Part shown: positions 1-64,000 of the stretch, one piece after another
How positions within the stretch are numbered: position 1 is the stretch's first letter
Layout: every line of letters starts with the position of its first letter
Assembly: GCA_937899415.1 (NCBI GenBank)
Contig: CALBPI010000060.1
Coordinates: 124,001-188,000 of the forward strand
From: an uncultured Gammaproteobacteria bacterium
GTDB lineage: Bacteria; Pseudomonadota; Gammaproteobacteria; Steroidobacterales; Woeseiaceae
Length of the DNA stretch: 64,000 nt
Direction of reading: 5' to 3'
Program-made: the position numbers and the translations under genes
Notes under the pieces: model-generated
Database searches by the model: none
Seen by the model: the letters and a program-made list of their open reading frames with translations, nothing else
What the model was told of the DNA's origin: nothing

Positions 1-2
1 AC

Positions 3-1478
3 CAGTTCAACCTGTTCCTCGACGGTGACGCGATTGGTCCCAACACGCCCGAGACGCAGGCGGAGTACCTGGCCAACCGCGGCCTGGACGCCGTGGCCAC
101 GGGCGCGACGTTCACTTTTGCCGACAATGGTGATGTGCTGCCGGCCAACTACCTGCTGTTCGGCAACCGCACGCTGGACCGCTGGCGCGATGCCACGGAT
201 TTCTCGGCCGAGTTCAGCGTCGGTCGCAATCTCACCATCGGTGACGCGGAGCATGCAATCACGATTGGTGCCTTTTTCTCGGACTCGCAGGCCGATGACC
301 TGAACTACATCACGACCTATCTGGGGGAGTTCAGCAACGCACCGCGCCTCGTCAATGTGACGCTCGATGATGTCGCTGATGACGGCACGGGCCAGGGCAA
401 CCTGATTGCCGCGGCCGGTTCGACCTACCAGTGGGTCGTCAACGGGCTCGCCAACGCCAATGGTCTTGTGGGCAACCGCGATCGCAGCGCCAGCCGCACG
501 GCGTTCTACATCGCCGATCAGATCGAGATGAACGACTGGTCCTTCGACTTCGGTGCACGCGTTGAGCGTCTTGATGGTGATGTACGGCAGTTCAACACCA
601 GCTCGTTCCAGCTCGCCAACGACCCGCTCGTAAACGACGCGTTGGAAAACGTGAGCTTCACGGACGGTTCGCTGACGGCTGACACTGTAAGCGCCACGGA
701 ATGGGCGTTCTCGGCCGGTGCGTTATACCGCCTCAACGATACGACCAACCTGTTTGCCAATGCCTCGCGTGGCTTCTTCTTCCCGCAGATTCGAAGCGTT
801 CCGTTTAACAACGGACAACTCGCGTCGTACGAAGGGGAGATCATCGACACCATCGAGGCCGGTGTGAAGTTCGAGCATGACAGCTGGGACGCTTACGCGG
901 CGCTGTTCTACACAACGCTCGATGATCGTCGCAACGTTGACTTCGTGAACGACCCGAACAACCCGGGCAACATCATCGAAGAGGTGACGACCCAGTCGAC
1001 GGAGGCCTTCGGTATCGAGGCCAGCGCGACCTACTACATCAATGACTACTGGTCACTGCACGGCAACATCACGTTGCGCGACCATGAGTTCACTGAGGCG
1101 GGTAACCCTGCGGTGGTCGGTCAGGAACTGCGTCGTCAGCCCACCGAGTTGGCCAACAGCGCTGTGCGCTTCAACTACGGCAACTTCGATGCGGCGCTGT
1201 TCCACAACTTCCATGGCGATAATTTCGCCAATGACACCAACAGCGTGAAGCTCGACAGCTACAATCTGGTGCGTCTGGAGGCGGGGTACACGTTTGAACT
1301 CGACAATGCGCAAACCGCTCGTGTCAGCGTACACGTGTTCAACCTGACGGATGAGCAGGGCATCACAGAAGGCTCGCCGCGCCAGGGCAACGCCCAGTCG
1401 GGCCAGCCTGCGCAGTTCTTCGTGGGACGACCGATTCTCCCCCGTCGAGTCATGCTCAGACTCGCTTACGATTTCTGA
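3..1478 (+). CDS. TonB-dependent receptor, C-terminal part (5' end outside window)
   Basis: This is the 3' end of an outer-membrane TonB-dependent receptor. The frame is open from base 3 and about 491 residues are visible, so the plug domain and signal peptide lie outside the window. The visible part is beta-barrel: alternating polar/aromatic strands, the typical barrel motif NASRGFFFPQ, a late NLTDEQGITEGSPR segment, and a terminal strand ending RLAYDF with the C-terminal Phe used by the BAM machinery. It lies 114 bases upstream of a sodium symporter and four sugar/glycerate enzymes on the same strand, so I infer it imports the substrate of that locus. A weak hairpin terminator may separate them, so cotranscription is uncertain. 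Confidence 0.93.
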   Translation, partial: QFNLFLDGDAIGPNTPETQAEYLANRGLDAVATGATFTFADNGDVLPANYLLFGNRTLDRWRDATDFSAEFSVGRNLTIGDAEHAITIGAFFSDSQADDLNYITTYLGEFSNAPRLVNVTLDDVADDGTGQGNLIAAAGSTYQWVVNGLANANGLVGNRDRSASRTAFYIADQIEMNDWSFDFGARVERLDGDVRQFNTSSFQLANDPLVNDALENVSFTDGSLTADTVSATEWAFSAGALYRLNDTTNLFANASRGFFFPQIRSVPFNNGQLASYEGEIIDTIEAGVKFEHDSWDAYAALFYTTLDDRRNVDFVNDPNNPGNIIEEVTTQSTEAFGIEASATYYINDYWSLHGNITLRDHEFTEAGNPAVVGQELRRQPTELANSAVRFNYGNFDAALFHNFHGDNFANDTNSVKLDSYNLVRLEAGYTFELDNAQTARVSVHVFNLTDEQGITEGSPRQGNAQSGQPAQFFVGRPILPRRVMLRLAYDF

Positions 1479-1521
1479 GTTGACTCGCGCCCCGGCGGGC
1501 GGTTGTGCAACCCCGCAACGC

Positions 1522-1545
1522 GCCCCTGCCCGCTGGGGCACTTTT
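1522..1545 (+). terminator. Possible weak intrinsic terminator after TonB receptor
   Basis: A GCCCC / GGGGC stem (1522-1526 with 1535-1539, 8-base loop) is followed by a short T run at 1542-1545. The stem is short and the T tract has only four bases, so it may only attenuate readthrough into the symporter gene. Confidence 0.35.
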
Positions 1546-1592
1546 CTCGACGCGCCGCAGCCGCGGCGAGTCAGATTGCCGGGTGATCGTTC

Positions 1593-3182
1593 ATGAATGA
1601 ACTCGACTACGTTGTCGTCGCGCTCTACATGGGCGGGCTGCTTTTGTTCGGCTTTATGCTGCGCGACCAGTCCAGTGAAGGGGACTACTTCCTGGGTGGA
1701 CGCAGCATGGGCTGGTTCCCGCTCACGCTCTCGACGATGGCGACACAGCTCTCCGCGATCAGCTTCGTCTCGGCGCCGGCCTTCGTCGGCCTGCGAGATG
1801 GCGGTGGCCTCAAATGGCTGACCTACGAATTTTCCCTGCCACTGGCGATGATTCTCGTGATGTTCGTCATCGCGCCCGCGCTGTACCGCGCGGGAATTGT
1901 CAGCATCTATGAGTTTCTTGAAAACCGATTCGGGCGCGGCACACGCATCCTGATCAGCGCGTCATTCCAGATCGTGCGCTCGTTCGCCACGGGCATCATG
2001 GTCTACGCGATGGGTCTGATCCTCGAGGCCGTCATCGGCATCCCACTCTGGCAGTCCCTGTTTGTGGTCGGGATCATCACGCTCGTTTACTCGACATCCG
2101 GTGGGATGAAGGCCGTCGTTTACGGCGACGCCATCCAGATGTTCCTGATTTTCGGCGGGCTGCTCGTCGTGACGATTTATGCGCTGGCCGATATTGGCGG
2201 CATGGGCGCGTTCTGGCAGCAGGTCGACACCGAGCGACTCGTGGCCGTGGATTTCGATGACCTGGGCCTGAACGGTGACGAGTTCGGCTTTATCCCGATG
2301 CTGTTTGGTGGCTTTGTCTTGTACGCCTCCTACTACGGCTGCGACCAGACGCAGGCCCAGCGCATCATCTCTGCCAAGAACCTGAAAGACACGCGCGTGC
2401 TGTTGTTCGCCAATGGCATTTTGCGGTTTCCGCTCGTGCTGCTGTACTGCTTCGCGGGCCTGATTGTCGGCGTGGCCGTCATGGGCGATCCGGAGCTCGC
2501 GTCCAAGATTCCGGCCGACAAGCCCGACTACATGATGCCGATCTTTATCGTCGAGCATTTGCCGCATGGCGTGATCGGTTTGCTGCTCGTCGCCATCATG
2601 GCGGCCGCCATGTCGTCACTCAGCTCGGCTGTGAATTCGCTGGCGGCGGTGACCATGGAGGACTTGTCCGTGCTGGGCTTCCGACCGGAGACCGAACGCA
2701 AACAGGTCGTGCTTGCGCGCAGCGTTTCGGTCTTCTGGGGCATTGCGATTCTCATCATGTCGCTGTTCGCGGGCGCCATCGCGCCCACGGTCATCGAGGC
2801 CATTAACAAGGTGGGCTCGGCGCTCTACGGTCCGATCCTCGCGGTGTTCCTCATGGGCATTCTGACGCGGCGCGTCAATGGCCCGGGGGCCAGCATCGGG
2901 CTGCTTGTCGGCATGGGCTTCAATCTCTACCTCTGGAAGTCGCAGCCGCAGATCTTCTGGATGTGGTGGAACTTCATCGGGCTCGTGCTCACGACCGTCG
3001 TGGCCTTCGTTGTCAGCGCCTTTGCTAAGGCAGGGACTGAGGAAGCCGCGCCCGAGTCCGAGCCAAGCGGCTTTGCGGACATCCTTCGTTCGCGTTACAC
3101 CGTGGCACTCGTCGCCGTGTTTGGCTTGATCGTCGTGATCAGCACAGTCCTCAAGGACGCCAAGTCGTGGTTCGTGCCGTAG
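1593..3182 (+). CDS. Sodium:solute symporter (SSS family)
   Basis: A 529-residue inner-membrane protein of the sodium:solute symporter family, which couples inward sodium flow to uptake of sugars or other organic solutes. The N-terminal signature DYFLGGRSMGWF and about 13-14 hydrophobic segments through the whole length match the SGLT-like fold; a short hydrophilic linker (roughly residues 480-500) precedes the last helix. Start ATG at 1593. It is followed after 5 bases by the glycerate kinase gene, so it is likely cotranscribed with the hydrolase, sugar kinase and isomerase. I infer that its substrate is the hexosyl-glycerate handled by those enzymes; the sequence alone does not prove this. 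Confidence 0.93.
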   Translation: MNELDYVVVALYMGGLLLFGFMLRDQSSEGDYFLGGRSMGWFPLTLSTMATQLSAISFVSAPAFVGLRDGGGLKWLTYEFSLPLAMILVMFVIAPALYRAGIVSIYEFLENRFGRGTRILISASFQIVRSFATGIMVYAMGLILEAVIGIPLWQSLFVVGIITLVYSTSGGMKAVVYGDAIQMFLIFGGLLVVTIYALADIGGMGAFWQQVDTERLVAVDFDDLGLNGDEFGFIPMLFGGFVLYASYYGCDQTQAQRIISAKNLKDTRVLLFANGILRFPLVLLYCFAGLIVGVAVMGDPELASKIPADKPDYMMPIFIVEHLPHGVIGLLLVAIMAAAMSSLSSAVNSLAAVTMEDLSVLGFRPETERKQVVLARSVSVFWGIAILIMSLFAGAIAPTVIEAINKVGSALYGPILAVFLMGILTRRVNGPGASIGLLVGMGFNLYLWKSQPQIFWMWWNFIGLVLTTVVAFVVSAFAKAGTEEAAPESEPSGFADILRSRYTVALVAVFGLIVVISTVLKDAKSWFVP

Positions 3183-3187
3183 ACGAC

Positions 3188-4444
3188 ATGAACGGCTCGA
3201 ACCGGGATGTGCTTGAGCACTGGTTCCGGGTGGGCGTCGAACGCTGCCTGCCCCGAACCGTGTTGCCGCCTGTGTTGCCGCAGGACCCGCCCGTGGGTCG
3301 CAACATCGTGTTGGGCGCGGGCAAGGCTGCGGCCGCCATGGCCGCGGTTGCCCACGAGCGGCTGCGGGGCAAAACGGTCGGTCTCGTCGTCACGCGCTAC
3401 GGGCATGGTGAGACCGCTTCGACGGGCAACATCGAAGTTGTCGAGGCCAGCCATCCCGTGCCCGATGTTCAGTCCGAGGTCGCGGCCGCACGCATGCTGG
3501 AACTGGCGGCCGGCGCCACGCCGGACGATCGTGTGCTGTTCATGATGTCCGGTGGTGGCTCGGCATTACTGTGCGCGCCGATTGACGGTGTGCTGGCAGA
3601 GAAAAAACGTGCGGTCACGGGCTTCCTTCTGCACAGCGGCGCGCCGATTCAGGACATGAATTGCGTTCGCAAACACCTGTCACGGATCAAGGGTGGCGGA
3701 CTCGCGCATGCGGCGTCGGCCGCCGAGCTCAGGACGTTTGCCATCTCAGATGTCGTGGGTGACGCACTGACCGATATTGCTTCGGGACCGTCTGTGCACT
3801 ACGAGCGTGACGTCGCGACCGCCATCGTCGTACTCGAGAAATACGGTTACGCGGGGGCGCGGGATTTTGAGTCTGCGATGCTGGCGGCGGATGTCATCGA
3901 CGCACCGCTGCACGATGCGCGCGTCGTTGCCAATGCGGCCATGGCGCTCGCTGCGATCGCGCGCGAAGCCGCCAACCAGGGCTGGACACCGGTGCTGCTG
4001 GGCGATGATCTCGAAGGCCGGGCCCTGGACATCGGGCGAGCCCACGCAGGCATTGCGCGACACTACCGCTCGCAGCCAGGGCGTCACGCGCTGATCTCCG
4101 GTGGCGAGCTCACCGTTGAGGTGAAGAACACGGTGGGTCGTGGCGGCCCCAACCTCGAATACCTGGCGAGTCTCATGTTGAACCTGGACGGCCTCGCCGG
4201 CGTCGAGGCGATCGCCTGCGACAGTGACGGCATCGACGGCTCTGAAGACAACGCGGGGGGCTATATCGGTCCGGACTCGCTCGAGCGCGCACGCACGCTG
4301 GGTATCGATCCCGGCCGCCTGCTGGAACTCAACGATACGTATGTAGGGTTTGAAGCCCTCGGCGATCTCATCGTGACGGGGCCCACGCTCACCAATATCA
4401 ACGATATCCGGGTCATTCTCGTGGACCCGGCGCAAGAGGCTTAG
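3188..4444 (+). CDS. Glycerate 2-kinase, MOFRL family
   Basis: Predicted cytoplasmic kinase that phosphorylates D-glycerate to 2-phosphoglycerate, feeding lower glycolysis. The 418-residue protein has the N-terminal glycine-rich stretch GAGKAAAAMA, the motif MSGGGSALL near one third, and a C-terminal MOFRL domain with GGPNLEYLASLM and CDSDGIDGSEDNAGG. I chose ATG 3188, just after the symporter stop; an in-frame start at 3167 would overlap the symporter by 16 bases. The hydrolase gene starts 4 bases after the stop. In this context it would use the glycerate released from a glycosyl-glycerate. Confidence 0.92.
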   Translation: MNGSNRDVLEHWFRVGVERCLPRTVLPPVLPQDPPVGRNIVLGAGKAAAAMAAVAHERLRGKTVGLVVTRYGHGETASTGNIEVVEASHPVPDVQSEVAAARMLELAAGATPDDRVLFMMSGGGSALLCAPIDGVLAEKKRAVTGFLLHSGAPIQDMNCVRKHLSRIKGGGLAHAASAAELRTFAISDVVGDALTDIASGPSVHYERDVATAIVVLEKYGYAGARDFESAMLAADVIDAPLHDARVVANAAMALAAIAREAANQGWTPVLLGDDLEGRALDIGRAHAGIARHYRSQPGRHALISGGELTVEVKNTVGRGGPNLEYLASLMLNLDGLAGVEAIACDSDGIDGSEDNAGGYIGPDSLERARTLGIDPGRLLELNDTYVGFEALGDLIVTGPTLTNINDIRVILVDPAQEA

Positions 4445-4448
4445 TTCT

Positions 4449-5717
4449 GTGCAACAGGGAATCGACCAGGCAGCACGCCACATTCTCGAGACGAACGACA
4501 AGGGTGGCTTCACCGTGCCGACGTCGGGGCTGTATCCCTACCAATGGAATTGGGACTCGGTCTTTGTCGCGCTGGGCTTCGCGCAATTCGATCCCGCGCG
4601 GGCCTGTCGGGAAATAGAGACGCTCTTCGAGGCGCAGTGGGATGACGGCTTCGTGCCGCACATCATTTTCCGACGAGACGACCCGGACTACTTCCCCGGC
4701 CCGAGCTTCTGGCAGGCTGGCGCGAAGCTGCCGTCATCGGGGATCACACAACCACCGGTCGCCGCGACGGCAATACGCATGCTCAGGGACACGACAGCCG
4801 ACACGGCTGTACGAGAGCGTATCGACGCGCTGTTCAAGCCCGTACTCGAGTGGCACCGCTGGTTCATGCGTTACCGGGTGCCGGAGTCTTGTGGCGCCGT
4901 CGTGATTACACATCCCTGGGAAAGTGGACGCGACAACTCGCCGGAATGGGACGCTGCGGCTGCAAATATCGACGTCTCGCAGGTTGGGCCTTACACGCGC
5001 CGCGACCTGGCGCACGCGGACGCTGACATGCGGCCTACGAAGCTCGACTACGACCGCTACGTGGCGCTTGTTGAGTTCGGGCGTGACACCGGGTGGGATC
5101 ACGGCGCGATCGCGACGGGTGGGCCGTTCCGCGTGGCCGATGTCGGGATGACCATGATCTTGTTGCGCGCGATGCGTGATCTTATTGCGCTCGCCGAGGC
5201 CACGGGTCACAGCGACGACATCGACGAGCTCGAAAGCTACGTGGTGCGATTGAATCGCGGCGTTGAATACCTCTGGAATGCGGAGTCGGACACCTTCTGT
5301 TCGCGCGACACGATCACGGGCGCACACTCAGGTTTTGTCACGAGCGCGTCCTTTCTTTACGCCTACGCCGATGCCGGCACGCCGGAGCAGCGCGCCAAGA
5401 TGGCGGCGCACTGGCATCGGATCTCGAGCCGCGTGGAGTACATGGTGCCGAGTCACGACCCCGACGACGTGCTGTTCGATCACAGGCGGTATTGGCGCGG
5501 CCCCGTGTGGATCGTCGTGAACTACATGATTGCCATCGGGTTCCGAGAACAAGGCCTCGATGACTGGGCGGACCGAGTGCGGTCGGACTCCCAGCGCATG
5601 ATTCGTGAGCATGGGTTCAGCGAGGCGTTCTCACCGCTGGATGCCGGTGGCACGGGTGGGACCAACTTCTCGTGGACGGCGGCCATGTGGCTCGCCTGGT
5701 GTGGCCAAGGTAGCTGA
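4449..5717 (+). CDS. GH63-type mannosylglycerate/glucosylglycerate hydrolase
   Basis: A 422-residue predicted (alpha/alpha)6-barrel glycosidase resembling the GH63 mannosylglycerate hydrolase of Thermus and glucosylglycerate hydrolase of mycobacteria, which split the alpha-hexosyl bond to glycerate. Visible family motifs are YPYQWNWDS near residue 30, HPWESGRDNSPEWD near 155-168 and SEAFSPLDAGGTG near 391. By motif alignment from memory, D162 and E392 are the likely catalytic acid and base. There is no signal peptide, so it acts in the cytoplasm. Start GTG 4449, four bases after the glycerate kinase stop. Neighbouring glycerate kinase, mannose-isomerase-type enzyme and fructokinase-type enzyme fit both products of mannosylglycerate hydrolysis. 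A trehalase or other alpha-glycosidase activity cannot be excluded. Confidence 0.82.
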   Translation: MQQGIDQAARHILETNDKGGFTVPTSGLYPYQWNWDSVFVALGFAQFDPARACREIETLFEAQWDDGFVPHIIFRRDDPDYFPGPSFWQAGAKLPSSGITQPPVAATAIRMLRDTTADTAVRERIDALFKPVLEWHRWFMRYRVPESCGAVVITHPWESGRDNSPEWDAAAANIDVSQVGPYTRRDLAHADADMRPTKLDYDRYVALVEFGRDTGWDHGAIATGGPFRVADVGMTMILLRAMRDLIALAEATGHSDDIDELESYVVRLNRGVEYLWNAESDTFCSRDTITGAHSGFVTSASFLYAYADAGTPEQRAKMAAHWHRISSRVEYMVPSHDPDDVLFDHRRYWRGPVWIVVNYMIAIGFREQGLDDWADRVRSDSQRMIREHGFSEAFSPLDAGGTGGTNFSWTAAMWLAWCGQGS

Positions 5718-5720
5718 TCC

Positions 5721-6686
5721 ATGAGCCGCGTGGTGTGCTTCGGCGAGGCGCTGATCGACTTTCTGAACACGGGGCAACAGCTCGACGGCGAGCTGATGCT
5801 CAACAGTTTCACGCAATACCCGGGCGGTGCACCTGCCAATGCGGCGGTGGCTGTGGCGAGGCTGGGCGGTCGTGCAGCGTTTGCAGGCCAGGTCGGTGAT
5901 GACGCCTTTGGCCAGTTCCTGTTGCGCGCGCTCAGGCGCTACGGCGTCGATACGGCGCACACGGCCGTGCATGAGACGGCGCCAACGCCGTTGGCCTTCG
6001 TGTTCCTGGACGCGGAGGGCGAACGCAGTTTTACGTTTCGGCGTGATGGCACTGCAGATATCGTGCTCGAGGCGGCGCAGATTTCCGATGCCTGGTTTGT
6101 AGACACGGGGATCGCGCATTTCTGCAGCAACACAATGACCGATGCGCACTGCGCTTCTGTGACGGCGCATTTCGTCTCCCGCGCGAAGGCACACGGTGCG
6201 GTCGTGAGCTTTGATGTCAATTTGCGCCACAACCTGTGGCCAGACGGCACCGTCGACATCGATACAGTCAACGCGCTCGTCTACAAGGCGGATCTCGTCA
6301 AATTTGCTCGCGAGGAGCTCGACCACCTGAGCGAGGGCGATGAGGCGGCATACCTGTCGCGGTGTTTCGAACACGGCGTTATTGCCGCACTGGTGACCGA
6401 CGGCCCGAACCCGCTGGAGATACGAACCGCGACCGCATCGACGACGGTGGTGCCGCCGACCGTAACCGCAGTGGACACCACAGGCGGTGGCGATGCGTTC
6501 ATCGGTGCCGTGCTGTTTGGGCTCAGTCAGGATTCGAAGCCCGCGGTCTATCTCGCGGATGACGTGAGGCTCCCGCGTCTGGTCGCCTCGGCGGCGCATT
6601 GCGGTGCGCTGGCCGTGACACGCCGCGGCGCGTTTCCGTCGTTCCCCACCTTCGCGGATGTGGCCGGTATCTGGGACGCGCCATGA
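5721..6686 (+). CDS. PfkB-family sugar kinase, probable fructokinase
   Basis: A 321-residue ribokinase/PfkB-family kinase of normal length. Both signatures are visible: the N-terminal substrate motif YPGGAPANAAV with the downstream QVGDDAFG, and the C-terminal ATP motif VDTTGGGDAF, whose final Asp is the catalytic base (the usual GAGD reads GGGD). The family includes fructokinases that make fructose-6-phosphate. It starts 3 bases after the hydrolase stop and overlaps the isomerase gene by 4 bases, so the three are translated as a unit. If the isomerase turns mannose into fructose, this enzyme is the natural next step. 2-keto-3-deoxygluconate or ribose kinase activity is possible from sequence alone. 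Confidence 0.9.
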   Translation: MSRVVCFGEALIDFLNTGQQLDGELMLNSFTQYPGGAPANAAVAVARLGGRAAFAGQVGDDAFGQFLLRALRRYGVDTAHTAVHETAPTPLAFVFLDAEGERSFTFRRDGTADIVLEAAQISDAWFVDTGIAHFCSNTMTDAHCASVTAHFVSRAKAHGAVVSFDVNLRHNLWPDGTVDIDTVNALVYKADLVKFAREELDHLSEGDEAAYLSRCFEHGVIAALVTDGPNPLEIRTATASTTVVPPTVTAVDTTGGGDAFIGAVLFGLSQDSKPAVYLADDVRLPRLVASAAHCGALAVTRRGAFPSFPTFADVAGIWDAP

Positions 6687-7861
6687 CCCGATTTTCCGCC
6701 CCGGCCTTCTTGCGCGAACACATCCGATCGATTCTCGACTTCTACGCGCCGAGCGTGAAGGACCCCGCGGGCGGATTCTTCCAGAACTTCCGCGACGACG
6801 GCAGCGTATTTGCGCCCGGTGAGCGTCACCTCGTGAGCAGCTGCCGGATGGTTGTGAACTACTGCCGTGCCTATGAGCTCTTCGGCGATACCGTCTATCG
6901 TGATCTCGCCATCCACGGGCTCGAGTTTCTTCGCAGCGTGCACTGGGACCCGTCGCGTCGGGGTTTCAACTGGACCCTGCGTGCGGGCACGCGGCCTGTC
7001 GATCAAACCAACCACTGCTACGGATTGGCGTTTGTGGTATTGACGACAGCCGCCGCGCGCAAGGTGGACTTGTCGGGCGCCGAGGACGATCTCGAACGCG
7101 CCTGGGGCATCATGGAGACGCGGCTCTGGGACGCCGACGCGGGTCTCTATGCCGACGAGGCCACGCCCGACTGGTCGCGCGTTGATCCCTACCGCGGACA
7201 GAACGCCAACATGCACAGCTGCGAGGCGTTTATCGAGGCCTTCGAGGCGACGGCGGAACAGAAGTACCTGGATCGCGCCGTCGCGCTGGCGCGTCGTGTC
7301 ACGGTAGAGCTGGCTAAACAGTCCAATGATCTGGTGTGGGAGCACTTCACACCTGAGCTTGCGATCGACTGGGACTACAACCGCGACGATCCCAAAAACC
7401 TCTATCGACCCTGGGGCTTTCAGCCGGGTCACCAGACAGAGTGGACGAAGCTCTTGCTGACGCTGCATGGCTTGTGTCCCGAGTCCTGGATGCTGACGCG
7501 CGCGGCTGCGCTATTCGATCGCGCGCTGGACGTCGCCTGGGACGATGCGCATGGCGGCATTTTCTACGGCTTTGCGCCCGATGGGACGATTTGCGACGAC
7601 GACAAATACTTCTGGGTGCAGGCAGAGTCGTTCGCGGCCAGTCACCGCCTGTTCCAACACACAGGCGAGGCAAAGTACGCCGATTGGTACCGCAAGATCT
7701 GGCAGTACGCCTGGGACCATTTCGTCGACCATGAGCATGGCGGCTGGTACCGCGTGCTGACCGCTGATGGCCGCAAGTACAGCGACGAGAAGTCCACAGC
7801 AGGCGGCAAATGCGACTATCACACGATCGGCGCCTGCTGGGACGTGCTGCGCGCACCGTAG
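6683..7861 (+). CDS. AGE-family aldose-ketose isomerase, probable mannose isomerase
   Basis: A 392-residue member of the N-acylglucosamine 2-epimerase/YihS superfamily, (alpha/alpha)6 barrel. Three His residues stand where the catalytic histidines of mannose isomerase and YihS stand: H178 in NMHSCEA, H250 in PGHQTEW and H380 in CDYHTIG, with E181, E253 and E315 nearby. Such enzymes interconvert mannose and fructose (YihS-type also glucose or sulfoquinovose). ATG 6683 overlaps the kinase stop (ATGA), which decides the start over an upstream in-frame ATG at 6599. It is the last gene of the predicted hexosyl-glycerate operon. Cellobiose 2-epimerase activity is a less likely alternative because the neighbours process monosaccharides. 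Confidence 0.88.
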   Translation: MTRFSAPAFLREHIRSILDFYAPSVKDPAGGFFQNFRDDGSVFAPGERHLVSSCRMVVNYCRAYELFGDTVYRDLAIHGLEFLRSVHWDPSRRGFNWTLRAGTRPVDQTNHCYGLAFVVLTTAAARKVDLSGAEDDLERAWGIMETRLWDADAGLYADEATPDWSRVDPYRGQNANMHSCEAFIEAFEATAEQKYLDRAVALARRVTVELAKQSNDLVWEHFTPELAIDWDYNRDDPKNLYRPWGFQPGHQTEWTKLLLTLHGLCPESWMLTRAAALFDRALDVAWDDAHGGIFYGFAPDGTICDDDKYFWVQAESFAASHRLFQHTGEAKYADWYRKIWQYAWDHFVDHEHGGWYRVLTADGRKYSDEKSTAGGKCDYHTIGACWDVLRAP

Positions 7862-7866
7862 CCCCT

Positions 7867-7895
7867 TTGTCACGGCGTCAACATCCGTTGACAAA
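7867..7895. repeat. Nested inverted repeats in the gap before the hybrid kinase
   Basis: TTTGTCA (7867-7873) pairs with TGACAAA (7889-7895), and between them GTCAAC (7877-7882) and GTTGAC (7887-7892) flank ATCC. There is no T run directly after, so this is as likely a protein site as a terminator for the sugar operon. Confidence 0.45.
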
Positions 7896-8038
7896 GCACT
7901 GTCAAGCTTTTGGACTCGGCGATTCCTCGACGCAGGGCGTCCTTTCTGGTGGTTTCGTGTGGTACCTTCGGTCGACTGGGGTTGTGTGCGAACCCCCTAA
8001 ATCGTGGGACGACATACCTGTTCAGGGGAGGGCAGGGA

Positions 8039-9538
8039 ATGGACGACGTCCAGGGGAATACGGTCTTCACCGAAGTCCGCGACAGCCGTTATTCGGGCGA
8101 TGCCACGCTCGAAGAACTGCAAATCGCTGTCGAAAACGCAATGACTGGCATTTCGTGGCTCGACACCGACGGCGTATTCCGTCAGGTGCGCGACGGCTAT
8201 GCGGCGATGCTGGGATATACGCCGGCCGAGTTGATTGGGTCTTCCTGGGCTGTGACGGTGCCGGAGAGTGATCAGCCGACGGCAGTCGAAGCCGTGCACA
8301 AGATGCTCGACGAGAGTCGTGCGACCGTTGAAACGCGCGCGATTCGTAAAGACGGCAGCATCTTTTATAAACGCCTCTTGCTCGTGAAGACCGTGGATGC
8401 GGGTGGTCGTCACAACGGGCACTACTGTTTTATGAGCGACATCAGTGCGCGGAAAGAGGCGCAGCGTCGACTCGTCGACGCGGAGCGACTCAAAACGATT
8501 GGCACGATGGCGGGCGGCATCGCGCACGACCTCAACAACCTGCTCACGCCCATCGTAGGCGGTGCGGAGCTGATTGCGGCAACCCGCTGCCAGCACGAAG
8601 CGCCCGCGCGGTCGATTCACGAGGCGGCCGCGCGCGCCCAGGAACTGATCGGCCGACTGCTCAAGTTCAGCAGCGCTGAGCGCGAGCAGAAAAAGCCTGT
8701 GAACCTGAGCAATGCGGTAAGTGTGGCGTTGCAGTTCGTGATGGGATCGTTGCCGGCCAACGTCGCGGTTGAGGCGGACTACAGCGCTGAAGCGGACACG
8801 GTGTTGGGCCTCGAGGTGTCGCTCGAGCTCATTGTCATGAACCTGGTGGCGAACGCCGGGCATGCGATGCGGGATGATGGTGGGACACTGCATGTCAGCC
8901 TGCGCAACACGAGCCCCAACGAAGTCGAACTCGTTGTGACCGATACCGGATCCGGCATCGCGGCCGAACGTATTGACCGCATTTTCGACGCCTTCTACAC
9001 CACGAAGCCGCCTGCCGAAGGTACGGGGCTTGGTTTGCTCATGGTGCGCGAGGCCGTAGAAGATATGGGGGGACGAATCAGTGTCACCTCAACCGAAGGC
9101 GAAGGTTCAGAGTTTCGCGTGGTGTTGCCTGTGAGTCAGGCATCAACAGAGTCAGATGAAAAGGACAACGCGCATGAGACGCCGAGCCTTCGCATCATGG
9201 TAATCGATGACGAGAAGCCCGTGCTCGACGTGGGCTGCGGCATGCTCGAACACCTGGGCCACCAAACCGACGGTTTTTCAGACCCGGCTGATGCGCTGGC
9301 AGCATCATCCGGCGACTACGACCTCGTCATCACGGACTACCGCATCGGCGGTGTGTCCGGTCTCGACGTGATCGAGAAGCTGGAAGGCTACTCCGGCCCG
9401 ATCATCCTGATCTCGGGCCATATCGACAGCTCGCAGACCCTGCCCGACAAGGTCACGGCCTGCCTACCCAAGCCTTTTCGTATTCTCGATCTGCAAGAGG
9501 TCATTCACAGCGTCTTGCAGCATTCGTCATCCGCGTGA
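8039..9538 (+). CDS. Soluble PAS hybrid sensor histidine kinase with receiver domain
   Basis: A 499-residue cytoplasmic hybrid kinase with no membrane segment. Order: PAS domain (about 25-140, with a PAC-like FMSDIS end), HisKA helix with the NtrB-like box GGIAHDLNNLLTP and phospho-acceptor H163, HATPase_c with the N box near 271 and TGLGL-type G box near 330, then a receiver domain (about 385-495) with D433 as phosphorylation site and S459 and K478 conserved. ATG 8039 is chosen because GGGAGGG lies just upstream; the frame is open further 5'. Its stop overlaps the GTG of tctC (GTGA), so it is cotranscribed with the first tricarboxylate transporter. No DNA-binding output domain is present; its partner is unknown. 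Confidence 0.9.
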   Translation: MDDVQGNTVFTEVRDSRYSGDATLEELQIAVENAMTGISWLDTDGVFRQVRDGYAAMLGYTPAELIGSSWAVTVPESDQPTAVEAVHKMLDESRATVETRAIRKDGSIFYKRLLLVKTVDAGGRHNGHYCFMSDISARKEAQRRLVDAERLKTIGTMAGGIAHDLNNLLTPIVGGAELIAATRCQHEAPARSIHEAAARAQELIGRLLKFSSAEREQKKPVNLSNAVSVALQFVMGSLPANVAVEADYSAEADTVLGLEVSLELIVMNLVANAGHAMRDDGGTLHVSLRNTSPNEVELVVTDTGSGIAAERIDRIFDAFYTTKPPAEGTGLGLLMVREAVEDMGGRISVTSTEGEGSEFRVVLPVSQASTESDEKDNAHETPSLRIMVIDDEKPVLDVGCGMLEHLGHQTDGFSDPADALAASSGDYDLVITDYRIGGVSGLDVIEKLEGYSGPIILISGHIDSSQTLPDKVTACLPKPFRILDLQEVIHSVLQHSSSA

Positions 9539-10530
9539 AACAGCGCGGTCTTCAGTGGACGGCTTCGCGGTTGGCGCGGTTCGCAGGAACGGTCTGTCTG
9601 CTACTGTGTCTGGCCTTCTCTGGTAGCGTTAGCGCGGCGGATCGCGTTCACTTCCTGATTCCAGGTGGGGCGGGTGGCGGCTGGGACAGCACGGCGCGGG
9701 GCGTCGGTGAGGCACTCGCGCGATCCGGCTTAGTTGAGGTTGCGTCATACGAGAATCTATCGGGCGGCGGTGGCAGTCGGGCGATGGCACACCTGATCGA
9801 AACTGCCGACCGGCAGACCAACACGCTGATGATCAGTTCGTCTCCGATCATTCTGCGTTCACTGAGAAATCTCTACCCACAGTCTTATCGTGACCTCACA
9901 CCAGTTGCCAGCGTCGTCGTCGATTACGGGGCATTCGTGGTGCGTGTGGATTCTCCCTATGAGTCCTGGCAAGACGTGATCGATGATTTTTCCGCCAACC
10001 CACGGGGCGTCAACATCGCAGGTGGGTCATCACGTGCGAGCATGGATCACATTGTCGCCGCGCTGGCCTTCCAGAAATCCGGGGTCGACGCGCGACAAAT
10101 GAAATACATCCCCTATAACGCGGGCGGGCACGCAATGGTTGGCCTGTTGTCTGGCGAGACGCAGCTCTTGTCGACGGGCCTAAGCGAAGCAATTGCACTT
10201 GCAGATCAAGGTGAAGTACGCATTTTGGCCATGACGGCGCCCGATCGTCTCGAGCGTGTGCCTGATGTGCCGACACTGGTAGAGCAGGGCGTCCCTGCGG
10301 TATTTTCGAATTGGCGGGGTTTTTTCGCGGCGCCCGGCGCTTCAGCCGCGCAAATCCAACAATTTCGGGCGACCTTATCCGCGCTCTTCGAAACCGATGC
10401 GTGGCGCACAATCCGCGAATTGCGCGGTTGGACCGACTTTCATGTGACCGGTGACGCTTTCGATACATTCCTTGATCAGCAGGAACAGGACATGGCGGTT
10501 CTACTGCGGGAGCTCGGGCTGCTCGAATAG
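9535..10530 (+). CDS. tctC: TctC/Bug-family periplasmic solute-binding protein
   Basis: A 331-residue exported binding protein of the tripartite tricarboxylate transporter (TTT) system. An N-terminal signal peptide (hydrophobic core about residues 19-34, cleavage near SVSAA) precedes the typical first strand HFLIPGGAGGGWDSTARGV; the family ligand loops follow. It would deliver a carboxylate to the TctBA permease encoded next. GTG 9535 overlaps the stop of the histidine kinase gene, which indicates translational coupling. Length matches the Bug family (about 320). The ligand (citrate, tricarballylate, another di/tricarboxylate) cannot be read from sequence. Confidence 0.92.
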   Translation: MKQRGLQWTASRLARFAGTVCLLLCLAFSGSVSAADRVHFLIPGGAGGGWDSTARGVGEALARSGLVEVASYENLSGGGGSRAMAHLIETADRQTNTLMISSSPIILRSLRNLYPQSYRDLTPVASVVVDYGAFVVRVDSPYESWQDVIDDFSANPRGVNIAGGSSRASMDHIVAALAFQKSGVDARQMKYIPYNAGGHAMVGLLSGETQLLSTGLSEAIALADQGEVRILAMTAPDRLERVPDVPTLVEQGVPAVFSNWRGFFAAPGASAAQIQQFRATLSALFETDAWRTIRELRGWTDFHVTGDAFDTFLDQQEQDMAVLLRELGLLE

Positions 10531-10545
10531 CGGGCGGCTGGCGCT

Positions 10546-10579
10546 CGAAACCGGTTTGAAAGGAAACGGCGACTAGAAT
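10546..10579 (+). promoter_or_regulatory. Putative TctD-type direct repeat and promoter before tctBA
   Basis: CGAAAC (10546-10551) and TGAAAG (10557-10562) repeat with an 11-base period, and a -10-like TAGAAT follows at 10574-10579. The layout copies the two stronger TGAAAG repeats at the tctD/TonB-receptor divergent promoters near 20.77 kb. TTGAAA at 10556 with TTATAT at 10579 is an alternative ordinary promoter reading. Confidence 0.4.
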
Positions 10580-10612
10580 TATATCTGCGGTGGTACAGGC
10601 CGCGTCGTCGTC

Positions 10613-11107
10613 ATGCGAATCCTCGATAACAAAGACCGGGTAGGGGGGCTACTCATACTGGCATTTGCCGTAGCGTACTTGCGCTACGCACTCGTATTGC
10701 CGTTGGACCCAACCGATCCCAATGCATCGTTCACCTCGCGGACTTTGCCCGTTGGGCTAGCCGTGGCGTCGATTGTGTTCGCGCTCGTGCAGCTGGCAAT
10801 GAGTTTCAGAGGGGGCTCCGGTGGCAGCATCCGCGAGGCCGTGCGCGGCTACCGGTGGCGGCCCATGCTCTTGTTGCTGGTGCTCATGCTGGGCTACTCC
10901 CTGATGTTCCAGACGCTTGGGTTTCTGGTGTCCAGCTTTACGTTCTTGCTACTCGGCTTTTTCATCATGGGCGAGCGCCGAATCATTCTCAGCGTGGTTG
11001 TGGCGGGGGGTCTCGTGACTTTGCTCTGGGCGCTTTTGACTCAGGCGTTTGGCCTGTTCCTTGATCCTGGTGATCTCATGCGTGCGATCGTGGGGTCGGC
11101 CGGGTGA
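10613..11107 (+). CDS. tctB: TctB-family small permease subunit
   Basis: A 164-residue integral membrane protein with four predicted helices, the layout of the poorly conserved small TctB subunit of TTT transporters: a helix near the N-terminus (GLLILAFAVAYL), one at about 45-65, and a pair after residue 80. Start ATG 10613. Its stop overlaps the GTG of the large permease gene by 4 bases. Assignment rests mostly on position between tctC and tctA and on the helix pattern. Confidence 0.87.
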   Translation: MRILDNKDRVGGLLILAFAVAYLRYALVLPLDPTDPNASFTSRTLPVGLAVASIVFALVQLAMSFRGGSGGSIREAVRGYRWRPMLLLLVLMLGYSLMFQTLGFLVSSFTFLLLGFFIMGERRIILSVVVAGGLVTLLWALLTQAFGLFLDPGDLMRAIVGSAG

Positions 11108-12630
11108 TCGACGGCATTCTCACGGGCCTGCAAACCGCCTTCTCCCCGATCAACCTGCTTATGGTGTTCGTCGGGTGTTTTGCGGGGACCTTTATCGGAA
11201 TGCTGCCCGGTCTCGGGCCAGTCTCCGCGATTGCGCTCATGATTCCGATCACCTACGGGCTTGACCCCGCGTCCGGCCTCATTCTTATCGCGGGCGTCTA
11301 TTACGGCGCCATTTTCGGCGGGTCGACGTCCGCCATCCTGATTAACGCGCCGGGCGTCTCGGGCGCGGTTGCGACGGCCTTTGATGGCTACCCCTTGGCG
11401 CAGCGTGGCCAGGCGGGCAAGGCCCTGGCGATTGCGGCTTACGGTTCCTTCGCCGGAGGCACGGTAGGGGCGATCCTGTTGCTGGTCTTTGTGCCATTCC
11501 TCGCCAAGGTCAGTCTGAGCTTTCAGTCTGCGGACTATTTCGCATTGATGCTTTTTGGTTGCACGGCCGTTGCCGCCTTCTCGGGCAAAGGCCAGGTGGT
11601 TAAAGCCATCCTAATGACACTGCTGGGACTGATGCTCGCAACCGTCGGTGAAGACCCGTCGGGTATTCAACGGTTCACATTCGGCAATGCAGATTTCTAC
11701 GACGGGATCAGCTTTCTGTTGCTGTCTATGGCGACGTTTGCGCTGGCCGAAGCGCTGATCGTTGTACTTCGGGGGAGCGGCGGTTCGGCAACCGCAAGCG
11801 ATCTTGAGAAAGACAAGCTAGGGTCGATGAAGTTGTCCAGTGATGAGGTTAGGGATATCGCACCTGCCGTGGGCCGCTCATCGATCTTGGGTTTCTTCGT
11901 GGGCATCCTGCCAGGCGCTGGCGCGACGATCGCATCGTTTCTCGCCTACGGCATGGAGCGCAATGCGGCGCCCGGAGATAAAAAGGAAGAATTCGGCGAC
12001 GGTAGTCACCGTGGCCTTGCGGCGCCAGAGACGGCAAACAATGCGGCTTCAACGGGCTCATTTGTGCCCTTGCTCACCCTTGGTATTCCGGGCTCGGCCA
12101 CCACGGCTGTGATGCTCGGCGCGCTGCTCTCCTACGGTGTGCAGCCGGGTCCGAGGCGCTACATCGACAGCCCCGCAGTCTTCTGGTCGGTCATTATCTC
12201 GATGTATGTGGGCAACATTATCCTGCTGGTGCTGAATCTGCCGCTGATCCCCTACATCTCAAAGCTGCTTAGCGTCCCACGTCAGCTGTTGACGCCGATC
12301 ATCCTTTTCTTCTCGCTCATGGGCGTGTATCTGGTCTCCTTCAACACGATCGATCTATCGATGATGGTCGCTATTGGTGCCATCGCTGTGGTTATCCGGA
12401 TTCTCGATTATCCGCTCGCACCCCTGTTGCTCGGCTTCATCCTGGGCGGGATGCTTGAAGACAACCTGAGAAGGGCCCTACTGATTTGGGATGGCTCGTT
12501 TGCGTTCCTTTGGCAGCGGCCGATTACGGCAACCATCATGGTCATCACGCTGCTGACCTTACTGATTCCGGTGATCGGATCGCTGCGCGATGGGCGTCGC
12601 GCACGCCATCCCGACCCGTTCATGGAGTAG
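11104..12630 (+). CDS. tctA: TctA-family large permease subunit
   Basis: A 508-residue, about 12-helix inner-membrane permease of the TTT family. Family motifs visible include GCFAGTFIGMLPGLGPVSAI near residue 30, YYGAIFGGSTSAILIN, FDGYPLAQRGQAGKALAIA, GFFVGILPGAGATIASF and LTLGIPGSATTAVMLGAL, which is the duplicated glycine/proline-rich signature. It moves carboxylates with a cation gradient using the TctC protein as receptor. GTG 11104 overlaps the tctB stop. The gene is followed 5 bases later by an unusual extra binding lipoprotein. Confidence 0.95.
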   Translation: MIDGILTGLQTAFSPINLLMVFVGCFAGTFIGMLPGLGPVSAIALMIPITYGLDPASGLILIAGVYYGAIFGGSTSAILINAPGVSGAVATAFDGYPLAQRGQAGKALAIAAYGSFAGGTVGAILLLVFVPFLAKVSLSFQSADYFALMLFGCTAVAAFSGKGQVVKAILMTLLGLMLATVGEDPSGIQRFTFGNADFYDGISFLLLSMATFALAEALIVVLRGSGGSATASDLEKDKLGSMKLSSDEVRDIAPAVGRSSILGFFVGILPGAGATIASFLAYGMERNAAPGDKKEEFGDGSHRGLAAPETANNAASTGSFVPLLTLGIPGSATTAVMLGALLSYGVQPGPRRYIDSPAVFWSVIISMYVGNIILLVLNLPLIPYISKLLSVPRQLLTPIILFFSLMGVYLVSFNTIDLSMMVAIGAIAVVIRILDYPLAPLLLGFILGGMLEDNLRRALLIWDGSFAFLWQRPITATIMVITLLTLLIPVIGSLRDGRRARHPDPFME

Positions 12631-12635
12631 ATCTG

Positions 12636-13469
12636 ATGCAACGTTGGTGGCACCGCGCAAATCGCTTGATAGTCGGCCTGGGTTTCGCACTGCTGATCGG
12701 TGCCTGTCAGGTTTCGTCTTCGCATCAAGCTGAGCGCGCTCAAGATCAGACGCGCGAGTTGCGCGTGGTCACCTCGGGCGGATTTGCGGCGGCGTACACG
12801 CTCCTCTCACCTGAGTTCGAAGCGCAGACTGGCGTTCGGCTTGTCACCGCCTACGGTTCGTCATCTGGCGGCGCGCCCGACTCCATTCCAATGCGGTTGG
12901 AGCGCAGTGAGCCCTTCGACGTCATCATTCTTTCGAAACCGTCACTCAACAATTTGACGGAGCTGGGTTACCTGCGACCCGAATCACGCCGGGATCTCGT
13001 TCGGTCCTCGATTGGTATGGCCGTTCGCGAGGGCGCTGCCGTGCCGGATATCTCGACGCCCGAGGCATTTCAAGCGGTGCTTCTTGAAGCCGCCTCCATT
13101 GGCTATTCGGCCAGCGCCAGCGGTACCTATCTGTCGACTGATTTATTCCCGCGACTTGGGATTTGGGGGGCGCTCGAGCCCAAAAGCACACGTATCCTTA
13201 GCGAGCGTGTCGCAAGCGTCGTTGCGCGTGGTGACGTAGAGATCGGCTTTCAGCAGATTAGTGAGATTCTGCCCATCGAGGGCGCGCACTATGTCGGGCC
13301 CATTCCCGCTGCGTATCAAAGGGTCACGACGTTTTCGACGGGCATCACGAAGGGGGCCAGGAATGTGAGCGATGCACAGCGACTCATCGAGTTCCTGTCG
13401 TCTATCGAGGTTGCGCCTCGCGTTGCAGAAACCGGGCTTTCTCCGGTTGTGTTGGAGCAGGGGCCATGA
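12636..13469 (+). CDS. Orphan ModA-like substrate-binding lipoprotein
   Basis: A 277-residue extracytoplasmic binding protein. Signal: MQRWWHRANRL then a hydrophobic run ending LLIGAC, a plausible lipobox with Cys25. The mature protein has the type-2 periplasmic fold seen in molybdate/sulfate-type binding proteins (RELRVVTSGGFAAAY, FDVIILSKP, then IGYSASASGTYL). There is no ABC ATPase or permease gene nearby; it sits between tctA (5 bases upstream) and a second tctC (ATGA overlap). I infer that it is an accessory receptor for a TTT transporter or a ligand sensor, a role not established for the family. Oxyanion binding is the alternative. Confidence 0.82.
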   Translation: MQRWWHRANRLIVGLGFALLIGACQVSSSHQAERAQDQTRELRVVTSGGFAAAYTLLSPEFEAQTGVRLVTAYGSSSGGAPDSIPMRLERSEPFDVIILSKPSLNNLTELGYLRPESRRDLVRSSIGMAVREGAAVPDISTPEAFQAVLLEAASIGYSASASGTYLSTDLFPRLGIWGALEPKSTRILSERVASVVARGDVEIGFQQISEILPIEGAHYVGPIPAAYQRVTTFSTGITKGARNVSDAQRLIEFLSSIEVAPRVAETGLSPVVLEQGP

Positions 13470-14446
13470 TGTGTCGACGGGTCACATGGTGCATCGTGGT
13501 CGCGCTGTGGTTGGCCTCGCCGACTGCGACCGCCGATGACTATCCGGAGCGTCCAATTACCATCGTTGTGGGCTTCGGTGTCGGAGGTAGTGCGGATCGC
13601 ATGACGCGGGCCATGTCGAGCTTCATCGGTGACGCCATTGGTCAGCCCGTTCAGGTCATCAACAAGAGAGGGGCTGGCACGCTGCTCGCGGCAAACTATG
13701 TGCTCGATCAGCCTCACGATGGCTACACCGTGTTCGCCTCCGGCTTTTCGCCCTATTTGTCGAATACCATTCTCGAAGGTAATGCGGATTACACCATCGA
13801 TGACTTCGCCTACGTCAATTTTCAGTGGTTCGACGAAGACCTGATCGCGCTGAACAAGGATTCGGAATACGAAAGCCTCGCGGACCTGCTCGACGATATT
13901 CGCGACAACCCAAAGACAGTGCGGGGTGCCGTGGTGCGTGGGTCGGGCGGGCACCTGATGGCGAAGCTGCTGCTTGAAGTCAGCGGTATTCCGCAGAAGA
14001 ACGTCAACCTCGTTGCCTACAACAGCGGTGGACTGGCGCGCGCTGCTGTCGCCGGGCACGTGGTCGACTTCATCGTAATTAGTGCGGAAGGTACCGAGAG
14101 CATTCGCGAGTACATTCGTCCGCTGGCCATTGTCAGCCGCCAGCGCAATCCAAAATGGGATGCGCCAACACTTACGGAGGTGATGTCGAAGCTGGGAATT
14201 GACGTGCCGGTGTTGCCCGGGTCGATCCGTGGCTTTGCAACGACCGCGGAATTCAAACGCCAATACCCGGCACGATTCGACAAACTCGTCGAAGCGATGC
14301 GGGTAGCCCTCGAAAACGAGGCGCTGATCACACTACTCGACCAGGCATCGATCGGCGGGCGATGGACGGGGCCCGAGGCGTCCGAAAGTACAATGAAAGA
14401 AACATTCCGTATCTTCCGGGACTATTCCTACCTGCTCAAGGAATAG
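13466..14446 (+). CDS. tctC: TctC/Bug-family periplasmic solute-binding protein (second system)
   Basis: A 326-residue exported protein: signal peptide MMCRRVTWCIVVALWLASPT with cleavage near ATADD, then the Bug-family opening YPERPITIVVGFGVGGSADRM and a conserved GYTVF region. It is the receptor of the second TTT transporter in this locus. ATG 13466 overlaps the preceding lipoprotein stop. It differs clearly from the first TctC, so the two systems probably have different substrates or affinities rather than being a recent duplication. Confidence 0.92.
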   Translation: MMCRRVTWCIVVALWLASPTATADDYPERPITIVVGFGVGGSADRMTRAMSSFIGDAIGQPVQVINKRGAGTLLAANYVLDQPHDGYTVFASGFSPYLSNTILEGNADYTIDDFAYVNFQWFDEDLIALNKDSEYESLADLLDDIRDNPKTVRGAVVRGSGGHLMAKLLLEVSGIPQKNVNLVAYNSGGLARAAVAGHVVDFIVISAEGTESIREYIRPLAIVSRQRNPKWDAPTLTEVMSKLGIDVPVLPGSIRGFATTAEFKRQYPARFDKLVEAMRVALENEALITLLDQASIGGRWTGPEASESTMKETFRIFRDYSYLLKE

Positions 14447-14453
14447 CCAGTCC

Positions 14454-14921
14454 GTGTCCGTGCCATCCGCAAGCTTCGATAGATACCGCATCGCCGACCT
14501 GTGTGTGATCGTGGTGTTGGCCGGTCTCGTGGCGTGGTATTGCATCGATGCGGTTCAGGCGTCCCGCAACATCTACAACCTGATCTTTGTGCTTCCGGTC
14601 TCGGGACTTGTACTTGTCTTGTGCACCGTTCAGTTCATCGTGGGCGCGACAAAGCTGCGCCGGCCGCAAACCGAGCAAGAGCCCATTGCCCACATCGTGC
14701 CTGTGGTCGCGCTATTTGCGGCCTACGTTTTGTCATTGCACTGGCTGGGTTTTGACGTCGGGACGTTCCTGTTTCTTTCCGTGTTCCTTTGGATTCACGG
14801 CGAGCGTCGCCTGCCCTGGCTGTTCGCCTACTCGCTCGTATTTGCGGCACTTGTGTCCTTGTTCTTCTCGAAGATGCTGCCGTACCCCATGCCCATGCTG
14901 CTGTTGCCGACAGCGTACTAG
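14454..14921 (+). CDS. tctB: TctB-family small permease subunit (second system)
   Basis: A 155-residue, four-helix membrane protein with the spacing of TctB: helices at about 12-32, 43-63, 81-101 and 115-150, the last long hydrophobic region probably being two helices. GTG 14454 lies 8 bases after tctC; the next gene begins 5 bases after its stop. Identity is supported by position in a C-B-A order and by the DVGTFLFLSVFLWIHGERR segment, which resembles the equivalent loop of the first TctB (LGFFIMGERR). Confidence 0.86.
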   Translation: MSVPSASFDRYRIADLCVIVVLAGLVAWYCIDAVQASRNIYNLIFVLPVSGLVLVLCTVQFIVGATKLRRPQTEQEPIAHIVPVVALFAAYVLSLHWLGFDVGTFLFLSVFLWIHGERRLPWLFAYSLVFAALVSLFFSKMLPYPMPMLLLPTAY

Positions 14922-14926
14922 TCGCC

Positions 14927-16426
14927 GTGATTGATTTCGACGCATTGCAGGCGGCGTTTTCGATGTTGTTCTCGAGCGCGTCGCCCTGGCTTATCGTGAT
15001 CCCGGGCATTCTGATCGGTCTCGTCTTCGGTGCGATTCCGGGGCTGCAGATTTCCATGGCCATGGCCATTTTCCTGCCTATGACGCTGTACATGGACTTC
15101 ATGCAGGCCATGCTGTTTCTCACTGCGATTTTTACGGGCGGCGGATTCGGCGGCAGCATCCCGGCGGTTCTTATGAATATTCCGGGTACCTCGTCCGCGA
15201 TTGCGACCGCATTTGACGGTTATCCGATGTCACGCGCGGGAAAGCACAACCTGGCTTTGGGTGTCGCCCTGGGTGCCTCGTGCCTCGGTGTGCTCGTGGG
15301 CTACACGATTCTGCTCATGCTCATCAATCCCATTTCGGAGCTGGTCTTAAAGATCGGTCCCGCGGAAATGTCGGTCGTCATCTTGTGGGGCATTACGCTG
15401 ATCGGTGGACTGAGTGGCGGCAACCTGCTCAAGGGCGTCATCTCGGGTCTTGTGGGTCTGCTCGTCGGCACGATCGGCTACAGCGAGGCGGGTGTTGCAC
15501 GCGGTACGTTCGGCAGTGCCTATCTACTCGACGGCGTTCCCGTGATTCCGGCAATGATTGGCATGTTTGCGGCATCGGAGTTGTTCAGGCTCGTTAAGAC
15601 GGACTACCTCGTCGAGGATGATGCGGCGCGCAAGGTTAATGTAAGGCAGGTGCTGTCGGGATTTCGCAGTGCATTGTCAAAACCCTGGATCGTGCTTCGC
15701 GGCAGCTTCATTGGAGTGTTTGTGGGCTCGGTGCCTGGTGTTGGATCGTCAGTGGCCAATCTGTTGTCGTACATGGCGACCAAGCGTAAGCACCCGGATC
15801 CCGAGTCGTTCGGCAAAGGCAATCCACACGGCGTCATGGCGTCAGAGGCAGCGAACAGCACCTCAGAAGCCGGATCGATGGCGACGTTGCTGGCATTGGG
15901 TATCCCGGGCGGCGGCGCGACGGCCGTCATGTTGGCGGCATTTGCCATGCACAACATCACAGGCGGCCCGCAGTTTATTCGCGAGGAAACTGACGTCGTC
16001 TACGCGATCATCCTGGCAAATTTCGGGCAGGCGTTTTTGTTGATCGGTCTGGGCTTGTTGCTCATTCCTGTGTTGGCGAACGTGGTCAAGGTGCCCATGA
16101 CCTATCTGGTCCCTTCGGTACTGGCTATGGCCGTTTTCGGGTCATTCGGTCTCACAGGTGACCTGAGCGGGCCCATCACGGTGCTCGTCTTCTCTGTCGT
16201 TGGCTGGCTGTTCAAGCGCTACGGCTATTCGGTACCGGCTGCGGTCATCGGCATCCTGCTGGGCAGCATGGCTGAGGATTCCATCATTTACGCCTACCAG
16301 ATCAGTGGCGGGCAATGGTCCTACCTACTGGAGCGGCCACTTGCCATGGCGATCCTCGTCATGCTCGCGTTCTCGTTGTTCGGCGGCCATTTCGTCAAGT
16401 TGCTGACCCAGCGCGTACGGCGGTGA
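14927..16426 (+). CDS. tctA: TctA-family large permease subunit (second system)
   Basis: A 499-residue, about 12-helix TTT permease. Motifs: IGLVFGAIPGLQISMAMA near residue 30, FTGGGFGGSIPAVLMNIPGT, FDGYPMSRAGKHNLALG, GVFVGSVPGVGSSVANLL and LLALGIPGGGATAVMLAAF. GTG 14927 is preferred: it lies 5 bases after the tctB stop, whereas the frame open further upstream would run through tctB. It overlaps the next gene by 4 bases. With the second TctC and TctB it forms a complete transporter. Confidence 0.94.
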   Translation: MIDFDALQAAFSMLFSSASPWLIVIPGILIGLVFGAIPGLQISMAMAIFLPMTLYMDFMQAMLFLTAIFTGGGFGGSIPAVLMNIPGTSSAIATAFDGYPMSRAGKHNLALGVALGASCLGVLVGYTILLMLINPISELVLKIGPAEMSVVILWGITLIGGLSGGNLLKGVISGLVGLLVGTIGYSEAGVARGTFGSAYLLDGVPVIPAMIGMFAASELFRLVKTDYLVEDDAARKVNVRQVLSGFRSALSKPWIVLRGSFIGVFVGSVPGVGSSVANLLSYMATKRKHPDPESFGKGNPHGVMASEAANSTSEAGSMATLLALGIPGGGATAVMLAAFAMHNITGGPQFIREETDVVYAIILANFGQAFLLIGLGLLLIPVLANVVKVPMTYLVPSVLAMAVFGSFGLTGDLSGPITVLVFSVVGWLFKRYGYSVPAAVIGILLGSMAEDSIIYAYQISGGQWSYLLERPLAMAILVMLAFSLFGGHFVKLLTQRVRR

Positions 16427-17166
16427 TTGGGGAACTCGGATGGACGCTGTTTGCTGCAATTTCCGTGGCCGCTTTGCTAACGGGCATCTTGCACGGCGCG
16501 ACGGGTATGGCCGGTGGGATTGTCATGGCGTCGATCCTCGCGCATCTCATCGGCATCAAGGCCGCCGTGCCCGTGATGACCGTGGCGTTGATTCTGAGTC
16601 ATTTGAGCCGGGCACTCATGTACGCGCGAGATACAGACTGGGCGGTTGCCGCGCGCGTGTTGTGTTTCGGTGTGCCGACCATCATCGCGGGCGCCATCGT
16701 TTTTGGCATGATCAGCCCGGCAACGGTGGCGATTGTTTTCGCGACCTTCCTCGTCCTGTCATTCCCAATCAAGTTCTGGGCGCGAACCCACGACGTCAAG
16801 ACGGGTCCGGGATTACTCGCCGGTGCGAGTATGGTTTGGGGCATGCTTGCCGGCAACGTCATTGGGCCCGGTTTTTTTCTGGCCCCGTTTCTGCTCGGCA
16901 CGGGCATGAGCCGAATGACGTTCGTAGGAACACTCGCAGCGATCACGCTCGTCATGAACATCATCAAGTCTGGCGTTTTCCTAAGTACCAGTCTGCTGGA
17001 CACCGAGCTCGCGTTGCTTGGTGCGTGGATTGGACTCATCTCGGTGCCGGGGAACTGGATCGGGCGAACAATACTCAAGCGCATCAAGGACAGCGATCAT
17101 CGACGCGCCATCGACGTCATGACCGTTCTTATGATCATCAATTTCATCTATCTGGCAGTTAAATGA
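16423..17166 (+). CDS. TauE/SafE-family membrane permease
   Basis: A 247-residue polytopic protein, about eight hydrophobic segments in two repeats, matching the TSUP (TauE/SafE/DUF81) family of anion exporters. The repeats begin TGILHGATGMAGGIVMAS and LLAGASMVWGMLAGNVIGPG. GTG 16423 overlaps the tctA stop, and its own stop overlaps the flavoprotein ATG, so it is embedded in the carboxylate operon. TSUP proteins move sulfite, sulfoacetate, 3-sulfolactate and similar anions. Here it may export a by-product or import a related organic acid; the substrate is not visible. Confidence 0.87.
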   Translation: MIGELGWTLFAAISVAALLTGILHGATGMAGGIVMASILAHLIGIKAAVPVMTVALILSHLSRALMYARDTDWAVAARVLCFGVPTIIAGAIVFGMISPATVAIVFATFLVLSFPIKFWARTHDVKTGPGLLAGASMVWGMLAGNVIGPGFFLAPFLLGTGMSRMTFVGTLAAITLVMNIIKSGVFLSTSLLDTELALLGAWIGLISVPGNWIGRTILKRIKDSDHRRAIDVMTVLMIINFIYLAVK

Positions 17167-18647
17167 GCAATCCACACGTCATCGTCGTCGGCGGCGGTAA
17201 TGCAGCATTGTGCGCGGCCATCTCGGCACTGGAGTCAGGCGCCCGCGTGACACTCTTTGAGAAGGGCAATCCTGAGGAGGCGGGTGGTAACAGCCGCTAT
17301 ACGGCGGGCGCCATGCGATTCGCCTACGAGGACCGTGACAGCATTCTCCCGTTGCTGCGCGACCCCCACGATCCGCGCGTGCCCAAGACCGATTTCGGCG
17401 GTTACCCGAGAGAGAAATTCGAAGCGGACATGCTGCACTTCAATGCGGGTCAGCCGCTGAGTGCCTTACAACAGAAGCTCATCAACGCGAGCTACGACAC
17501 CATGGCCTGGCTCACCACTCATGACATTCGGTTTGATCCGATCTACTCGCGCCAGGCCTTCGAGAAGGACGGCAAATATGTGTTCTGGGGCGGTCTGACG
17601 CTGGAGGCCAAGGGCGAGGGCGTCGGCCTTGTCGACGCGGAGCTGGCAGCATTCGAACGGCTGGGTGGTCGCATCGAGTATGAGAGCGCGTGCGAGTCAC
17701 TGCTGATCGACTCGGGGCGCGTGACAGGTGTTGTCGTCGATACGCCGACGGGTCGGCGAGACGTACAGGGCGATGCGGTCGTGCTCGGCTGCGGCGGCTT
17801 TGAGGCCAGCAGCGAGATGCGCGCGGAAGTCATGGGGGGCAACTGGTCGCAAGCCAAGGTTCGGGGCACTCGTCACAACACGGGTGCAGGCCTCAGCATG
17901 GCGCTAGATGCTGGCGCTCACTTACACGGTCGTACCGATGGCTGTCACGCGGTCCCGATGGACCGCGACATGCCCGATTACGGGAACACGGCGCTCCCGT
18001 TTATCGAGCGCAAGCACTATCGGAAAATCTGCTACTTCCTGGGCGTGATGCTCAATGCTCACGGGCAGCGCTTCGTCGATGAGGGCGTTAACTTTCGAAA
18101 CTACACTTACGCGCAATTTGGTCGTGCCGTGCTCGAGCAGCCGGGAAATTTTGCCTGGCAGATATTCGATGCCAAGGTTGATGATCTGCTCTATGCCGAG
18201 TACCGGTTCAAGCATGCCACGTTTGTCGAGGCGGACACGCTTGAGGCGCTGGTTGAGATGCTCGACGGAGTGGACCCAAGCGCGGCCCTCGACACGCTGC
18301 GTGAATTCAATGAGGCGGTTAATGACAGCCGAGCTTTCGATCCGACAGTGCTGGACGGGCGACGCACCCATGGCCTGGCCCTCGAAAAAACGAACTGGGC
18401 CAATCGGATCGACGCGCCGCCGTATCGAGCGTATCCGGTGACTTGCGGGATCACATTTACCTATGCCGGCGTGGCGGTGGACATGAATGCGGCGGTTCTC
18501 AACGCGGATGATGCGCCCATACCGGGCCTGTTCGCCTGTGGCGAGATGATCGGCGGCATATTTGTGGATGGTTACCCGGGGGGTTCGGGCTTAACCTCTG
18601 GCGCGGTGTTTGGGCGCATTGCCGGCGCTTCCGCCGCCAACGCATAG
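17163..18647 (+). CDS. TcuA-like FAD-dependent dehydrogenase
   Basis: A 494-residue flavoprotein of the fumarate reductase/succinate dehydrogenase flavoprotein superfamily, closest by motif to FAD-dependent tricarballylate dehydrogenase (TcuA). The N-terminal Rossmann motif is VVGGGNAALCAAISALESG with FEKG at the end of strand 2; GNSRYTAGAMRF follows; the C-terminal FAD loop reads GGIFVDGYPGGSGLTSGAVFGR. No heme-binding CXXCH and no clear signal peptide, so it is cytoplasmic and needs an electron acceptor. ATG 17163 overlaps the permease stop. The 3' end overlaps the convergent tctE gene by 76 bases. In Salmonella TcuA works with an Fe-S partner TcuB, which is not found here. Confidence 0.86.
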   Translation: MSNPHVIVVGGGNAALCAAISALESGARVTLFEKGNPEEAGGNSRYTAGAMRFAYEDRDSILPLLRDPHDPRVPKTDFGGYPREKFEADMLHFNAGQPLSALQQKLINASYDTMAWLTTHDIRFDPIYSRQAFEKDGKYVFWGGLTLEAKGEGVGLVDAELAAFERLGGRIEYESACESLLIDSGRVTGVVVDTPTGRRDVQGDAVVLGCGGFEASSEMRAEVMGGNWSQAKVRGTRHNTGAGLSMALDAGAHLHGRTDGCHAVPMDRDMPDYGNTALPFIERKHYRKICYFLGVMLNAHGQRFVDEGVNFRNYTYAQFGRAVLEQPGNFAWQIFDAKVDDLLYAEYRFKHATFVEADTLEALVEMLDGVDPSAALDTLREFNEAVNDSRAFDPTVLDGRRTHGLALEKTNWANRIDAPPYRAYPVTCGITFTYAGVAVDMNAAVLNADDAPIPGLFACGEMIGGIFVDGYPGGSGLTSGAVFGRIAGASAANA

Positions 18648-20014
18648 AGCGTTTCAGCCGCGACAGGAAACAGGCAACGAACCGTGGTGCCCGTGTTGTC
18701 GGGCCCGGGCTCGAGGCTCACCGTGCCGCGATGTGCGTCGACGATTTCCTTGACAATGGCGAGCCCGAGACCGGAGCCCGCAGCGCTGGGCGTTGCGCGG
18801 TAGAAGCGCTCAAAAACCCGCTCGCGCTCGGCCTCCGAAACCCCGGGTCCGCCATCGATAATCTCCATGACGGATTGGTTGTTGCGCACAAACGTCCGAA
18901 TCGTAATTGGTGTGGCTTTGTCTGAGTACTTCGCTGCATTGTCGAGCAAATTGTCGATGACCTCGCCGAGCAATAGCTGTTTACCCATAATCGGGGCTGA
19001 TTCGAGGTCGGCAACCACTTGGAGCTCGGGATGATCTACAAGAAACGCCTCTCGGTGTTTTTCTGCGATGGCCTTGAGGTTGAACCGCGAGAGTTCCTGC
19101 TCAGAGAGCCGCATCGACTCGGCATACGTTAGGTTGAGCAGCTGGTTGGTCAGCCGAGCAATCTTTTCGGCACTACGTTTGATCTTGCTGACCGCACGAC
19201 GTTCTCGGTCGCTCTCTGCATGACGGAGCGCCAGTTCAGACTGGGGCAGCAAGGCGGAAACTGGCGTCCTGAGTTGGTGTGCGGCGTTTTCTACGAAGCG
19301 TTTGGTTACGGAGATGTTTTCCGAGAGTCGTCTGAGCAAGTCATTGAGCTCATCCACTAACCCTTCGATTTCATCAGGAAGGTTGTGCCGGCGAATGGGT
19401 GACAGATCATCCATGTCTCGGCGCTGCACAGACTCACCGAGCTGTCGCAGGGGGCGAAGCCCGAGTGAGATGCCCACCGACAGCAGTACGGTTGCGAGGA
19501 TGATGAGCAACAGGACCCGCAACAGCGCATCAATCATGATGGCCGAGACATAATCGTCTCGATCGTTGAGTGTCTGGGCGACAAACGTCGTCATCCACCC
19601 GCTGAAATCGGGACGGTCGACGAGACTGGATACGGCGATGACACGGACGGGCAAGTCGTAGTAGGTCGCGTCATAAAACTGAAGATACTGCTCGAGAACA
19701 TTGATGCCGCCGGGTGGTTCGGGAATGTCCTCGTAGCCCATGATAAAGGCGCTGTCCGGGCCGATGACTTTGTAGAAGAGGTTATCGTTCGTGGTCTCAC
19801 GAATGAGCTCGAGCAGGTCGTCTGTGAGCACATCGCCGCCGGAGGCCAGCGCGTGTTCAGAAATGCTCAACGCCAAGGTAACCAGGAGTTTGTCGAAAAT
19901 GCTCTCGGCCGTGCGCCGGGTATCGACATAGGTGCTTGCGACGTGAGCGCCCGAGAGTAACAGCAGCGGGATCACAAGCCAGGCGAGCAGGCGCCCGTGC
20001 AGTGTTCTCAGCAC
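18572..20014 (-). CDS. tctE: TctE-like membrane sensor histidine kinase
   Basis: A 480-residue inner-membrane sensor kinase. TM1 is about residues 9-28, a periplasmic sensor of roughly 130 residues follows, TM2 is about 163-186, then HAMP (LRPLRQLGESVQRRD), HisKA with H246 in NAAHQLRTPV, and HATPase_c with N box LLDNAAKYS and G boxes DGGPGVSE and GSGLGLAIV. The periplasmic part with FYKVIGPDSAFIMGYEDIP resembles the TctE sensor family that detects tricarboxylates. GTG 20014 overlaps the tctD stop. Its 3' end lies inside the convergent flavoprotein gene. The proline-rich C-terminal tail after about residue 455 is atypical and is coded mostly within that overlap. Confidence 0.93.
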   Translation of the reverse strand: MLRTLHGRLLAWLVIPLLLLSGAHVASTYVDTRRTAESIFDKLLVTLALSISEHALASGGDVLTDDLLELIRETTNDNLFYKVIGPDSAFIMGYEDIPEPPGGINVLEQYLQFYDATYYDLPVRVIAVSSLVDRPDFSGWMTTFVAQTLNDRDDYVSAIMIDALLRVLLLIILATVLLSVGISLGLRPLRQLGESVQRRDMDDLSPIRRHNLPDEIEGLVDELNDLLRRLSENISVTKRFVENAAHQLRTPVSALLPQSELALRHAESDRERRAVSKIKRSAEKIARLTNQLLNLTYAESMRLSEQELSRFNLKAIAEKHREAFLVDHPELQVVADLESAPIMGKQLLLGEVIDNLLDNAAKYSDKATPITIRTFVRNNQSVMEIIDGGPGVSEAERERVFERFYRATPSAAGSGLGLAIVKEIVDAHRGTVSLEPGPDNTGTTVRCLFPVAAETLYALAAEAPAMRPNTAPEVKPEPPG

Positions 20015-20697
20015 GACTGTGGCGCCCCGGCTGGAATGACTTCGAGCAAATAGCCGAGTCCGCGCTTCGTCACAATTCGTACATTCGTATCGACCAGATG
20101 TTTGCGCAAGCGGTGAACGTAGAGCTCGATGGATGAAATACCCGCATCGTCGTCGAACGAAAAGACATGCTGGGCGATTCGTTCTTTGCTGATGACTGCA
20201 CCATTTTGACGAATTAGCGTCTCCAGCACGGCGCGCTCGCGAGGTGCAAGCATCAACGCATCCCCGTCCAACAGAAACTCGCGTGTTGCCTGATCAAACG
20301 CGAGTGCGCCGAATCGAATAATCGGCGAGCGGGCTTCCTTGTCACGCCGTAGCAGCGCGCGAACGCGTGCTTCGAATTCGTGGAGATCAAACGGCTTGAC
20401 CAAGTAGTCGTCGGCGCCCAGGTCCAGGCCGTGGACGCGGTCCTCGATTCTGATTCGTGCCGAAACAACCAGAACAGGCGTCGGGTTACCCTGCGCGCGC
20501 ATGGTGCGAAGTAGTTCGAGCCCATCTGCATCAGGCAGGTTGAGGTCGAGGATCAGGATGTCATATTCGGTCAGGTCTAGAGCGCTGCGGAGACGAGCAC
20601 CCTCGGCAAACCAGTCCGACGCAAGCCCCATGTCGGATAGCGACTGTTGCATGCACTCGGCGATGTCGTCGGTGTCTTCGATAATCAGTGCGCGCAT
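20008..20697 (-). CDS. tctD: TctD-like OmpR-family response regulator
   Basis: A 229-residue response regulator: receiver domain with acidic pocket E7/D8, phospho-acceptor D51 (ILILDLNLPDADG) and K101 in DDYLVKPF, then an OmpR/PhoB winged helix ending VRIVTKRGLGYLLEV. ATG 20697 follows a GGGGGG ribosome site; an upstream in-frame start at 20757 would sit inside the predicted promoter. It is the cognate partner of the overlapping tctE. OmpR-family regulators bind tandem repeats with an 11-base period, and such repeats are present immediately upstream in the divergent gap. Confidence 0.93.
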   Translation of the reverse strand: MRALIIEDTDDIAECMQQSLSDMGLASDWFAEGARLRSALDLTEYDILILDLNLPDADGLELLRTMRAQGNPTPVLVVSARIRIEDRVHGLDLGADDYLVKPFDLHEFEARVRALLRRDKEARSPIIRFGALAFDQATREFLLDGDALMLAPRERAVLETLIRQNGAVISKERIAQHVFSFDDDAGISSIELYVHRLRKHLVDTNVRIVTKRGLGYLLEVIPAGAPQSC

Positions 20698-20742
20698 CTC
20701 TGGGCGCCCCCCGCGCCGCGATTCGCCGTTCTGACAACTAAC

Positions 20743-20774
20743 AGTATAGCCGTGCAACTTTCACTTGGCTTTCG
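20743..20774 (-). promoter_or_regulatory. Predicted tctDE promoter with 11-bp direct repeat
   Basis: Read on the minus strand, CGAAAG (20774-20769) and TGAAAG (20763-20758) repeat with an 11-base period, and a -10 box TATACT follows at 20748-20743 after 9 bases. The activator-type layout has no good -35 hexamer. Transcription would start about 40 bases before the tctD ATG, giving an autoregulated operon. Confidence 0.65.
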
Positions 20775-20781
20775 TCCCGCC

Positions 20782-20814
20782 TGAAAGCTAGTTGAAAGTA
20801 AGCGCACCTATACT
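20782..20814 (+). promoter_or_regulatory. Predicted TonB-receptor promoter with 11-bp direct repeat
   Basis: TGAAAG at 20782-20787 and again at 20793-20798 (11-base period) are followed after 10 bases by TATACT at 20809-20814. It mirrors the opposed repeat of the tctDE promoter, so the whole 20757-20799 segment is an imperfect dyad. I infer binding by TctD, with activation of the receptor gene. Confidence 0.65.
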
Positions 20815-20861
20815 CGCGATCATAAATACATGCGCAAGGTCCATTCAGGGGGGGTACTTTG

Positions 20862-23684
20862 ATGCGTAGATCCACACTCGGATTAGCCGGGCTTGCAGGG
20901 CTTGGTGTCGCAGTCGCGATGGGGGGTAGCACAGCACCAGCTGTTGCACAGGAAACTGAAAGCGTGATTGAAGAGATCACGGTGACAGGCTCCAACATTC
21001 GCCGTAAAAGAGACTTCGAGACGCCGTCTCCAATTCAGACGCTCGACAGCGAGATCATCGCAGCGTCGGGCAGTGGCCAAATGCAGGATCTGCTCAGGAT
21101 TCTGCCTGCCAACGCTGGCTCGGAGATCAACGCGGCACAAACCGACCGGCAGGGCACATCGCAGTTCAGCCTGCGCGGACTGGGTGTCGGTGGCACGCTG
21201 ACGCTCATCAACGGTCGCCGCGCGGGTCTCGCACCGGTCACCACCACACAAGGCTTCTTCTACACCGACATCAACCAGTACCCCTCGAATATGATCGAGA
21301 GTATCGAGGTACTGCTGGACGGCGCCTCGGCGACCTACGGGTCGGAAGCGGTTGGTGGTGTCGTCAATATCATTACGCGCAGAAATTTCGAGGGCCTTGA
21401 GTTCGGTCTCGAATATCGCGAAAACGACCTGAATCCAGCAGAATCAGTAAACGCCGCGTTTGGTGCGCCTCTGGATCGCGGTCATTTCACGATCTTCGCG
21501 AACTACTATCACCAGGACCGTGCACACCGTGGCGATTACGACTGGCTTGCGTCACGTGCCGATGCTTTCTCGACGGTCGCCAGCGAGAACCTGTTCGATT
21601 CATCGACGGGCGCGGGTCGATACAACGCGGCCATCGACCCGGATGGCGACGGATTTTATGATCGGATTGGCAATACCGTCGCGGATCCGAATTGCGGTCA
21701 GCCCAACCCGTTGAGCGGGATCACCAATACCTTTGTCGACGGCACGAACTGCCGATACATCTTCGTCAATCAGCGTACGCTTGTGGCCGAGCAGACACGG
21801 GTACAAGTGTTCTCGCAGTTCGATTACGACGTGTCGGACAACGTTACGGTGTTTGCAGAGGCCAGTTACTCTTCGAATGAGGTGTTGGACACCATCGGCG
21901 GCGCCGTCATGGATTTACGTTTGGATGACGACGGTCACTTCGTGCCCGGCAGTCATCCATTCAACTACTTCGTCGACAACGGTGGCACGCTGACCTGGGA
22001 CCCGGCAGCTGTCGCGGCTGACCCTTCTCTCGCGGTTGACGTCATATTCCGCGGCAGGCCGTTGACGACCTTTGACGGCGATCTGGGTGAAGACATCACG
22101 CGACAGTTTGACAACACGCGCTTGGCATTCGGGTTTGACGCGAACCTGTCGGACCGCTGGAGCCTCAACAGCTCGTTCGTATTCGCGACGTCAAACCTCA
22201 AAGACATTCAGCCGCGCAGCTACTACACGCCGGCATTCCGCGACGCCATCGCGTCGGGGGCCTGGAACCCGTTCGCGAGTGCCTGGGCGACGCCCAATGC
22301 CATTTCCGTTAAGGATGGTGTGAGTGTCGCGGGCAACACGGTCTACGGTCCCGACAGCGACTTGGCGCTGTTTTCGGTGAATCGGACGTTCGTGAAGGAG
22401 ACTACCCAGTCGGTCCTGGAAGTCATCCTGAGTGGTGATCTCTTTGAAGTGAACGGAAACCTTGTCACGGCGGCGTTTGGCGCGCAGTACCGCGATACCG
22501 AATTTTCTGATATTGCCGACAGCCTGTCGGAGTTCCAGATCGACGGCCGCACCGACCCTGTGTTCTCAATCGAAGATTCGAGCCAGGATGTCTATGCGCT
22601 TTTTGCAGAGGCCAGCGTTCCACTAACCGACGCGCTTGAGCTTCAGTTGGCGCTGCGCTACGAAGACTACGGCGACGGTGAGGGCGGGGATACGACCGAT
22701 CCGAAGCTGGGCTTCCGCTGGGCTGCAACCGACATCTTCCAGTTGCGTGGCTCGATAGGTACATCGTTCCAGGCACCCTCGATTCGCAACATCGCCGGCT
22801 CAGTCGGCAGCGGTGTGCTGCCCGACCCGATTACGGCAGCGGTATTCGCGGGCGGGCCCGGTACGGCCTGTGATTCAAACGTCACGGACTCGTTCAACTC
22901 GTCACAGATCACGACAGGCGGGGGGCTTGTGCCGCAGGACGCGACTAACTGGAATCTGGGTACGGTGTTCGACGTCGGTAACTTCACAGCGTCTATCGAC
23001 TACTGGTCGTACGAATTCACGGACCTGATTGGCCCCGGCGAAGCGTTTGGCTCGATCGTGGCCGGCGAATGCAGCAACGGTGTGTACACGCCTGACGCGC
23101 GCGTCGGTCGCAACGGTGTTGGTCAGCTCAGCGAAGTCACGACGAGCTTTGTGAACCTTGGTGGTGTCGACACGGATGGGATCGATTTCACGGGTGCTTA
23201 CACGTTTGACGAAGTGATGGGCGGTGCACTGTCGCTCAACGCTACGGCCACGGTTATCAACTCGTTCGATATCGACTTCGGCGACGGCAGCCCGACGTTC
23301 GACGGTAAAGGCAATCGCAACAGCTTCATCGATCTGTTGGGTTCGGTCCCTGACTTTCGGCTTAATGTCGGTGCAAACTGGTACAACGACAAGCAGAATG
23401 CGTCGGTATTTGTGCGCCACATCGGCGGCTATGACGATCGCGAACCCGATAGTGCCAACGATTCAATTGACTCGTTCACGGTTGTTGACCTTCAGTATGG
23501 TTACACCTTTGACGGGCTTATCGGTTCAGGCAGCACCAACATCGTTGTTGGGATGAACAACGTTGCTGACGAAGATCCGCCCGCAATCGATCGCGGCTCG
23601 GTCAACGGTCGCATCGGGTTTGACGGTCAGGTTCATGATCCGCGTGGTCGGATCACCTACGTGAGGTTCACGCAGAGCTTCTGA
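20862..23684 (+). CDS. TonB-dependent outer-membrane receptor
   Basis: A 940-residue outer-membrane receptor. A signal peptide (MRRSTLGLAGLAGLGVAVAM, cleavage near VAQET) is followed by a TonB-box-like segment EEITVTGSNIRRK, a plug domain with SLRGLGVGGTLTLINGRR and the conserved IESIEVLLDGASATYGSEAVGGVVNI, then a 22-strand barrel ending YVRFTQSF with terminal Phe. ATG 20862 is chosen over the adjoining TTG. The divergent gap holds direct repeats attributed to TctD, and a TctC-like binding protein is encoded two genes on, which suggests that the receptor brings a polycarboxylate or its metal complex across the outer membrane. The barrel type is also common for oligosaccharide or siderophore uptake. 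Confidence 0.95.
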   Translation: MRRSTLGLAGLAGLGVAVAMGGSTAPAVAQETESVIEEITVTGSNIRRKRDFETPSPIQTLDSEIIAASGSGQMQDLLRILPANAGSEINAAQTDRQGTSQFSLRGLGVGGTLTLINGRRAGLAPVTTTQGFFYTDINQYPSNMIESIEVLLDGASATYGSEAVGGVVNIITRRNFEGLEFGLEYRENDLNPAESVNAAFGAPLDRGHFTIFANYYHQDRAHRGDYDWLASRADAFSTVASENLFDSSTGAGRYNAAIDPDGDGFYDRIGNTVADPNCGQPNPLSGITNTFVDGTNCRYIFVNQRTLVAEQTRVQVFSQFDYDVSDNVTVFAEASYSSNEVLDTIGGAVMDLRLDDDGHFVPGSHPFNYFVDNGGTLTWDPAAVAADPSLAVDVIFRGRPLTTFDGDLGEDITRQFDNTRLAFGFDANLSDRWSLNSSFVFATSNLKDIQPRSYYTPAFRDAIASGAWNPFASAWATPNAISVKDGVSVAGNTVYGPDSDLALFSVNRTFVKETTQSVLEVILSGDLFEVNGNLVTAAFGAQYRDTEFSDIADSLSEFQIDGRTDPVFSIEDSSQDVYALFAEASVPLTDALELQLALRYEDYGDGEGGDTTDPKLGFRWAATDIFQLRGSIGTSFQAPSIRNIAGSVGSGVLPDPITAAVFAGGPGTACDSNVTDSFNSSQITTGGGLVPQDATNWNLGTVFDVGNFTASIDYWSYEFTDLIGPGEAFGSIVAGECSNGVYTPDARVGRNGVGQLSEVTTSFVNLGGVDTDGIDFTGAYTFDEVMGGALSLNATATVINSFDIDFGDGSPTFDGKGNRNSFIDLLGSVPDFRLNVGANWYNDKQNASVFVRHIGGYDDREPDSANDSIDSFTVVDLQYGYTFDGLIGSGSTNIVVGMNNVADEDPPAIDRGSVNGRIGFDGQVHDPRGRITYVRFTQSF

Positions 23685-23696
23685 CCGGGGTTACGG

Positions 23697-24278
23697 ATGC
23701 AACGGAACGCATCGATGACAGGAATAAAGACGGCCGCTGTGCGATGCATGGCGGCCGTTCTTGCGTGTGTACCTTCCGTCGCCGATGCGAATGATCAGGC
23801 GTTGGGCCGTGCCTTGCTTGTGTGCGCGGAGGACGCAGATGATGCGTTGCGTCTTCGTTGCGTGGATAGGCTCATCGCGTCGTTGCGAGTCGAGTTCGCA
23901 CCGAATGTGAACTTGAGCCCGCCCGCCGAGCGCCCGGCGATGGCCATTGCGGTTGAGGCGCCCGTGGCCGAGGCTGCAATCGAGGTGCCGAATACGCAAG
24001 AGGTTGAACCAGCATCGACCGCGACCGCAAAGCCCCAACCGGCCGACCCACCGGTGCGTGTGGCTGAAACCCAGCTTGTAAGCGCCTACCAGGACCGAAA
24101 GAAACGCTGGTACTTCGAGTTGGACAACGGCGAGGTCTGGCGCCAGACAGAGGCACGAACCTTGCCCGGCATCAGTGATCTACCCGTGGTGGTTACCGTA
24201 TCGCGTGGCGTGTTTGGTAGCCATAATCTACGTAGCGACGCGTTTTCCGGGTCGATCAAGGTCAAACGCTTCAAATGA
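23697..24278 (+). CDS. Exported protein of unknown function, 193 aa
   Basis: I do not recognise a named family. The N-terminus looks like a signal peptide (VRCMAAVLACVPSVADA). The mature N-terminal part carries ALLVCAEDADDALRLRCVDRLIASL, similar in style to short proteobacterial exported proteins that begin with a Cys-x-n-LRCYDRLA element; the two Cys could form a disulfide. A low-complexity Ala/Pro/Glu linker (about 75-120) leads to a C-terminal beta module with KKRWYFELDNGEVWRQTEA and a basic end KVKRFK. ATG 23715 is an alternative start. It lies 12 bases after the receptor gene and overlaps the next gene (ATGA), so it is part of the same operon and probably periplasmic. Confidence 0.8.
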   Translation: MQRNASMTGIKTAAVRCMAAVLACVPSVADANDQALGRALLVCAEDADDALRLRCVDRLIASLRVEFAPNVNLSPPAERPAMAIAVEAPVAEAAIEVPNTQEVEPASTATAKPQPADPPVRVAETQLVSAYQDRKKRWYFELDNGEVWRQTEARTLPGISDLPVVVTVSRGVFGSHNLRSDAFSGSIKVKRFK

Positions 24279-25384
24279 TCAGAAGAGAACGTTGTCGATG
24301 GCGGCCGCCGTTCTGTGCCTGTGCGGTCATGATGCTAATGGTCAGTGTGGGTGCGTTGGTGACGCCCGCATCGGCCGACGTTGATTTTTCCGGCCAGACC
24401 ATCGAGTGGATCATCCCGTTCCGTGAGGGCGGCGGTTCTGATACCTGGGCACGTTTTAATGCGCCCTTCCTTGCGCGGCATTTGCCGGGCAACCCTGAGA
24501 TCGTCATTCGCAACGTGCCCGGGGGCAGTTCGACCAAAGGCGTCAATCGGTATGCGCAAGGCGCGCCAGCCAATGGCTTGTCGTTGCTCGGAACCTCGGC
24601 ATCGACGCAGTTCCCGTTCTTGCTCGGTGACTCGCGCGTGCGCTACGACTATGCGCAGTGGCGCGTCTTGATGGTGTACCCAACGGGTGGCATCGTTTAT
24701 GTGCGGCCTGAGCTTGGGGTTTCACGCCCCGAGGAACTGGCGCAGCTTCGTGGCAAGCGACTGGTCTACGGGAGTCAAGGCGCGACATCGCTGGACCTTG
24801 TGCCTTTGCTCGGTTTTGAGTTGCTTGGGCTTGATGTGCGGCCCATATTCGGCATTCGTGGCCGCAGCGCCGCGCAACTGGCCTTTCAGCGCGGCGATGC
24901 GACTATTGATTTTCAGACTTCGGCGGCTTACTTCCGTAATGTTGAGCCACTGGTTGCAGCGGGCGAAGCGATTCCTCTTTTCACGCTGGGTGCGCTGAAT
25001 TCCGCCGGCGAACTGGTGCGCGATCCACAGTTTCCCGATCTTCCGCATTTGGGTGAGGTCTACGCGACGATTCACGGCAAGCCACCGAGCGGGCTCGACT
25101 GGGACAGCTGGTTTGCCTTTTTCAGTGCCGGGTTTGGTGCGCAGAAACTTCTTGTCGTGCCGCGAACAACTCCGGACGATGTGATTGCGGCCTACGAAGC
25201 AGCGTTTGAGCGTATGCAGCGGGATCCCGAGTACTTAGCACGACGTACTGACGCACTGGGCGCCTATGAACAGGTCACGGGCGACGCGGCTGAGCGGCTC
25301 TATCGGCTCGCCAGCGATGTGCCGGACCGGCCGCGGCAGTGGATCAAAGCCTGGTTGCGCCGCACATATAACCTCAATATCTGA
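24275..25384 (+). CDS. Orphan TctC-like periplasmic binding protein
   Basis: A 369-residue exported binding protein, longer than typical Bug proteins (about 320). A twin-basic N-terminus and hydrophobic core end near TPASADV. The mature start IEWIIPFREGGGSDTWARF and IVIRNVPGGSSTKGVNRY correspond to the family opening IxxIVPFxxGGGxD and VxNxPGG. There are no tctA/tctB genes in this operon, so it must borrow a permease, perhaps one of the two encoded at 10.6-16.4 kb, or act as a periplasmic sensor or carrier. ATG 24275 overlaps the preceding stop; its last 11 bases overlap a convergent gene. Confidence 0.88.
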   Translation: MIRRERCRWRPPFCACAVMMLMVSVGALVTPASADVDFSGQTIEWIIPFREGGGSDTWARFNAPFLARHLPGNPEIVIRNVPGGSSTKGVNRYAQGAPANGLSLLGTSASTQFPFLLGDSRVRYDYAQWRVLMVYPTGGIVYVRPELGVSRPEELAQLRGKRLVYGSQGATSLDLVPLLGFELLGLDVRPIFGIRGRSAAQLAFQRGDATIDFQTSAAYFRNVEPLVAAGEAIPLFTLGALNSAGELVRDPQFPDLPHLGEVYATIHGKPPSGLDWDSWFAFFSAGFGAQKLLVVPRTTPDDVIAAYEAAFERMQRDPEYLARRTDALGAYEQVTGDAAERLYRLASDVPDRPRQWIKAWLRRTYNLNI

Positions 25385-25799
25385 GCATCGGTCGGCGTCG
25401 CATCCAGAGTGATGCGATGACCGTTACCACGCACACGACGACATAGACTGCCATGTTGCGCCGACCCGGAAATATGCCCTGACCGATCAGGTCGCCACCC
25501 CAATAGGTGATGCTGGCCCCTGCCGTGAGCAACGCCACGGGAATGATCGCCATGAGCACCAAAGCGCCGACACGATCATTGAAGCCCAGGTAGATCAGCG
25601 CGGCTCCTGTGATGAAGTTCGATGACCCGAATGCCGCCATGAGCACGAGCTGGTCGCGCCCGGTTGGACCCGCAAGATCGAGCCCGGCGAAGCCCGCTGC
25701 GACGCTACCAAAAAGTACGGTGTGAACGACGCCACGGATCAGGTCGTAGCTGCCTAGCGCGATGGCGACGATGGAAATGAAACGAGGCCAGTGGTGCAT
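25374..25799 (-). CDS. Small integral membrane protein, unknown function
   Basis: A 141-residue protein with four predicted helices (RFISIVAIALGSYDLIRGVV, a region near 45-60, GALVLMAIIPVALLTAGASI, and MAVYVVVCVVTVIASLW) and a basic C-terminus. No enzymatic motif is seen. I chose ATG 25799, which follows GGAG at a normal distance; a GTG at 25844 is an in-frame alternative. It lies 77 bases downstream of the tetR gene on the same strand and may be coregulated by it. Confidence 0.72.
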   Translation of the reverse strand: MHHWPRFISIVAIALGSYDLIRGVVHTVLFGSVAAGFAGLDLAGPTGRDQLVLMAAFGSSNFITGAALIYLGFNDRVGALVLMAIIPVALLTAGASITYWGGDLIGQGIFPGRRNMAVYVVVCVVTVIASLWMRRRPMLRY

Positions 25800-25876
25800 G
25801 AGGACGGTCTCCAGAAACTCGACACCGAGTGTCCCCGGTGCCACGTGGAGAAAGTGCAGGGCAACGTAAGGAAGTG

Positions 25877-26473
25877 TCAGGGCTCGTCCGCAACGCCAAG
25901 CCGTGACGTTATCAGTGATCGCAACTCGTGTTCATAGGCTGTGCTGAGTTCGTCAAACGTCTTGGCGCCGAGCATCTGTGCAAGCGTGGGTCGCGAGACC
26001 ACGAAGTAATTGATGGCGCCGAGCAGTTGGTAAACCAACGCCAGTGAACGTGCAGGTGCTCCATCGCCCAACGCGTCTCGCGCCAGATCGGTCAAGGTGT
26101 CGAGGAAGGCTGCCAGATACCAGGTACGCGCTGACTCCGCGCGGCGTTTGTTGTCGAGCAGTTCACGCATGAGCAGGCGGGTGTCGTCGCTGTTCTCCAG
26201 TGACGCTCTGAGGATGTTGACGAACACGTTTTCGAAGCGCTCGCTGGCGTCGGAAGTCTCTGTTCCTGCGGCAGCGAGATCCCGCATAAGGCGTTCGGAA
26301 ATGCGGGTCAGCACTTCCGCGTAGAGCTTTTCTTTGCTGCCAAAGTGGTGCAGCAGTGCCTGCTTTGTAAAGGGCAGGGACTCCGCGATGTTCGCGATGC
26401 TGGTGCCATAAAAGCCGCGTTCGGCGAAGGCGCGCGTCGCCGCATCGATAAAGCGTTCCCGAGTATCCGCCAT
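25877..26473 (-). CDS. TetR-family transcriptional regulator
   Basis: A 198-residue TetR regulator. The N-terminal helix-turn-helix reads FAERGFYGTSIANIAESLPFT followed by KQALLHHFGSKEKLYAEV, the usual TetR recognition region (residues about 12-52), with an all-helical ligand domain after it. It is transcribed away from a Rieske oxygenase gene. Two copies of a 16-base palindrome in the shared gap are its likely operators, one overlapping its own promoter, so it should repress both itself and the oxygenase until a ligand, probably the oxygenase substrate, binds. Confidence 0.92.
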   Translation of the reverse strand: MADTRERFIDAATRAFAERGFYGTSIANIAESLPFTKQALLHHFGSKEKLYAEVLTRISERLMRDLAAAGTETSDASERFENVFVNILRASLENSDDTRLLMRELLDNKRRAESARTWYLAAFLDTLTDLARDALGDGAPARSLALVYQLLGAINYFVVSRPTLAQMLGAKTFDELSTAYEHELRSLITSRLGVADEP

Positions 26474-26519
26474 GTGTCGCCAACGCCCATTCTTGGCGCC
26501 CTGAGTTGCATCGCCACGT

Positions 26520-26548
26520 AGTGTACTTGACGGCTTACCATTTGGTAA
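26520..26548 (-). promoter_or_regulatory. Predicted tetR promoter
   Basis: On the minus strand TTACCA (26548-26543) and TACACT (26525-26520) stand 17 bases apart, each matching 4 of 6 consensus bases. The -35 and the spacer overlap the first TetR operator, consistent with autorepression. Confidence 0.45.
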
Positions 26549-26555
26549 GTACGCT
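26527..26555 (+). promoter_or_regulatory. Predicted Rieske oxygenase promoter
   Basis: TTGACG (26527-26532) is followed after exactly 17 bases by TACGCT (26550-26555). The first TetR operator fills the spacer and the second covers the expected start site, the arrangement expected for tight repression. The -10 is a weak match. Confidence 0.45.
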
Positions 26556-26572
26556 ACTTACCATTCGGTAAG
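26534..26572. promoter_or_regulatory. Twin TetR operators
   Basis: CTTACCATTTGGTAAG (26534-26549) and CTTACCATTCGGTAAG (26557-26572) are two near-identical palindromes with 7-base arms and a central TT or TC, centre-to-centre 23 bases. They lie between the divergent tetR and oxygenase genes. Confidence 0.8.
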
Positions 26573-26588
26573 TACAGGGCGGGGCGCT

Positions 26589-27734
26589 ATGGACCACGCA
26601 ACAGAAGTCGAGCTCGCCAAGGAGCTCCTGGCACTCAAAGCCGAAAAGTCCGCGTACCTGGATGATGTGGTGTCGACGCGGCCGATAACGGACTACCTTG
26701 ACGCTGAGCGCTTTCGACGAGAACAGGAGCGGATCTTTCGTGCTGTGCCACAACCGATCTTGCATGCCAGCGAGTTGCACGAGCCCGGCAGTTTCGTCGT
26801 GCGCGAGTTTGCGGGTCTGCCCGTCCTCTTTACGCGCGATGCAGACGGCGTCGCACACGCCTTCCTGAACGTGTGCCGCCACCGCGGCAGCCGCCTGGTC
26901 GCCGAGGCCTCGGGCTGTAAGCGGCGCTTCTCGTGCCCCTACCACGCCTGGACCTACAACAACCAAGGTGCGCTCGTGGGCGTGCCGCACGAGAAACAGG
27001 GTTTTCCGGACCTGGACCGCGATGCCATGTCGCTGCGGCGCTTGGGCTGCGCCGAGCGCTACGGCTTTATCTGGGCCTGGGCGGATGGCGAGGCGTCGCC
27101 GGATATCGATGCGTCACTGGCGGGTCTTGCGCCCGACCTTGCGCAGCTCGATGCCGTCAGTCACACGGTGTTGCACACCGAGGTACAGGTTCGCCAGGTC
27201 AACTGGAAACTGCTCGTTGAAGGCGGCATCGAGGCATACCACTTCCGTGTGGCGCACCGCGACACGATTGCGCCGTACTTCAACGACAACCTGTCGACCT
27301 ACCGAAGCTTCGGCCCCCACATGCGCTCCATCCTGTCCAAACGCACGATGAACAACCTTGGAGAGATGCCGGAAGCCGAATGGCGTCTGCGGGATCACGC
27401 GCAGGTGCTCTACACGGTTTTTCCGAGCAACTCGTTCCTTGTGCAGGCGGATCACATCGCCTGGATCCAGCAGGAAGCGATCAGCGCCGACAGCACGCGC
27501 GTGCGCCTGAGCACCCTCGTGCCCGCTGCTCGCGTCGAGAGCGACGCCGACCTCGCGCACTGGTCAAGGAACCACGAGATCACTGTTACGACACTCAACG
27601 AGGACTTCGAAATCGGTGAAGGGATCCAGGCGGGTCTGGATTCCGGTGCCAACACCCACCTGACCTTTGGTCGCTTCGAGGGTGCACTGGATGTGTTCAA
27701 CGCCGCGGTCGACGCACATCTCGGGCCTGCGTGA
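26589..27734 (+). CDS. Rieske non-heme iron oxygenase, alpha subunit type
   Basis: A 381-residue aromatic-ring-hydroxylating-type oxygenase. The Rieske [2Fe-2S] ligands are C96/H98 (CRHRG) and C116/H119 (CPYHAW). The mononuclear iron site has H218 and H223 in GGIEAYHFRVAH, with E215 in the bridging acidic position where many members have Asp, and an acidic third ligand expected in the later DFEIGEGIQ segment. It would hydroxylate or demethylate a hydrophobic or quaternary-ammonium substrate with electrons from a separate reductase. No beta subunit, ferredoxin or reductase gene is adjacent. It is controlled by the divergent TetR gene through two operators. Confidence 0.92.
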   Translation: MDHATEVELAKELLALKAEKSAYLDDVVSTRPITDYLDAERFRREQERIFRAVPQPILHASELHEPGSFVVREFAGLPVLFTRDADGVAHAFLNVCRHRGSRLVAEASGCKRRFSCPYHAWTYNNQGALVGVPHEKQGFPDLDRDAMSLRRLGCAERYGFIWAWADGEASPDIDASLAGLAPDLAQLDAVSHTVLHTEVQVRQVNWKLLVEGGIEAYHFRVAHRDTIAPYFNDNLSTYRSFGPHMRSILSKRTMNNLGEMPEAEWRLRDHAQVLYTVFPSNSFLVQADHIAWIQQEAISADSTRVRLSTLVPAARVESDADLAHWSRNHEITVTTLNEDFEIGEGIQAGLDSGANTHLTFGRFEGALDVFNAAVDAHLGPA

Positions 27735-27763
27735 CCGCGAGCCCGAGACGTGGTCCAGATTGA

Positions 27764-28612
27764 TCAGTCGTTGATGTCCTGGATGTCGACGACCATGTCT
27801 TCCCAGCGTCGTTGATTGTCCATGTCGAACTGCGCACCCTGGTCGTCGGCCCACTGGAACCGCTTGAGTGCGGGCGTCTGACTCGTCGACTGGTAGAGCC
27901 AGTAGGCTTCCTCGCGAAGCGCATCGGCGATCGGTAGATCGATCGAGGCATAGACGGCTTGCTTGCAGGCGTTGATCGAAGCCGCAGGCCAGCGTGCGAT
28001 CCGGCGCGCGAGTGCGTCAACGAATGGTGCGATTTCTTCGGCGTCCAGCGCGCGATTGACCGTGCCGTAGGCCTCTGCTTCGTCGGCATCAAAGTCGCGG
28101 GCGCCCAGGACGATTTCAAGCGCTCGTCCGAGGCCGACTTGGCGTGCCATCCGTGACGCGCCGCCGCCGCAGGGCAGGATGCCCATGCCCACTTCCATCT
28201 GCATGAAGCGCGCCTTGCCGCGGGCTGCGAACCGCATGTCGCAGGCCAATGCGAATTCGTGTCCACCGCCGCGCGCAAAGCCCTCGATTTTGGCGATGGT
28301 CGCCTGCGGCAGTTTGCTGATGCGCTCGAGTACCACTTGCAGGTCGAGCAGGCGAGTCTCTTCGCGAGACACGGCTTTGGCGGACATGTCTTTGAGGAAG
28401 TTCGTGTCGGCGTGAGCGACGAAGATCTCGTCATGCGCGGACTGGAAGACGACGACCTTCACGCTCGAATCGGCCTCGAGCTTTTGCGCTAATTGATTCA
28501 GGTCGGCCAGCATGGGCAAGCCTTGCACGTTGACGGGTGGGAAGTCGAAGGTGACCGCGGCGACGCCGTTGTCGATGGCGACCTCAAATGTCTTAAATCC
28601 TGTGTAGTCCAT
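27764..28612 (-). CDS. Enoyl-CoA hydratase/isomerase (crotonase) family protein
   Basis: A 282-residue crotonase-fold protein. The two oxyanion-hole regions are visible: SAHDEIFVAHADTNFLKDM near residue 65-83 and IEGFARGGGHEFALACDMRFAA near 110-130, followed by MEVGMGILPCGGGASRMARQVG. The second catalytic Glu typical of hydratases is not obvious (VGMGILPCGGG), so isomerase, hydrolase or lyase activity on an acyl-CoA is possible. ATG 28612 follows AGGAG. It is the last gene of a minus-strand cluster, 79 bases after the SDR gene. No acyl-CoA ligase or dehydrogenase lies nearby. Confidence 0.88.
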   Translation of the reverse strand: MDYTGFKTFEVAIDNGVAAVTFDFPPVNVQGLPMLADLNQLAQKLEADSSVKVVVFQSAHDEIFVAHADTNFLKDMSAKAVSREETRLLDLQVVLERISKLPQATIAKIEGFARGGGHEFALACDMRFAARGKARFMQMEVGMGILPCGGGASRMARQVGLGRALEIVLGARDFDADEAEAYGTVNRALDAEEIAPFVDALARRIARWPAASINACKQAVYASIDLPIADALREEAYWLYQSTSQTPALKRFQWADDQGAQFDMDNQRRWEDMVVDIQDIND

Positions 28613-28691
28613 GGTGATACTCCTGGCTTTCTCTGGGGTGAGCGGGGGCCTCAGGCGCAGGCCTGCGGCTTTGAAATCGGTGGGTTGATAC

Positions 28692-29501
28692 TTAGGCGGT
28701 GAGCTGCGCGATCAGAGACTCGACGGCGTCAACAAGCGCCGCGTTCTTCTTGTCGTCGAGCGCATCGGGATGCGGTGATGCGAAGCGCCCGCTGTCGTTG
28801 TCGAAGTATTTGCCTGACGCATCGGCGAATTGATCGCCCAGCGCCGCGTCCACGAGGATGTTGGCACCGACGCTCAGATCCTTGCCGTCCATACCGTAGG
28901 CGTCCTTGACCATCTTGCTGCCAATGAACGAGGCGGGATTCACCGCGACGATGACAGGCTGGCCGGTGGCGAGTTGTTTCGCGAGATGGCGTGACCACAT
29001 CGTGATCGCGAGTTTGCTTTGTGCGTAGGCGCTGCTGTCGTCGAGCGTGCGCTTGCCGGCAAGTGCATTGAGGTCGACGGGTGCCTGCGCTGCGGAGGAT
29101 AAGTTGACCACGCGGCCGACGGCCGGCAACAGGGGCAGTAGCCGTTGTGTGAGCAGCCAGGGCGCGAGCGTGTTGACCACGAAGCGCACGTCAAAGCCAT
29201 TGTCGAGCTGCGGCTTTGGCGTCTTGAACACACCGGCGTTGTTGATGATGACATCAATGCGCGTGTGGTCAGCTGCGATGGCGTCGGCGAGGGCGTTAAC
29301 CGCCGAAAGGTCCGACAAGTCGGCGCGATAGGCACTGGCCTGGCCAGACCCTCCGACAGCGGCAAGCGCTTGCATCGTATCCGCGAGCTTGGACGCACTG
29401 CGGCCGTGCACGAGCACCGTGTGCCCCAGCGCGACGAGTTGCTTGGCAGTTTCGAGCCCGATGCCGTCGGTGGCGCCCGTAAGCAGGATGGTCTTGGTCA
29501 T
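28692..29501 (-). CDS. Short-chain dehydrogenase/reductase
   Basis: A 269-residue NAD(P)-dependent SDR. Cofactor motif LTGATDGIGLETAKQL at the N-terminus (TGxxxGIG), NNAG near 89, catalytic YAQSK (YxxxK) preceded by the Ser of NLSSAA. The region after YxxxK with VNPASFIGSKMVK resembles the retinol-dehydrogenase/WW-domain-oxidoreductase-like SDR group. ATG 29501 overlaps the upstream luciferase-like gene stop (ATGA), so the two are translated together. Substrate unknown, presumably an alcohol or carbonyl intermediate of this cluster. Confidence 0.92.
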   Translation of the reverse strand: MTKTILLTGATDGIGLETAKQLVALGHTVLVHGRSASKLADTMQALAAVGGSGQASAYRADLSDLSAVNALADAIAADHTRIDVIINNAGVFKTPKPQLDNGFDVRFVVNTLAPWLLTQRLLPLLPAVGRVVNLSSAAQAPVDLNALAGKRTLDDSSAYAQSKLAITMWSRHLAKQLATGQPVIVAVNPASFIGSKMVKDAYGMDGKDLSVGANILVDAALGDQFADASGKYFDNDSGRFASPHPDALDDKKNAALVDAVESLIAQLTA

Positions 29502-30484
29502 GAGTCGGTTTCCTGTGTGGGAAAGTGGGGGAGTACGTGCTCGGAAAGCTGTTCGAGTACTGCTTCTGTATCTGCGTTGGCAAAGCGCAAGTTCAGTGCC
29601 ACGTGGTTGACGCCCAGGTGTTCGCGAGTGCGCAGGTAGTCACGCAGCGCCCTAGCACCTGCGCAGATGCCAAGATGAATCGGGGACGGCGGGGCATCGG
29701 GGTCTTCCGCGAGGTCAATGTACAGCGGTTCCATGACCGGTTTGTCATGGTCGCCGCTGGCCGCAACCCGCGCGCGGTAACTGGCGATCATTGCGCCCTG
29801 AGCCGCGGCCGGTCGCGGATAGGTCATCCAGCCATCGGCGTTGGCCGCAATCCACGCGTCGTTTTGCTGGCTCGATCCTGTGATCAGCAAGGGCAGGTGT
29901 GTCGCGACGGGTCGAGGCAAGAGTTCGATATTGCCGGACACCTCGCCAAAGGTATTGCTCACCGCACCCCCGGCTTGGCCGAGGCTGCGGATGTAGTTGT
30001 AGCTGTCGCGAAACCGCGTCGCGCGTGTTTCGAAGTCGACACCCATAGCTGGGTACTCGGCGGGACGATCTCCAGACGCAATGCCCAACACGAGCCGGCC
30101 ACCGGAGAGCACATCAACGCTCGCGGCTGCCTTGGCGACATGCGCGGGATGGCGCAGTGGCAAGATGAGGCTGGCGACGCCCAGGGTGATGCGCTCCGTG
30201 ACGGCGGCCAATGTGCCCAGATACACGAAGGGGTCGAAGAGCTGCCCGGCGTCGCCGAAGCTCGGCACGTTGAACGGGACGTCGCGTAACCATACAGCGG
30301 CGAAACCCAGCCGTTCGGCAAGCTGCACGCGTTCGATGTGATCGGCCATGGTCGGCGCTGCGGTGTGCGCATATCGCTCCAGCGGTACCACGAGTCCCAG
30401 GGTCATGCGGCCCGGAACAAACGCGCGCGCGTAGCCCGCGTTGAGCGCGGGGAACGTGATGTTGTGATCAGTGGCTTGCAACAC
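29498..30484 (-). CDS. Luciferase-like (LLM) flavin-dependent monooxygenase
   Basis: A 328-residue LLM-class protein: TIM-barrel start LGLVVPLERYAH, LAERLGFAAVWLRDVPFNVP, the family stretch LGTLAAVTERITLGVASLILPLRHPAHVAKAAAS and VLSGGRLVLGIASGD. These use FMN or F420 for monooxygenation or dehydrogenation. I chose GTG 30484 because GGAGG lies 8 bases upstream (30497-30493); the TTG at 30499 is open but would place that ribosome site inside the gene. It directly follows the CmcJ-like gene and overlaps the SDR gene. Confidence 0.9.
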   Translation of the reverse strand: MLQATDHNITFPALNAGYARAFVPGRMTLGLVVPLERYAHTAAPTMADHIERVQLAERLGFAAVWLRDVPFNVPSFGDAGQLFDPFVYLGTLAAVTERITLGVASLILPLRHPAHVAKAAASVDVLSGGRLVLGIASGDRPAEYPAMGVDFETRATRFRDSYNYIRSLGQAGGAVSNTFGEVSGNIELLPRPVATHLPLLITGSSQQNDAWIAANADGWMTYPRPAAAQGAMIASYRARVAASGDHDKPVMEPLYIDLAEDPDAPPSPIHLGICAGARALRDYLRTREHLGVNHVALNLRFANADTEAVLEQLSEHVLPHFPTQETDS

Positions 30485-30499
30485 AGCGGTGTCCTCCAA

Positions 30500-31282
30500 T
30501 CAGCGGTAGCGCACGAGTGTGCGGCTCTCGATGCTCTGGCGCGGCCGCGTGGCCAGTGCGTCGCCAGGCAGATCCAGCGCACTGTGTCCGACCTGCGGTC
30601 GGCCGCGGTTGTCGTATATGTTGAAGATCGCCACCTCATCGGGTGTCATGCCCGAAAGGTAGAACCAGTCGTGCCGCTCGTTGGCCACGACGCCGAGGAT
30701 GTGACCAATGCGGTCCGGGTAGATGAGTTCGATCGGTACCCAGTCTTCGACCGCCACGCTGGCCGGGTGCAAAAACCCGAGCGGCGATGATGCGATAGGG
30801 TGATCGACGGGTCGCCACACATTGACGAAGCCGTAGTGGCCCGCGCGGTAGTCGCGTGCGAGCTCGGGTCCCACGAGATCCTCGAGACGCTGTTCTGCGC
30901 CCGTCTGGCTGTAGTCATTGTGGACGTTACGCGCGGGGCGGCGCTCGGCATCGGGATCATCGATGCGCACCGTGTGGTCGAATACGAGCACGTCTGCCGC
31001 GCCCGTCTCCTCGACGAGCAGCGCTGTCAGTTCGGCGTCGTAGTGCTCGCGCCAGTTTGTGGCCGCTTTGAAATCGGTGACTGCCGACGTGTGGTTCACG
31101 AACTCGATGCCGTCCGCCCCGAAGTGCGGTCGGGCCGTGGCGGCCCTAAGGTCACGGACCGCCACCTGCGTCGGTTGTAGCTCCGGCGAAATCAGCGTGC
31201 CCGCAACGCCGTCGATGTCGAATTGAAATGCCTGCGGCAGGACGGAGCGGACGTGGTAGTTGACGTTGGCTGTGGTGTTCAT
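30500..31282 (-). CDS. CmcJ/AsaB/NvfI-like oxidoreductase
   Basis: A 260-residue protein resembling the CmcJ/AsaB family (cephamycin 7-alpha-hydroxylation partner CmcJ, fungal AsaB and NvfI), some of which are non-heme iron 2-oxoglutarate enzymes. Typical motifs are VFDHTVRID with downstream ARNVHNDYSQTGA, WRPVDHPIASSPLGFLHPAS and DWFYLSGMTPDEVAIFNIYD. The HNDY His and Asp are candidate metal ligands. ATG 31282 follows CGGAG. It is the first gene of the minus-strand cluster, diverging from a LysR gene. In bacteria this family is usually seen in natural-product or xenobiotic settings; its reaction here is unknown. Confidence 0.83.
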   Translation of the reverse strand: MNTTANVNYHVRSVLPQAFQFDIDGVAGTLISPELQPTQVAVRDLRAATARPHFGADGIEFVNHTSAVTDFKAATNWREHYDAELTALLVEETGAADVLVFDHTVRIDDPDAERRPARNVHNDYSQTGAEQRLEDLVGPELARDYRAGHYGFVNVWRPVDHPIASSPLGFLHPASVAVEDWVPIELIYPDRIGHILGVVANERHDWFYLSGMTPDEVAIFNIYDNRGRPQVGHSALDLPGDALATRPRQSIESRTLVRYR

Positions 31283-31311
31283 GGCATCACTCCGTTGAGT
31301 GCGGTGGCGGC

Positions 31312-31330
31312 TTGGCGCCATTGGATGCCA
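31312..31330. repeat. Tandem TTGG-N-GCCA elements upstream of the CmcJ-like gene
   Basis: TTGGCGCCA (31312-31320) is directly followed by TTGGATGCCA (31321-31330), two adjacent quasi-palindromes 30-48 bases upstream of the first gene of the minus-strand cluster. They may be regulator half-sites. Confidence 0.4.
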
Positions 31331-31396
31331 AAAGTCTATTAAAAAGTTTTTCGGATAGGAATACGCTCAAATAGGCTTCAGTTTATGGAAAATGTA

Positions 31397-31402
31397 TATA
31401 AT
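31397..31402 (+). promoter_or_regulatory. TATAAT -10 box abutting the lysR start
   Basis: A perfect TATAAT ends 5 bases before the GTG start codon at 31408. Transcription from it would begin at or within a base or two of the start codon, giving a leaderless message. No good -35 is visible. Confidence 0.5.
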
Positions 31403-31407
31403 AAGGC

Positions 31408-32316
31408 GTGGATACCGAAGCACTCCGGCTCTTTGTGAAAGCCGCTGAACTCCTGAATATCAGCGCCGCCGGGCGCACATTGGGGCTTGCACCTGCCGTC
31501 GCCGGAGCGCGTCTGGCCAAGCTTGAACGAGAAGTCGGCGCGGACCTGCTGCACCGTTCCACGCGGCGCGTGTCGCTGTCGCTTGAGGGCGCCGAGTTCC
31601 TGCCCTACGCGCGCGAGATGATCGCGCAGGAAGACGCCGCGATGGCGGCGCTTGGCCATCACGGTGAAACCATCAAGGGCACCATCCGCTTTGCGGCGTC
31701 GAGCACGTTCGCGCAGCGCTACATCGCGCCCGCACTGCCGGAGTTTCTGTCTCGCTACCCCGAGATCAATCTCGAGCTGCGTCTTACGGACACACCGACA
31801 AACCTCATCGAGGGCGGCTTCGATCTCGCGCTGCGAAACTACGCCATCGAAGAAAGCGCCTTGCGTGCCCGCAAGCTGGCTGATGACGTCCGCGTGCTCT
31901 GTGCGGCGCCCAGCTACCTCGCAATGCACGGCACGCCTGAGACGCCAGAGGCACTGGCCGAGCACCAGCTACTGGTGTTCGGCGAGGCTGCACCCCGTCA
32001 ATTGCTGTCGGACACCACAGACCGCGACTGCACGTTTCCACCACCCGATTCGGAAGCCCGTGTGAGCTGCGACGACGGCGATAGCATGCGGGTCGCCGCA
32101 CTCGCGGGCGCAGGCATCTGCATGAGCTCGCTCTGGAATATCTGTGATGACCTCGCCTCAGGGGCGCTTGTGCGCGTGTTGCCTGACTACGCCGTGCAGG
32201 ACGCCTCGGCGATCTGGCTCGTGTACCCGAAGTCGAACGTGCTTACGGCCAAGGTGCGCGTCTTCATCGACTTTTTGGTTGAGACGATTGGCTCGCCGCC
32301 CGTGTGGGCGCGCTAG
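31408..32316 (+). CDS. LysR-family transcriptional regulator
   Basis: A 302-residue LTTR. N-terminal winged helix: LRLFVKAAELLNISAAGRTLGLAPAVAGARLAKLE and DLLHRSTRRVSLSLEG (residues 4-65), then the type-2 periplasmic effector domain starting IKGTIRFAASSTFA. GTG 31408 is the only start consistent with the conserved N-terminus; no ribosome site stands at a usual distance, and a perfect -10 box just upstream suggests a leaderless mRNA. It diverges from the CmcJ-LLM-SDR-crotonase cluster and probably controls it. Confidence 0.93.
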   Translation: MDTEALRLFVKAAELLNISAAGRTLGLAPAVAGARLAKLEREVGADLLHRSTRRVSLSLEGAEFLPYAREMIAQEDAAMAALGHHGETIKGTIRFAASSTFAQRYIAPALPEFLSRYPEINLELRLTDTPTNLIEGGFDLALRNYAIEESALRARKLADDVRVLCAAPSYLAMHGTPETPEALAEHQLLVFGEAAPRQLLSDTTDRDCTFPPPDSEARVSCDDGDSMRVAALAGAGICMSSLWNICDDLASGALVRVLPDYAVQDASAIWLVYPKSNVLTAKVRVFIDFLVETIGSPPVWAR

Positions 32317-32324
32317 CGCCGATA

Positions 32325-32867
32325 TCAGGCCGCTGAAGAGAAGGTGCCCCGCACCGGGTAGCTGTTCTCGGGTGCGCGAATCCACTCAAGTCCGGACACT
32401 AGGATCTCGAGGTCCGGGCGGGCGAACGGATTATTGGAGATATCCACAACCTGGAGCCTGCCGTCGCTGTTGATGACAAACAGACCCGGCTCAGCGAAGT
32501 TGTGATCGGTCTCCTGTTCTGAGCGGGGAATCGAAATGTACAGGCCCAGTGACTGCATCTGCTCGAGCGTCAGACCGTGGAAGAGGGGGAAGTTCACGTC
32601 CAGTTCCGTACGGTGTGCGTCGAGCTGCGCCTGGCTGTCGGCGGACACTGCGGCGATGTCGATGCCAATCGCGGTCAGCCGCTTGCGATAGTTCGCAAGG
32701 CCGTTTAGGAACTTCGTGCATAGCGGGCAATGGCGACCGCGGTAGACCACGAGTAGCCGCCAGTCGGCATCACCTGTGGGCGCCGAAATGTTAATGGTGG
32801 TGCCCGCGTTGTCGAGTGCGGTCAGGTTCGGGAACGGGTCTCCGGCGTGGAGCTTCGTCGTGGTCAT
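32325..32867 (-). CDS. Peroxiredoxin-like thiol oxidoreductase (AhpC/TSA fold)
   Basis: A 180-residue cytoplasmic protein of the AhpC/TSA thioredoxin-like superfamily. LTALDNAGTTINIS and VVYRGRHCPLCTKFLNGL carry a CxxC pair (C47, C50) at the position of the peroxidatic cysteine; the tail has FVINSDGRLQVVDISNNPFARP. This form resembles the peroxiredoxin-like subgroup with CPxC rather than classical 2-Cys Prx. ATG 32867 has an ideal ribosome site (AAGGAGGT). It diverges from the DUF4920 gene; a Fur box lies in the gap, 122 bases from its start. Likely role: detoxifying organic peroxides or thiol repair. Confidence 0.87.
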   Translation of the reverse strand: MTTTKLHAGDPFPNLTALDNAGTTINISAPTGDADWRLLVVYRGRHCPLCTKFLNGLANYRKRLTAIGIDIAAVSADSQAQLDAHRTELDVNFPLFHGLTLEQMQSLGLYISIPRSEQETDHNFAEPGLFVINSDGRLQVVDISNNPFARPDLEILVSGLEWIRAPENSYPVRGTFSSAA

Positions 32868-32988
32868 GTCTGTACCTCCTTGGGGGTGTGCTCTGGGCGG
32901 GGGCTAGAGAGGTTCAGACCAGCATGTTGGCGAAACTATTTCAGCAGGGCCGCATTGCGGATCCGTTGTGCGCCACAGTGACCTCCAT

Positions 32989-33007
32989 GCAAATGAGAAT
33001 CATTCTC
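32989..33007. promoter_or_regulatory. Fur box
   Basis: GCAAATGAGAATCATTCTC matches 15 of 19 positions of the classical Fur consensus and contains the perfect palindrome TGAGAAT-C-ATTCTCA (32994-33008, one base past this site). It lies 49 bases upstream of the DUF4920 gene. Confidence 0.78.
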
Positions 33008-33056
33008 AACAATGTGCTAACCTCGTGGTGAGATAAAACACCGGGAGGGATCCGCC

Positions 33057-33584
33057 ATGGCAACACCAAGACGACCACGATCCGGGACACGCGGTTACAC
33101 CGCGTCGGCATACGGCGCGCTGCTGCTGTGGGCGGTTGGCGCGACGACCTGGGCTGATGAAGCGCACGTCATTCGCTTGTCGGAGCCCGTCGAATCTACA
33201 GACACATACGAGACGTTTGGCTCGCCGCTGCCCGCGGTGGTCCAAGAGGCATCGCTCGTCGACGTGCTCGACGACAGCGATCGCTACGCGGACACCGACG
33301 TTCAGGTCACAACCAAGGTGAAGCAGGTCTGCCAGAAGAAGGGCTGCTTTTTCGTCGCACAGGCGGGTGGCCATGTCGTCCGTGTTTCGTTTAAGGACTA
33401 CAGCTTCTTCGTGCCGACGGACATCAGCGGTAAGACGGTGACCCTGCACGGCACCTTGAAGCGCCATGAGCTGACCCAGGCGCAAGCCAAGCACTTCAGC
33501 GAGGACGCCGGCAAGCCCGGTGCCTTCAAGCCCGGCTGGCAGTATGAAATCGTCGCCGTGTCGGTCCGCGTTCCCCGTGGTTAG
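33057..33584 (+). CDS. Exported DUF4920-type protein
   Basis: A 175-residue protein with an N-terminal basic segment and hydrophobic core (YGALLLWAVGATTWADE), then a small beta-barrel-like domain with VTTKVKQVCQKKGCFFVAQAGG, VRVSFKDYSFFVPTDISGKTVTLHGTL and a Cys pair (CQKKGC) that marks DUF4920. Function is unknown; the OB-like barrel and paired Cys suggest a metal- or redox-related periplasmic role. ATG 33057 follows GGGAGG. A strong Fur box upstream implies iron-repressed expression. The next gene, a methyltransferase, overlaps its end. Confidence 0.85.
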   Translation: MATPRRPRSGTRGYTASAYGALLLWAVGATTWADEAHVIRLSEPVESTDTYETFGSPLPAVVQEASLVDVLDDSDRYADTDVQVTTKVKQVCQKKGCFFVAQAGGHVVRVSFKDYSFFVPTDISGKTVTLHGTLKRHELTQAQAKHFSEDAGKPGAFKPGWQYEIVAVSVRVPRG

Positions 33585-34452
33585 CGGGGCAGTCAGCGGC
33601 AGTCCACCCAGCGCGGCGCCAGCGCCTGAAGGCAAGTTACAACCGATTCTGGACGGCGTCCCGGAGACGATGCTCTGGCCGCTTTGGAATCGCGCGGTAG
33701 AGTCGCGCCGACAGGACGCGATCATCGACGACCCCTGGGCGGTCGCGCTCGTGAAGCGTATCGACTATGACTACGCACGGTCATTCGGCAAGCCGACGGC
33801 GTTTCACCCCATCCGGGCGCGCTTTGGTGACGATCGGATCAGAGCATTCGCCGAGCGGCATGGTGACGGCGCCATCGTCGTTGCGCTTGGAGAAGGACTG
33901 GATACCCAGCGATTGCGTGTCGCGGATCCTCGCCTGCGCTGGTTCAGTGTCGATGTACCTGCGGCGGTAACGCTCCGGGAGCACATGATTGAGGGTGTTG
34001 AGAACGAGCGCCTTATCGCGGACTCCGCATTGTCTGAAGCATGGATGGATCAGGTTCCCAATGACCGCCCTGTATTCATTACGGCGCTCGGCCTGCTCAT
34101 GTACTTCCAGCCCGAGCAGGTGCGCCAGTTGTTGCGACAAATCTCGGCGCGTTTTCCGATGGCTGAGCTGTGCTTCGACACGATCACACCGTTGATATCC
34201 AGAAAGACTCAGCGAGGGCTGAGGGTGACGCGACACTACACGGCACCGCCCATGCCGTGGGGCATATCCGTCGACCATGTCGAGGCATTCCTGACCACCG
34301 TAGGTTGGTCTCCGCTATCTGTGCAGACCTACGCGGATCCGTTTCCAGATCGGATGCGACTCTACAAGTGGTTATCCCACGTCGGGCCCGTGCGCAGAGC
34401 GCTTGCAGGCGGCTTGGTGCACGCGCAGTCTCGCGAGAACGTCGAGGTCTGA
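33577..34452 (+). CDS. Class I SAM-dependent methyltransferase, LCM-like
   Basis: About 291 residues, related to the leucine carboxyl methyltransferase-like (PF04072) group of small-molecule O-methyltransferases. Signs are MLWPLWNRAVESRRQDAIIDDPWAVAL near the N-terminus, a SAM-binding strand IVVALGEGLDTQRLRV (motif I), LRWFSVDVPAAVTLRE with the acidic ribose-binding Asp, and FITALGLLMYFQPEQV. The start is uncertain: GTG 33577 overlaps the DUF4920 stop, and ATG 33670 is the first in-frame Met near the domain. Coupled to the Fur-box gene, it may be iron regulated. Substrate unknown. Confidence 0.82.
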   Translation: MVSGAVSGSPPSAAPAPEGKLQPILDGVPETMLWPLWNRAVESRRQDAIIDDPWAVALVKRIDYDYARSFGKPTAFHPIRARFGDDRIRAFAERHGDGAIVVALGEGLDTQRLRVADPRLRWFSVDVPAAVTLREHMIEGVENERLIADSALSEAWMDQVPNDRPVFITALGLLMYFQPEQVRQLLRQISARFPMAELCFDTITPLISRKTQRGLRVTRHYTAPPMPWGISVDHVEAFLTTVGWSPLSVQTYADPFPDRMRLYKWLSHVGPVRRALAGGLVHAQSRENVEV

Positions 34453-34495
34453 TGGGCAGTCAGCATCTTTACTCTGCTTCCGCGCAAACCGTGCG

Positions 34496-34524
34496 TTGAC
34501 AATCTATCTAGTGATAGGTAGATT
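34496..34524 (+). promoter_or_regulatory. Promoter of second tetR with embedded operator
   Basis: TTGACA (34496-34501), a 17-base spacer and TAGATT (34519-34524) form a near-consensus sigma-70 promoter. The operator core CTATCTAGTGATAGGT (34504-34519) fills the spacer, so TetR binding would block its own transcription. Confidence 0.75.
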
Positions 34525-34551
34525 ACAGCCTCCAAGTGGAGATGATGCCCC

Positions 34552-35106
34552 GTGAGTGACAAGCGCGAACAACTGCAAGCCATCGCCACGCAAGCCATTC
34601 AAAAGGATGGCGTGCGCAGCGTGAGCTTCAGGACGCTTGCCGATGCGGTGGGTGTGAAGTCTGCGAGCGTGCACTACCACTTCCCGACGAAGTCAGATCT
34701 CACGCATGCCGTGGTCTCGGCGTACACAGCGACGTTCGTAGCGCGATTGGAGGCGCTCGAGCGCAAGCACCGTACCCTGTCGGGCAAGCTCAACGCGTTC
34801 ACCCGAATCTTCGATGAAGTGCTGGCCGATGACGACTTGTGCCTTTGCGGCATGATGGCGGCGGAGCTGACGTCGCTGGACGCGGCCACACAGCACGCGC
34901 TCAAGAAGTTCTTTGATGAAGCGGAGGCGTGGCTGGAGCGAACCATCGACGTCCACGCTGACGAGCTCACAGCACCATTGCCCGGCAAGCATCTGGCCAA
35001 GGTGCTCATGTCGGGACTTGAAGGCGCGGTGCTACTGGACCGCGTAGCTGGCGGCGATAACCGACTGCGTGCGATGCGTGCGCTCGTGAAGGCTGTGCTC
35101 GCGTGA
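34552..35106 (+). CDS. TetR-family transcriptional regulator
   Basis: A 184-residue TetR regulator. The helix-turn-helix region is VRSVSFRTLADAVGVKSASVHYHFPTKSDL (residues about 20-50), close to the NemR/AcrR-like group, with CGMMAAELTSL in the ligand domain containing a Cys near residue 101 that could sense electrophiles. GTG 34552 follows GGAG. A 16-base operator core occurs in its own promoter and again upstream of the next gene, an SDR, so it represses both. The Cys-based sensing idea is inference from the family only. Confidence 0.92.
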   Translation: MSDKREQLQAIATQAIQKDGVRSVSFRTLADAVGVKSASVHYHFPTKSDLTHAVVSAYTATFVARLEALERKHRTLSGKLNAFTRIFDEVLADDDLCLCGMMAAELTSLDAATQHALKKFFDEAEAWLERTIDVHADELTAPLPGKHLAKVLMSGLEGAVLLDRVAGGDNRLRAMRALVKAVLA

Positions 35107-35128
35107 TGGTGCCATTTTTTACCCACAA

Positions 35129-35146
35129 ACCTATCTAGTGATAGGT
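35129..35146 (+). promoter_or_regulatory. Second copy of the TetR operator, before the SDR gene
   Basis: ACCTATC-TAGT-GATAGGT is a perfect 7-base-arm dyad sharing CTATCTAGTGATAGGT with the site in the tetR promoter. It lies 42 bases before the SDR start, 22 bases after the tetR stop. Confidence 0.75.
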
Positions 35147-35187
35147 CAGTTTTATAGACCAACCCCCAGAATTGAAGGAGCGAGATC

Positions 35188-35961
35188 ATGAGTGACGTTA
35201 GTAATGACAAGAATGTGGCCCTCATCGTCGGTGGCACCACCGGCATGGGCAAAGCCAGCGCGCAGGCGCTGTTGGCGCGCGGTGCCCTCGTGCGCATCGT
35301 CGGTCGCAACGCAGATCGACTCAACGCAGTGCGTGAAGAACTGAGCCAGTACGGTGACGTTGAGACGGTCCGCGCCGACCTTTATAACGATGTCGATGTC
35401 GAGGCCCTGATCGCGTCTATCGATACTGATACGCGCAGCTACGGCTACCTCGTCAATGCAGCCGGCACGTTTAGCCCCAAGCCGTTTCTCGAGCACACCC
35501 AGGCCGACTACGACACCTACCTCGACTTGAACAAGGCCACCTTCTTCATCACCCAGGCTGTGGCGCGCAACATGGCCCGCAGCGGCGGTGGTTCGATCGT
35601 TAACATCGGCTCGATGTGGGCCAAGCAGGCTGTCAAGGCGACACCGTCGTCAGCATACTCAATGGCAAAAGCCGGCCTGCACTCATTGACGCAGCACCTG
35701 GCGATGGAGCTCGGCGACAAGGGCATTCGCGTGAATGCGGTATCGCCCGCCGTGGTTGCCACGCCGATTTACGAGACGTTCATTGATCCTGCTGAGGTCG
35801 ACGAGGCGCTGGCCGGCTTCAACGACTTCCATCCCATTGGTCGGATCGGTCGGCCCGACGATGTTGCGAGTGCTGTCGATTACCTGCTGTCCGACAATGC
35901 GGGCTGGATCACGGGTACGGTTGTCGACGTTGACGGTGGCGTCATGGCTGGCCGCAACTGA
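35188..35961 (+). CDS. Short-chain dehydrogenase/reductase (TetR-controlled)
   Basis: A 257-residue classical SDR of the FabG-like type: VGGTTGMGKASAQALLARGA (cofactor loop), VNAAGTF near residue 90, catalytic Ser in NIGSMW, YSMAK (YxxxK), and the C-terminal ITGTVVDVDGGVMAGR that is typical of classical SDRs. ATG 35188 follows GGAG. It stands alone between the tetR gene and katG and has its own copy of the TetR operator, which suggests induction by a reactive carbonyl or xenobiotic that it reduces. Confidence 0.93.
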   Translation: MSDVSNDKNVALIVGGTTGMGKASAQALLARGALVRIVGRNADRLNAVREELSQYGDVETVRADLYNDVDVEALIASIDTDTRSYGYLVNAAGTFSPKPFLEHTQADYDTYLDLNKATFFITQAVARNMARSGGGSIVNIGSMWAKQAVKATPSSAYSMAKAGLHSLTQHLAMELGDKGIRVNAVSPAVVATPIYETFIDPAEVDEALAGFNDFHPIGRIGRPDDVASAVDYLLSDNAGWITGTVVDVDGGVMAGRN

Positions 35962-35984
35962 TCAAAGTCAGCGATTCCGGGCCC

Positions 35985-36022
35985 TCGACGTCTATGCTGC
36001 ACCGCCGCATCGAAGACGTCGA
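35985..36022 (+). repeat. Long-loop inverted repeat after the SDR gene
   Basis: TCGACGTC (35985-35992) and GACGTCGA (36015-36022) form a perfect 8-base dyad around a 22-base loop; a TTTTTT run begins 14 bases later. It could act as a poor terminator ahead of katG. Confidence 0.3.
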
Positions 36023-36117
36023 TGGGCTCATTCAGTTTTTTAATCGGCACGACCCTGTGTGTGCGTTCTAATGGTGGAGCCTCATAACCAACCGTTTTTG
36101 CAGCCAGGGGGTTTCGC

Positions 36118-38370
36118 ATGGGAACGAATGCACTGAAATTTGTGGCGGCCGCGATCGCGGCTGCACCGCTCGCAATGAGTGGTGCGGCGCTCGCGGAAGG
36201 TACGCCAAAGTCCAATCAATTCTGGTGGCCCGAGCGTGTCGATCTGAGTCCGCTCCGTGACCACGACACGACGTCGAACGCCTACGGCGCCGACTTCGAT
36301 TACGCCGAAGAATTCCGGACGCTCGACATTGACGCCGTGAAGGCCGACATCAACGCCGTCCTCACGGACTCGCAGGATTGGTGGCCTGCCGATTGGGGCA
36401 ACTACGGTCCCTTCTTTATCCGCATGGCGTGGCACAGCGCTGGTACTTACCGCGTTGCCGACGGCCGCGGTGGTGCGGCAGGTGGTCAGCTGCGTTTCGA
36501 GCCGCTCAACAGCTGGCCCGATAACGCCAACCTGGATAAAGCACGTCGACTGCTCTGGCCTGTCAAGCAGAAGTACGGTCGCGCACTCTCGTGGGCTGAT
36601 CTCATGGTGCTCACGGGTAACGTCTCGCTCGAGAACATGGGCTTCAACACCTACGGTTTCGCGGGTGGCCGCGAAGACGATTGGGAAGCCGATCTTGTCT
36701 ACTGGGGCCCGGAGAATGAGTTCCTCGCCGATGAGCGCTACAGCGGTGACCGCAAGCTGGCGAAACCGCTGGCGGCTGTCCAGATGGGCCTAATCTATGT
36801 GAACCCGGAAGGCCCCAACGGCAAGCCGGATCCGTTGCTCGCCGCCCAGGACATTCGCGAGACCTTCGGTCGCATGGCCATGAACGATGAGGAAACCGTT
36901 GCGCTTATCGCGGGCGGTCACACGTTCGGCAAGGCACACGGTGCGGCCAAGCCCGGCGACTGCATTGGCGTCGAGCCGGCCGGTGGCCCGCTCGAAGACC
37001 AGGGCATAGGCTGGAACAACCGCTGTGGTTCGGGCAACGGCGCCGACACGATCACGAGTGGTTTCGAAGGCGCATGGTCGGCTGCACCCACGCGCTGGAC
37101 GTCGCAGTACCTGGACAATCTGTACGCCTACGAATGGGTGCAGACGAAGAGCCCTGCCGGCGCGATTCAATGGATTCCGAAGGATGGCCAGGCATCGAAC
37201 CTCGTGCCCGATGCGCACATCGACGGCAAGCGCAGCGCGCCGATCATGTTCACGACGGATCTGTCGCTGAAGTTCGACCCGAGCTACCGCAAAATCTCGA
37301 TGCGCTTCAAGGAAGACCCCAGGGAATTCGAGGACGCCTTCGCACGTGCCTGGTTCAAGCTCACGCACCGTGACATGGGCCCACGCTCGCGCTACATCGC
37401 GGTGGATCTGCCCGACGAAGAACTGCTCTGGCAGGACCCCGTACCGGCAGTGAATCATGAACTCGTTGATGCCGATGACATCGCCAAGCTCAAGAGTCGC
37501 ATTCTCGACTCGGGCCTCTCGGTGTCGGAACTCGTTAGCACGGCCTGGGCGTCTGCTTCGACCTTCCGGGGTACGGACATGCGCGGTGGCGCCAACGGCG
37601 CCCGCATTCGCCTCGAGCCGCAGCGCTCCTGGAGCGTCAACGCCCCCGACGCGCTCTACCGCACGCTGAACCGACTCGAGCGCATTCAGTCGCGCTTCAA
37701 CCGCGAGGGCGGTGACACCAAGATCTCGATGGCCGACATCATCGTGCTCGGCGGTGCCGCGGCGATCGAGAAGGCGGCAGCCGATGGCGGCTACGACGTC
37801 GACGTGCCGTTCACGCCGGGTCGCACCGACGCGAGCCAGGCGCAGACCGACGTCGAGTCCTTTGAGGTGCTCAAGCCGACGGCCGACGCGTTCCGCAACT
37901 ACTACGGTGAGAACAACTACCGTTCGCCGACGGCGATGCTCGTCGAGAAGGCCGATTTGCTGACACTGACGGTGCCCGAGATGACGGCACTGGTGGGTGG
38001 CTTGCGCTCGCTGGGCGCCAACGCCAACGGCAGCAAGAGTGGTGTGTTCACGGACCGCGCCGGCACGCTCAACACGGACTTCTACGCGAACCTGCTCGAC
38101 ATGAGCACGAAATGGGTCAAGTCAGAAACGCCCGGCCTTTACGAAGGCCGCGACTTCACGACGGGTGACCTCAAGTTCACAGCGACGCCTGTGGACCTTG
38201 TGTTCGGCTCGCACGCGGAGCTGCGCTCGATCGCCGAGGTCTACGCAGCCACGGATGGTGACCTGCAGTTTGTAGGTGACTTCGTGGATGCCTGGGCGAA
38301 GGTCATGACGCTGGATCGCTTTGATCTCGACGGTGCGCCCGAAGCGCGCCAGGTCGCGCGCCTGGACTGA
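36118..38370 (+). CDS. katG: Catalase-peroxidase with signal peptide
   Basis: A 750-residue bifunctional heme catalase-peroxidase, full length with both tandem peroxidase domains. Distal-site residues are R102, W105 and H106 ([12 protein letters not shown]), proximal heme ligand H268 ([11 protein letters not shown]). The Trp-Tyr-Met cross-link partners W105, Y227 (GLIYVNPEG) and M253 (GRMAMNDEE) are all present, so it should be catalytically competent. Unusually for KatG, the N-terminus is a Sec-type signal peptide (hydrophobic run 8-20, cleavage after ALA26), implying a periplasmic enzyme like KatP. ATG 36118 follows AGGGGGT. A terminator directly follows the gene. Confidence 0.97.
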
Positions 38371-38395
38371 GTCCAGAGCACTTCCGCTCGAGAGC

Positions 38396-38427
38396 GGCGT
38401 CCCGGGAAACCAGGGCGCCGTTTTTTT
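38396..38427 (+). terminator. Intrinsic terminator of katG
   Basis: A 10-base-pair GC-rich stem with two G-U pairs (38396-38405 with 38410-38419), a GAAA tetraloop and a TTTTTTT tract at 38421-38427. It ends at the stop codon of the convergent lysR gene. Confidence 0.88.
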
Positions 38428-39337
38428 AGGTCACAAGATCCCAGTAGGGTCGATCTCCGAAACGCTCGCAGAGCAGTTCGACGAATAGTCGGACCTTGGC
38501 GGAGAGGTGCCGGTGACGCGGATACAACGCGGAGACCGCAAGCGGGGCGGGTTCGTGGTCGCTGAGAATCGTGCGCAGTGTGCCCGCCTGCAGGGCGTCA
38601 CCCACAATGAACGTCGGCAACAAGGTGATGCCTTGCGACGCCAATGCCGCGGACTTGAGCACCTCGCCATTGTTCGACCAGAGCTTGCAGTCAATGGGCC
38701 AGGACTGCGCCCCCTTTGGCCCTGTCAGTCGCCACTGGCTTTGTACGCCTGAGTAGCCGTACTGCAGACAGCGGTGTCGCTTGAGCTCCGCGGGTGACGC
38801 GGGCTCGCCAGCCTGGTCGAGGTAGGCCGGGGAGGCCACGAGCACGCGATTGGCCGTCACGATGTGTTGCTCGATGAGGCTTGTCGAGTACGTCGGCTCG
38901 GCGATACGCAAGGTCAGATCAAAACCCTCCTCGATCGGGTCGATGAACCGGTCACTGAGCACGAGTTCGACGTGCACGTGGGGATGCGCCGCCATAAAGT
39001 TGCCGACCAGCGGCGCGAGGTGCTGCGTGCCGAAACTCATGGGCGCGTTCATTCGCAGGCTGCCCGTGGGGCGCTCCTGCAAATCGCGGACGGCGGCCGT
39101 GGCCTCATCGAGGTCATCGAGCAGCTGGCGGCTGCGCTCGTAAAAGGCGAGGCCCGTTTCCGTTGGCGTGACCTTTCGCGTGCTGCGGGTCAGCAGCTGC
39201 GCGCCCAGATCATTTTCCAGGTTGATGACTGCCTTGTTCACTACGGACCGCGACAGTCCCATGGCGCGCGCCGCAGCGGCGAAACCCGAGTGCTCTACCA
39301 CCTTGTTGAAGGCCTGCATGCTCGCGAATCGATCCAT
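38426..39337 (-). CDS. LysR-family transcriptional regulator next to pirin
   Basis: A 303-residue LTTR of the group with N-terminus [41 protein letters not shown] and [15 protein letters not shown], the form that often borders pirin genes. The effector domain begins [13 protein letters not shown]. It diverges from the pirin-hydrolase-amidohydrolase-cupin operon. A 25-base ATTGTC dyad between the two genes is the likely binding site, and one half-site copy overlaps the -35 of the operon promoter. Confidence 0.94.
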
Positions 39338-39353
39338 AGGGCGTCCTCACATT

Positions 39354-39378
39354 TATTGTCGCCATTTTGAGGACAATA
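39354..39378. promoter_or_regulatory. LysR-type dyad between lysR and pirin genes
   Basis: TATTGTC (39354-39360) and GACAATA (39372-39378) form a perfect 7-base dyad with an 11-base centre, the usual LTTR geometry. It begins 17 bases from the lysR start codon, and ATTGTC recurs at 39396-39401. Confidence 0.65.
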
Positions 39379-39396
39379 TGTCTCCTAAATAGCTAA

Positions 39397-39425
39397 TTGT
39401 CTACAAATTGAACTCACAGGATAAT
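39397..39425 (+). promoter_or_regulatory. Predicted pirin operon promoter
   Basis: TTGTCT (39397-39402), a 17-base spacer and GATAAT (39420-39425). The -35 is overlapped by a third ATTGTC half-site, as expected for LysR contact with RNA polymerase. Confidence 0.55.
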
Positions 39426-39461
39426 TGCGCCATCACTTAATTGGAGACGGAGGACAGCGCC

Positions 39462-40163
39462 ATGCTTGCCATTCGACCTGCAGAAGAACGCGGTGTCGCC
39501 AACTTTGGTTGGCTCGACAGCCGCCACACCTTTTCATTCGGTCACTACCACGACCCGCGCTTCATGGGCTTCGGTCCGCTGCGTGTGATCAACGAAGACC
39601 GCGTCAAGCCGTCCCAGGGTTTCGGCACGCACGGGCACAGCGACATGGAGATCATCTCCTACGTGCTCGACGGCGCGCTGGAGCACAAAGACAGCCTGGG
39701 CACGGGCTCGATCATTCGCCCCGGTGACGTGCAACGCATGACCGCGGGCACGGGTGTGCGCCACAGCGAGTTCAACGCCTCGGACGAGGACCCCGTGCAC
39801 TTCCTGCAGATTTGGATTTTGCCCGAGAAGAACGGACTGGAGCCCAGCTACGAGCAGAAGGCCTTCACAGCCGAAGACAAGCGCGGCCAGCTGCGCCTCG
39901 TCGGCTCGCGGGACGGTCGCGACCGCACGGTCACGATCCACCAGGACGTTGACCTCTACGCCTCGCTGCTTGCTGACGGCGAGTCCGTGAGCCACAGCTT
40001 CGCGGAAGGCCGTTACGGCTGGTTGCAGGTGGCGCGCGGCAGCGTGCGCCTCGACGGCAACGTGCTCAGCGCAGGCGACGGCGTCGCGCTCAAGGACGCA
40101 AGCTCGATCACGATCGATGGCGTCGACGATGCCGAGATCCTGTTATTCGACATGGTGGCCTGA
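39462..40163 (+). CDS. Pirin-family protein (YhhW-like quercetin dioxygenase type)
   Basis: A 233-residue bicupin, the length of E. coli YhhW. All four metal ligands are present at the numbering known for pirin/YhhW: H57 and H59 (GTHGHSDME), H101 and E103 (GVRHSEFN). YhhW degrades quercetin in vitro; in cells pirins may act in redox or electrophile responses. ATG 39462 follows GGAG; an upstream in-frame ATG at 39441 has no better support. It is the first gene of the LysR-linked operon and lies 58 bases before the YcaC-like hydrolase gene. Confidence 0.94.
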
Positions 40164-40221
40164 ACACCGCTTCGCTTTCGCAAATGACCGCGGCCAGACC
40201 GCACTTTCCGGAGACCTTCCA

Positions 40222-40899
40222 ATGACCAACAAGCCTGAACTGCTGACGCCCGACAACGCGCAGATCATCTTCATCGACCACCAGCCGCAAATGGCCTTCG
40301 GAGTGGCATCGATCGACCGCCAGACGCTCAAGAACAATGTCGTCGCACTCGCCAAGGCCGCGAAGCTGTTCAACATCCCGACCACGATCACGACCGTAGA
40401 AACGACGTCGTTCTCGGGCTACACCTACCCGGAACTGCTGGCCGTGTTTCCCGAAAACGAGCTGCTCGAGCGCACCTCGATGAACTCCTGGGATGATCAG
40501 AAAGTCCGCGACGCACTGGCCGCCAACGGGCGCAAGAAGATCATCGTCTCGGGTCTTTGGACGGGCATTTGCAACAACATGTTTGCGTTTTCGGCGATGG
40601 CCGATGCCGGCTATGAGATCTACATGGTGGCCGATGCCTCAGGCGACACGACGCTTGAGGCCCACGATGCGTCCATGACCCGTATGGCGCAGGCCGGTGT
40701 CGTGCCCATGACGACGCTGCAGACGATCCTCGAGCTGCAGCGCGACTGGGCCAAGCGCGACACCTACGACGGCGTCATGGACATCGTCCGCGAGCACATG
40801 GGTGCCTACGGCATGGGCGTCGATTATGCCTACACCATGGTCCACAAGGCCGACGAACGCGTCGAGCACGGCCCGACCATCGATCCGGTCGCGGCTTAG
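40222..40899 (+). CDS. Isochorismatase-superfamily hydrolase, YcaC-like
   Basis: A 225-residue cysteine hydrolase. D19 (IIFIDHQPQ) and the nucleophile C117 (SGLWTGICNN) are visible, with Lys104/105 in GRKKI between them near the catalytic region; the cis-peptide motif precedes the Cys. SMNSWDD and the late GDTTLEAHDASMTRM resemble the YcaC subgroup rather than isochorismatases or nicotinamidases. ATG 40222 follows GGAG, and an open frame further upstream was not used because it would overlap the pirin end. The natural substrate of YcaC-type enzymes is not settled. Cotranscribed with pirin and the amidohydrolase. Confidence 0.92.
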   Translation: MTNKPELLTPDNAQIIFIDHQPQMAFGVASIDRQTLKNNVVALAKAAKLFNIPTTITTVETTSFSGYTYPELLAVFPENELLERTSMNSWDDQKVRDALAANGRKKIIVSGLWTGICNNMFAFSAMADAGYEIYMVADASGDTTLEAHDASMTRMAQAGVVPMTTLQTILELQRDWAKRDTYDGVMDIVREHMGAYGMGVDYAYTMVHKADERVEHGPTIDPVAA

Positions 40900-40924
40900 C
40901 CGCGTCCGGAATCAGGATCCTGAC

Positions 40925-42781
40925 ATGGGCAACAATGACCTCTCGGTGACAGGCTTTTCCCGGCGGCAATTCGTCGCCGCCGGAGGTGCGCTCGCCGGTG
41001 CCTCCGTGTTCGGTACCGCTTCGGCGGCTGATGACGCGACTCTGGTGTTGACCGATGCCAACATCATCACTCAGGACCCGTTGCAGCCCGAGGCCAGCGC
41101 TATCGCACTGCGCGATGGTGTGGTCCAAGCCGTCGGCAGCGAGCGCCAGGTACGCGCTTACATCGGTCGAGACACTGAAGTGATCTCGGCGGGTGGGCGC
41201 ACGGTGATTCCCGGGCTCAATGACAGCCACATGCACCCGACGCGCGCAGGGCGCTTCTACGCACTGGAGCTGCGTTGGGACGGCCTGCCCACGCTCGAGG
41301 CTGGACTCAACCGGATTCGCGAGAGCGCGAAGAAAACACCAAAAGGCCACTGGGTGCGCGTCATCGGCGGCTGGTCGCCGTTCCAGTTCGCGGAGCGCCG
41401 CATGCCAACGTCGGCCGAACTGACAAAGGCTGCACCCGACACGCCCGTGTATGTGCTGTTCCTCTACAGCCAGGGCTTCCTGAACAAGGCGGCGGTCGAT
41501 GTCCTCGGCCTGACGCCTGGCATGCAGACACCGCCCGGTACGGCTTACGAATTCACGCCCGACGGCGGGGCGATCATTCAGGCAAAGCCGAATCCGGATC
41601 TGCTCTACGGGACGATTGGTGCCTTGCCGCCCATGACAGCCGAGCAGCAGGCCGTCTCGACGAAGCACTTCTACGCCGAGCTCAATCGCTTCGGCCTGAC
41701 CAGCGTCATCGACGCAGGTGGCGGTGGGCACCACTTTCCCGAGGACTACCGCGGGTCCGAGGCGCTTGCGCTCGCCGGCGAACTGCCCGTGCGCATTTCG
41801 AAGTACCTGTTCCCCCAGGCCAAGGGGCGAGAGCTCGAAGCGTTCCGGCAGTGGACGGCCGATTGGCAGGTGAACGTGAACCGCGCCGAGGCGCTGATGA
41901 ATGCCTACGTGGTGCGCGGCGGCGGTGAATTTCTCGCCTGGGCGGCCGGGGACTACGAGAACTTTCTCGATGACCGCCCGGACATTACGACACGACCGCA
42001 ATGGCGGGAGCAGCTGCTGGGTGTCACGCGGCACCTTCTGGCGAATCGCTGGCCGCTGCGCATTCACGCGACCTACGATGAGAGCATCAACCATATCCTC
42101 GATGTTTTCGAGGCTGCGCACACGCAGGAAGTGTCCGAGGGGCGACTTGGGTTTGGCGGTATTCGATTCGCCATCGACCATGGTGAGACCCTGCAGCGCC
42201 CGACACTGGGGCGCATCAAGGCGCTTGGAGGTGGCATGGCGATGCAGGCGCGCATGGCCTATGCCGGCGAGTACTTCCTCGATCGTTACGGTAAAGCGGC
42301 CACACGACGCGCACCGCCGTTGCGCGATGTGATTAACGCGGGTCTGCCGCTGGGTCTCGGTTCTGACGCGACGCGTGTGGCGAGCTACAACCCCTGGCTT
42401 ACCCTGTACTGGGCAACGACGGGGCGCAGCATCGGCGGCACGTTGTTGCATGGGCCAGAGCAACAGCTGACCCGACGTCAGGCGCTGTTCCAGCACACGG
42501 TGGGTTCGGCCTGGATCAGTCAGGAAGAGGTGCTCAAGGGTCGGCTCAAGCCAGGACAGTTTGCTGACCTTGCCGTGCTTAACGCGCCGTATCTTGAGGT
42601 TGACGATGAAGATCTGCGTACGATCGAGAGCGAGCTTACCGTCACGGGCGGCCGCATCGTGCATGCGAGTGGAGACTTCATCTCGCGCGCCCCGGACCTG
42701 CCAGCGATTAAGCCTGCGTGGTCACCTGTAGCCGAGTATGGTGGCTTCTACAGCGCGGCGGGCACCGCGGCGAGCTATTGA
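40925..42781 (+). CDS. Tat-exported amidohydrolase, YtcJ-like
   Basis: A 618-residue metal-dependent hydrolase of the amidohydrolase_3/YtcJ type. The N-terminus has a twin-arginine signal (FSRRQFVAAGGALAGAS, Arg13-Arg14) with cleavage near ASA, so it is exported folded. Metal motif H102-x-H104 follows GLNDSHMHP, RWDGLPT is characteristic of the family, and GSDATRVASYNPWLTLYWATT near the C-terminus carries the conserved Asp. Such proteins hydrolyse amides, formamides or cyclic ureas. ATG 40925 starts 25 bases after the hydrolase stop, and the cupin gene follows after 25 bases. Confidence 0.91.
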   Translation: MGNNDLSVTGFSRRQFVAAGGALAGASVFGTASAADDATLVLTDANIITQDPLQPEASAIALRDGVVQAVGSERQVRAYIGRDTEVISAGGRTVIPGLNDSHMHPTRAGRFYALELRWDGLPTLEAGLNRIRESAKKTPKGHWVRVIGGWSPFQFAERRMPTSAELTKAAPDTPVYVLFLYSQGFLNKAAVDVLGLTPGMQTPPGTAYEFTPDGGAIIQAKPNPDLLYGTIGALPPMTAEQQAVSTKHFYAELNRFGLTSVIDAGGGGHHFPEDYRGSEALALAGELPVRISKYLFPQAKGRELEAFRQWTADWQVNVNRAEALMNAYVVRGGGEFLAWAAGDYENFLDDRPDITTRPQWREQLLGVTRHLLANRWPLRIHATYDESINHILDVFEAAHTQEVSEGRLGFGGIRFAIDHGETLQRPTLGRIKALGGGMAMQARMAYAGEYFLDRYGKAATRRAPPLRDVINAGLPLGLGSDATRVASYNPWLTLYWATTGRSIGGTLLHGPEQQLTRRQALFQHTVGSAWISQEEVLKGRLKPGQFADLAVLNAPYLEVDDEDLRTIESELTVTGGRIVHASGDFISRAPDLPAIKPAWSPVAEYGGFYSAAGTAASY

Positions 42782-42806
42782 TGCTGGACGACTAGAGGCG
42801 CACGAC

Positions 42807-43502
42807 ATGAGAGACGGCCACGAAGCCCTCAACGGCGATCTCGAGGCGCGCGTTGCCGTCGACACCAAAGCCATGGACTGGTCGGCGAGTCCGAGCGGCA
42901 CCGTCTGGCGCAAACGTATGCACCTGGTTGGGCCGCCCGAGGCGGGGCAGGTGACCTCGGTCGTACGCTATCAGCCCGACGCGTCTTTTCCCGCGCACGA
43001 TCACCCGGAGGGCGAGGAGATCCTGGTGCTCGACGGCGTCTTTTCAGACGAGCATGGCGATTGGCCCGCCGGAACCTACCTGCTCAACCCTGAGGGCTTT
43101 CATCACGCTCCGTTTTCGAAGCCCGGGTGCACCTTGCTCGTAAAGCTCCGGCAGTTTCCCGGGCTCGATCGCGAGCATCATGTGATCGATACCGATGCGC
43201 TGACGTGGGAGCCGGGCGGAGGCATCGGTGTTGCGCAGAAGCCCCTGTATTCGCAGACCGGCTTCAGCGACCGCATGGCACTGGAGCGCTGGGATGCCGG
43301 CGCTGAACCCGACCTGCGAAGCGATGCCGGCGGCATCGAGTATTTTGTGATCTCCGGCGCTTTCGAAGACGACGCGGGCAGCCATGAAGCGGGCACTTGG
43401 CTGCGCTTGCCCGCAGGCCAGGTCCATACGCCGCGCAGTGCGGCAGGCTGCACGCTCTACGTGAAGCGGGGCGGGCTTCACTACCTGCGCGGCGTGGACT
43501 GA
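42807..43502 (+). CDS. Double-cupin protein, ChrR-like cupin
   Basis: A 231-residue protein with two cupin repeats. The first has FPAHDHPEGEEILVLDGVFSDEHGDWPAGTYLLNPEG (H-x-H-x4-E metal motif), the second a degenerate copy YFVISGAFEDDAGSHEAGTWLRLPAG. This is the ChrR-type cupin found in anti-sigma factors and in small-molecule-sensing proteins, but the zinc anti-sigma domain is absent. ATG 42807 was chosen because upstream codons overlap the amidohydrolase gene. As last gene of the pirin operon, it may bind or transform the same metabolite. Confidence 0.88.
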   Translation: MRDGHEALNGDLEARVAVDTKAMDWSASPSGTVWRKRMHLVGPPEAGQVTSVVRYQPDASFPAHDHPEGEEILVLDGVFSDEHGDWPAGTYLLNPEGFHHAPFSKPGCTLLVKLRQFPGLDREHHVIDTDALTWEPGGGIGVAQKPLYSQTGFSDRMALERWDAGAEPDLRSDAGGIEYFVISGAFEDDAGSHEAGTWLRLPAGQVHTPRSAAGCTLYVKRGGLHYLRGVD

Positions 43503-43666
43503 CGCGCCACTCGAGCGCCGCCTTCTTGTCTACGCGTATCCGGTTCTGCGGTGACGCGGAGATCACCTGCGCGGTGCTCACACTTCTTTACACTGCCTGC
43601 CGCTCGCTGACGGTCAACCGACTAGCCTCTGGGGCGTTGAATACGCACACCCCCGGAGGCACCACC

Positions 43667-44098
43667 ATGAATATCATCCCCGCTGCGATGGCAACACTTG
43701 CCATCGTGCTCATGTTTACCGCGGCGCACGCCGAACCGACACCCGAGGCACAGGCCGCCATCGCCGAACGCCTGTCCCAGACTGCGGAGGCCCTCGCGCT
43801 CACCGATGACCAGCGCGTGTCATTCGCCGAGGTACTCGAGCGGCAACTGCTCGCCCAACGCGATCTGCTGATCAGCTACGGCATCGACCCCGCAGATGCG
43901 GGGGCCGGCCTGGCTGAACTCGGACGCGGCGAGCGCCGCGAGCTTCGCAAAGCGCTGGACGCCTTGCGTCGTGAGACCACCGACGCCCTGTCTGAGGTCC
44001 TCAGTGAGGACCAGCTCGAGACCTTCTCGGAGCTTGAAGCAGAGCGTCAGGCGGCACAGCGCGCCGAGATGCGCGACCGAATGCGCGGGAGATTCTGA
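43667..44098 (+). CDS. CpxP/Spy-like periplasmic helical protein
   Basis: A 143-residue exported protein: signal peptide MNIIPAAMATLAIVLMFTAAHA, then a fully helical, highly charged body with two LTDDQ/LSEDQ elements (LALTDDQRVSFAEVL and LSEDQLETFSELE) that resemble the LTxxQ repeats of Spy/CpxP chaperones, and an Arg/Met-rich tail RAEMRDRMRGRF. ATG 43667 follows GGAGG; the frame open further 5' belongs to the cupin region. It shares a base with the next gene and lies two genes upstream of a CpxR/CpxA-like pair, the classical partner of CpxP. Length is near CpxP (about 166) and Spy (161). Confidence 0.78.
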   Translation: MNIIPAAMATLAIVLMFTAAHAEPTPEAQAAIAERLSQTAEALALTDDQRVSFAEVLERQLLAQRDLLISYGIDPADAGAGLAELGRGERRELRKALDALRRETTDALSEVLSEDQLETFSELEAERQAAQRAEMRDRMRGRF

Positions 44099-44898
44099 TG
44101 CAAGCCCTGCAGAGTCTCTTCGCCGTTGTGTTTCTCGTGTCGGTGTTCTCGGAGTACCGCTGGGCCCGACGCCAGGCGCACGAGGTCTACAACCTGCGCG
44201 AAACGCTGAGCAATCTCTCGATGGCCGTCGGCAACGGACTCATCAAGCCGCTGACACTGGCCTGGGGTTTGTTGCTCCTGTCGGCTGTGGAGAGCTGGCA
44301 GATCTGGCGTTTGCCTGAGGGGCTCGGCAGCTTCATCGTTACGTTTGTGGTCGTTGACCTCGCATATTACGGGTACCACCGTGCGTCGCACGAAGTTGCC
44401 GCGCTTTGGACTCTGCACTACACCCACCACTCGAGTCCCTGGATGAACCTGACCACGGCGTTGCGCCTCAATTGGGTCGCCAAGTTCGTAAGCCCCGTGT
44501 TTTTCCTGCCGCTCGTGCTTGTCGGGTTTTCGCCCATCTACGTGTCGGCATCGCTGGCACTCGGCTTGCTCTTCCAGTTCTTTCTGCACACGGAAGCTGT
44601 GGGCAAACTGGGTCGGTTTGAAGGCATGTTGCTCAACACGCCGTCGGCGCATCGCGTGCACCACGGCGCCAACGACGAATACATCGACCGCAATTACGCC
44701 GGTGTGTTCATCGTCTGGGACCGTCTGTTCGGCACCTACACACCGGAATCGGCGCCGGTGCGCTACGGCGTGACGACGGGCTTCGCGGGGCACAACCCGT
44801 TCGTTGTGCAGTTTCGACCGCTCTGGCAGTTTGTACGGGGACGGTGGCGTCGCGAGCGCCATGTCCGCAGGGTTCCAGATGCACCTCTGCTCCCCTGA
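44098..44898 (+). CDS. Sterol desaturase/fatty acid hydroxylase family protein
   Basis: A 266-residue membrane-bound di-iron protein. Helices near residues 3-18, 50-66 and 76-92 precede the histidine boxes: YGYHRASHE (HxxxH), TLHYTHHSSPWMN (HxxHH) and later FFLHTEAV, AHRVHHGAND and NRNYAG-type end (HRVHH). This arrangement matches the FA_hydroxylase family, which hydroxylates or desaturates lipids such as sterols, carotenoids or sphingoid chains. ATG 44098 shares one base with the preceding stop (TGATG). It lies upstream of the CpxRA-like pair, so it may adjust membrane lipids under envelope stress; this is inference. Confidence 0.91.
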   Translation: MQALQSLFAVVFLVSVFSEYRWARRQAHEVYNLRETLSNLSMAVGNGLIKPLTLAWGLLLLSAVESWQIWRLPEGLGSFIVTFVVVDLAYYGYHRASHEVAALWTLHYTHHSSPWMNLTTALRLNWVAKFVSPVFFLPLVLVGFSPIYVSASLALGLLFQFFLHTEAVGKLGRFEGMLLNTPSAHRVHHGANDEYIDRNYAGVFIVWDRLFGTYTPESAPVRYGVTTGFAGHNPFVVQFRPLWQFVRGRWRRERHVRRVPDAPLLP

Positions 44899-44920
44899 GA
44901 TGGCCGCGCGGATGGACACG

Positions 44921-45628
44921 ATGACCGATTCGAACATCAATGTGCTGCTCGTCGATGATGACGTCGCCTTCACCGATCTTGTTGCGGAGTTTCTGGATGC
45001 CGAAGGCGGATTCTCCGTCACGCGTCGCCACGACGGCGCGGCAGGCGTGGCCGAGGCGAATGCAGGTGCGTTTGATGTGATCGTGCTCGACGTCGGTCTA
45101 CCCGAGCTTAATGGTTTCGAGGCGCTGCGCCGGATTCGTGACGCCGTGGACACACCCGTGGTCATGTTGACAGCACGCGGCGACGACATCGACCGCATTC
45201 TCGGGCTGGAAATCGGCGCCGATGACTACGTGCCCAAACCCTGCAATCTTCGCGAGCTCGTGGCGCGGATCCGAGCGATCCTGCGTCGCCAGGCGCGCGT
45301 CGATAGCGTCGATTCGGCGGCGGAAGTGCTGCGTGTGGGTGATTTGCGCCTGGAGCCCGGTGCGCAGTCGGCCGTGTTGGGTGACACCGCGGTGGCGCTC
45401 ACGGGCGCTGAGTATCTCGTGCTTGAAGTGCTGGTCCGCGACGCGGGTACGGTGGTGTCAAAAGATGCGATCGCGCGGCACGCGCTGGGCCGCCGCATCA
45501 TGCCTTACGACCGCAGCGTTGATGCACACATCGCCAACCTGCGCAAAAAACTCGGGCCGCTGCCCGAGGGCCGTCAGCGGATCAAGACCGTGCGCGGTCG
45601 TGGCTATCTCTACGTGTCCACGGCATGA
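44921..45628 (+). CDS. CpxR-like OmpR-family response regulator
   Basis: A 235-residue response regulator: INVLLVDDDVAFTDLVAEFLDAEG opening, phospho-acceptor D57 (VIVLDVGLPELNG), conserved Thr/Lys in MLTARGDD and DDYVPKPCNLREL, then an OmpR winged helix with VVSKDAIARHALGRRIMPYDRSVDAHIANLRKKLG, a stretch very like CpxR. Starts at 44900, 44912 and 44921 are all in frame and close to the desaturase stop; 44921 best fits the family N-terminus. It overlaps the kinase gene by 4 bases. Confidence 0.92.
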   Translation: MTDSNINVLLVDDDVAFTDLVAEFLDAEGGFSVTRRHDGAAGVAEANAGAFDVIVLDVGLPELNGFEALRRIRDAVDTPVVMLTARGDDIDRILGLEIGADDYVPKPCNLRELVARIRAILRRQARVDSVDSAAEVLRVGDLRLEPGAQSAVLGDTAVALTGAEYLVLEVLVRDAGTVVSKDAIARHALGRRIMPYDRSVDAHIANLRKKLGPLPEGRQRIKTVRGRGYLYVSTA

Positions 45629-46980
45629 GTCGGTTCTTCTGGCGCATCCTGCTCTCGACGTGGTTCGTCGTGGCCGTCACGACGGCGGTGTCGCTCTGGG
45701 TGGCGACGCTCATGCCGGCGTCGGACCCCACGGTGGCTTCCGGGCACCGAATGGATCGACTGGTCGCGCTCGTGGCGCGCGACCTGCGCGCCGCACAGTC
45801 GGGACCGATGGCGGGTGACCCGCTGGGCGCGGCACGCGATGCCGCGTTGGACCTGGCGCCCCTGTTTGATGTGTTCATTCTTGCGCCCGATGGTCGCGAC
45901 GTGCTCGGCCGGGACGTATCGGAAGACGTCCGCGATACCTTGCAGAAGGGTGTCGATCATCGCGATGGCATCGATGCGCTGCTCGCACCGCGCATCGTCT
46001 ACGAGAATACGGATCTTGCGGGCTATGCGGTTGTGGCCGTCGAGCCGGTCGCACCGGTAAGCCGGGCGCTGGCGCGACGCGACGTCCGCTTGGTCCAGTT
46101 GGCGCTACTGGCCATCGCCAGTGCGTTGGCAGCCGTGCTGCTGGCCCGGTTCGTCGTCCGCCCCGTGCGGGCCTTGCAGCAGGCAGGGCGCCAGGTTGCA
46201 GCCGGAGACCTCACGGTTCGTGTCGCGCCCCGTGTTGGCGCGCGCAAGGACGACATTGCCCAGCTTGCGCACGACTTTGATGCGATGACGGCGCGCATCG
46301 ACACCTTGTTGTCGTCACAGCAACGGCTCATGCGGGATGTGTCGCACGAGCTGCGCTCGCCGCTCGCCCGGTTGCAGGCGCTCATCTCCATTGCGCGACA
46401 GTCGGGCTCCGACGACGACCTCGAGCGGCTTGATCGCATGGAAGCCGAGCTCGAGCGCCTCGACACGCTAATCGGCGACATTCTGATGTTCGCGCGGCTC
46501 CAGGTACGCGCGGAAATCGAGCGCCACCCAACGGATATTGTCGACCTTGTGCAGACCGTCTGCGATGACGCCGCTATTGAGGCGCAGGCCGAGCACAAGC
46601 AAGTGGTGTTCGAAGCCGAAGAGACGCCCGTCATTGAGGTGGACAGTGGGCTCATACACAGCGCCATCGACAACGTCGTAAGGAATGCGCTGCGGCACAC
46701 GCCCGCGGCGACGGCCGTTCGTGTTCGTGTCGACAGCAACGGCGCCCGTGTCCGGGTCACGGTCGAAGATGACGGACCGGGCGTTCCGGAATCGTCGCTC
46801 GCGGAGATCTTTGAGCCTTTCGTGCGCGTCGGCCGCGCGCCATCGGGGCGCAATCCTTCGGGTGGTATCGGGCTCGCCATCGCGCAGCGCAGCGTGCGTT
46901 TGCACGCAGGCGTCATCCGCGCCAGCAACCGGGAGCCAAGCGGACTGCGCGTCGAGATTGTCCTGCCAACCCTGCACTGA
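45625..46980 (+). CDS. CpxA-like sensor histidine kinase
   Basis: A 451-residue inner-membrane kinase: TM1 about 9-29, a periplasmic sensor of roughly 125 residues, TM2 about 155-178, HAMP (RPVRALQQAGRQVAAGDLTVRV), HisKA with H241 in RDVSHELRSPLARLQ, and HATPase_c with NVVRNALRHTP, DDGPGVPE and GGIGLAIAQR. The H-box and HAMP are of the CpxA/RstB type. ATG 45625 overlaps the regulator stop. With the CpxP-like gene two genes upstream it likely forms an envelope-stress circuit. Confidence 0.92.
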   Translation: MSRFFWRILLSTWFVVAVTTAVSLWVATLMPASDPTVASGHRMDRLVALVARDLRAAQSGPMAGDPLGAARDAALDLAPLFDVFILAPDGRDVLGRDVSEDVRDTLQKGVDHRDGIDALLAPRIVYENTDLAGYAVVAVEPVAPVSRALARRDVRLVQLALLAIASALAAVLLARFVVRPVRALQQAGRQVAAGDLTVRVAPRVGARKDDIAQLAHDFDAMTARIDTLLSSQQRLMRDVSHELRSPLARLQALISIARQSGSDDDLERLDRMEAELERLDTLIGDILMFARLQVRAEIERHPTDIVDLVQTVCDDAAIEAQAEHKQVVFEAEETPVIEVDSGLIHSAIDNVVRNALRHTPAATAVRVRVDSNGARVRVTVEDDGPGVPESSLAEIFEPFVRVGRAPSGRNPSGGIGLAIAQRSVRLHAGVIRASNREPSGLRVEIVLPTLH

Positions 46981-47043
46981 GTCGGCAATGCGTTAAGCTC
47001 CGGCGCTAGGGATAAGAAGACCGCTCGAAGAGCTGGGGGGCTC

Positions 47044-48603
47044 ATGCATCTCGAAGCGCTGGACCTGGGCGTCGTTGCCGCCTACGCAGTTTTCTTGCTC
47101 GTCATCGCGCAGTGGGTGTCGCGAGAGAAGGCGGGGCACAGGAAAAATGCGACCGATTACTTCCTGGCAGGCCGATCGCTGCCCTGGTGGGCTATCGGTG
47201 CGTCGCTGATCGCGGCCAACATTTCGGCTGAACAGATCATCGGCATGTCGGGTTCCGCCTGGGTCATGGGCATCGCCATCGGTGCCTACGAGTGGATGGC
47301 CGCGCTGACACTGGTCGTGGTCGCAAAGTGGCTGCTGCCGGTCTTCCTCAAGCACGACATCTACACGATGCCGCAGTTTCTCGAGGCGCGGTACGACCAT
47401 CGTGTTCGCAATGTCATGGCCTGCTTTTGGCTTGGCATCTACGTGTTCGTGAACCTGACGTCGATACTCTGGCTCGGTGCGCTAGCGCTCAACACTGTGG
47501 CGGGCGTGGACCTCACAGTCGGGCTCGCGGCGCTGGGCTTGTTCGCAGCCGCGTATTCACTTTACGGCGGCCTCAAGGCCGTTGCGTTGACCGACATCAT
47601 CCAGGTCACGCTGCTTGTATTTGGCGGCATCCTCATCGCCTGGATATCACTAGACGCGGTGTCCGACGGCCAGGGCGCGATTGCCGGATTCAAGACGCTG
47701 GTAGAACGTACACCGGAGCGCTTCGATCTGATCTTCACCAAGGATTCGCCGCACTACATGAGCCTGCCGGGTCTGTCTGTACTCCTCGGCGGCATGTGGA
47801 TCATGAATCTGTCCTACTGGGGCTTTAACCAATACATCATCCAGCGAGCGTTGGCGGCCAAGGACACGCGAGAAGCGCAGAAGGGCATCTTGTTTGCGGC
47901 GTTTCTGAAGATGTTGATGCCGATCATCATCGTCTTGCCCGGCGTTGCGGCGGCCATCCTGGCGCCCGATCTCGAGGCACCCGATCGTGCCTACCCGACG
48001 GTGATGAATTTGCTGCCCACGGGGATACTCGGTCTCGTGTTTGCCGCGCTCATCGCGGCCATCGTGTCGTCGCTGGCATCCATGATGAATTCCATCGCGA
48101 CCATTTTCACGATGGACTTGTACCGACACTTCACCGCTGTCGAAGGGCCGGCGCTCGTGCGCACGGGCCGCATTGTGAGCTTCACAGCGATCGTCATTGC
48201 GATGCTCGTCGCGAAGCCGTTGCTCGGTAATTTCAAGGAAGCCTTCCAGTACATCCAGGAGTTCACAGGCTTCTTCACGCCGGGCGTGTGCGCGTTGTTC
48301 CTGTTGGGTTTCTTCTGGCCGAAGACAACGTCGAACGGCGCGCTCGCGACAGCACTGGGTTCCGCGGTCTTGTCGCTGGCCTTCAAGCTCGCCTGGCCCG
48401 GGCTGCCATTCATCGATCGCGTTGGGCTTGTCTTCGTGCTCTGCATTCTTGTAGGCATCGGCGTCTCGGCAATGCAGGGTGCCGAGTCGCACCCCGATGC
48501 CATCGATTACGAGACGGTCGACACGCGAACGACGACGGGCTTCAACGTCGGTGCGTTGGCGATCCTGGCCATGCTGGCGGCGCTGTACGCGACCTGGTGG
48601 TAA
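47044..48603 (+). CDS. Sodium:solute symporter, SGLT-like
   Basis: A 519-residue SSS-family sodium symporter of the vSGLT type, with about 14 helices. Motifs: ATDYFLAGRSLPWWAIGASLIAANISAEQIIGMSG (sodium-site region of TM1), GLKAVALTDIIQV, NLSYWGFNQYIIQRALAAKD and LASMMNSIATIFTMDLYR. Start ATG 47044 follows GGGGGG. It stands alone between the CpxA-like gene and a minus-strand lipoprotein gene. Sugar (glucose/galactose-like) transport is the best guess, but the family also moves other solutes. It is not a near copy of the symporter at 1.6 kb, which lacks the ISAEQ signature. Confidence 0.93.
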   Translation: MHLEALDLGVVAAYAVFLLVIAQWVSREKAGHRKNATDYFLAGRSLPWWAIGASLIAANISAEQIIGMSGSAWVMGIAIGAYEWMAALTLVVVAKWLLPVFLKHDIYTMPQFLEARYDHRVRNVMACFWLGIYVFVNLTSILWLGALALNTVAGVDLTVGLAALGLFAAAYSLYGGLKAVALTDIIQVTLLVFGGILIAWISLDAVSDGQGAIAGFKTLVERTPERFDLIFTKDSPHYMSLPGLSVLLGGMWIMNLSYWGFNQYIIQRALAAKDTREAQKGILFAAFLKMLMPIIIVLPGVAAAILAPDLEAPDRAYPTVMNLLPTGILGLVFAALIAAIVSSLASMMNSIATIFTMDLYRHFTAVEGPALVRTGRIVSFTAIVIAMLVAKPLLGNFKEAFQYIQEFTGFFTPGVCALFLLGFFWPKTTSNGALATALGSAVLSLAFKLAWPGLPFIDRVGLVFVLCILVGIGVSAMQGAESHPDAIDYETVDTRTTTGFNVGALAILAMLAALYATWW

Positions 48604-48624
48604 GCGGGCGTCGCGAGCGCGGCA

Positions 48625-49185
48625 CTATTGCAACGCGTTGGTACGCTCGACGAGCTCGAGGACTTTGCCCGTGCTGTAACCGCGGTCGTGGAACCAGATG
48701 ATAGTCCCCGCGGCATCGAGCACCATGACACGCGCGTTGTTGCCGTTCTCTGTGCCCGTAAGCTCGGCGACGGGCTTGGCGGCGCTGCCGTAGAGCGTGA
48801 CGACAACGCTCCAGTCTTCGCGTGGGATACCCGAGCGCATACCATCGTCGATGAAGCCCGACGCGAGCGATGGCACGAGGCCGGGAATGGTGGGTACTTC
48901 AAGCAGCGGCGCTTTGAGCCCGGCCTGCGCCATGCCGAGCAACCAGCGGTCAATGTCGAACTGGGTGTCTTGCTTGTAGCCAATAAGCAGCACGGCGGGC
49001 TGGCCGCGCAACGCGTCAGGCAGGGTGACTGATTCGCCCTCAAGCGATTCGCCGGAAACCCTCGGGAACGACTCGCCGACAGGATCGCGGTTCGGCAGCG
49101 TGCTGGAGCATGCGCCCAGCAGCATTGCGGTAATCGCCAACAGCCAGCGTGTTCGCTGCGCGATATTGCTGTGTATTGCTGCCAT
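48625..49185 (-). CDS. Thioredoxin-fold lipoprotein, unknown function
   Basis: A 186-residue predicted lipoprotein: signal WLLAITAMLLGAC with lipobox LLGAC (Cys26). The body looks like a thioredoxin/peroxiredoxin-like fold (VTLPDALRGQPAVLLIGYKQDTQFDIDRW, ... NARVMVLDAAGTIIWFHDRGYSTGKVLEL), but there is no CxxC or peroxidatic Cys, so it is probably non-catalytic or uses another site. It resembles exported alginate/ATP10-like thioredoxin-fold proteins by eye only. ATG 49185; the stop is 21 bases from the convergent symporter stop. Confidence 0.8.
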   Translation of the reverse strand: MAAIHSNIAQRTRWLLAITAMLLGACSSTLPNRDPVGESFPRVSGESLEGESVTLPDALRGQPAVLLIGYKQDTQFDIDRWLLGMAQAGLKAPLLEVPTIPGLVPSLASGFIDDGMRSGIPREDWSVVVTLYGSAAKPVAELTGTENGNNARVMVLDAAGTIIWFHDRGYSTGKVLELVERTNALQ

Positions 49186-49283
49186 GGTGTGTCTCCGTCA
49201 ATTCCTGCTCACGATTTCGGTACAGCGCTACCTGTGGATGCCGCGCCGCGCTGCAGTGTGGCAGACTGACAGGCGAGGGGGAC

Positions 49284-50312
49284 ATGGAGAAACCGCATGG
49301 CGGGATCTCGGGCGCGGCCCAGGTGGGCTGCATGAGCGCGCGCGCAAGCGTGTTCGAGGCCGTGGCGCGCGGCTGGATTGCGGTTGGCGATGCGGGCCGT
49401 GCGCTGGCGCACGCCGGCGGCATCATTACGGCCGACGAATGGCGCCGTTTCGGGCGCGCATTTTTGTTGGGATGCGGTCTGCTCGCGCTCGCGTTGGGGC
49501 TCGCATTTTTCGTGGCCTGGAACTGGGCCGACCTGCATCGATTCGCAAAGCTGGGCCTCGTGGCGAGCTGTTTGGTGCTCGCACTCGGTGCGCGCCTCTG
49601 TGCAAGGCGCGGCAGTGTGTTGGCGACGGCGCTCGTGCCCGTGCAGCTGTTGCTCATCGGCGTCCTGCTCGCGCTCACGGGGCAGATCTACCAAAGCGGT
49701 GCGGACCGCTGGGAGCTGTTCGCGCTTTGGGCTGTGATCGCCTTGCCGCTCGTCGCCAGCGAACGCTCCTTCTTTGGCTGGTTGCCCTGGCTCGGGCTCG
49801 TGAACATGGCGGCGATGCTCTGGGCGGATACGCGGCCACTGGGTCTGAGCTTTCTCTGGACCGATAGCCTGGCGCTGTATTGGCTGTTGGCGGCGATCAA
49901 CGGTGTCGCCGGTGTGCTTGCCGCGCGTGGCGTGTTGGTGTGTGAGCGCGACTCCTGGGCGTCGGTGCTGGCGCGCATGGCGCTGGTCGGCGCTGGCGCT
50001 TGCCTGACCGTGGTCGCCGTTGCCGCCGTCTTCAGCAATAACCAGTACATCGCGGCCTCGTTTGCGGGCTGGGTCGGGTTCCTGGCGCTGCTCTGGTACC
50101 GCTATCGACGCGTTGAGATTGATCTACCGCTCATGGCGGGCTTTGCGCTCTCTATCTGCATCGTCGTTTTCGCCATTGCTCTGCGGCTGGCGGCCGAGGT
50201 GTCAAACGACTTCTCGCTGGGCCACGCCCTGCTTTTGGCCCTGTTCATTCTCGCGCTTGCCACGGTGGCCGGGCGCTGGTTGCTCGGTCTGCAACGTGAG
50301 GGTGAGTCATGA
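49284..50312 (+). CDS. DUF2157-domain polytopic membrane protein
   Basis: A 342-residue inner-membrane protein. A cytoplasmic N-terminal part (AGRALAHAGGIITADEWRRFG) precedes about ten hydrophobic segments starting FLLGCGLLALALGLAFFVAWNWADL, the DUF2157 signature. Start ATG 49284 follows CGAGGGGG; a frame open further upstream overlaps the lipoprotein gene promoter region and was not used. The stop overlaps the next gene (ATGA), and DUF2157 proteins commonly pair with DUF4401/GDYXXLXY proteins as here. No function is known. Confidence 0.88.
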   Translation: MEKPHGGISGAAQVGCMSARASVFEAVARGWIAVGDAGRALAHAGGIITADEWRRFGRAFLLGCGLLALALGLAFFVAWNWADLHRFAKLGLVASCLVLALGARLCARRGSVLATALVPVQLLLIGVLLALTGQIYQSGADRWELFALWAVIALPLVASERSFFGWLPWLGLVNMAAMLWADTRPLGLSFLWTDSLALYWLLAAINGVAGVLAARGVLVCERDSWASVLARMALVGAGACLTVVAVAAVFSNNQYIAASFAGWVGFLALLWYRYRRVEIDLPLMAGFALSICIVVFAIALRLAAEVSNDFSLGHALLLALFILALATVAGRWLLGLQREGES

Positions 50313-51841
50313 GCCGTCGCAAACGCTGTTGGCAATCGCTGGTCGATGCGGGCCTCATGGCCGAGCCGCCTGAGACGCCGTTGACGCCGCCCTGGTACGT
50401 GCGCGCGTTGCAAGGCTTCGGCGCCTGGGTGGCCTCGCTGTTCGTCGTTTTAGGTCTGCTGCTCATGTTCAACGGCGTCGAGGAGGCGGGCCTCGCCGTC
50501 ATCGGCGTGCTGTCGCTGATCGGTGCCTTCGCGTTGCTGCGCAGCGAGGGCGGCGACTTTCTCTACCAGGCCAGCATTGCGCTGAGTCTCTCTGGGCAAC
50601 TGTGTATCTCCCTGGCGGCGGGACAGGCTTCCGATACGCTGGCGGCAGCGTTGATTGCCGGCGGCGTGGCGGTTGCACTGATCTTCCTGCTCAACGACTT
50701 CGCACATCGGCTCATCGCCACGCTCGTGCTGACGGGTGCCGTGTTCGTCGCGGCCGTCGACTTGAACCTGGAGCGCCTGGCCGTGCCCGTGCTCGCCGTG
50801 CCGTTTGCGGGCCTGTGGGCTACGGAGGCGCGCTGGGGCGCGCGCCGCGGATTGTTCGAGCCCGTCGCACTCGGCCTGGGCTTCGGCTTGCTTGCGGGTG
50901 CGCTGTTCGCGTTGCGACTGGGCACACACGGCTTGCCCGAGTCGGTCGTGGCACAGGTCATCCGCGTCATCGTGGTGCTGGCGGCATTGGGCTACGTGCT
51001 GCTGGGCGTGCTCGAAGACTCCCGGCTCGAGGGCTCGCGTCGCTGGCCCACCTGGGCCGTCGCAATGGTCGCGGCGCTGGCCGTCGAACTCGGGGTGGCC
51101 AACGCCGCGACGGCATTACTCGTGTTTGTCGCGGCCATGCGCGGGCAGCGCGAGTTCCTCACGGTGGCCGCGATGCTTGCGCTGCTCGTGCTCATCTCAC
51201 ACCGCTACTACACGCTCGAACTCAGCCTGCTCGCCAAGTCGCTCTGGCTGATCGGGGCCGGTGTCGTGCTGCTTGCGTTGTACGGCGTTGCGCGGCGACT
51301 GTGGCGCACGGCGTCGGGCGAGGCGGCGCCCAGTACCTGGTCGCCGGGTATCGCCATCGGACCCATCGCGAGCGTCATCGTCTGCCTGGGGCTCGCAGGC
51401 TTTGGCGTGTTCCGAAATGAAGGCGTGATTTCGCGTGGCGACGTCATGGTTCTGGAGCTGGCGCCCGTCGACCCGCGTTCGCTGATGCAGGGCGACTACA
51501 TGCGGCTCAATTTCGCTGTGCAGCGGACCGTGCGCCAGCAGCTGCGCGGTGCACCCGCACAGCGCGGTTGGGTCGTGCTTCGAACGGACGACGACGGTGT
51601 GGCCCGTTTTGTTCGGCTGGCGTCATCGAGGCCCGTGCCAGCGCCCGCCAGCTTTGCGCTGCGTTACGGTTGGGACGGGCGTCGCGTGAACATGCTCACG
51701 GACGCGTTCTTCTTCGAAGAAGGTTCAGCCGAGGTGTTCGATGCAGCGCGCTTTGGTGGGTTCCGCGTCGATGCGCGCGGCAACGTGATTCTTGTGCAGA
51801 TGCTCGACGAGACCCAGCAGGCGCTGGGCGCTCAGTACTGA
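50309..51841 (+). CDS. DUF4401 and GDYXXLXY fusion membrane protein
   Basis: A 510-residue protein combining a DUF4401-type polytopic region (residues about 30-345, around ten helices) with a C-terminal periplasmic GDYXXLXY domain. The latter begins after a helix near 350-370 and contains the signature ALMQGDYMRLNF variant (SLMQGDYMRLNF) followed by GWVVLRTDDDGVARFVRL and LRYGWDGRRVNMLTDAFFFEEG. In many genomes the two parts are separate genes; here they are fused. Cotranscribed with the DUF2157 gene. Role unknown, probably a two-component membrane complex. Confidence 0.88.
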   Translation: MSRRKRCWQSLVDAGLMAEPPETPLTPPWYVRALQGFGAWVASLFVVLGLLLMFNGVEEAGLAVIGVLSLIGAFALLRSEGGDFLYQASIALSLSGQLCISLAAGQASDTLAAALIAGGVAVALIFLLNDFAHRLIATLVLTGAVFVAAVDLNLERLAVPVLAVPFAGLWATEARWGARRGLFEPVALGLGFGLLAGALFALRLGTHGLPESVVAQVIRVIVVLAALGYVLLGVLEDSRLEGSRRWPTWAVAMVAALAVELGVANAATALLVFVAAMRGQREFLTVAAMLALLVLISHRYYTLELSLLAKSLWLIGAGVVLLALYGVARRLWRTASGEAAPSTWSPGIAIGPIASVIVCLGLAGFGVFRNEGVISRGDVMVLELAPVDPRSLMQGDYMRLNFAVQRTVRQQLRGAPAQRGWVVLRTDDDGVARFVRLASSRPVPAPASFALRYGWDGRRVNMLTDAFFFEEGSAEVFDAARFGGFRVDARGNVILVQMLDETQQALGAQY

Positions 51842-51923
51842 TTCGCTAGCGTCGGCAAGCGCGGCATCGCCCACGGGTTACGCGTTGTATTTGGGCGATA
51901 CCGCGATTGCGTCAGCTAGTCCC

Positions 51924-52718
51924 TCAGTCGTCCCCCTGAGCCGTGGTCGGCATCGACAGGTCGCTGCGCTCGGTCCACACCGTGAACGTCGAGGCGGCCA
52001 TGCCGGAGCCAAATTTCTTGAACATCTTCTCCGCTTTCTCTTCGGAGCCTACGTGTTCCGCGACGAACTCGAAGAAGCTCGTCTCGGGCGGTGTCATATC
52101 CGCAAAGTCAGCGTAGGGGCTGACCACCATGAGCATGGGCTTGCCACCGATACGCGTGAGCCACAGCCAGTCTGACTGTTCGCCCCAGCCGTTCTCGAGT
52201 GCGATCATGCTCATCTTTTTGCGCGCGTTTTCGGAGGCCATACCGGCCCCTTCCTTGAGCTTCCAGGCCGTCACGCCGTAGTACTTCGCCGGATCGGCGT
52301 CCTGCGGCATGTGGCTGTGCTTCCAGTCGTTGCGCTCCATGTAGTGCTCATAGCTCGCGACGTACTGGTGCACGGTCTCGTTCCAGTGGTCAGAGAAGCC
52401 CTTGTCCGTCGTGAACGCTACGTAGCGGTCCTGGTCTGCAAACTCGTGGCAGCAGGAACGGAACTGGTAGACGCCCATATCGTTGCCCATCACCGGCACG
52501 TAGACCCGCCATTCGCGCGGATCACCTTGTGACGCACGCATGGCCATGTGCGTCTTCAGGCTCTCCTCGAACTGCATTTCCATGCCTGCCTTGGGCACCA
52601 TGAGCCACACATCGCTCAATGGTTTGCGCTCGTCGCCAGCATCCTGCGCGAATGCCGGTACTGACAGCGCCAGGCACAGTGCAGCTGCGACCGTGCCAAG
52701 TAGTGTGCTCGTCCTCAT
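51924..52718 (-). CDS. Exported protein of unknown function, 264 aa
   Basis: Signal peptide MRTSTLLGTVAAALCLALSVPAFA with clean cleavage before QDAG; ATG 52718 follows GGGGGAA. The mature protein has two similar halves, each with a beta-alpha motif (WLMVPKAGMEMQFEESLKTHM and AWKLKEGAGMASENARKKMSM; RVYVPVMGNDMGVYQFRSC and WLWLTRIGGKPMLMVVSPY), suggesting a tandem ferredoxin-like or NIPSNAP-like alpha/beta barrel. It is rich in Met and aromatic residues and has one adjacent Cys pair (SCCHEF). No catalytic motif is recognised. Monocistronic, 82 bases downstream of the convergent GDYXXLXY gene. Confidence 0.82.
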   Translation of the reverse strand: MRTSTLLGTVAAALCLALSVPAFAQDAGDERKPLSDVWLMVPKAGMEMQFEESLKTHMAMRASQGDPREWRVYVPVMGNDMGVYQFRSCCHEFADQDRYVAFTTDKGFSDHWNETVHQYVASYEHYMERNDWKHSHMPQDADPAKYYGVTAWKLKEGAGMASENARKKMSMIALENGWGEQSDWLWLTRIGGKPMLMVVSPYADFADMTPPETSFFEFVAEHVGSEEKAEKMFKKFGSGMAASTFTVWTERSDLSMPTTAQGDD

Positions 52719-52821
52719 CTCGATTCCCCCAATCGTGAAACAGCCCGACATCCTGTGCCGAGCGAAAGACGCGCTTCCCGTCTGTCGAGTATACGTCTAA
52801 TCCGTTTCTACGGTAACGAGT

Positions 52822-53427
52822 TCACTCGGCGAGCCGCCACAGATACCAGCTCGCGACGCTGCGCCAGGGTCGCCAGGGCTCCATGAAGTCAATGAAATCA
52901 GTGCCTTGCGGACGCTCGTCCAAATCGTGCAGCCGCTGCAGACCTCGCTGTAGTCCCAAATCACCGGGTGCTGCCACATCTGGGCGTCCAAGACCGAACA
53001 TGAGGAACATCTGGGCTGTCCAGAGGCCCACGCCCGCGTGTTGGGTGAGGTCTTCGATGACGGCGTCGTCGGTCATTTGGGCCAGCGCGCGGAAGTTGAT
53101 GTCGCCCGCGACAGTGGCCTGCGCCAGTCCCTGCAGGTAACGGGCTTTGCTGGCCGAGAGCCCGGCCGCACGCAATCTGGGTGTGGGCAGCGACGCAATC
53201 GCGGCCGCCTCGAGACGCCCGCCCGACAGCGTCGCCACGCGCTTGCCAATCGTGCGCGCCGCGGCCGTGGACAATTGCTGCCCGATGATGGAGCCGCCCA
53301 GGCATTCGAACGCCGTGCGTCGGCCGCGGTCCATGGGACAACGGGGATGCGCCTTGATGACTCTTGCCAGGCCTTTGTCTCGCGCAGTCAGCTCGCGTAA
53401 TGCGCGCGCCATGAGCGCCTTATTCAT
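52822..53427 (-). CDS. DNA-3-methyladenine glycosylase II type (HhH-GPD)
   Basis: A 201-residue base-excision glycosylase, shorter than AlkA because it lacks the N-terminal domain. The helix-hairpin-helix reads LTQHAGVGLWTAQMFLMFGLGRPD and the catalytic Asp lies in VAAPGDLGLQRG (D156), the standard HhH-GPD arrangement. FECLGGSIIGQQLSTAAA is the conserved FRCLVxxIxxQQxS-type helix. It removes alkylated bases. ATG 53427 is chosen from the family N-terminus; the frame stays open far upstream antisense to mrcB, which is an artefact of GC-rich codon usage. Divergent from mrcB, 87 bases apart. Confidence 0.92.
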   Translation of the reverse strand: MNKALMARALRELTARDKGLARVIKAHPRCPMDRGRRTAFECLGGSIIGQQLSTAAARTIGKRVATLSGGRLEAAAIASLPTPRLRAAGLSASKARYLQGLAQATVAGDINFRALAQMTDDAVIEDLTQHAGVGLWTAQMFLMFGLGRPDVAAPGDLGLQRGLQRLHDLDERPQGTDFIDFMEPWRPWRSVASWYLWRLAE

Positions 53428-53469
53428 GCGTGTCTTCACGGGCCACCCGGCTTTCGTCAACGAGCGCTC

Positions 53470-53475
53470 TATAAT
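53470..53475 (+). promoter_or_regulatory. -10 box of mrcB
   Basis: A perfect TATAAT stands 40 bases before the mrcB ATG, in the divergent gap with the glycosylase gene. No convincing -35 is seen at 17 bases. Confidence 0.45.
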
Positions 53476-53514
53476 GCGCGGCGCGCCGGGTTCGCGACAA
53501 CGGCGATCAGTCTT

Positions 53515-55857
53515 ATGAGCAAGAAACGAAAGACCAGCAAAAAAAAGGCGGCCAAGCGCAAACCTGCGCGGCGATCGACGGCGCGCAAGACTCGTAAGCG
53601 GCGCCCCGCGCGTCCCTGGTGGCGGCGGCACTGGATCCTGTCCTCGCTGGGCGTGGCCACGCTCGCCTTTGGTATCTGGGCACTGTGGCTCGACTACCAG
53701 ATCACGGCGCGTTTCGAGACGCGGCGCTGGGATTTGCCCGCGCGCGTCTACGCCCAGCCGCTTGAGCTCTACGCGGGTCGGCGCCTCGCGCCCGATCAGC
53801 TCGTGTTGCATCTGCACCAGCTCGGTTATGCGGCTGACGCCAGCCTGAGTCGACCGGGCTCGTACCGACGTGATGGTGCGCGCTTTGAGATCTACCGACG
53901 TGCCGCCGAGTTCTGGGACGGCAAGGAGACAGCGCGCAGGCTCCGTGTGGGCATCACAGACGACCGGGTTGCAGCGCTCAGCGTTTCCGGCCGAGACGCG
54001 GCGGTCGTACGACTCGATCCGCTCGTGATCGGCAGCCTGTTCCCCGCGCACGGCGAGGACCGCGTCGTGCTCGAGCCCGACACCGTGCCCGCGTTGCTGG
54101 CCGATACGTTGCGACTGGTCGAGGACCGCCGCTTCGAGCAGCATCACGGCCTCGACGTACGCGCCATCGCGCGAGCCGCATTGGCAAATCTGCGGGCGGG
54201 TGGCATTCGCCAGGGCGGCAGTACGCTGACGCAACAACTCGTTAAGAGTTACTTCCTGACCAACGAACGGACGTTCCGACGTAAGGTGCGCGAGGCTGTC
54301 ATGGCCGTGCTGCTGGAGCTGCGCTACGACAAGCGCGAGATTCTCACGGCCTACGTGAACGAGGTTTACCTGGGCCAGGACGGCGCGCGTGCGATCCACG
54401 GCTTTGGTCTCGCGAGTCAGTTCTATTTCGCGCGGCCGCTGTCTGAGCTTGATCCGGCACAGGTCGCCACGCTCGTGGCACTCGTACGCGGTCCGTCGTT
54501 CTACGACCCGAATCGATTCGCGGACCGGCTGCGCGAGCGCCGCGACCGCATTCTCAACACCATGGCCGAAACGGGCGTCATCGACGAGGCGGCGCGCGAT
54601 CGCGCGCTGGCGACACCATTGGCCGTGGCCGACCGCAGTGCCTCTGAGGCCGCGTACTTTCCGGCGTTCGTTGATGTGGTTCGCCGCCAGCTGGAACGCG
54701 ACTACGACGACGCCGACCTGCGCCGCGAGGGTCTTTCCATCCACACGACGCTGGACCCGCTGGCACAGGCGCTCGCGCTGACTGAGCTCGATGCGCACCT
54801 GGCACGGCTCGAAGCGGCCGGGGCACCCGAACTGCAGGGTGCCGTGGTCGTGGCCGATCCGCGCGTCGGCGAATTACACGCGCTCGTCGGTGGCCGCGGT
54901 CGTGGCGGCTTTAATCGGGCGCTCGATGCAAGACGGCAGGTGGGTTCACTAATCAAGCCCATCGTGTACCTGGCCGCGCTCGAGTCGGGTGACTGGCACA
55001 TGGCCTCGAGCGTTGAGGATGCGCCCGTCGAGATTGCGCAGGAAGACGGTAGCCTCTGGTCGCCGCAGAACTTCTCGGGTGAGCACGAGGGCGAGATGCC
55101 CCTGGTGCGGGCCCTGGCCGAATCGGTGAACGTTGCCTCGGTGCGCGTGGGCATGTCGACGGGGCTCAAGCGCATTGCGGGAACGCTGCGCCAGCTCGGT
55201 GGCCCGGACATTTCGCAGCCATACGGCTCACTGACGCTGGGCGCTGTGGAGATGTCGCCCGTCGACGTGGCCAACGTGTACCTGTCTCTGGGTTCCGGCG
55301 GGCTGCGGCCACCGCTTCGCGCCGTGCGCGAGGTTGTGGGCGGGGACGGCGACACGGTGCAGCGGTATCCGCTCACCATCGACACCGTGGCAGACGGTGC
55401 TGCGCTCTATGCCTTGAACACGGCCCTTGTGGCGACGATGACGCGCGGTACGGGGCGGGCGGCAGTCTTGCCCGAGGGCCTGGTGGCCGCCGGCAAGACG
55501 GGTACGACCAATGACTTTCGCGATGCCTGGTTTGCGGGCTACACGGGCGATCGGCTGGGCGTCGTCTGGGTCGGTACCGACGACAACGCGCCGACGGGGC
55601 TCACGGGGTCCCGCGGCGCCTTGCCGGTCTGGTCTGCCGTCATCGCTGAGCTGTCAGGCGAGCCGCTGCGCTTGAGCGTGCCTGAGGGCATGGTGGCTGC
55701 GTCCGTGGACTACGCGACGGGTCGCCAGGTCGCAGCGCGTTGCGATAACGCCGTTACACTGGGCGTGCCCGAGGACGTGCGGCTCGACACGCAGCGAGGC
55801 TGCGGTGGACGCGGCGTTGCGGCGCGGGCGCTGGACTGGCTCCGAGACCGACTATGA
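53515..55857 (+). CDS. mrcB: Penicillin-binding protein 1B
   Basis: A 780-residue bifunctional class A PBP. A very basic cytoplasmic tail (residues 1-35, Lys/Arg rich), one TM anchor (about 38-58), a UB2H-like region (VYAQPLELYAGRRLAPDQL), a GT51 glycosyltransferase with catalytic E203 in VEDRRFEQHHGLD and GGSTLTQQLVKSYFL, then the transpeptidase with S478 in GSLIKP (SxxK), SVN in ESVNVASV and K661 in KTGTTNDFRDAWF. It polymerises and cross-links peptidoglycan. Length and UB2H region identify PBP1b rather than PBP1a; its outer-membrane partner LpoB is not seen in the window. The stop overlaps the TPR lipoprotein start. Confidence 0.96.
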   Translation: MSKKRKTSKKKAAKRKPARRSTARKTRKRRPARPWWRRHWILSSLGVATLAFGIWALWLDYQITARFETRRWDLPARVYAQPLELYAGRRLAPDQLVLHLHQLGYAADASLSRPGSYRRDGARFEIYRRAAEFWDGKETARRLRVGITDDRVAALSVSGRDAAVVRLDPLVIGSLFPAHGEDRVVLEPDTVPALLADTLRLVEDRRFEQHHGLDVRAIARAALANLRAGGIRQGGSTLTQQLVKSYFLTNERTFRRKVREAVMAVLLELRYDKREILTAYVNEVYLGQDGARAIHGFGLASQFYFARPLSELDPAQVATLVALVRGPSFYDPNRFADRLRERRDRILNTMAETGVIDEAARDRALATPLAVADRSASEAAYFPAFVDVVRRQLERDYDDADLRREGLSIHTTLDPLAQALALTELDAHLARLEAAGAPELQGAVVVADPRVGELHALVGGRGRGGFNRALDARRQVGSLIKPIVYLAALESGDWHMASSVEDAPVEIAQEDGSLWSPQNFSGEHEGEMPLVRALAESVNVASVRVGMSTGLKRIAGTLRQLGGPDISQPYGSLTLGAVEMSPVDVANVYLSLGSGGLRPPLRAVREVVGGDGDTVQRYPLTIDTVADGAALYALNTALVATMTRGTGRAAVLPEGLVAAGKTGTTNDFRDAWFAGYTGDRLGVVWVGTDDNAPTGLTGSRGALPVWSAVIAELSGEPLRLSVPEGMVAASVDYATGRQVAARCDNAVTLGVPEDVRLDTQRGCGGRGVAARALDWLRDRL

Positions 55858-56294
55858 CGACGAATCTTCACCGATCGATGGCGCTGGCGGTATTGCTGGC
55901 CCTCTGTGCGGGCTGTTCCCTGACCCAGCCGCCCTCAGGTGTTGGCGCGGAGCCCAGTGCCACAAAAGTCCCGTCCGCACCGTCGGCGCCCGGCACCTCG
56001 GAGCCGGAGATGGGGGCTGTGCATCCTGCAGCAGCGCAGTTCCTCGCTGACGCGCGCAACTGGCGCAAACTCAACAACACGCCGCGCGCTGCCGCCTCCA
56101 TGGAACGCGCGATTCGCATCGACCCGCGTCACCCGGAACCCTGGCTCGAGCTTGCGCGGCTCCGCTACGAAGGCGGCGATATCTCGCAGGCCGAGAACCT
56201 GGCGCTCAAGGCGCGCAGCCTCGCGCCGCGCGACTCAGAGTGGTTTGCGGCGGCCGAAGACCTGCTGATTTCGATTTCGACGCAACCGCGCTGA
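55854..56294 (+). CDS. TPR lipoprotein coupled to mrcB
   Basis: A 146-residue predicted lipoprotein: LAVLLALCAGC gives a lipobox with Cys22, a Pro/Ser/Ala linker follows (about 25-60), and one to two TPR motifs occupy the rest (NTPRAAASMERAIRIDPRHPEPWLELARLRYEGGDISQAENLALKARSL). It starts ATG 55854 within the mrcB stop (ATGA), so the products are probably made together. Such genes often follow mrcB in gammaproteobacteria. It may act as an outer-membrane regulator of PBP1b, in the manner of LpoA/LpoB; this is inference. Confidence 0.87.
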   Translation: MTTNLHRSMALAVLLALCAGCSLTQPPSGVGAEPSATKVPSAPSAPGTSEPEMGAVHPAAAQFLADARNWRKLNNTPRAAASMERAIRIDPRHPEPWLELARLRYEGGDISQAENLALKARSLAPRDSEWFAAAEDLLISISTQPR

Positions 56295-56360
56295 TTGGCG
56301 TCTTGCTTTCAGGCCGTGCAGCGCTGAGAATCGCGCACCCGCCGTCACTCGCACTTCGCC

Positions 56361-57263
56361 ATGTGGTTCAAGAATCTCCGCGCCTACCGCCTGACCTATG
56401 ACACGGGACTGACGCCCGAAGCGCTTGAGAGCGCGCTTGCCGACGCGGTGTTTTCACCCTGCGGCAAGGTGGACCTGGCAAGGGCGGGCTTTGTCGCACC
56501 GTTGGGTGATGTGGGCACGATGCTGACGCACACGGTCGCGCAGAGCACCATGGTCTGTCTGCGCCGCCAGGAAAAGGTGCTGCCGCCCGCGGCTATCGCC
56601 GAACAGGTCTCGGAACGCGTTGCGGCGCTCGAGGCGCGCGAGGGTCGGCCTGCGCAACGGCGCGAGCGCACGGCACTCAAGGACGAGGTGACGCTGGACC
56701 TGTTGCCGCGTGCGTTGACGCGGTCCGAGCGCATTTACGCCTACTTCGACTTGCAGCGGAAGTTCCTGCTCATCGACGCGGCCAGTGAACGCAAGGCGGA
56801 GCTCGTCCTGGAGCACCTGCGCGCCGCGCTCGATACGCTGCCCGTCGTGCCGCTCGACTGCCACGGTGACACGGCGTCGATCATGACGCGCTGGGTCACG
56901 AACCGCCCCGAGGCGGGCTTCGAGCTCGACCAGGAAGTGGAGCTCACAAACAGCCGCGAGGCGCGCAACGTCGTGCGTTGCCGTTACCAGGACATCGACA
57001 GTAAGGAAGTGCTGGGCCACATCGAAGCCGGCAAGCGTGTCACGCGCCTGGCGCTGTCCTGGCGGGAAGCCATCCGCTTTGTGTTGTCCGAGGACTTCGT
57101 GCTGCGGCGCCTGCGCTTCGACGCCAAGATCACCGACCACGGCGACGGTGAAGCGGACGACGTCGCAGGCAGCTTCGACCAGGACTTCGCGGTCATGGCC
57201 GTGCAGGTCGGTGGCCTGCTCGACACGCTGCTCGAGGGCTACGGCGGCATGGAGAAACTCTGA
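56361..57263 (+). CDS. rdgC: Recombination-associated protein RdgC
   Basis: A 300-residue protein, nearly the 303 of E. coli RdgC, and collinear throughout: MWFKNLRAYRLT at the start, FSPCGKVDLARAGFVAP, KVLPPAAIAEQVSERVAALE, RALTRSERIYAYFD, and RFDAKITDHGDGEADDVAGSFDQDFAVM near the end. RdgC forms a ring-shaped dimer that binds double-stranded DNA and restrains RecA. The ATP-grasp gene starts one base after its stop, a pairing that has no known functional reason. Confidence 0.96.
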   Translation: MWFKNLRAYRLTYDTGLTPEALESALADAVFSPCGKVDLARAGFVAPLGDVGTMLTHTVAQSTMVCLRRQEKVLPPAAIAEQVSERVAALEAREGRPAQRRERTALKDEVTLDLLPRALTRSERIYAYFDLQRKFLLIDAASERKAELVLEHLRAALDTLPVVPLDCHGDTASIMTRWVTNRPEAGFELDQEVELTNSREARNVVRCRYQDIDSKEVLGHIEAGKRVTRLALSWREAIRFVLSEDFVLRRLRFDAKITDHGDGEADDVAGSFDQDFAVMAVQVGGLLDTLLEGYGGMEKL

Positions 57264-57264
57264 T

Positions 57265-58122
57265 ATGGCGCGCGTGGTGTTCCTGAGCCAGGACTCGATG
57301 GAAGGCTACATCTGTGACGACGACGTGGCCGTGCCCGCCTGCGCCGATCTGGGCATCGCGGTGGAGACGCTGAGCTGGCGCGCCGACGTCAACTGGTCCG
57401 ACTACGATGCCGTCATCGTGCGCTCAACCTGGGACTACCAGCGCCATGCCGAGGCCTTTCTCGAAGCGTTGGCCCGCATCGAGGGGGCGACGCGGCTCGC
57501 CAACGCCCGTGAGCTCATGCGCTGGAATCTCGACAAGCGCTACCTGGCCGAGCTCGAGGCGCGCAGCGTCCCCATCGTGCCAACGGAGTTTGGTGAGGGC
57601 ATGACGGCCGAAGCGCTCGACGCGCGTCTTGCAGAAACCTCGAGCGAGTGCGTGATCAAACCGGTTGTGAGCGCGGGCGCGGAACGCACCTACCGCGTGA
57701 CACCCGATGCGCCGGCCGAACGCCGCGCCGAAGTCGTTGCGGGCCACGCCGAAAGTGTCTGGATGTGGCAGCCATTCCTGCCGCAAATCGTCGATCCGGG
57801 CGAATACTCGCTGTTCTTTTTCAACGGCGTGTTCAGCCACGCCATCATTAAGACACCAAAGCCCGGCGACTTCCGCGTTCAGGAAGAGTTTGGTGGCGAC
57901 ATCCGGCTCATCGATGCGCCTGAGGCTATGCGCGCCGCGGCTGATCGCGTGATGGCCAGTCTCGACACCGATACGCTCTACGCGCGCGTCGATCTCGTCG
58001 ACGATGGCGCGGGCGGCTACTGGCTGATCGAGCTTGAGCTCATTGAGCCCTCGCTTTACCTGCGCAAGGACCCGGGCGCGCCCGCGCGTTTCGCGCAGGC
58101 TGTTGCCAACTGGCTGGGCTGA
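57265..58122 (+). CDS. ATP-grasp domain protein
   Basis: A 285-residue ATP-grasp enzyme similar to the RimK-like/cycloserine-ligase-like group of unknown specificity. ARVVFLSQDSMEGYICDD at the start, VIVRSTWDYQRHAEAFLEALA, NARELMRWNLDKRYLAELEARSVPIVPT, ECVIKPVVSAGAERTYRV (ATP-binding Lys) and the C-terminal YARVDLVDDGAGGYWLIELELIEPSLYL with acidic metal ligands (Asp, Glu, Glu). Such proteins ligate a carboxylate to an amine. ATG 57265 comes one base after the rdgC stop. Substrates cannot be inferred. Confidence 0.92.
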   Translation: MARVVFLSQDSMEGYICDDDVAVPACADLGIAVETLSWRADVNWSDYDAVIVRSTWDYQRHAEAFLEALARIEGATRLANARELMRWNLDKRYLAELEARSVPIVPTEFGEGMTAEALDARLAETSSECVIKPVVSAGAERTYRVTPDAPAERRAEVVAGHAESVWMWQPFLPQIVDPGEYSLFFFNGVFSHAIIKTPKPGDFRVQEEFGGDIRLIDAPEAMRAAADRVMASLDTDTLYARVDLVDDGAGGYWLIELELIEPSLYLRKDPGAPARFAQAVANWLG

Positions 58123-58136
58123 GACCAGGTCGTCTG

Positions 58137-59741
58137 TCAGCCCGCTTGCGGTGCCGGCACGTCGGTGGCTGCGGGCTGACGTTCGCGCCGAGCTTCACGT
58201 TTTTTGTCCGGGCCGCGCTGCGTCGGAAGCCGGCTCGATACGGCCAGACAGGCGACGCCAAGTAGCAACAGCACGGCGTCAACGAGCGGGGCAGCTGCGT
58301 GGCCATCAATGAGCGTCTGCCAGGGCATCGTGCCCGCCTGAATGGCACTAACGACCGGAAGTCCAATGAGCGCAATACCCGTGGCACCCAATAACCGTCG
58401 CGTGGTGCGGTAGTTGTTGCTGGCGACAAAGGCGTAGCCGATCACGGCAAACCAGACGGCAAAGTACACGCTGCCGATCCAGACAATGCGGCTGTCCTCG
58501 GCACCCGTGTAGAACGCGTCGGCATAGAAGATCGCCGCTGACGCAACCACAACGCCCATGCATACACCGACGGTCAGTCGAGAGAGTCGGTCATAGAATG
58601 CCGGGCTACGTTTGCCCTCGGAGCTGTTCGCGCGGCGCTCGATCCACACCATGTTGCCCAGCGCGACCATCGACGCGAGCCCGATCCCCAGGAAGAAATA
58701 GAGCAATTTCAGCGCGATGCCGCCATAGGTGCCGTAATGCAGTGGTGTCACGGCTGCCAGTACGCGGGTTTCCGGGGACGGTGCATTCAACCCAGTCAAC
58801 GGCAGCGGGGCGCCCGTGACGCCGCTGATACGTTCCTGCTCGTAGTACATGAGCTCAGTGTCAGGCTCGTAATTCACCGTGTACTCGGCGTTCTCGTCAC
58901 CCCAGAAGTTGATAAAAACGCTGGCTGGCAGTGCGCCGCTATCGCTATGCGGACGCCGTGCCATGTCGTCGAGATCGAGCATCACCGCGGCAATACCCGA
59001 GCGCTCGACCGGGGGGCCCTGAATGGCTTCGAGGACCTTCTCGGAATCACCCTTGAAGACCAGGACGCCCGTGGCCGGGAGCAATAGCGCCACGATGCCA
59101 AGCCAGGCGCCTGTAAACGCGATGACGATGGAGAAGGGCAGGGTCCAGACACCCAGAAAGTTGTGCGAGTCCTTCCATTTCACGCGAATCGACTTGCGGG
59201 TGCGGAACTGGAAAAACTCTTTGAGGATTTTCCGGTGCGTCAGGATCCCCGTGATGATCGAGAGCATCATCACGATGCCGAAGATCCCCACGAGACCGCG
59301 GCCGATGGTTCGACCACCCAGTGCGGCCGGCCACATCAGGTCGCGGTGGAAGTCGAGCAGCCAGGTTGAGAGCCCATCACCGCGCTCGGGCAGCACAGCA
59401 CCCGTTGCGGGATCCCATTGACGACGCTGGAAATCGATGCCCTCTTCAGTGCGCACATTCACCAGGCCCTGGTAGTAGGGCTCGTACTCGGACGGATAGA
59501 TCAGTCCGACGAAGGTGATCGCATCCGGATCGATGTCGGCCATGAAGTCCGCCATCAGCGGATGCGCTGGTACAGGTTCTTCCACTGCCGCGAGTCGCCG
59601 CGCCGGATCTTCCCAGCTTTGGATCTCGTGGTGGAACATGGCCAGCGCGCCTGTGAAACAGACGACAAACAGTACGAGCCCCAAGCTAATGCCTGTCCAC
59701 GAATGTGCGTCGTAGATGCGAACTCTGCGATCTCTTTCCAT
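58137..59741 (-). CDS. PepSY-associated membrane protein (PiuB-like)
   Basis: A 534-residue inner-membrane protein of the PepSY_TM family: RVRIYDAHSWTGISLGLVLFVVCFTGALAMFHHEI (TM1 with the first conserved His pair), a long periplasmic PepSY-like part, LLDFHRDLMWPAALGGRTIGRGLVGIFGIVMML, WKDSHNFLGVWTLPFSIVIAFTGAWLGI and further helices, five or more in all. Members near siderophore receptors are proposed ferric-siderophore reductases with heme-coordinating His. It is the last gene of the azurin-DUF3325 operon, 4 bases from the small gene before it. The C-terminal tail is basic and soluble. Confidence 0.92.
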   Translation of the reverse strand: MERDRRVRIYDAHSWTGISLGLVLFVVCFTGALAMFHHEIQSWEDPARRLAAVEEPVPAHPLMADFMADIDPDAITFVGLIYPSEYEPYYQGLVNVRTEEGIDFQRRQWDPATGAVLPERGDGLSTWLLDFHRDLMWPAALGGRTIGRGLVGIFGIVMMLSIITGILTHRKILKEFFQFRTRKSIRVKWKDSHNFLGVWTLPFSIVIAFTGAWLGIVALLLPATGVLVFKGDSEKVLEAIQGPPVERSGIAAVMLDLDDMARRPHSDSGALPASVFINFWGDENAEYTVNYEPDTELMYYEQERISGVTGAPLPLTGLNAPSPETRVLAAVTPLHYGTYGGIALKLLYFFLGIGLASMVALGNMVWIERRANSSEGKRSPAFYDRLSRLTVGVCMGVVVASAAIFYADAFYTGAEDSRIVWIGSVYFAVWFAVIGYAFVASNNYRTTRRLLGATGIALIGLPVVSAIQAGTMPWQTLIDGHAAAPLVDAVLLLLGVACLAVSSRLPTQRGPDKKREARRERQPAATDVPAPQAG

Positions 59742-59745
59742 GGCG

Positions 59746-60060
59746 CTACGCTCCCGGTGGCGGCACGACGATGACGGCGGCGGTACCTAACAAGGTCACC
59801 AGGATGAGGCCCGTGGCCGGTCGCCACGCGCGTGCATCCCAGTAACACCAAAACATGAACAATGCCCAGATTATCGGTGTCGCGAGTGATGTCCAGAGGA
59901 TGGTCGGCTTGAATGCTGTCGGCAGCACCAGCAGCAGGCCTGCGGTCCCGAGCACCGTTGCTGTTAGCGACCACAAAATCGTGCCTGTGAGCCGCGGCTT
60001 GCGCCAGGTGGACCAGGCAATGAACAACACGACGGCCCCGACGATGATCCACTTGATCAC
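59746..60060 (-). CDS. Small membrane protein in the azurin/PepSY operon
   Basis: A 104-residue protein with three predicted helices (IKWIIVGAVVLFIAWSTW, a segment near 25-45, and ILWTSLATPIIWALFMFWCYW) and a last one near residues 85-99. No named family was recognised; the position between DUF3325 and PepSY genes resembles where small DUF-type proteins sit in siderophore clusters. ATG 60060; 13 bases separate it from the DUF3325 stop. Confidence 0.75.
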   Translation of the reverse strand: MIKWIIVGAVVLFIAWSTWRKPRLTGTILWSLTATVLGTAGLLLVLPTAFKPTILWTSLATPIIWALFMFWCYWDARAWRPATGLILVTLLGTAAVIVVPPPGA

Positions 60061-60073
60061 GACTCGATCACCT

Positions 60074-60415
60074 TTACAGACTCGCCAGCGTGATGCCGGC
60101 GCTGATCGTCCCCGTGGCCATCAGCACCGCGCCGCCCGGCAGGTGTGATCGCGGCGCCAGTGTGGCGACGATGAGGCTCAGGGCACCAGCGGCAGCCAGC
60201 ACGCCCAGCAGGATCGGGATGCCGCGCTCCCAGCCGACAGCTTGCGCGATGAGCCACTGTGCCAGGCACAGCACCACGACAGCGCCAATGCGCAGCGCTT
60301 TTTGCGCACGCACGTCTGTTCGCACGTGCTCGAACGCGGTCCGCTTGGGATGGGCGTGATGCAGTGCGACGCAGACCGCGTACACCAGCCCTATGCTGGC
60401 CAGAGTCAGAGACAT
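60074..60415 (-). CDS. DUF3325-like membrane protein
   Basis: A 113-residue protein with about four helices, starting LASIGLVYAVCVALHHAHPKRT, the conserved Asp/His-poor N-terminal stretch typical of DUF3325, a family found beside PepSY_TM proteins and TonB siderophore receptors. The gene follows azurin after 97 bases, a gap that contains strong hairpins. No catalytic motif; probably part of a membrane complex with the PepSY protein. Confidence 0.8.
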   Translation of the reverse strand: MSLTLASIGLVYAVCVALHHAHPKRTAFEHVRTDVRAQKALRIGAVVVLCLAQWLIAQAVGWERGIPILLGVLAAAGALSLIVATLAPRSHLPGGAVLMATGTISAGITLASL

Positions 60416-60446
60416 ATCAATCAGATCTTTGGGCCCCGATCAGGGC

Positions 60447-60473
60447 CCGGTAGCGCCGATTGGCGCTATCCGG
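60447..60473. repeat. Intercistronic hairpin between azurin and DUF3325 genes
   Basis: Arms 60447-60457 and 60462-60473 pair over 11 base pairs with one bulged base and a GATT loop (CCGGTAGCGCC-type stem). Neither strand has a T run after it. It may stabilise the azurin end of the message so that more azurin than membrane protein is made. Confidence 0.5.
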
Positions 60474-60512
60474 TGCTGCCGGACGCGTTGCCGGGCAGCC
60501 CCCGTGTGCGCA

Positions 60513-60956
60513 TCAGACGAGCTTGAAGCTGCCCTTCATCACGGACCAGTGTCCCGGGAACGAGCAGAAGAACGTGTAGCTGCCGCCCGCATCGATAGTC
60601 GCTGTGCTGAATGTGATGCTGTCGGTCTCGCCGCCGCCGATCAGTTTCGTGGCCGCAATAATGCGGTCGTCACCGGTGGGCAGGAAGTTGCCCGCGACGC
60701 CAGCCGCTGCGCCCTTGTTGGCGATATCCTGCCAGTCAGCATCCGCCGCAAGCACCCAGTTGTGGCCCATGGCGGCAGCGGGCAGCGAACCCGTGTGCTT
60801 GATGTTGACGGTGACGTTCTCGCAGCTCGCGGGAACTTCGATCGCGCTTGTGTTGTAGGAGAGGCTGTCGCCCACTTCGATTTCGACTGTGCAGTCCGCG
60901 AAGGCCACGGGTGACAGTGCAAGGGCGGCAACTGCAGCCGCAATGCGCATGCGCAT
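60513..60956 (-). CDS. azu: Azurin
   Basis: A 147-residue exported type-1 blue copper protein. Signal peptide residues 1-20 (cleavage after FA, before DCTVEIE). Copper ligands H65 (MGHNW), C131, H136 and M140 (CSFPGHWSVMKG) match azurin exactly, and C22-C45 form the conserved disulfide. Length equals classical azurins (about 128 mature). It carries electrons in the periplasm. Being first in an operon with PepSY/DUF3325 proteins behind a Fur-like site is unusual and suggests a role in iron reduction or iron-limited respiration; this is inference. A second ATG two codons on is an equal start. Confidence 0.96.
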   Translation of the reverse strand: MRMRIAAAVAALALSPVAFADCTVEIEVGDSLSYNTSAIEVPASCENVTVNIKHTGSLPAAAMGHNWVLAADADWQDIANKGAAAGVAGNFLPTGDDRIIAATKLIGGGETDSITFSTATIDAGGSYTFFCSFPGHWSVMKGSFKLV

Positions 60957-60997
60957 AATGAAACTCCTGACTAATCAGAGGGGGTTGATGCGCTAAT

Positions 60998-61016
60998 AAT
61001 AACAATTCTCATTAAC
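60998..61016 (-). promoter_or_regulatory. Fur-like box upstream of azurin operon
   Basis: On the minus strand GTTAATGAGAATTGTTATT matches 14 of 19 Fur consensus positions. It is 42 bases before the azurin ATG and shares the ATGAGAAT core with the Fur box at 32,989. Confidence 0.6.
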
Positions 61017-61042
61017 ATCGGTGCGATTTGGCGCGCTGTCTA

Positions 61043-62371
61043 CTATTTGACAAGGTGCAGCTCACGCTGCCGGCCCGCCAGGTAGTGCACGGTTTCACCG
61101 TCGAAAACCGCGCTTTGCTCCAGTTTCATCTGGACCTTCTGGTCGTCCCACTCAGGCACAGAGATGGTCACGTTGCCTTCGATGGCGTAACCCGTCATCG
61201 GATAGAGCGGCCAATCGCCCTGTCCCACCGTCGGCCCTTGGTTGTCCCACATACCAATAGTGGGCCCGGGCGCGTGGCCATAGGCGCCGAGCGGGTGGGT
61301 GTAGATCGAGTTCGTAATACCCAGGCGCTTGAGGCGTTGCTGTGCCGCGGCGAGGATCTCATTGCCCGTGCGACCCGTCTCGAATTCACGGGTCAGCACG
61401 TCTTGCCAGCGGTTACCCACGGCCATCGCGGCGATGAGGCCCTCAGGCGGTGCCGTTTCGCCGAGCTCGAGCACATAGGCCATCTCCTGGGTGTCCGTAC
61501 AGAGGCCGAGATAGCAGATACCGACGTCGGTATGCAGCAAGTCGCCACGTCGGATGATAGTTGCAGGGTCCGTTTCACCAAAGAAGGCGACATCGTCCTC
61601 GTAGACGAGGCCTTTTCGTTGCGTGTTGACGTAGGGCTGGAACCAGGGCGCGAGGCCGGCGGCCTCGAAGCGACCGCGCATGAACCAGGCGACGTCATCA
61701 AGTGTGGTGACGCCGGGCGTGATGAAGTCGTCGCTGAACGCCTCGGCGATGGTGGCCCGCGCGATAGCGACCGCGCGTTGCCAGACTTCAACCTCTGCCT
61801 CCGTGCGTGTTTCGAGCCAGCGCACGACGAGGTTCTCTGACGACACAATGCGCGCACTGAGCGTTTCGCCGAGTGCCTCGGTGAGTTTCGTGTGCAGGCC
61901 GTGGCTCAGGCCGTCGGCGACGGGCCAGGTGTCGCTGACATTGACGGCGATGGATTCGGGGTCGCGCTCGGCGATGATCTCGGCAAGCCGCGCCCACTGT
62001 GCGGCCAGGTCGCCGCCTTCCCAGGCGGCCTCGTAGAGCGAGCCCAACGGGTAGCGGCTGATCGTCAGGCGTTCCACACCGGCATCGGGGCCCCGGTCGT
62101 GGAACATCAGGATCGTGGTGCGGCGTGCTGTGAAGCGCGGCTTGGGCACCAGCGACAGAAACACGGGGTCGTCGTTGTACTCGCGCGCAATAACGAGCCA
62201 CATGTCGATGCCGGTTTCGCGCATGAGCGCCGGCAGTAGCGTGTCGAGCCGCGCTTCGATGAGTGCATTCTCAATGCCGGGACGGTCTTTGAACGGCGCG
62301 ATGGCCGGCTGGGCCTTAACGTGTGCCGCGGCGAAGAACAGGGCGGCAAGACTGACGACGATTCTGGACAT
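61043..62371 (-). CDS. Exported M24-family metallopeptidase (Xaa-Pro peptidase type)
   Basis: A 442-residue protein with a signal peptide (MSRIVVSLAALFFAAAHVKA, cleavage before QPAIA) and the two-domain creatinase/aminopeptidase P layout. The pita-bread domain has DLLHTDVGICYLGLCTDTQEMAYV (two metal Asp), THPLGAYGHAPGPTIGMWDNQG (His) and ETxxHYLxGRQR at the end; the usual two Glu ligands fall in the segment with VTISVPEWDDQKVQMKLEQSAV, but the exact set is not a perfect M24 match. The start is placed at the signal peptide, ATG 62371; the frame remains open antisense upstream. Divergent from the DUF885 gene, 108 bases apart. Confidence 0.87.
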   Translation of the reverse strand: MSRIVVSLAALFFAAAHVKAQPAIAPFKDRPGIENALIEARLDTLLPALMRETGIDMWLVIAREYNDDPVFLSLVPKPRFTARRTTILMFHDRGPDAGVERLTISRYPLGSLYEAAWEGGDLAAQWARLAEIIAERDPESIAVNVSDTWPVADGLSHGLHTKLTEALGETLSARIVSSENLVVRWLETRTEAEVEVWQRAVAIARATIAEAFSDDFITPGVTTLDDVAWFMRGRFEAAGLAPWFQPYVNTQRKGLVYEDDVAFFGETDPATIIRRGDLLHTDVGICYLGLCTDTQEMAYVLELGETAPPEGLIAAMAVGNRWQDVLTREFETGRTGNEILAAAQQRLKRLGITNSIYTHPLGAYGHAPGPTIGMWDNQGPTVGQGDWPLYPMTGYAIEGNVTISVPEWDDQKVQMKLEQSAVFDGETVHYLAGRQRELHLVK

Positions 62372-62479
62372 GCGATGGGTCCCCGGGGTTGGCGCAGGCC
62401 GCCATCTAAGCATGCGCGGCGGCCTCAGTCGACGACGCTCCGTACCGTATACTCGCGGCCTGCTTTGAAGGGGAACCCC

Positions 62480-63775
62480 ATGAACAAACTCGTGTTGCCA
62501 CTCGTTGCCGGCCTGCTCGCCGCCTGCGGCGGATCGGAAGCGCCCGAAGCGGCGCCAACGGAATTGCCGGTCCGCACCACCAACGACATGGCCCGTGACT
62601 ACGTGGTGCTGGAGCTGGCCATGGGTGCCCATGACCGCGCCCATGTGGACGCCTACTTTGGGCCCGAGGCACTGCGAGACGTCGCCAAGGCCAAGGGCTG
62701 GATGCCCGACGATATCGACGCCGGCGCTGCCGCACTGGCCGCCGAGCTCGCGGCGCACGACGATCAGGATGGCGCCAAGCGCATTGCTGGCCTGCTCGAA
62801 CGCCTGACGGCGCTGCGCACACGTATCCAGATCTTGAAGGGCGAGCCGCCGAGCTTTGACGAGGAGGCGCGCAACCTCTTTGGCGCCGCAGCGCCCGACC
62901 ACGACGACGCGCATTTCGAGGCCATTCTGGCCGAGATTGACGCCTTGTTGCCCGGTGACGCGCCGCTGGCCGAACGCGTCAACACTTTTAAGGACCAGTT
63001 CAATATCCCGGCCGACAAGCTCGATGCCGTGTTCTCGGCGGCCATGGACGCGTGCCGCGCACGTACGCTGAAGCAAATCGAATTGCCCGACGAGGAGTCG
63101 TTCACGATCGAATATGTGAGTGACAAACCCTGGTCGGGCTACAACTGGTATCAGGGCAAAGCGGTGAGCCTGATCCAGGTCAACACGGACCTGCCGACGG
63201 CGATTGATCGCGCCGTCGATCTGGGCTGCCACGAAGGCTATCCGGGACACCACACTTACAACGCGCTGCTGGAGCGCGAGCTGGCTCAGGGCAAAGGCTG
63301 GGTCGAGTACACGCTGTACCCATTGTTCAGCCCGCAGTCGCTGATCGCAGAAGGCACCGCCAACTACGGTATCGAGCTCGCCTTTCCCGGTGCGGAACGC
63401 ATCGCTTTCGAGCGCGACGTGTTGTTTCCACTGGCGGGCCTCGACGCGGCCGAAGCGGACACCTACTACGCCTTGCAGCGGCTGCTGGGCCGGCTCAACT
63501 ACGCGGGCAATGAAGCGGCGCGGGACTATCTGAATGGTGATGCAACGCGCGAAGAGACTGAAGCCTGGCTCGTGAAGTACGCGCTGAGCTCGCCCGAACG
63601 CGCCGCGCAGCGGATTCGGTTCATCGAGACCTACCGCAGCTACGTCATCAACTACAACCTGGGCAAGGACCTCGTGGCCGAGTACATCGAGCGTGATGAT
63701 GCCGATACAGCGACGCGTTGGCAGCGCTTTGAGCGCATCCTGTCCGAGCCGTTCAGCCCGGCAGACCTGAAGTGA
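62480..63775 (+). CDS. DUF885-family lipoprotein, probable metallopeptidase
   Basis: A 431-residue predicted lipoprotein: LVLPLVAGLLAACGG gives a lipobox with Cys16. The DUF885 signature is present near residues 251-262 as CHEGYPGHHTYNALL, where the HEGxPGHH motif resembles a zinc-binding HExxH, with downstream LIAEGTANYGIELAFPG supplying another acidic residue. Family members are proposed carboxypeptidase-like enzymes. ATG 62480 follows GAAGGGG. The stop overlaps the GTG of the next gene. With the divergent M24 peptidase this gives an exported pair of peptidase-type proteins. Confidence 0.9.
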   Translation: MNKLVLPLVAGLLAACGGSEAPEAAPTELPVRTTNDMARDYVVLELAMGAHDRAHVDAYFGPEALRDVAKAKGWMPDDIDAGAAALAAELAAHDDQDGAKRIAGLLERLTALRTRIQILKGEPPSFDEEARNLFGAAAPDHDDAHFEAILAEIDALLPGDAPLAERVNTFKDQFNIPADKLDAVFSAAMDACRARTLKQIELPDEESFTIEYVSDKPWSGYNWYQGKAVSLIQVNTDLPTAIDRAVDLGCHEGYPGHHTYNALLERELAQGKGWVEYTLYPLFSPQSLIAEGTANYGIELAFPGAERIAFERDVLFPLAGLDAAEADTYYALQRLLGRLNYAGNEAARDYLNGDATREETEAWLVKYALSSPERAAQRIRFIETYRSYVINYNLGKDLVAEYIERDDADTATRWQRFERILSEPFSPADLK

Positions 63776-64000
63776 AGGTCGCGTTCCTGGGGCTGGGCGT
63801 CATGGGCTTTCCCATGGCGGGCCACCTTGCCGCAGCGGGCCACAAGGTCACGGTGTACAACCGTACGCGCAGCAAGGCGGACGAATGGCAGGCACAGCAC
63901 GCCGGTCACGTCGCCGATACGCCGGCAGACGCGGCTGCAGGCGCCGAGATCGTCTTCGCATGCGTGGGCAATGACCATGACATTCTCGAAGTCGCCAGCG
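63772..64000 (+). CDS. Beta-hydroxyacid dehydrogenase (3-hydroxyisobutyrate dehydrogenase-like), N-terminal part
   Basis: The first 76 residues of an NAD(P)-dependent beta-hydroxyacid dehydrogenase; the rest is outside the window. VKVAFLGLGVMGFPMAGHLAAAGHKVTVYNRT carries the Rossmann GxGxxG and the following NRT that favours NADP; AEIVFACVGND is typical of the next strand. GTG 63772 overlaps the DUF885 stop. Candidates are 3-hydroxyisobutyrate dehydrogenase or tartronate semialdehyde reductase, which cannot be separated from this part. Confidence 0.9.
   Translation, partial: MKVAFLGLGVMGFPMAGHLAAAGHKVTVYNRTRSKADEWQAQHAGHVADTPADAAAGAEIVFACVGNDHDILEVAS

Follow-up and report, generated by a model that had tools for sequence, protein, structure and literature searches.

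The question raised by this locus is which compound a short, tightly packed run of genes serves to import and degrade, and whether each product of that degradation is provided with an enzyme of its own. The host is a marine-sediment bacterium, and mannosylglycerate is a protective sugar compound of red algae. In the window (the whole stretch of 64,000 nucleotides analysed), five genes follow one another on one strand at 1593–7861, encoding an SSS symporter, a MOFRL glycerate kinase, an MGH/GgH-type hydrolase, a PfkB fructokinase and an AGE mannose isomerase. Open reading frames and domains agree with the preliminary description of a same-strand run with overlaps or gaps of at most five bases: the intergenic distances from symporter to isomerase are 5, 4, 3 and −4 bases, and the ATG start of the isomerase overlaps the fructokinase stop. 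A sigma-70 scan within the operon returned no promoter-like site, which is weakly consistent with a single transcript. The TonB receptor reported ahead of the run is also present. The window edge truncates its gene, leaving the C-terminal barrel part of this outer-membrane protein at 1..1478 (+ strand; PF00593, E=1e-31), and the full gene, encoding 834 amino acids and starting 1027 bases upstream of the window, was found in the upstream contig (L002:8974-11478). The 114 bases between receptor and symporter contain a weak terminator-like hairpin. The symporter (1593..3182, + strand; PF00474 (SSF), E=1.6e-47), which would carry the solute unaltered across the inner membrane, scores 250.8 bits with TIGR00813, over the cut-off, and is a conserved neighbour in related loci.

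The limits of the operon were also considered. Directly upstream are genes for a GH30 enzyme and for a carbon–nitrogen hydrolase that may be an amidase. The upstream nitrilase and GH30 genes were set aside as pathway members, as their homologues were not found in related loci, and so were, as candidate members of the operon, the hybrid histidine kinase and the tripartite transporters encoded downstream, which are not conserved beside homologous loci. A rho-independent terminator straight after the isomerase was likewise rejected, the RNA fold at that point not being special (z = −0.5).

The hydrolase (4449..5717, + strand) is an MGH1-like protein of the GH63 clan that matches PF22422 over its full length (profile 1-356/356, 360 bits). 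It is 46% identical to the Thermus mannosylglycerate hydrolase TtMgH (2z07; E=1e-106) and is nearer to this enzyme than to the Mycolicibacterium enzyme MhGgH (34%). In pairwise alignments based on the active-site residue list of PMC6608630, the catalytic Asp and Glu and 11 ligand residues are identical to those of both MhGgH and TtMgH (13/13), with Asp162 as the predicted catalytic acid and Glu392 as the predicted base. The profile, the identity to TtMgH and these residues argue for the mannosyl-/glucosylglycerate type of specificity originally proposed for this GH63-type hydrolase. TtMgH-type enzymes show similar efficiency on mannosyl- and glucosylglycerate (PMC6608630) and, therefore, glucosylglycerate is a possible co-substrate. 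Since a glucokinase is moreover encoded elsewhere in the genome, the hexose can be read from the neighbouring genes only. Glucosylglycerate might even be the main natural substrate, with the freed glucose entering through this glucokinase, and the isomerase and fructokinase serving mannose or fructose from some other source. This alternative, which we regard as unlikely, would fit both the occurrence of glucosylglycerate as a solute in marine picocyanobacteria (PMC3686209) and the name of the closest NCBIfam model, the glucosylglycerate hydrolase equivalog NF047898 (337 bits, under the curated cut-off of 550), although the greater similarity of the hydrolase to TtMgH speaks against it.

The genes surrounding the hydrolase provide an enzyme for each half of mannosylglycerate. 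The isomerase (6683..7861, + strand; PF07221, 2e-96, 323.5 bits) falls close to the mannose-isomerase-type branch of the AGE family, with 52% identity to 5x32 and 54% to 3gt5, and its residues His178, His250 and His380 align with both; the 5x32 homologue is a mannose isomerase. The best NCBIfam model, NF051846 (D-mannose isomerase), yields 219.6 bits, under its equivalog cut-off of 600, and the isomerase therefore belongs to a branch other than that of the Pseudomonas-type model. The fructokinase (5721..6686, + strand; PF00294, 7e-52), expected to convert fructose into fructose-6-phosphate, has the fructokinase 3ljs as its closest PDB match (E=2e-63), carries the motif DTTGGGDAF and is best matched among NCBIfam models by the fructokinase PRK09434, below the cut-off (204.5 of 450 bits). 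The D-glycerate 2-kinase (3188..4444, + strand, with ATG at 3188 and an alternative GTG at 3167) contains DUF4147 and MOFRL domains (PF13660, 6e-69; PF05161, 8e-30), which place it in class II, and resembles the glycerate kinase of Thermotoga (2b8n; E=1e-64). This kinase, the fructokinase, the isomerase and the hydrolase all stay under NCBIfam equivalog cut-offs. Nevertheless, specific homology to a mannose-isomerase-type AGE protein, a PfkB fructokinase and a MOFRL glycerate kinase bears out, at the level of prediction, the earlier claim that every product has its own enzyme.

Searches of the 3.94-Mb genome point in the same direction. The MOFRL glycerate kinase and the AGE isomerase are each single-copy and located in the operon, and neither a GarK/GlxK-type glycerate kinase (PF02595) nor a type I phosphomannose isomerase was found in the genome. 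A type II PMI/GMP domain protein is present, which leaves some probability for a route through mannose-6-phosphate. MpgS was not found in the genome and, therefore, the solute is probably not made in the cell by that route; recycling of an endogenous solute was rejected as far as synthesis through MpgS is concerned.

Taken together, we consider it likely that the locus is a repressor-controlled, self-contained operon, induced by the solute, for scavenging mannosylglycerate (digeneaside). The observations behind this reading are gene content, order, homology, active-site residues, conservation and uniqueness of the operator and whole-genome gene counts, from which we infer the actual substrate and transport specificity. 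In this pathway, the TonB receptor would move 2-O-alpha-D-mannosyl-D-glycerate over the outer membrane and the sodium symporter would carry it intact into the cytoplasm, where the MGH-type hydrolase would cleave it with inversion into D-mannose and D-glycerate. Mannose would be isomerized to fructose by the AGE protein and then phosphorylated by the PfkB kinase to fructose-6-phosphate, and the MOFRL kinase would convert D-glycerate into 2-phosphoglycerate, so that glycolysis would receive both halves without a mannokinase or a phosphomannose isomerase. Glucosylglycerate, a possible second substrate, may perhaps be hydrolysed as well, its glucose passing to the glucokinase encoded elsewhere. 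The link to red-algal digeneaside is suggested by ecology.

The proposed control of the operon involves a divergent ROK protein encoded shortly before the start of the window (L002:7595-8839, minus strand; PF00480, 93 bits), whose MarR_2 helix domain scores 24.8 bits, under the 27-bit cut-off. Between its gene and that of the receptor lies a 25-bp imperfect palindrome, conserved in the divergent promoter of this gene pair, which has one match in the 3.94-Mb genome and 0 in the control. Across 101 genomes of the family, the palindrome was confined to this operon, apart from one stray match with one mismatch. Winged helix, ROK domain and conserved palindrome are thus those expected of a ROK-family repressor with a local operator, and the direction and sign of regulation are inferred. 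The ROK protein would repress the operon by binding the palindrome, which covers the −35 box of the receptor promoter; the solute or one of its breakdown products would then release the protein.

The arrangement is conserved in related bacteria. A search for the five-gene order recovered it in eight further loci, seven of them assigned to Woeseiaceae and the eighth to Lysobacterales by their labels, occasionally with loss of a kinase gene, and this recurrence indicates that the arrangement is not due to chance. The order across Woeseiaceae is ROK regulator, TonB receptor, symporter, glycerate kinase, hydrolase, fructokinase and isomerase; two related loci lack the glycerate kinase and two the fructokinase. 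PF22422 proteins over the strict cut-off are rare in the class (3/274 genomes). In the hydrolase tree, the hydrolases accompanied by the isomerase form one clade (support 100/99); long branches make the deep positions of TtMgH and MhGgH unreliable. The idea that the exact order is conserved throughout the phylum was rejected, since loci with isomerase and fructokinase are confined to this one clade. The same receptor family occurs in 34/81 loci; elsewhere the hydrolase goes with ABC, MFS or SSS importers, and in loci of alphaproteobacteria and Cellvibrionales the receptor and glycerate kinase are accompanied by a ROK fructokinase instead of fructokinase and isomerase. In sister Woeseiaceae loci, a predicted glucosylglycerate phosphorylase with the GGaP signature PYELN and TETN lies between the same receptor and symporter and, therefore, appears to point to glycosyl-glycerates as their cargo; no homologue of it was found in the window genome. 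An MGH-type hydrolase is nonetheless retained where this phosphorylase is present, and in one sister locus (L097) fructokinase and isomerase adjoin it. Retention of the hydrolase beside such a phosphorylase argues against glucosylglycerate as the main substrate, as does the fact that mannose isomerase and fructokinase lie in the transcription unit of the hydrolase and track its clade in Woeseiaceae. Homology at each step, conserved order, gene counts, the operator and the sister phosphorylase thus favour the initial view of an import and catabolism route, most simply for mannosylglycerate.

The receptor itself deserves attention. Its closest named models are siderophore types, and a 268-Da solute has no obvious need for a TonB receptor, which counts against the mannosylglycerate reading. 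A larger or modified glycosyl-glycerate, such as mannosylglyceramide, mannosyl-glucosylglycerate or a glycolipid headgroup, would account for the receptor as a constant partner, and for the possible amidase and GH30 enzyme immediately upstream. However, these two genes were not found in related loci, and the active sites of characterised MGH/GgH enzymes are capped narrow tunnels fitting a small ligand (PMC6608630), which makes such a substrate improbable. A general mannose/fructose utilisation cluster with an incidental GH63-clan glycosidase for short alpha-mannosides can practically be dismissed, since, although Shewanella mannoside pathways use isomerase, kinase, TonB receptor and permease (PMC2996990), the operon holds the only glycerate kinase found in the genome, and its hydrolase keeps all 13 MGH/GgH ligand residues.

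Every enzyme of the locus comes from a known family, and it is the wiring that represents a new arrangement, very probably for mannosylglycerate import and complete breakdown. In a broader sense, we lean slightly towards the view that Woeseiaceae and several alphaproteobacteria hold a regulon dedicated to scavenging glycosyl-glycerates, in which a TonB receptor would actively import an osmolyte of 268 Da, the SSS symporter would be specific for mannosyl-/glucosylglycerate, a new ROK regulator would have a 25-bp operator to itself, and the downstream modules (isomerase plus PfkB kinase, ROK fructokinase or phosphorylase) would be interchangeable. If so, algal and cyanobacterial compatible solutes would feed very common marine sediment bacteria as a carbon source. 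The locus would thereby supply a complete gene set for the use of a widespread algal and microbial solute, together with proposed functions for an otherwise unassigned receptor, symporter and regulator, and its operator and gene signature could be used to find such solute users in metagenomes.

Among known systems, the mngR-mngA-mngB genes of E. coli combine PTS uptake with phosphorylation, a GH38 mannosidase and a GntR-type regulator. Regulated uptake and hydrolysis of mannosylglycerate are shared with this operon, whereas the PTS permease, GH38 mannosidase and GntR-type regulator are absent here, the locus having an SSS symporter and an MGH1-like hydrolase instead. Mannosylglycerate hydrolases from Thermus thermophilus and Rubrobacter radiotolerans and the glucosylglycerate hydrolase MhGgH from Mycolicibacterium hassiacum, the latter with a role in recovery from nitrogen starvation (PMC6608630), share enzyme family, active site and products (hexose and glycerate) with the operon hydrolase; however, they are described as enzymes, whereas here the hydrolase belongs to an import operon in a genome in which MpgS was not found. 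The Shewanella mannoside (Man) pathway, predicted by comparative genomics (ManI, ManK, ManP and a TonB receptor), handles mannose in a similar way, by isomerase plus kinase behind receptor and permease, but its entry lists no glycerate branch (PMC2996990). The preliminary statement that no operon with this makeup had been described proved too strong, as genes for digeneaside degradation are reported for Zobellia galactanivorans and in Maribacter dokdonensis (PMC8072126), and digeneaside has also been proposed as a PUL substrate (PMC6298971). The use of digeneaside by marine bacteria is proposed there as it is here, although in Bacteroidota. Finally, glucosylglycerate phosphorylase (GGaP, GH13_18) often adjoins glycerate kinase (PMC7178133), so that glycosyl-glycerate catabolism was deduced from glycerate kinase context in both cases, and a homologue occurs in a sister Woeseiaceae locus; nevertheless, GGaP is glucose-specific and acts by phosphorolysis, in contrast to the hydrolysis proposed for the operon in the window.

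The window covers bases 124001-188000 of contig 60 in a draft genome (3.94 Mb, 98% complete). Genes for an SSS symporter, a MOFRL glycerate kinase, an MGH1-like hydrolase, a PfkB kinase and an AGE isomerase follow one another on the plus strand (window 1593-7861), as the preliminary description had claimed, and their spacings of 5, 4, 3 and -4 bases agree with its gaps of at most 5 bases or overlaps. The TonB receptor that it placed ahead of the operon is present and cut by the window edge; read upstream on the contig, it is 834 aa long in full, and 114 bases containing a weak hairpin separate it from the symporter. Upstream of the receptor, in divergent orientation, lies a gene whose product, at most 415 aa long, matches a ROK domain and, weakly, an N-terminal helix, the same architecture as in NagC/Mlc-type regulators. 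Directly ahead of this ROK gene, upstream of the window (L002:4999-7592, on the upstream stretch of the contig), are a GH30 glycosidase and then a carbon-nitrogen hydrolase of the nitrilase superfamily, for which no homologues were found in related loci. Window 7910-16426 holds a PAS hybrid histidine kinase and, behind it, two sets of tripartite tricarboxylate transporter genes (TctC/TctB/TctA) in tandem, with a solute-binding protein at about 12630-13469; this stretch is not conserved beside the operon.

The isomerase is 52% identical to 5x32, the Marinomonas mannose isomerase, and 54% to 3gt5; the branches of the sulfoquinovose isomerase YihS and of the cellobiose epimerases are far less similar to it. 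The PfkB kinase is nearest to the PfkB fructokinase 3ljs, and the MOFRL kinase to a Thermotoga glycerate kinase. The hydrolase is 46% identical to TtMgH, the mannosylglycerate hydrolase of Thermus (E=1e-106), and 34% to MhGgH, a glucosylglycerate hydrolase from mycobacteria. For MhGgH, two catalytic residues and eleven that contact the ligand are given in PMC6608630, and the hydrolase of the operon is identical at all 13. None of these four enzymes reaches an NCBIfam equivalog cut-off and, thus, their exact specificities are homology-based rather than certified.

The most likely function is mannosylglycerate import and hydrolysis, with both halves channelled to glycolytic intermediates. The solute would be imported intact and hydrolysed in the cytoplasm, mannose being converted into fructose and then fructose-6-phosphate, and glycerate into 2-phosphoglycerate. 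AGE and the MOFRL kinase occur once each in the genome, both inside the operon; neither a GarK/GlxK-type glycerate kinase (PF02595) nor a type I phosphomannose isomerase was found there, both families being detected in control genomes, while a glucokinase and a type II PMI-domain protein are encoded elsewhere. Since TtMgH-type enzymes accept both mannosylglycerate and glucosylglycerate (PMC6608630), the latter is a likely co-substrate at the enzyme level; as the main substrate it would leave the isomerase and fructokinase unexplained. Across loci, sugar kinases adjoining the hydrolase are of the fructokinase, not the glucokinase, type. A ligand larger than mannosylglycerate would better account for the TonB receptor, but no conserved gene supports it. 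For mannosylglycerate itself, the genome contains no detected MpgS, which, for this one synthesis route, argues for scavenging rather than recycling, and red-algal digeneaside is a plausible source.

The expected recurrence of the gene order in other genomes held in the eight loci closest to the window (L011-L017 and L051), except that some kinase genes are absent. As far as each contig extends, these keep the order ROK, receptor, symporter, glycerate kinase, hydrolase, fructokinase and isomerase, L013 and L051 being without the glycerate kinase and L011 and L013 without the fructokinase. Their hydrolases form a single clade (support 100/99). The closest relatives of the window's hydrolase come from Woeseiaceae MAGs (65-71% identity), which makes a gammaproteobacterium of this family the most likely host. 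In loci from Alphaproteobacteria and Cellvibrionales, hydrolase and glycerate kinase again accompany this receptor family, but their partner is instead a fructokinase of the ROK type, often together with an MFS transporter; ABC importers stand beside the hydrolase in a large alphaproteobacterial group. The hydrolase is constant across loci, while regulators and importers vary. Sphingomonas-type loci (L025, L028, L031, L032 and the 5' half of L035) carry the hydrolase with a LysR regulator, a glycerate kinase and an MFS importer, together with gene families that recur but have no annotation (clusters 12, 15 and 22).

Three other Woeseiaceae genomes harbor a sister locus (L097:1023-12101, L098:1395-10205 and L099:1513-10198) that shares the ROK gene, receptor family and symporter family with the operon, and whose hydrolase, an MGH paralogue on the opposite strand, is 39-42% identical to that of the window. 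In all three, a GH13_18 protein of 570-582 aa is placed between receptor and symporter; its nearest solved structures are glucosylglycerol and sucrose phosphorylases, and every copy bears TETN and a PYELN loop. Glucosylglycerate phosphorylase (GGaP) is marked by (T/S)ETN and a loop-A Glu (PMC7178133), or by PYELN and TETN (PMC10608839). Judged by these motifs, the predicted GGaP, an enzyme unrelated to the hydrolase, ties the receptor, symporter and ROK set to glycosyl-glycerates. In L097, genes for a PfkB fructokinase and an AGE isomerase are present as well, oriented divergently to that of the hydrolase. The window genome yielded no homologue of the phosphorylase.

The interval from the ROK gene to the receptor contains a 25-bp imperfect palindrome, AATAATACTCACTATGGGTTGTATA (C60:122839-122863 on the contig, equal to L002:8839-8863), and window base 1 follows 1138-1162 bases downstream of it. 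The other Woeseiaceae loci, and those alphaproteobacterial loci that encode a ROK regulator, have variants of the palindrome at the same position. Its 25-base degenerate form, allowing up to 2 mismatches, matches once in the genome and nowhere in a reversed control. Among 101 family genomes, a relaxed form retrieves five complete operons, the window's own included, and one unrelated one-mismatch site, a scan that measures specificity rather than discovery, as the pattern was built from these same loci. Since the right arm includes TTGTAT, a putative -35 box 17 bases ahead of CATAAA, a protein bound to the palindrome would cover this box, and we infer that the ROK protein may act as a repressor at this candidate operator.

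Genes for digeneaside degradation have been ascribed to Zobellia and also detected in Maribacter (PMC8072126), and digeneaside has been proposed as a PUL substrate (PMC6298971). Mannosylglycerate hydrolases and GGaP are already characterised enzymes, and a predicted Shewanella mannoside pathway uses an isomerase and a kinase as the operon does (PMC2996990). What is new is the gammaproteobacterial operon make-up, the candidate ROK operator and the sister arrangement with the predicted GGaP.

Follow-up and report, generated by a model that had tools for sequence, protein, structure and literature searches.

Genes at the tctDE locus

We analysed a window of 64,000 nucleotides (the whole stretch of DNA under study), in which a two-component system of the TctD/TctE type is transcribed away from the gene of a TonB-dependent receptor. 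The genes around the gap between the two transcription units are as follows:

17163–18647, plus strand: tcuA, FAD-dependent tricarballylate dehydrogenase (562 bits against a cut-off of 369)
18572–20014, minus strand: tctE, sensor histidine kinase with a 2CSK_N sensor domain (domain search)
20008–20697, minus strand: tctD, OmpR/PhoB-family response regulator; ATG at 20697 as most likely start; D51, K101 and H195 of the recognition helix present
20862–23684, plus strand: TonB-dependent receptor, predicted TctD target; ATG at 20862 as most likely start
23697–24278, plus strand: secreted-looking protein of 193 amino acids, no family found; probably in the receptor operon
24275–25384, plus strand: protein of 369 amino acids, by eye similar to TctC/Bug binding proteins but unmatched in Pfam and NCBIfam; probable member of the receptor operon

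The tctD product combines the Pfam domains Response_reg and Trans_reg_C, i.e. a receiver and a winged helix. Among the NCBIfam models, TctD fits it best (226.6 bits; PmrA 189.4, QseB 184.5), at a score below the TctD equivalog cut-off of 337 bits; we thus call the protein TctD-like on the grounds of its neighbourhood, kinship and operator, and not as an equivalog of the Salmonella protein. It is paired with a 2CSK_N (TctE-type) kinase and with tricarboxylate transport genes. Since the cluster holds two tctC-tctB-tctA sets, a TauE-like permease and a TcuA-type FAD protein, tricarboxylates are the likely substrate class. Positions 7910–14921 carry the gene of a PAS-domain hybrid histidine kinase followed by the two tctC-tctB-tctA sets, which are separated by the gene of an additional solute-binding protein. 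The reading frames of tctE and tcuA overlap tail to tail by 76 bp (18572–18647).

The gap between tctD and the receptor gene contains two predicted promoters, each with its own tandem repeat:

20748–20743, minus strand: -10 element TATACT of the tctDE promoter, 9 bp past the mirror box (spacer ttgcacggc)
20758–20774, minus strand: mirror TctD box facing tctD, CGAAAG-ccaag-TGAAAG (plus-strand letters CTTTCACTTGGCTTTCG); 24.2 bits including the -10
20782–20798, plus strand: receptor-facing TctD box TGAAAG-ctagt-TGAAAG (TGAAAGCTAGTTGAAAG on the plus strand); 31.3 bits including the -10, from a model not trained on the window
20809–20814, plus strand: -10 element TATACT of the receptor promoter, 10 bp past the box (spacer taagcgcacc)

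The original prediction of facing repeats with identical TATACT boxes at 20743–20814 is borne out at these positions, apart from the outer half-site on the tctD strand, which reads CGAAAG instead of TGAAAG. Direct reading of the gap places the inner half-sites of the two boxes 7 bp apart. A -35 hexamer is absent from the receptor promoter at 17 bp spacing, where the sequence is AGCTAG, and the box stands in its place. This is how class II promoters that depend on an activator are built: as in other promoters of OmpR/PhoB-type regulators, a tandem repeat replaces the -35 beside a sigma-70 -10.

Half-sites of five to six bases are frequent once mismatches are allowed, and the 31 occurrences in the window at up to two mismatches are what chance predicts. 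The exact arrangement is a different matter. When the gap was Markov-shuffled, 0.16% of the copies contained a mirrored 5-mer pair with a period of 11. Of the 369 genomes of the class that were searched, the window's own has the exact facing pair and the 368 others lack it. The 3.94-Mb genome has five copies of CTTTC-N6-CTTTC, of which two lie in the tctD/receptor gap and one 6.4 kb away in the same gene cluster. That the repeats are a mere chance pattern has a negligible probability in our view, and is refuted by the conservation, with fixed orientation and -10 spacing, described below.

A conserved predicted operator upstream of tctD-like genes

TctD relatives were gathered from plasmids and from 397 genomes of the phylum, giving 91 non-redundant tctD-like genes whose upstream DNA we compared. 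Of the 91 loci, 39 contain an exact 6-mer direct repeat at a lag of 11, compared with 6.2 ± 2.2 in shuffles (z = 15), and none of the other lags from 7 to 25 was enriched upstream of these genes. Repeats that were not conserved beside conserved promoters would have refuted the original prediction; the survey shows the repeats to be conserved. Besides the window, 34 of 90 loci carry CT[T/G]TC-N6-CT[T/G]TC within 400 bp upstream of tctD. Its orientation is uniform (34/34), with CTTTC on the tctD coding strand and TGAAAG/TGACAG reading towards the divergent target. On the target side, a -10 element follows 10 bp past the box; of the 34 loci, 28 have its T, 26 its A and 21 its final T. The half-site columns were preselected by the search pattern, the -10 columns were not. 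No -10 signal was detected on the tctD side of the box in these 34 loci. The receptor-facing site of the window has the same sense and the same -10 distance of 10 bp, and the shared orientation and spacing make it a conserved predicted TctD operator.

Outside TctD loci the box is rare: it was found in none of 27 loci of same-family paralogues and in 2 of 80 control loci from other phyla. These two box-like sites (L098, L099) read CTTTCAGCTATCTTTC and lie upstream of a Selenomonas response regulator. A contig scan with TctD picked up chiefly distant regulators, above all those of Selenomonas, on the strength of chance peptide matches, and served as a control only. In a weight matrix built from the 34 other loci, the two best sites of the window are those at 20782 (plus strand, 31.3 bits) and 20774 (minus strand, 24.2 bits), compared with a maximum of 19.8 bits in about 1.07 Mb of control loci. 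The regulator and the kind of promoter named beforehand thus agree with both the ranking and the conservation. The genome encodes 27 proteins matching TctD at E ≤ 0.001, and the half-site and period of the boxes resemble those of PhoB and PmrA, so that another OmpR/PhoB-family regulator, such as a PmrA/QseB- or PhoB-like paralogue, might use them. We regard this as very unlikely, as the boxes are tied to TctD loci across the phylum, are missing from the 27 paralogue loci, and rank first in the window under a model of TctD loci.

In a tree of the regulators, the boxes track the TctD clade, with CTTTC in the window's part and CTGTC mostly elsewhere; the window's box and its TctD both belong to the CTTTC clade. 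The strict box is absent from 56 of the 91 loci, some of which have other repeats, e.g. CGGAC-N6-CGGAC. One clade of TctD-like regulators (L131, L154, L155, L158) has CGGACAAATAxCGGACA upstream, again with an 11-bp period, which likely reflects a different half-site specificity. Repeats of TTAAG/TTTAA with a period of 11, resembling PmrA/QseB sites, occur beside TctD-like regulators of a separate branch (L182, L210). In three loci (L138, L145, L148), CTTTC half-sites are repeated three times in 11-bp steps upstream of tctD, before genes of OpdH-type porins, which suggests binding of more than one dimer.

Position 195 of the regulator offers a lead on specificity. In PmrA, residue 195 of the recognition helix contacts bases (PMC3973317; positions equated by matching numbering). 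TctD proteins with CTTTC boxes have His at this position in 20 of 25 cases, those with CTGTC boxes in 0 of 8 (Fisher p = 9e-5), and a sister pair differs in the same manner (L036: His195 with TGAAAG; L037: Ser195 with TGACAG). Judged from these alignments, residue 195 may contribute to the choice of box; alternatively, the link may reflect shared ancestry, since many other columns correlate with box type more strongly.

Comparison with known systems

For Pseudomonas aeruginosa, a TctD motif was reported in 2015 along with TctD control of both tctD and opdH-tctCBA (Bielecki et al. 2015, PMC4513871). This type of site was therefore already known, though not to the author of the original prediction, who was aware of no published TctD site of this kind. 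The P. aeruginosa locus shares with the window TctD itself, a divergent gene for outer-membrane uptake, activation in the case of opdH, and a motif in both promoters (by description, not by letters). It differs in that the window's target is a TonB receptor and that each of the window's promoters has its own mirror-image box.

In Salmonella, tctDE is divergent from the transporter genes tctCBA, and many of the surveyed loci have this divergent layout of regulator and transporter. In the window, by contrast, tctDE is divergent from the TonB receptor gene, and tctBA and tcuA lie downstream of tctE in convergent orientation.

Comparison with the pho box of Escherichia coli phoA qualifies the view that these are OmpR/PhoB-type tandem repeats beside a -10. 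Period and place agree: tandem half-sites with an 11-bp period replace the -35 about 10–11 bp before the -10, and the CTGTC variant of the TctD box even has identical letters. The sense does not, as the PhoB sequence CTGTCATAAAGTTGTCAC (CTGTCA) reads towards the -10, whereas the TctD box reads TGACAG/TGAAAG in that direction. Having this reversed orientation, the window's boxes are not pho boxes with CTGTCA half-sites towards the -10. BasR/PmrA is among the closest solved relatives of the window's TctD by sequence, and the PmrA box CTTAAT-N5-CCTAAG (PMC3973317) likewise consists of two 6-bp half-sites 5 bp apart that are bound head to tail. Its letters are different, however; the window's half-sites are TGAAAG and not CTTAA, and the helix residues 193, 196 and 199 are Y, R and K in the window's TctD compared with H, N and E in PmrA.

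Proposed activation from two mirrored boxes

We propose that TctD activates the back-to-back promoters of tctDE and the receptor operon through the two boxes in the manner of a class II activator, a reading to which we assign a probability of roughly 0.78. A TctD dimer would bind head to tail to both half-sites of a box (TGAAAG-N5-TGAAAG, with a period of 11 bp) at about -39 to -23, in place of the missing -35, and would recruit sigma-70 polymerase to the TATACT 9–10 bp further on. TctE would sense a tricarboxylate, e.g. citrate or tricarballylate, and phosphorylate TctD, so that the receptor operon and tctDE would be switched on together, yielding positive feedback and an outer-membrane uptake route. 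The survey shows the boxes, their conservation, their fixed orientation and -10 spacing, and their confinement to TctD loci and related transport genes; we infer binding by the window's own TctD, activation over repression, phosphorylation, the ligand and the cargo of the receptor.

But does TctD activate or repress at this locus? In P. aeruginosa, opdH depends on TctD both for expression and for citrate induction (PMC4513871, PMC10865840), and TctD lowers PhoB-driven promoters in which a TctD box adjoins a PhoB box (PMC4513871), so that binding alone does not fix the sign of regulation. The boxes of the window overlap the -35 region and might block polymerase there, with tctDE being autorepressed and the receptor released when TctD changes its state; control of opdH has indeed been described as derepression (PMC6403454). 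We consider such repression improbable. The missing -35 of the receptor promoter is expected if the promoter depends on an activator, the conserved distance between box and target-side -10 would be needless for simple blocking, and opdH expression falls in tctD mutants. By analogy with opdH, we thus favour activation of the receptor and, through the mirror box, of tctDE.

The second half of this proposal, that TctD acts on its own operon, is the less widely mirrored in nature: none of the other 34 site-bearing tctD loci has a second box facing tctD, and self-activation therefore rests on the geometry of the site. That geometry is the same as on the receptor side. Moreover, the 397 genomes yielded one further mirror pair, at about 1500–1570 of locus L231 in the gap between genes of a CitMHS citrate transporter and an AEC-family transporter; on each side the box is followed after 10 bp by a -10 element (TAGAAT and TATCAT). 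Its occurrence in another genome makes self-activation through a mirror box credible, and mirror pairs have thus been found twice; in both cases the flanking genes are divergent and take part in, or are linked to, carboxylate transport. Alternatively, the receptor-facing box alone activates, and the mirror box is autoregulatory or cooperative, or the two promoters compete, their -35 regions being about 15 bp apart. The solitary target-facing box in all 34 other loci fits this alternative, as does the 7-bp distance between the inner half-sites, at which two polymerases would be crowded. Against it, the mirror box is followed after 9 bp by a TATACT of its own, and both sides of the L231 pair have a -10 at 10 bp; we hold this alternative to be unlikely, if less so than repression. 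Activation from both boxes hence remains the reading we prefer.

Two further candidate sites lie among the transport genes of the window:

14383–14415, plus strand: candidate third TctD promoter CGAAAG-tacaa-TGAAAG-N10-TATCTT, within the 3'-terminal part of the second tctC and 38 bp ahead of tctB2; 15.3 bits
10546–10579, plus strand: weaker candidate CGAAAC-cggtt-TGAAAG-N11-TAGAAT in the tctC1-tctB1 gap; 13.9 bits, within the range of chance

Genome-wide, the full pattern (N10, up to two mismatches) has two matches, the receptor site and 14383–14415. Going by this pattern, the latter is probably a third TctD promoter that would drive tctB2A2-tauE-tcuA, and TctD would probably turn on these genes together with the receptor operon and tctDE. 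The weaker candidate occupies a position parallel to it in the first set.

TonB receptors as predicted TctD targets

The targets of such boxes across the survey are tctC, the OpdH porin, TonB receptors and CitMHS. At a Pseudomonas-like locus with the box, the divergent gene encodes the cis-aconitate porin OpdH (E = 4e-164). In two relatives of the window's organism, TctD-type boxes lie directly upstream of a TonB receptor gene: TGAAAG-gctgg-TGAAAG-N10-TAGCCT in L036 (5246–5278, plus strand; 33.2 bits) and TGACAG-gctgg-TGACAG-N10-TAAGGT in L037 (6429–6397, minus strand; 28.8 bits), both scored with the matrix used for the window. These receptor-side sites were outside the training set of the matrix, which included the tctC-side box of L036. 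The exact whole-promoter pattern has four matches in 107 genomes of the family, namely the window, L036, L037 and G004. The G004 match falls within the coding sequence of an mscS-like gene and was set aside as a chance hit. Two genomes of the family have tctDE divergent from tctCBA, with tctA followed by a gene for a TonB receptor. With orientation and -10 spacing conserved and independent boxes before TonB receptors in two relatives, the receptor promoter is strongly supported as a predicted TctD target, as originally proposed. A literature search on TctD and TonB receptors retrieved nothing relevant.

The receptors of L036 and L037 share 80% identity but hardly any kinship with that of the window, so that TctD control of TonB receptors seems to be of multiple origin. 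We tentatively suggest, at somewhat less than even odds, that in this lineage TonB receptors have replaced OpdH-type porins as the TctD-controlled outer-membrane gate for tricarboxylates, that they were recruited at least twice (once in the window and once in the two relatives), and that the operator of the window was duplicated in mirror image so that regulator and gate rise together.

New in this work are the mirror duplication of the operator, TonB receptors as its predicted targets, an explicit promoter rule with a sense reversed relative to PhoB, and the probable third site at 14383–14415. The rule, a TGAAAG/TGACAG-N5 repeat followed by N10 and TAnnnT, is defined at the level of letters and predicts TctD targets from sequence alone. 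The window offers a naturally occurring mirror pair of these operators serving two promoters. The finding also links TonB-dependent receptors with the sensing of tricarboxylates; citrate-like acids would then be taken up by an energised route and not through a porin.
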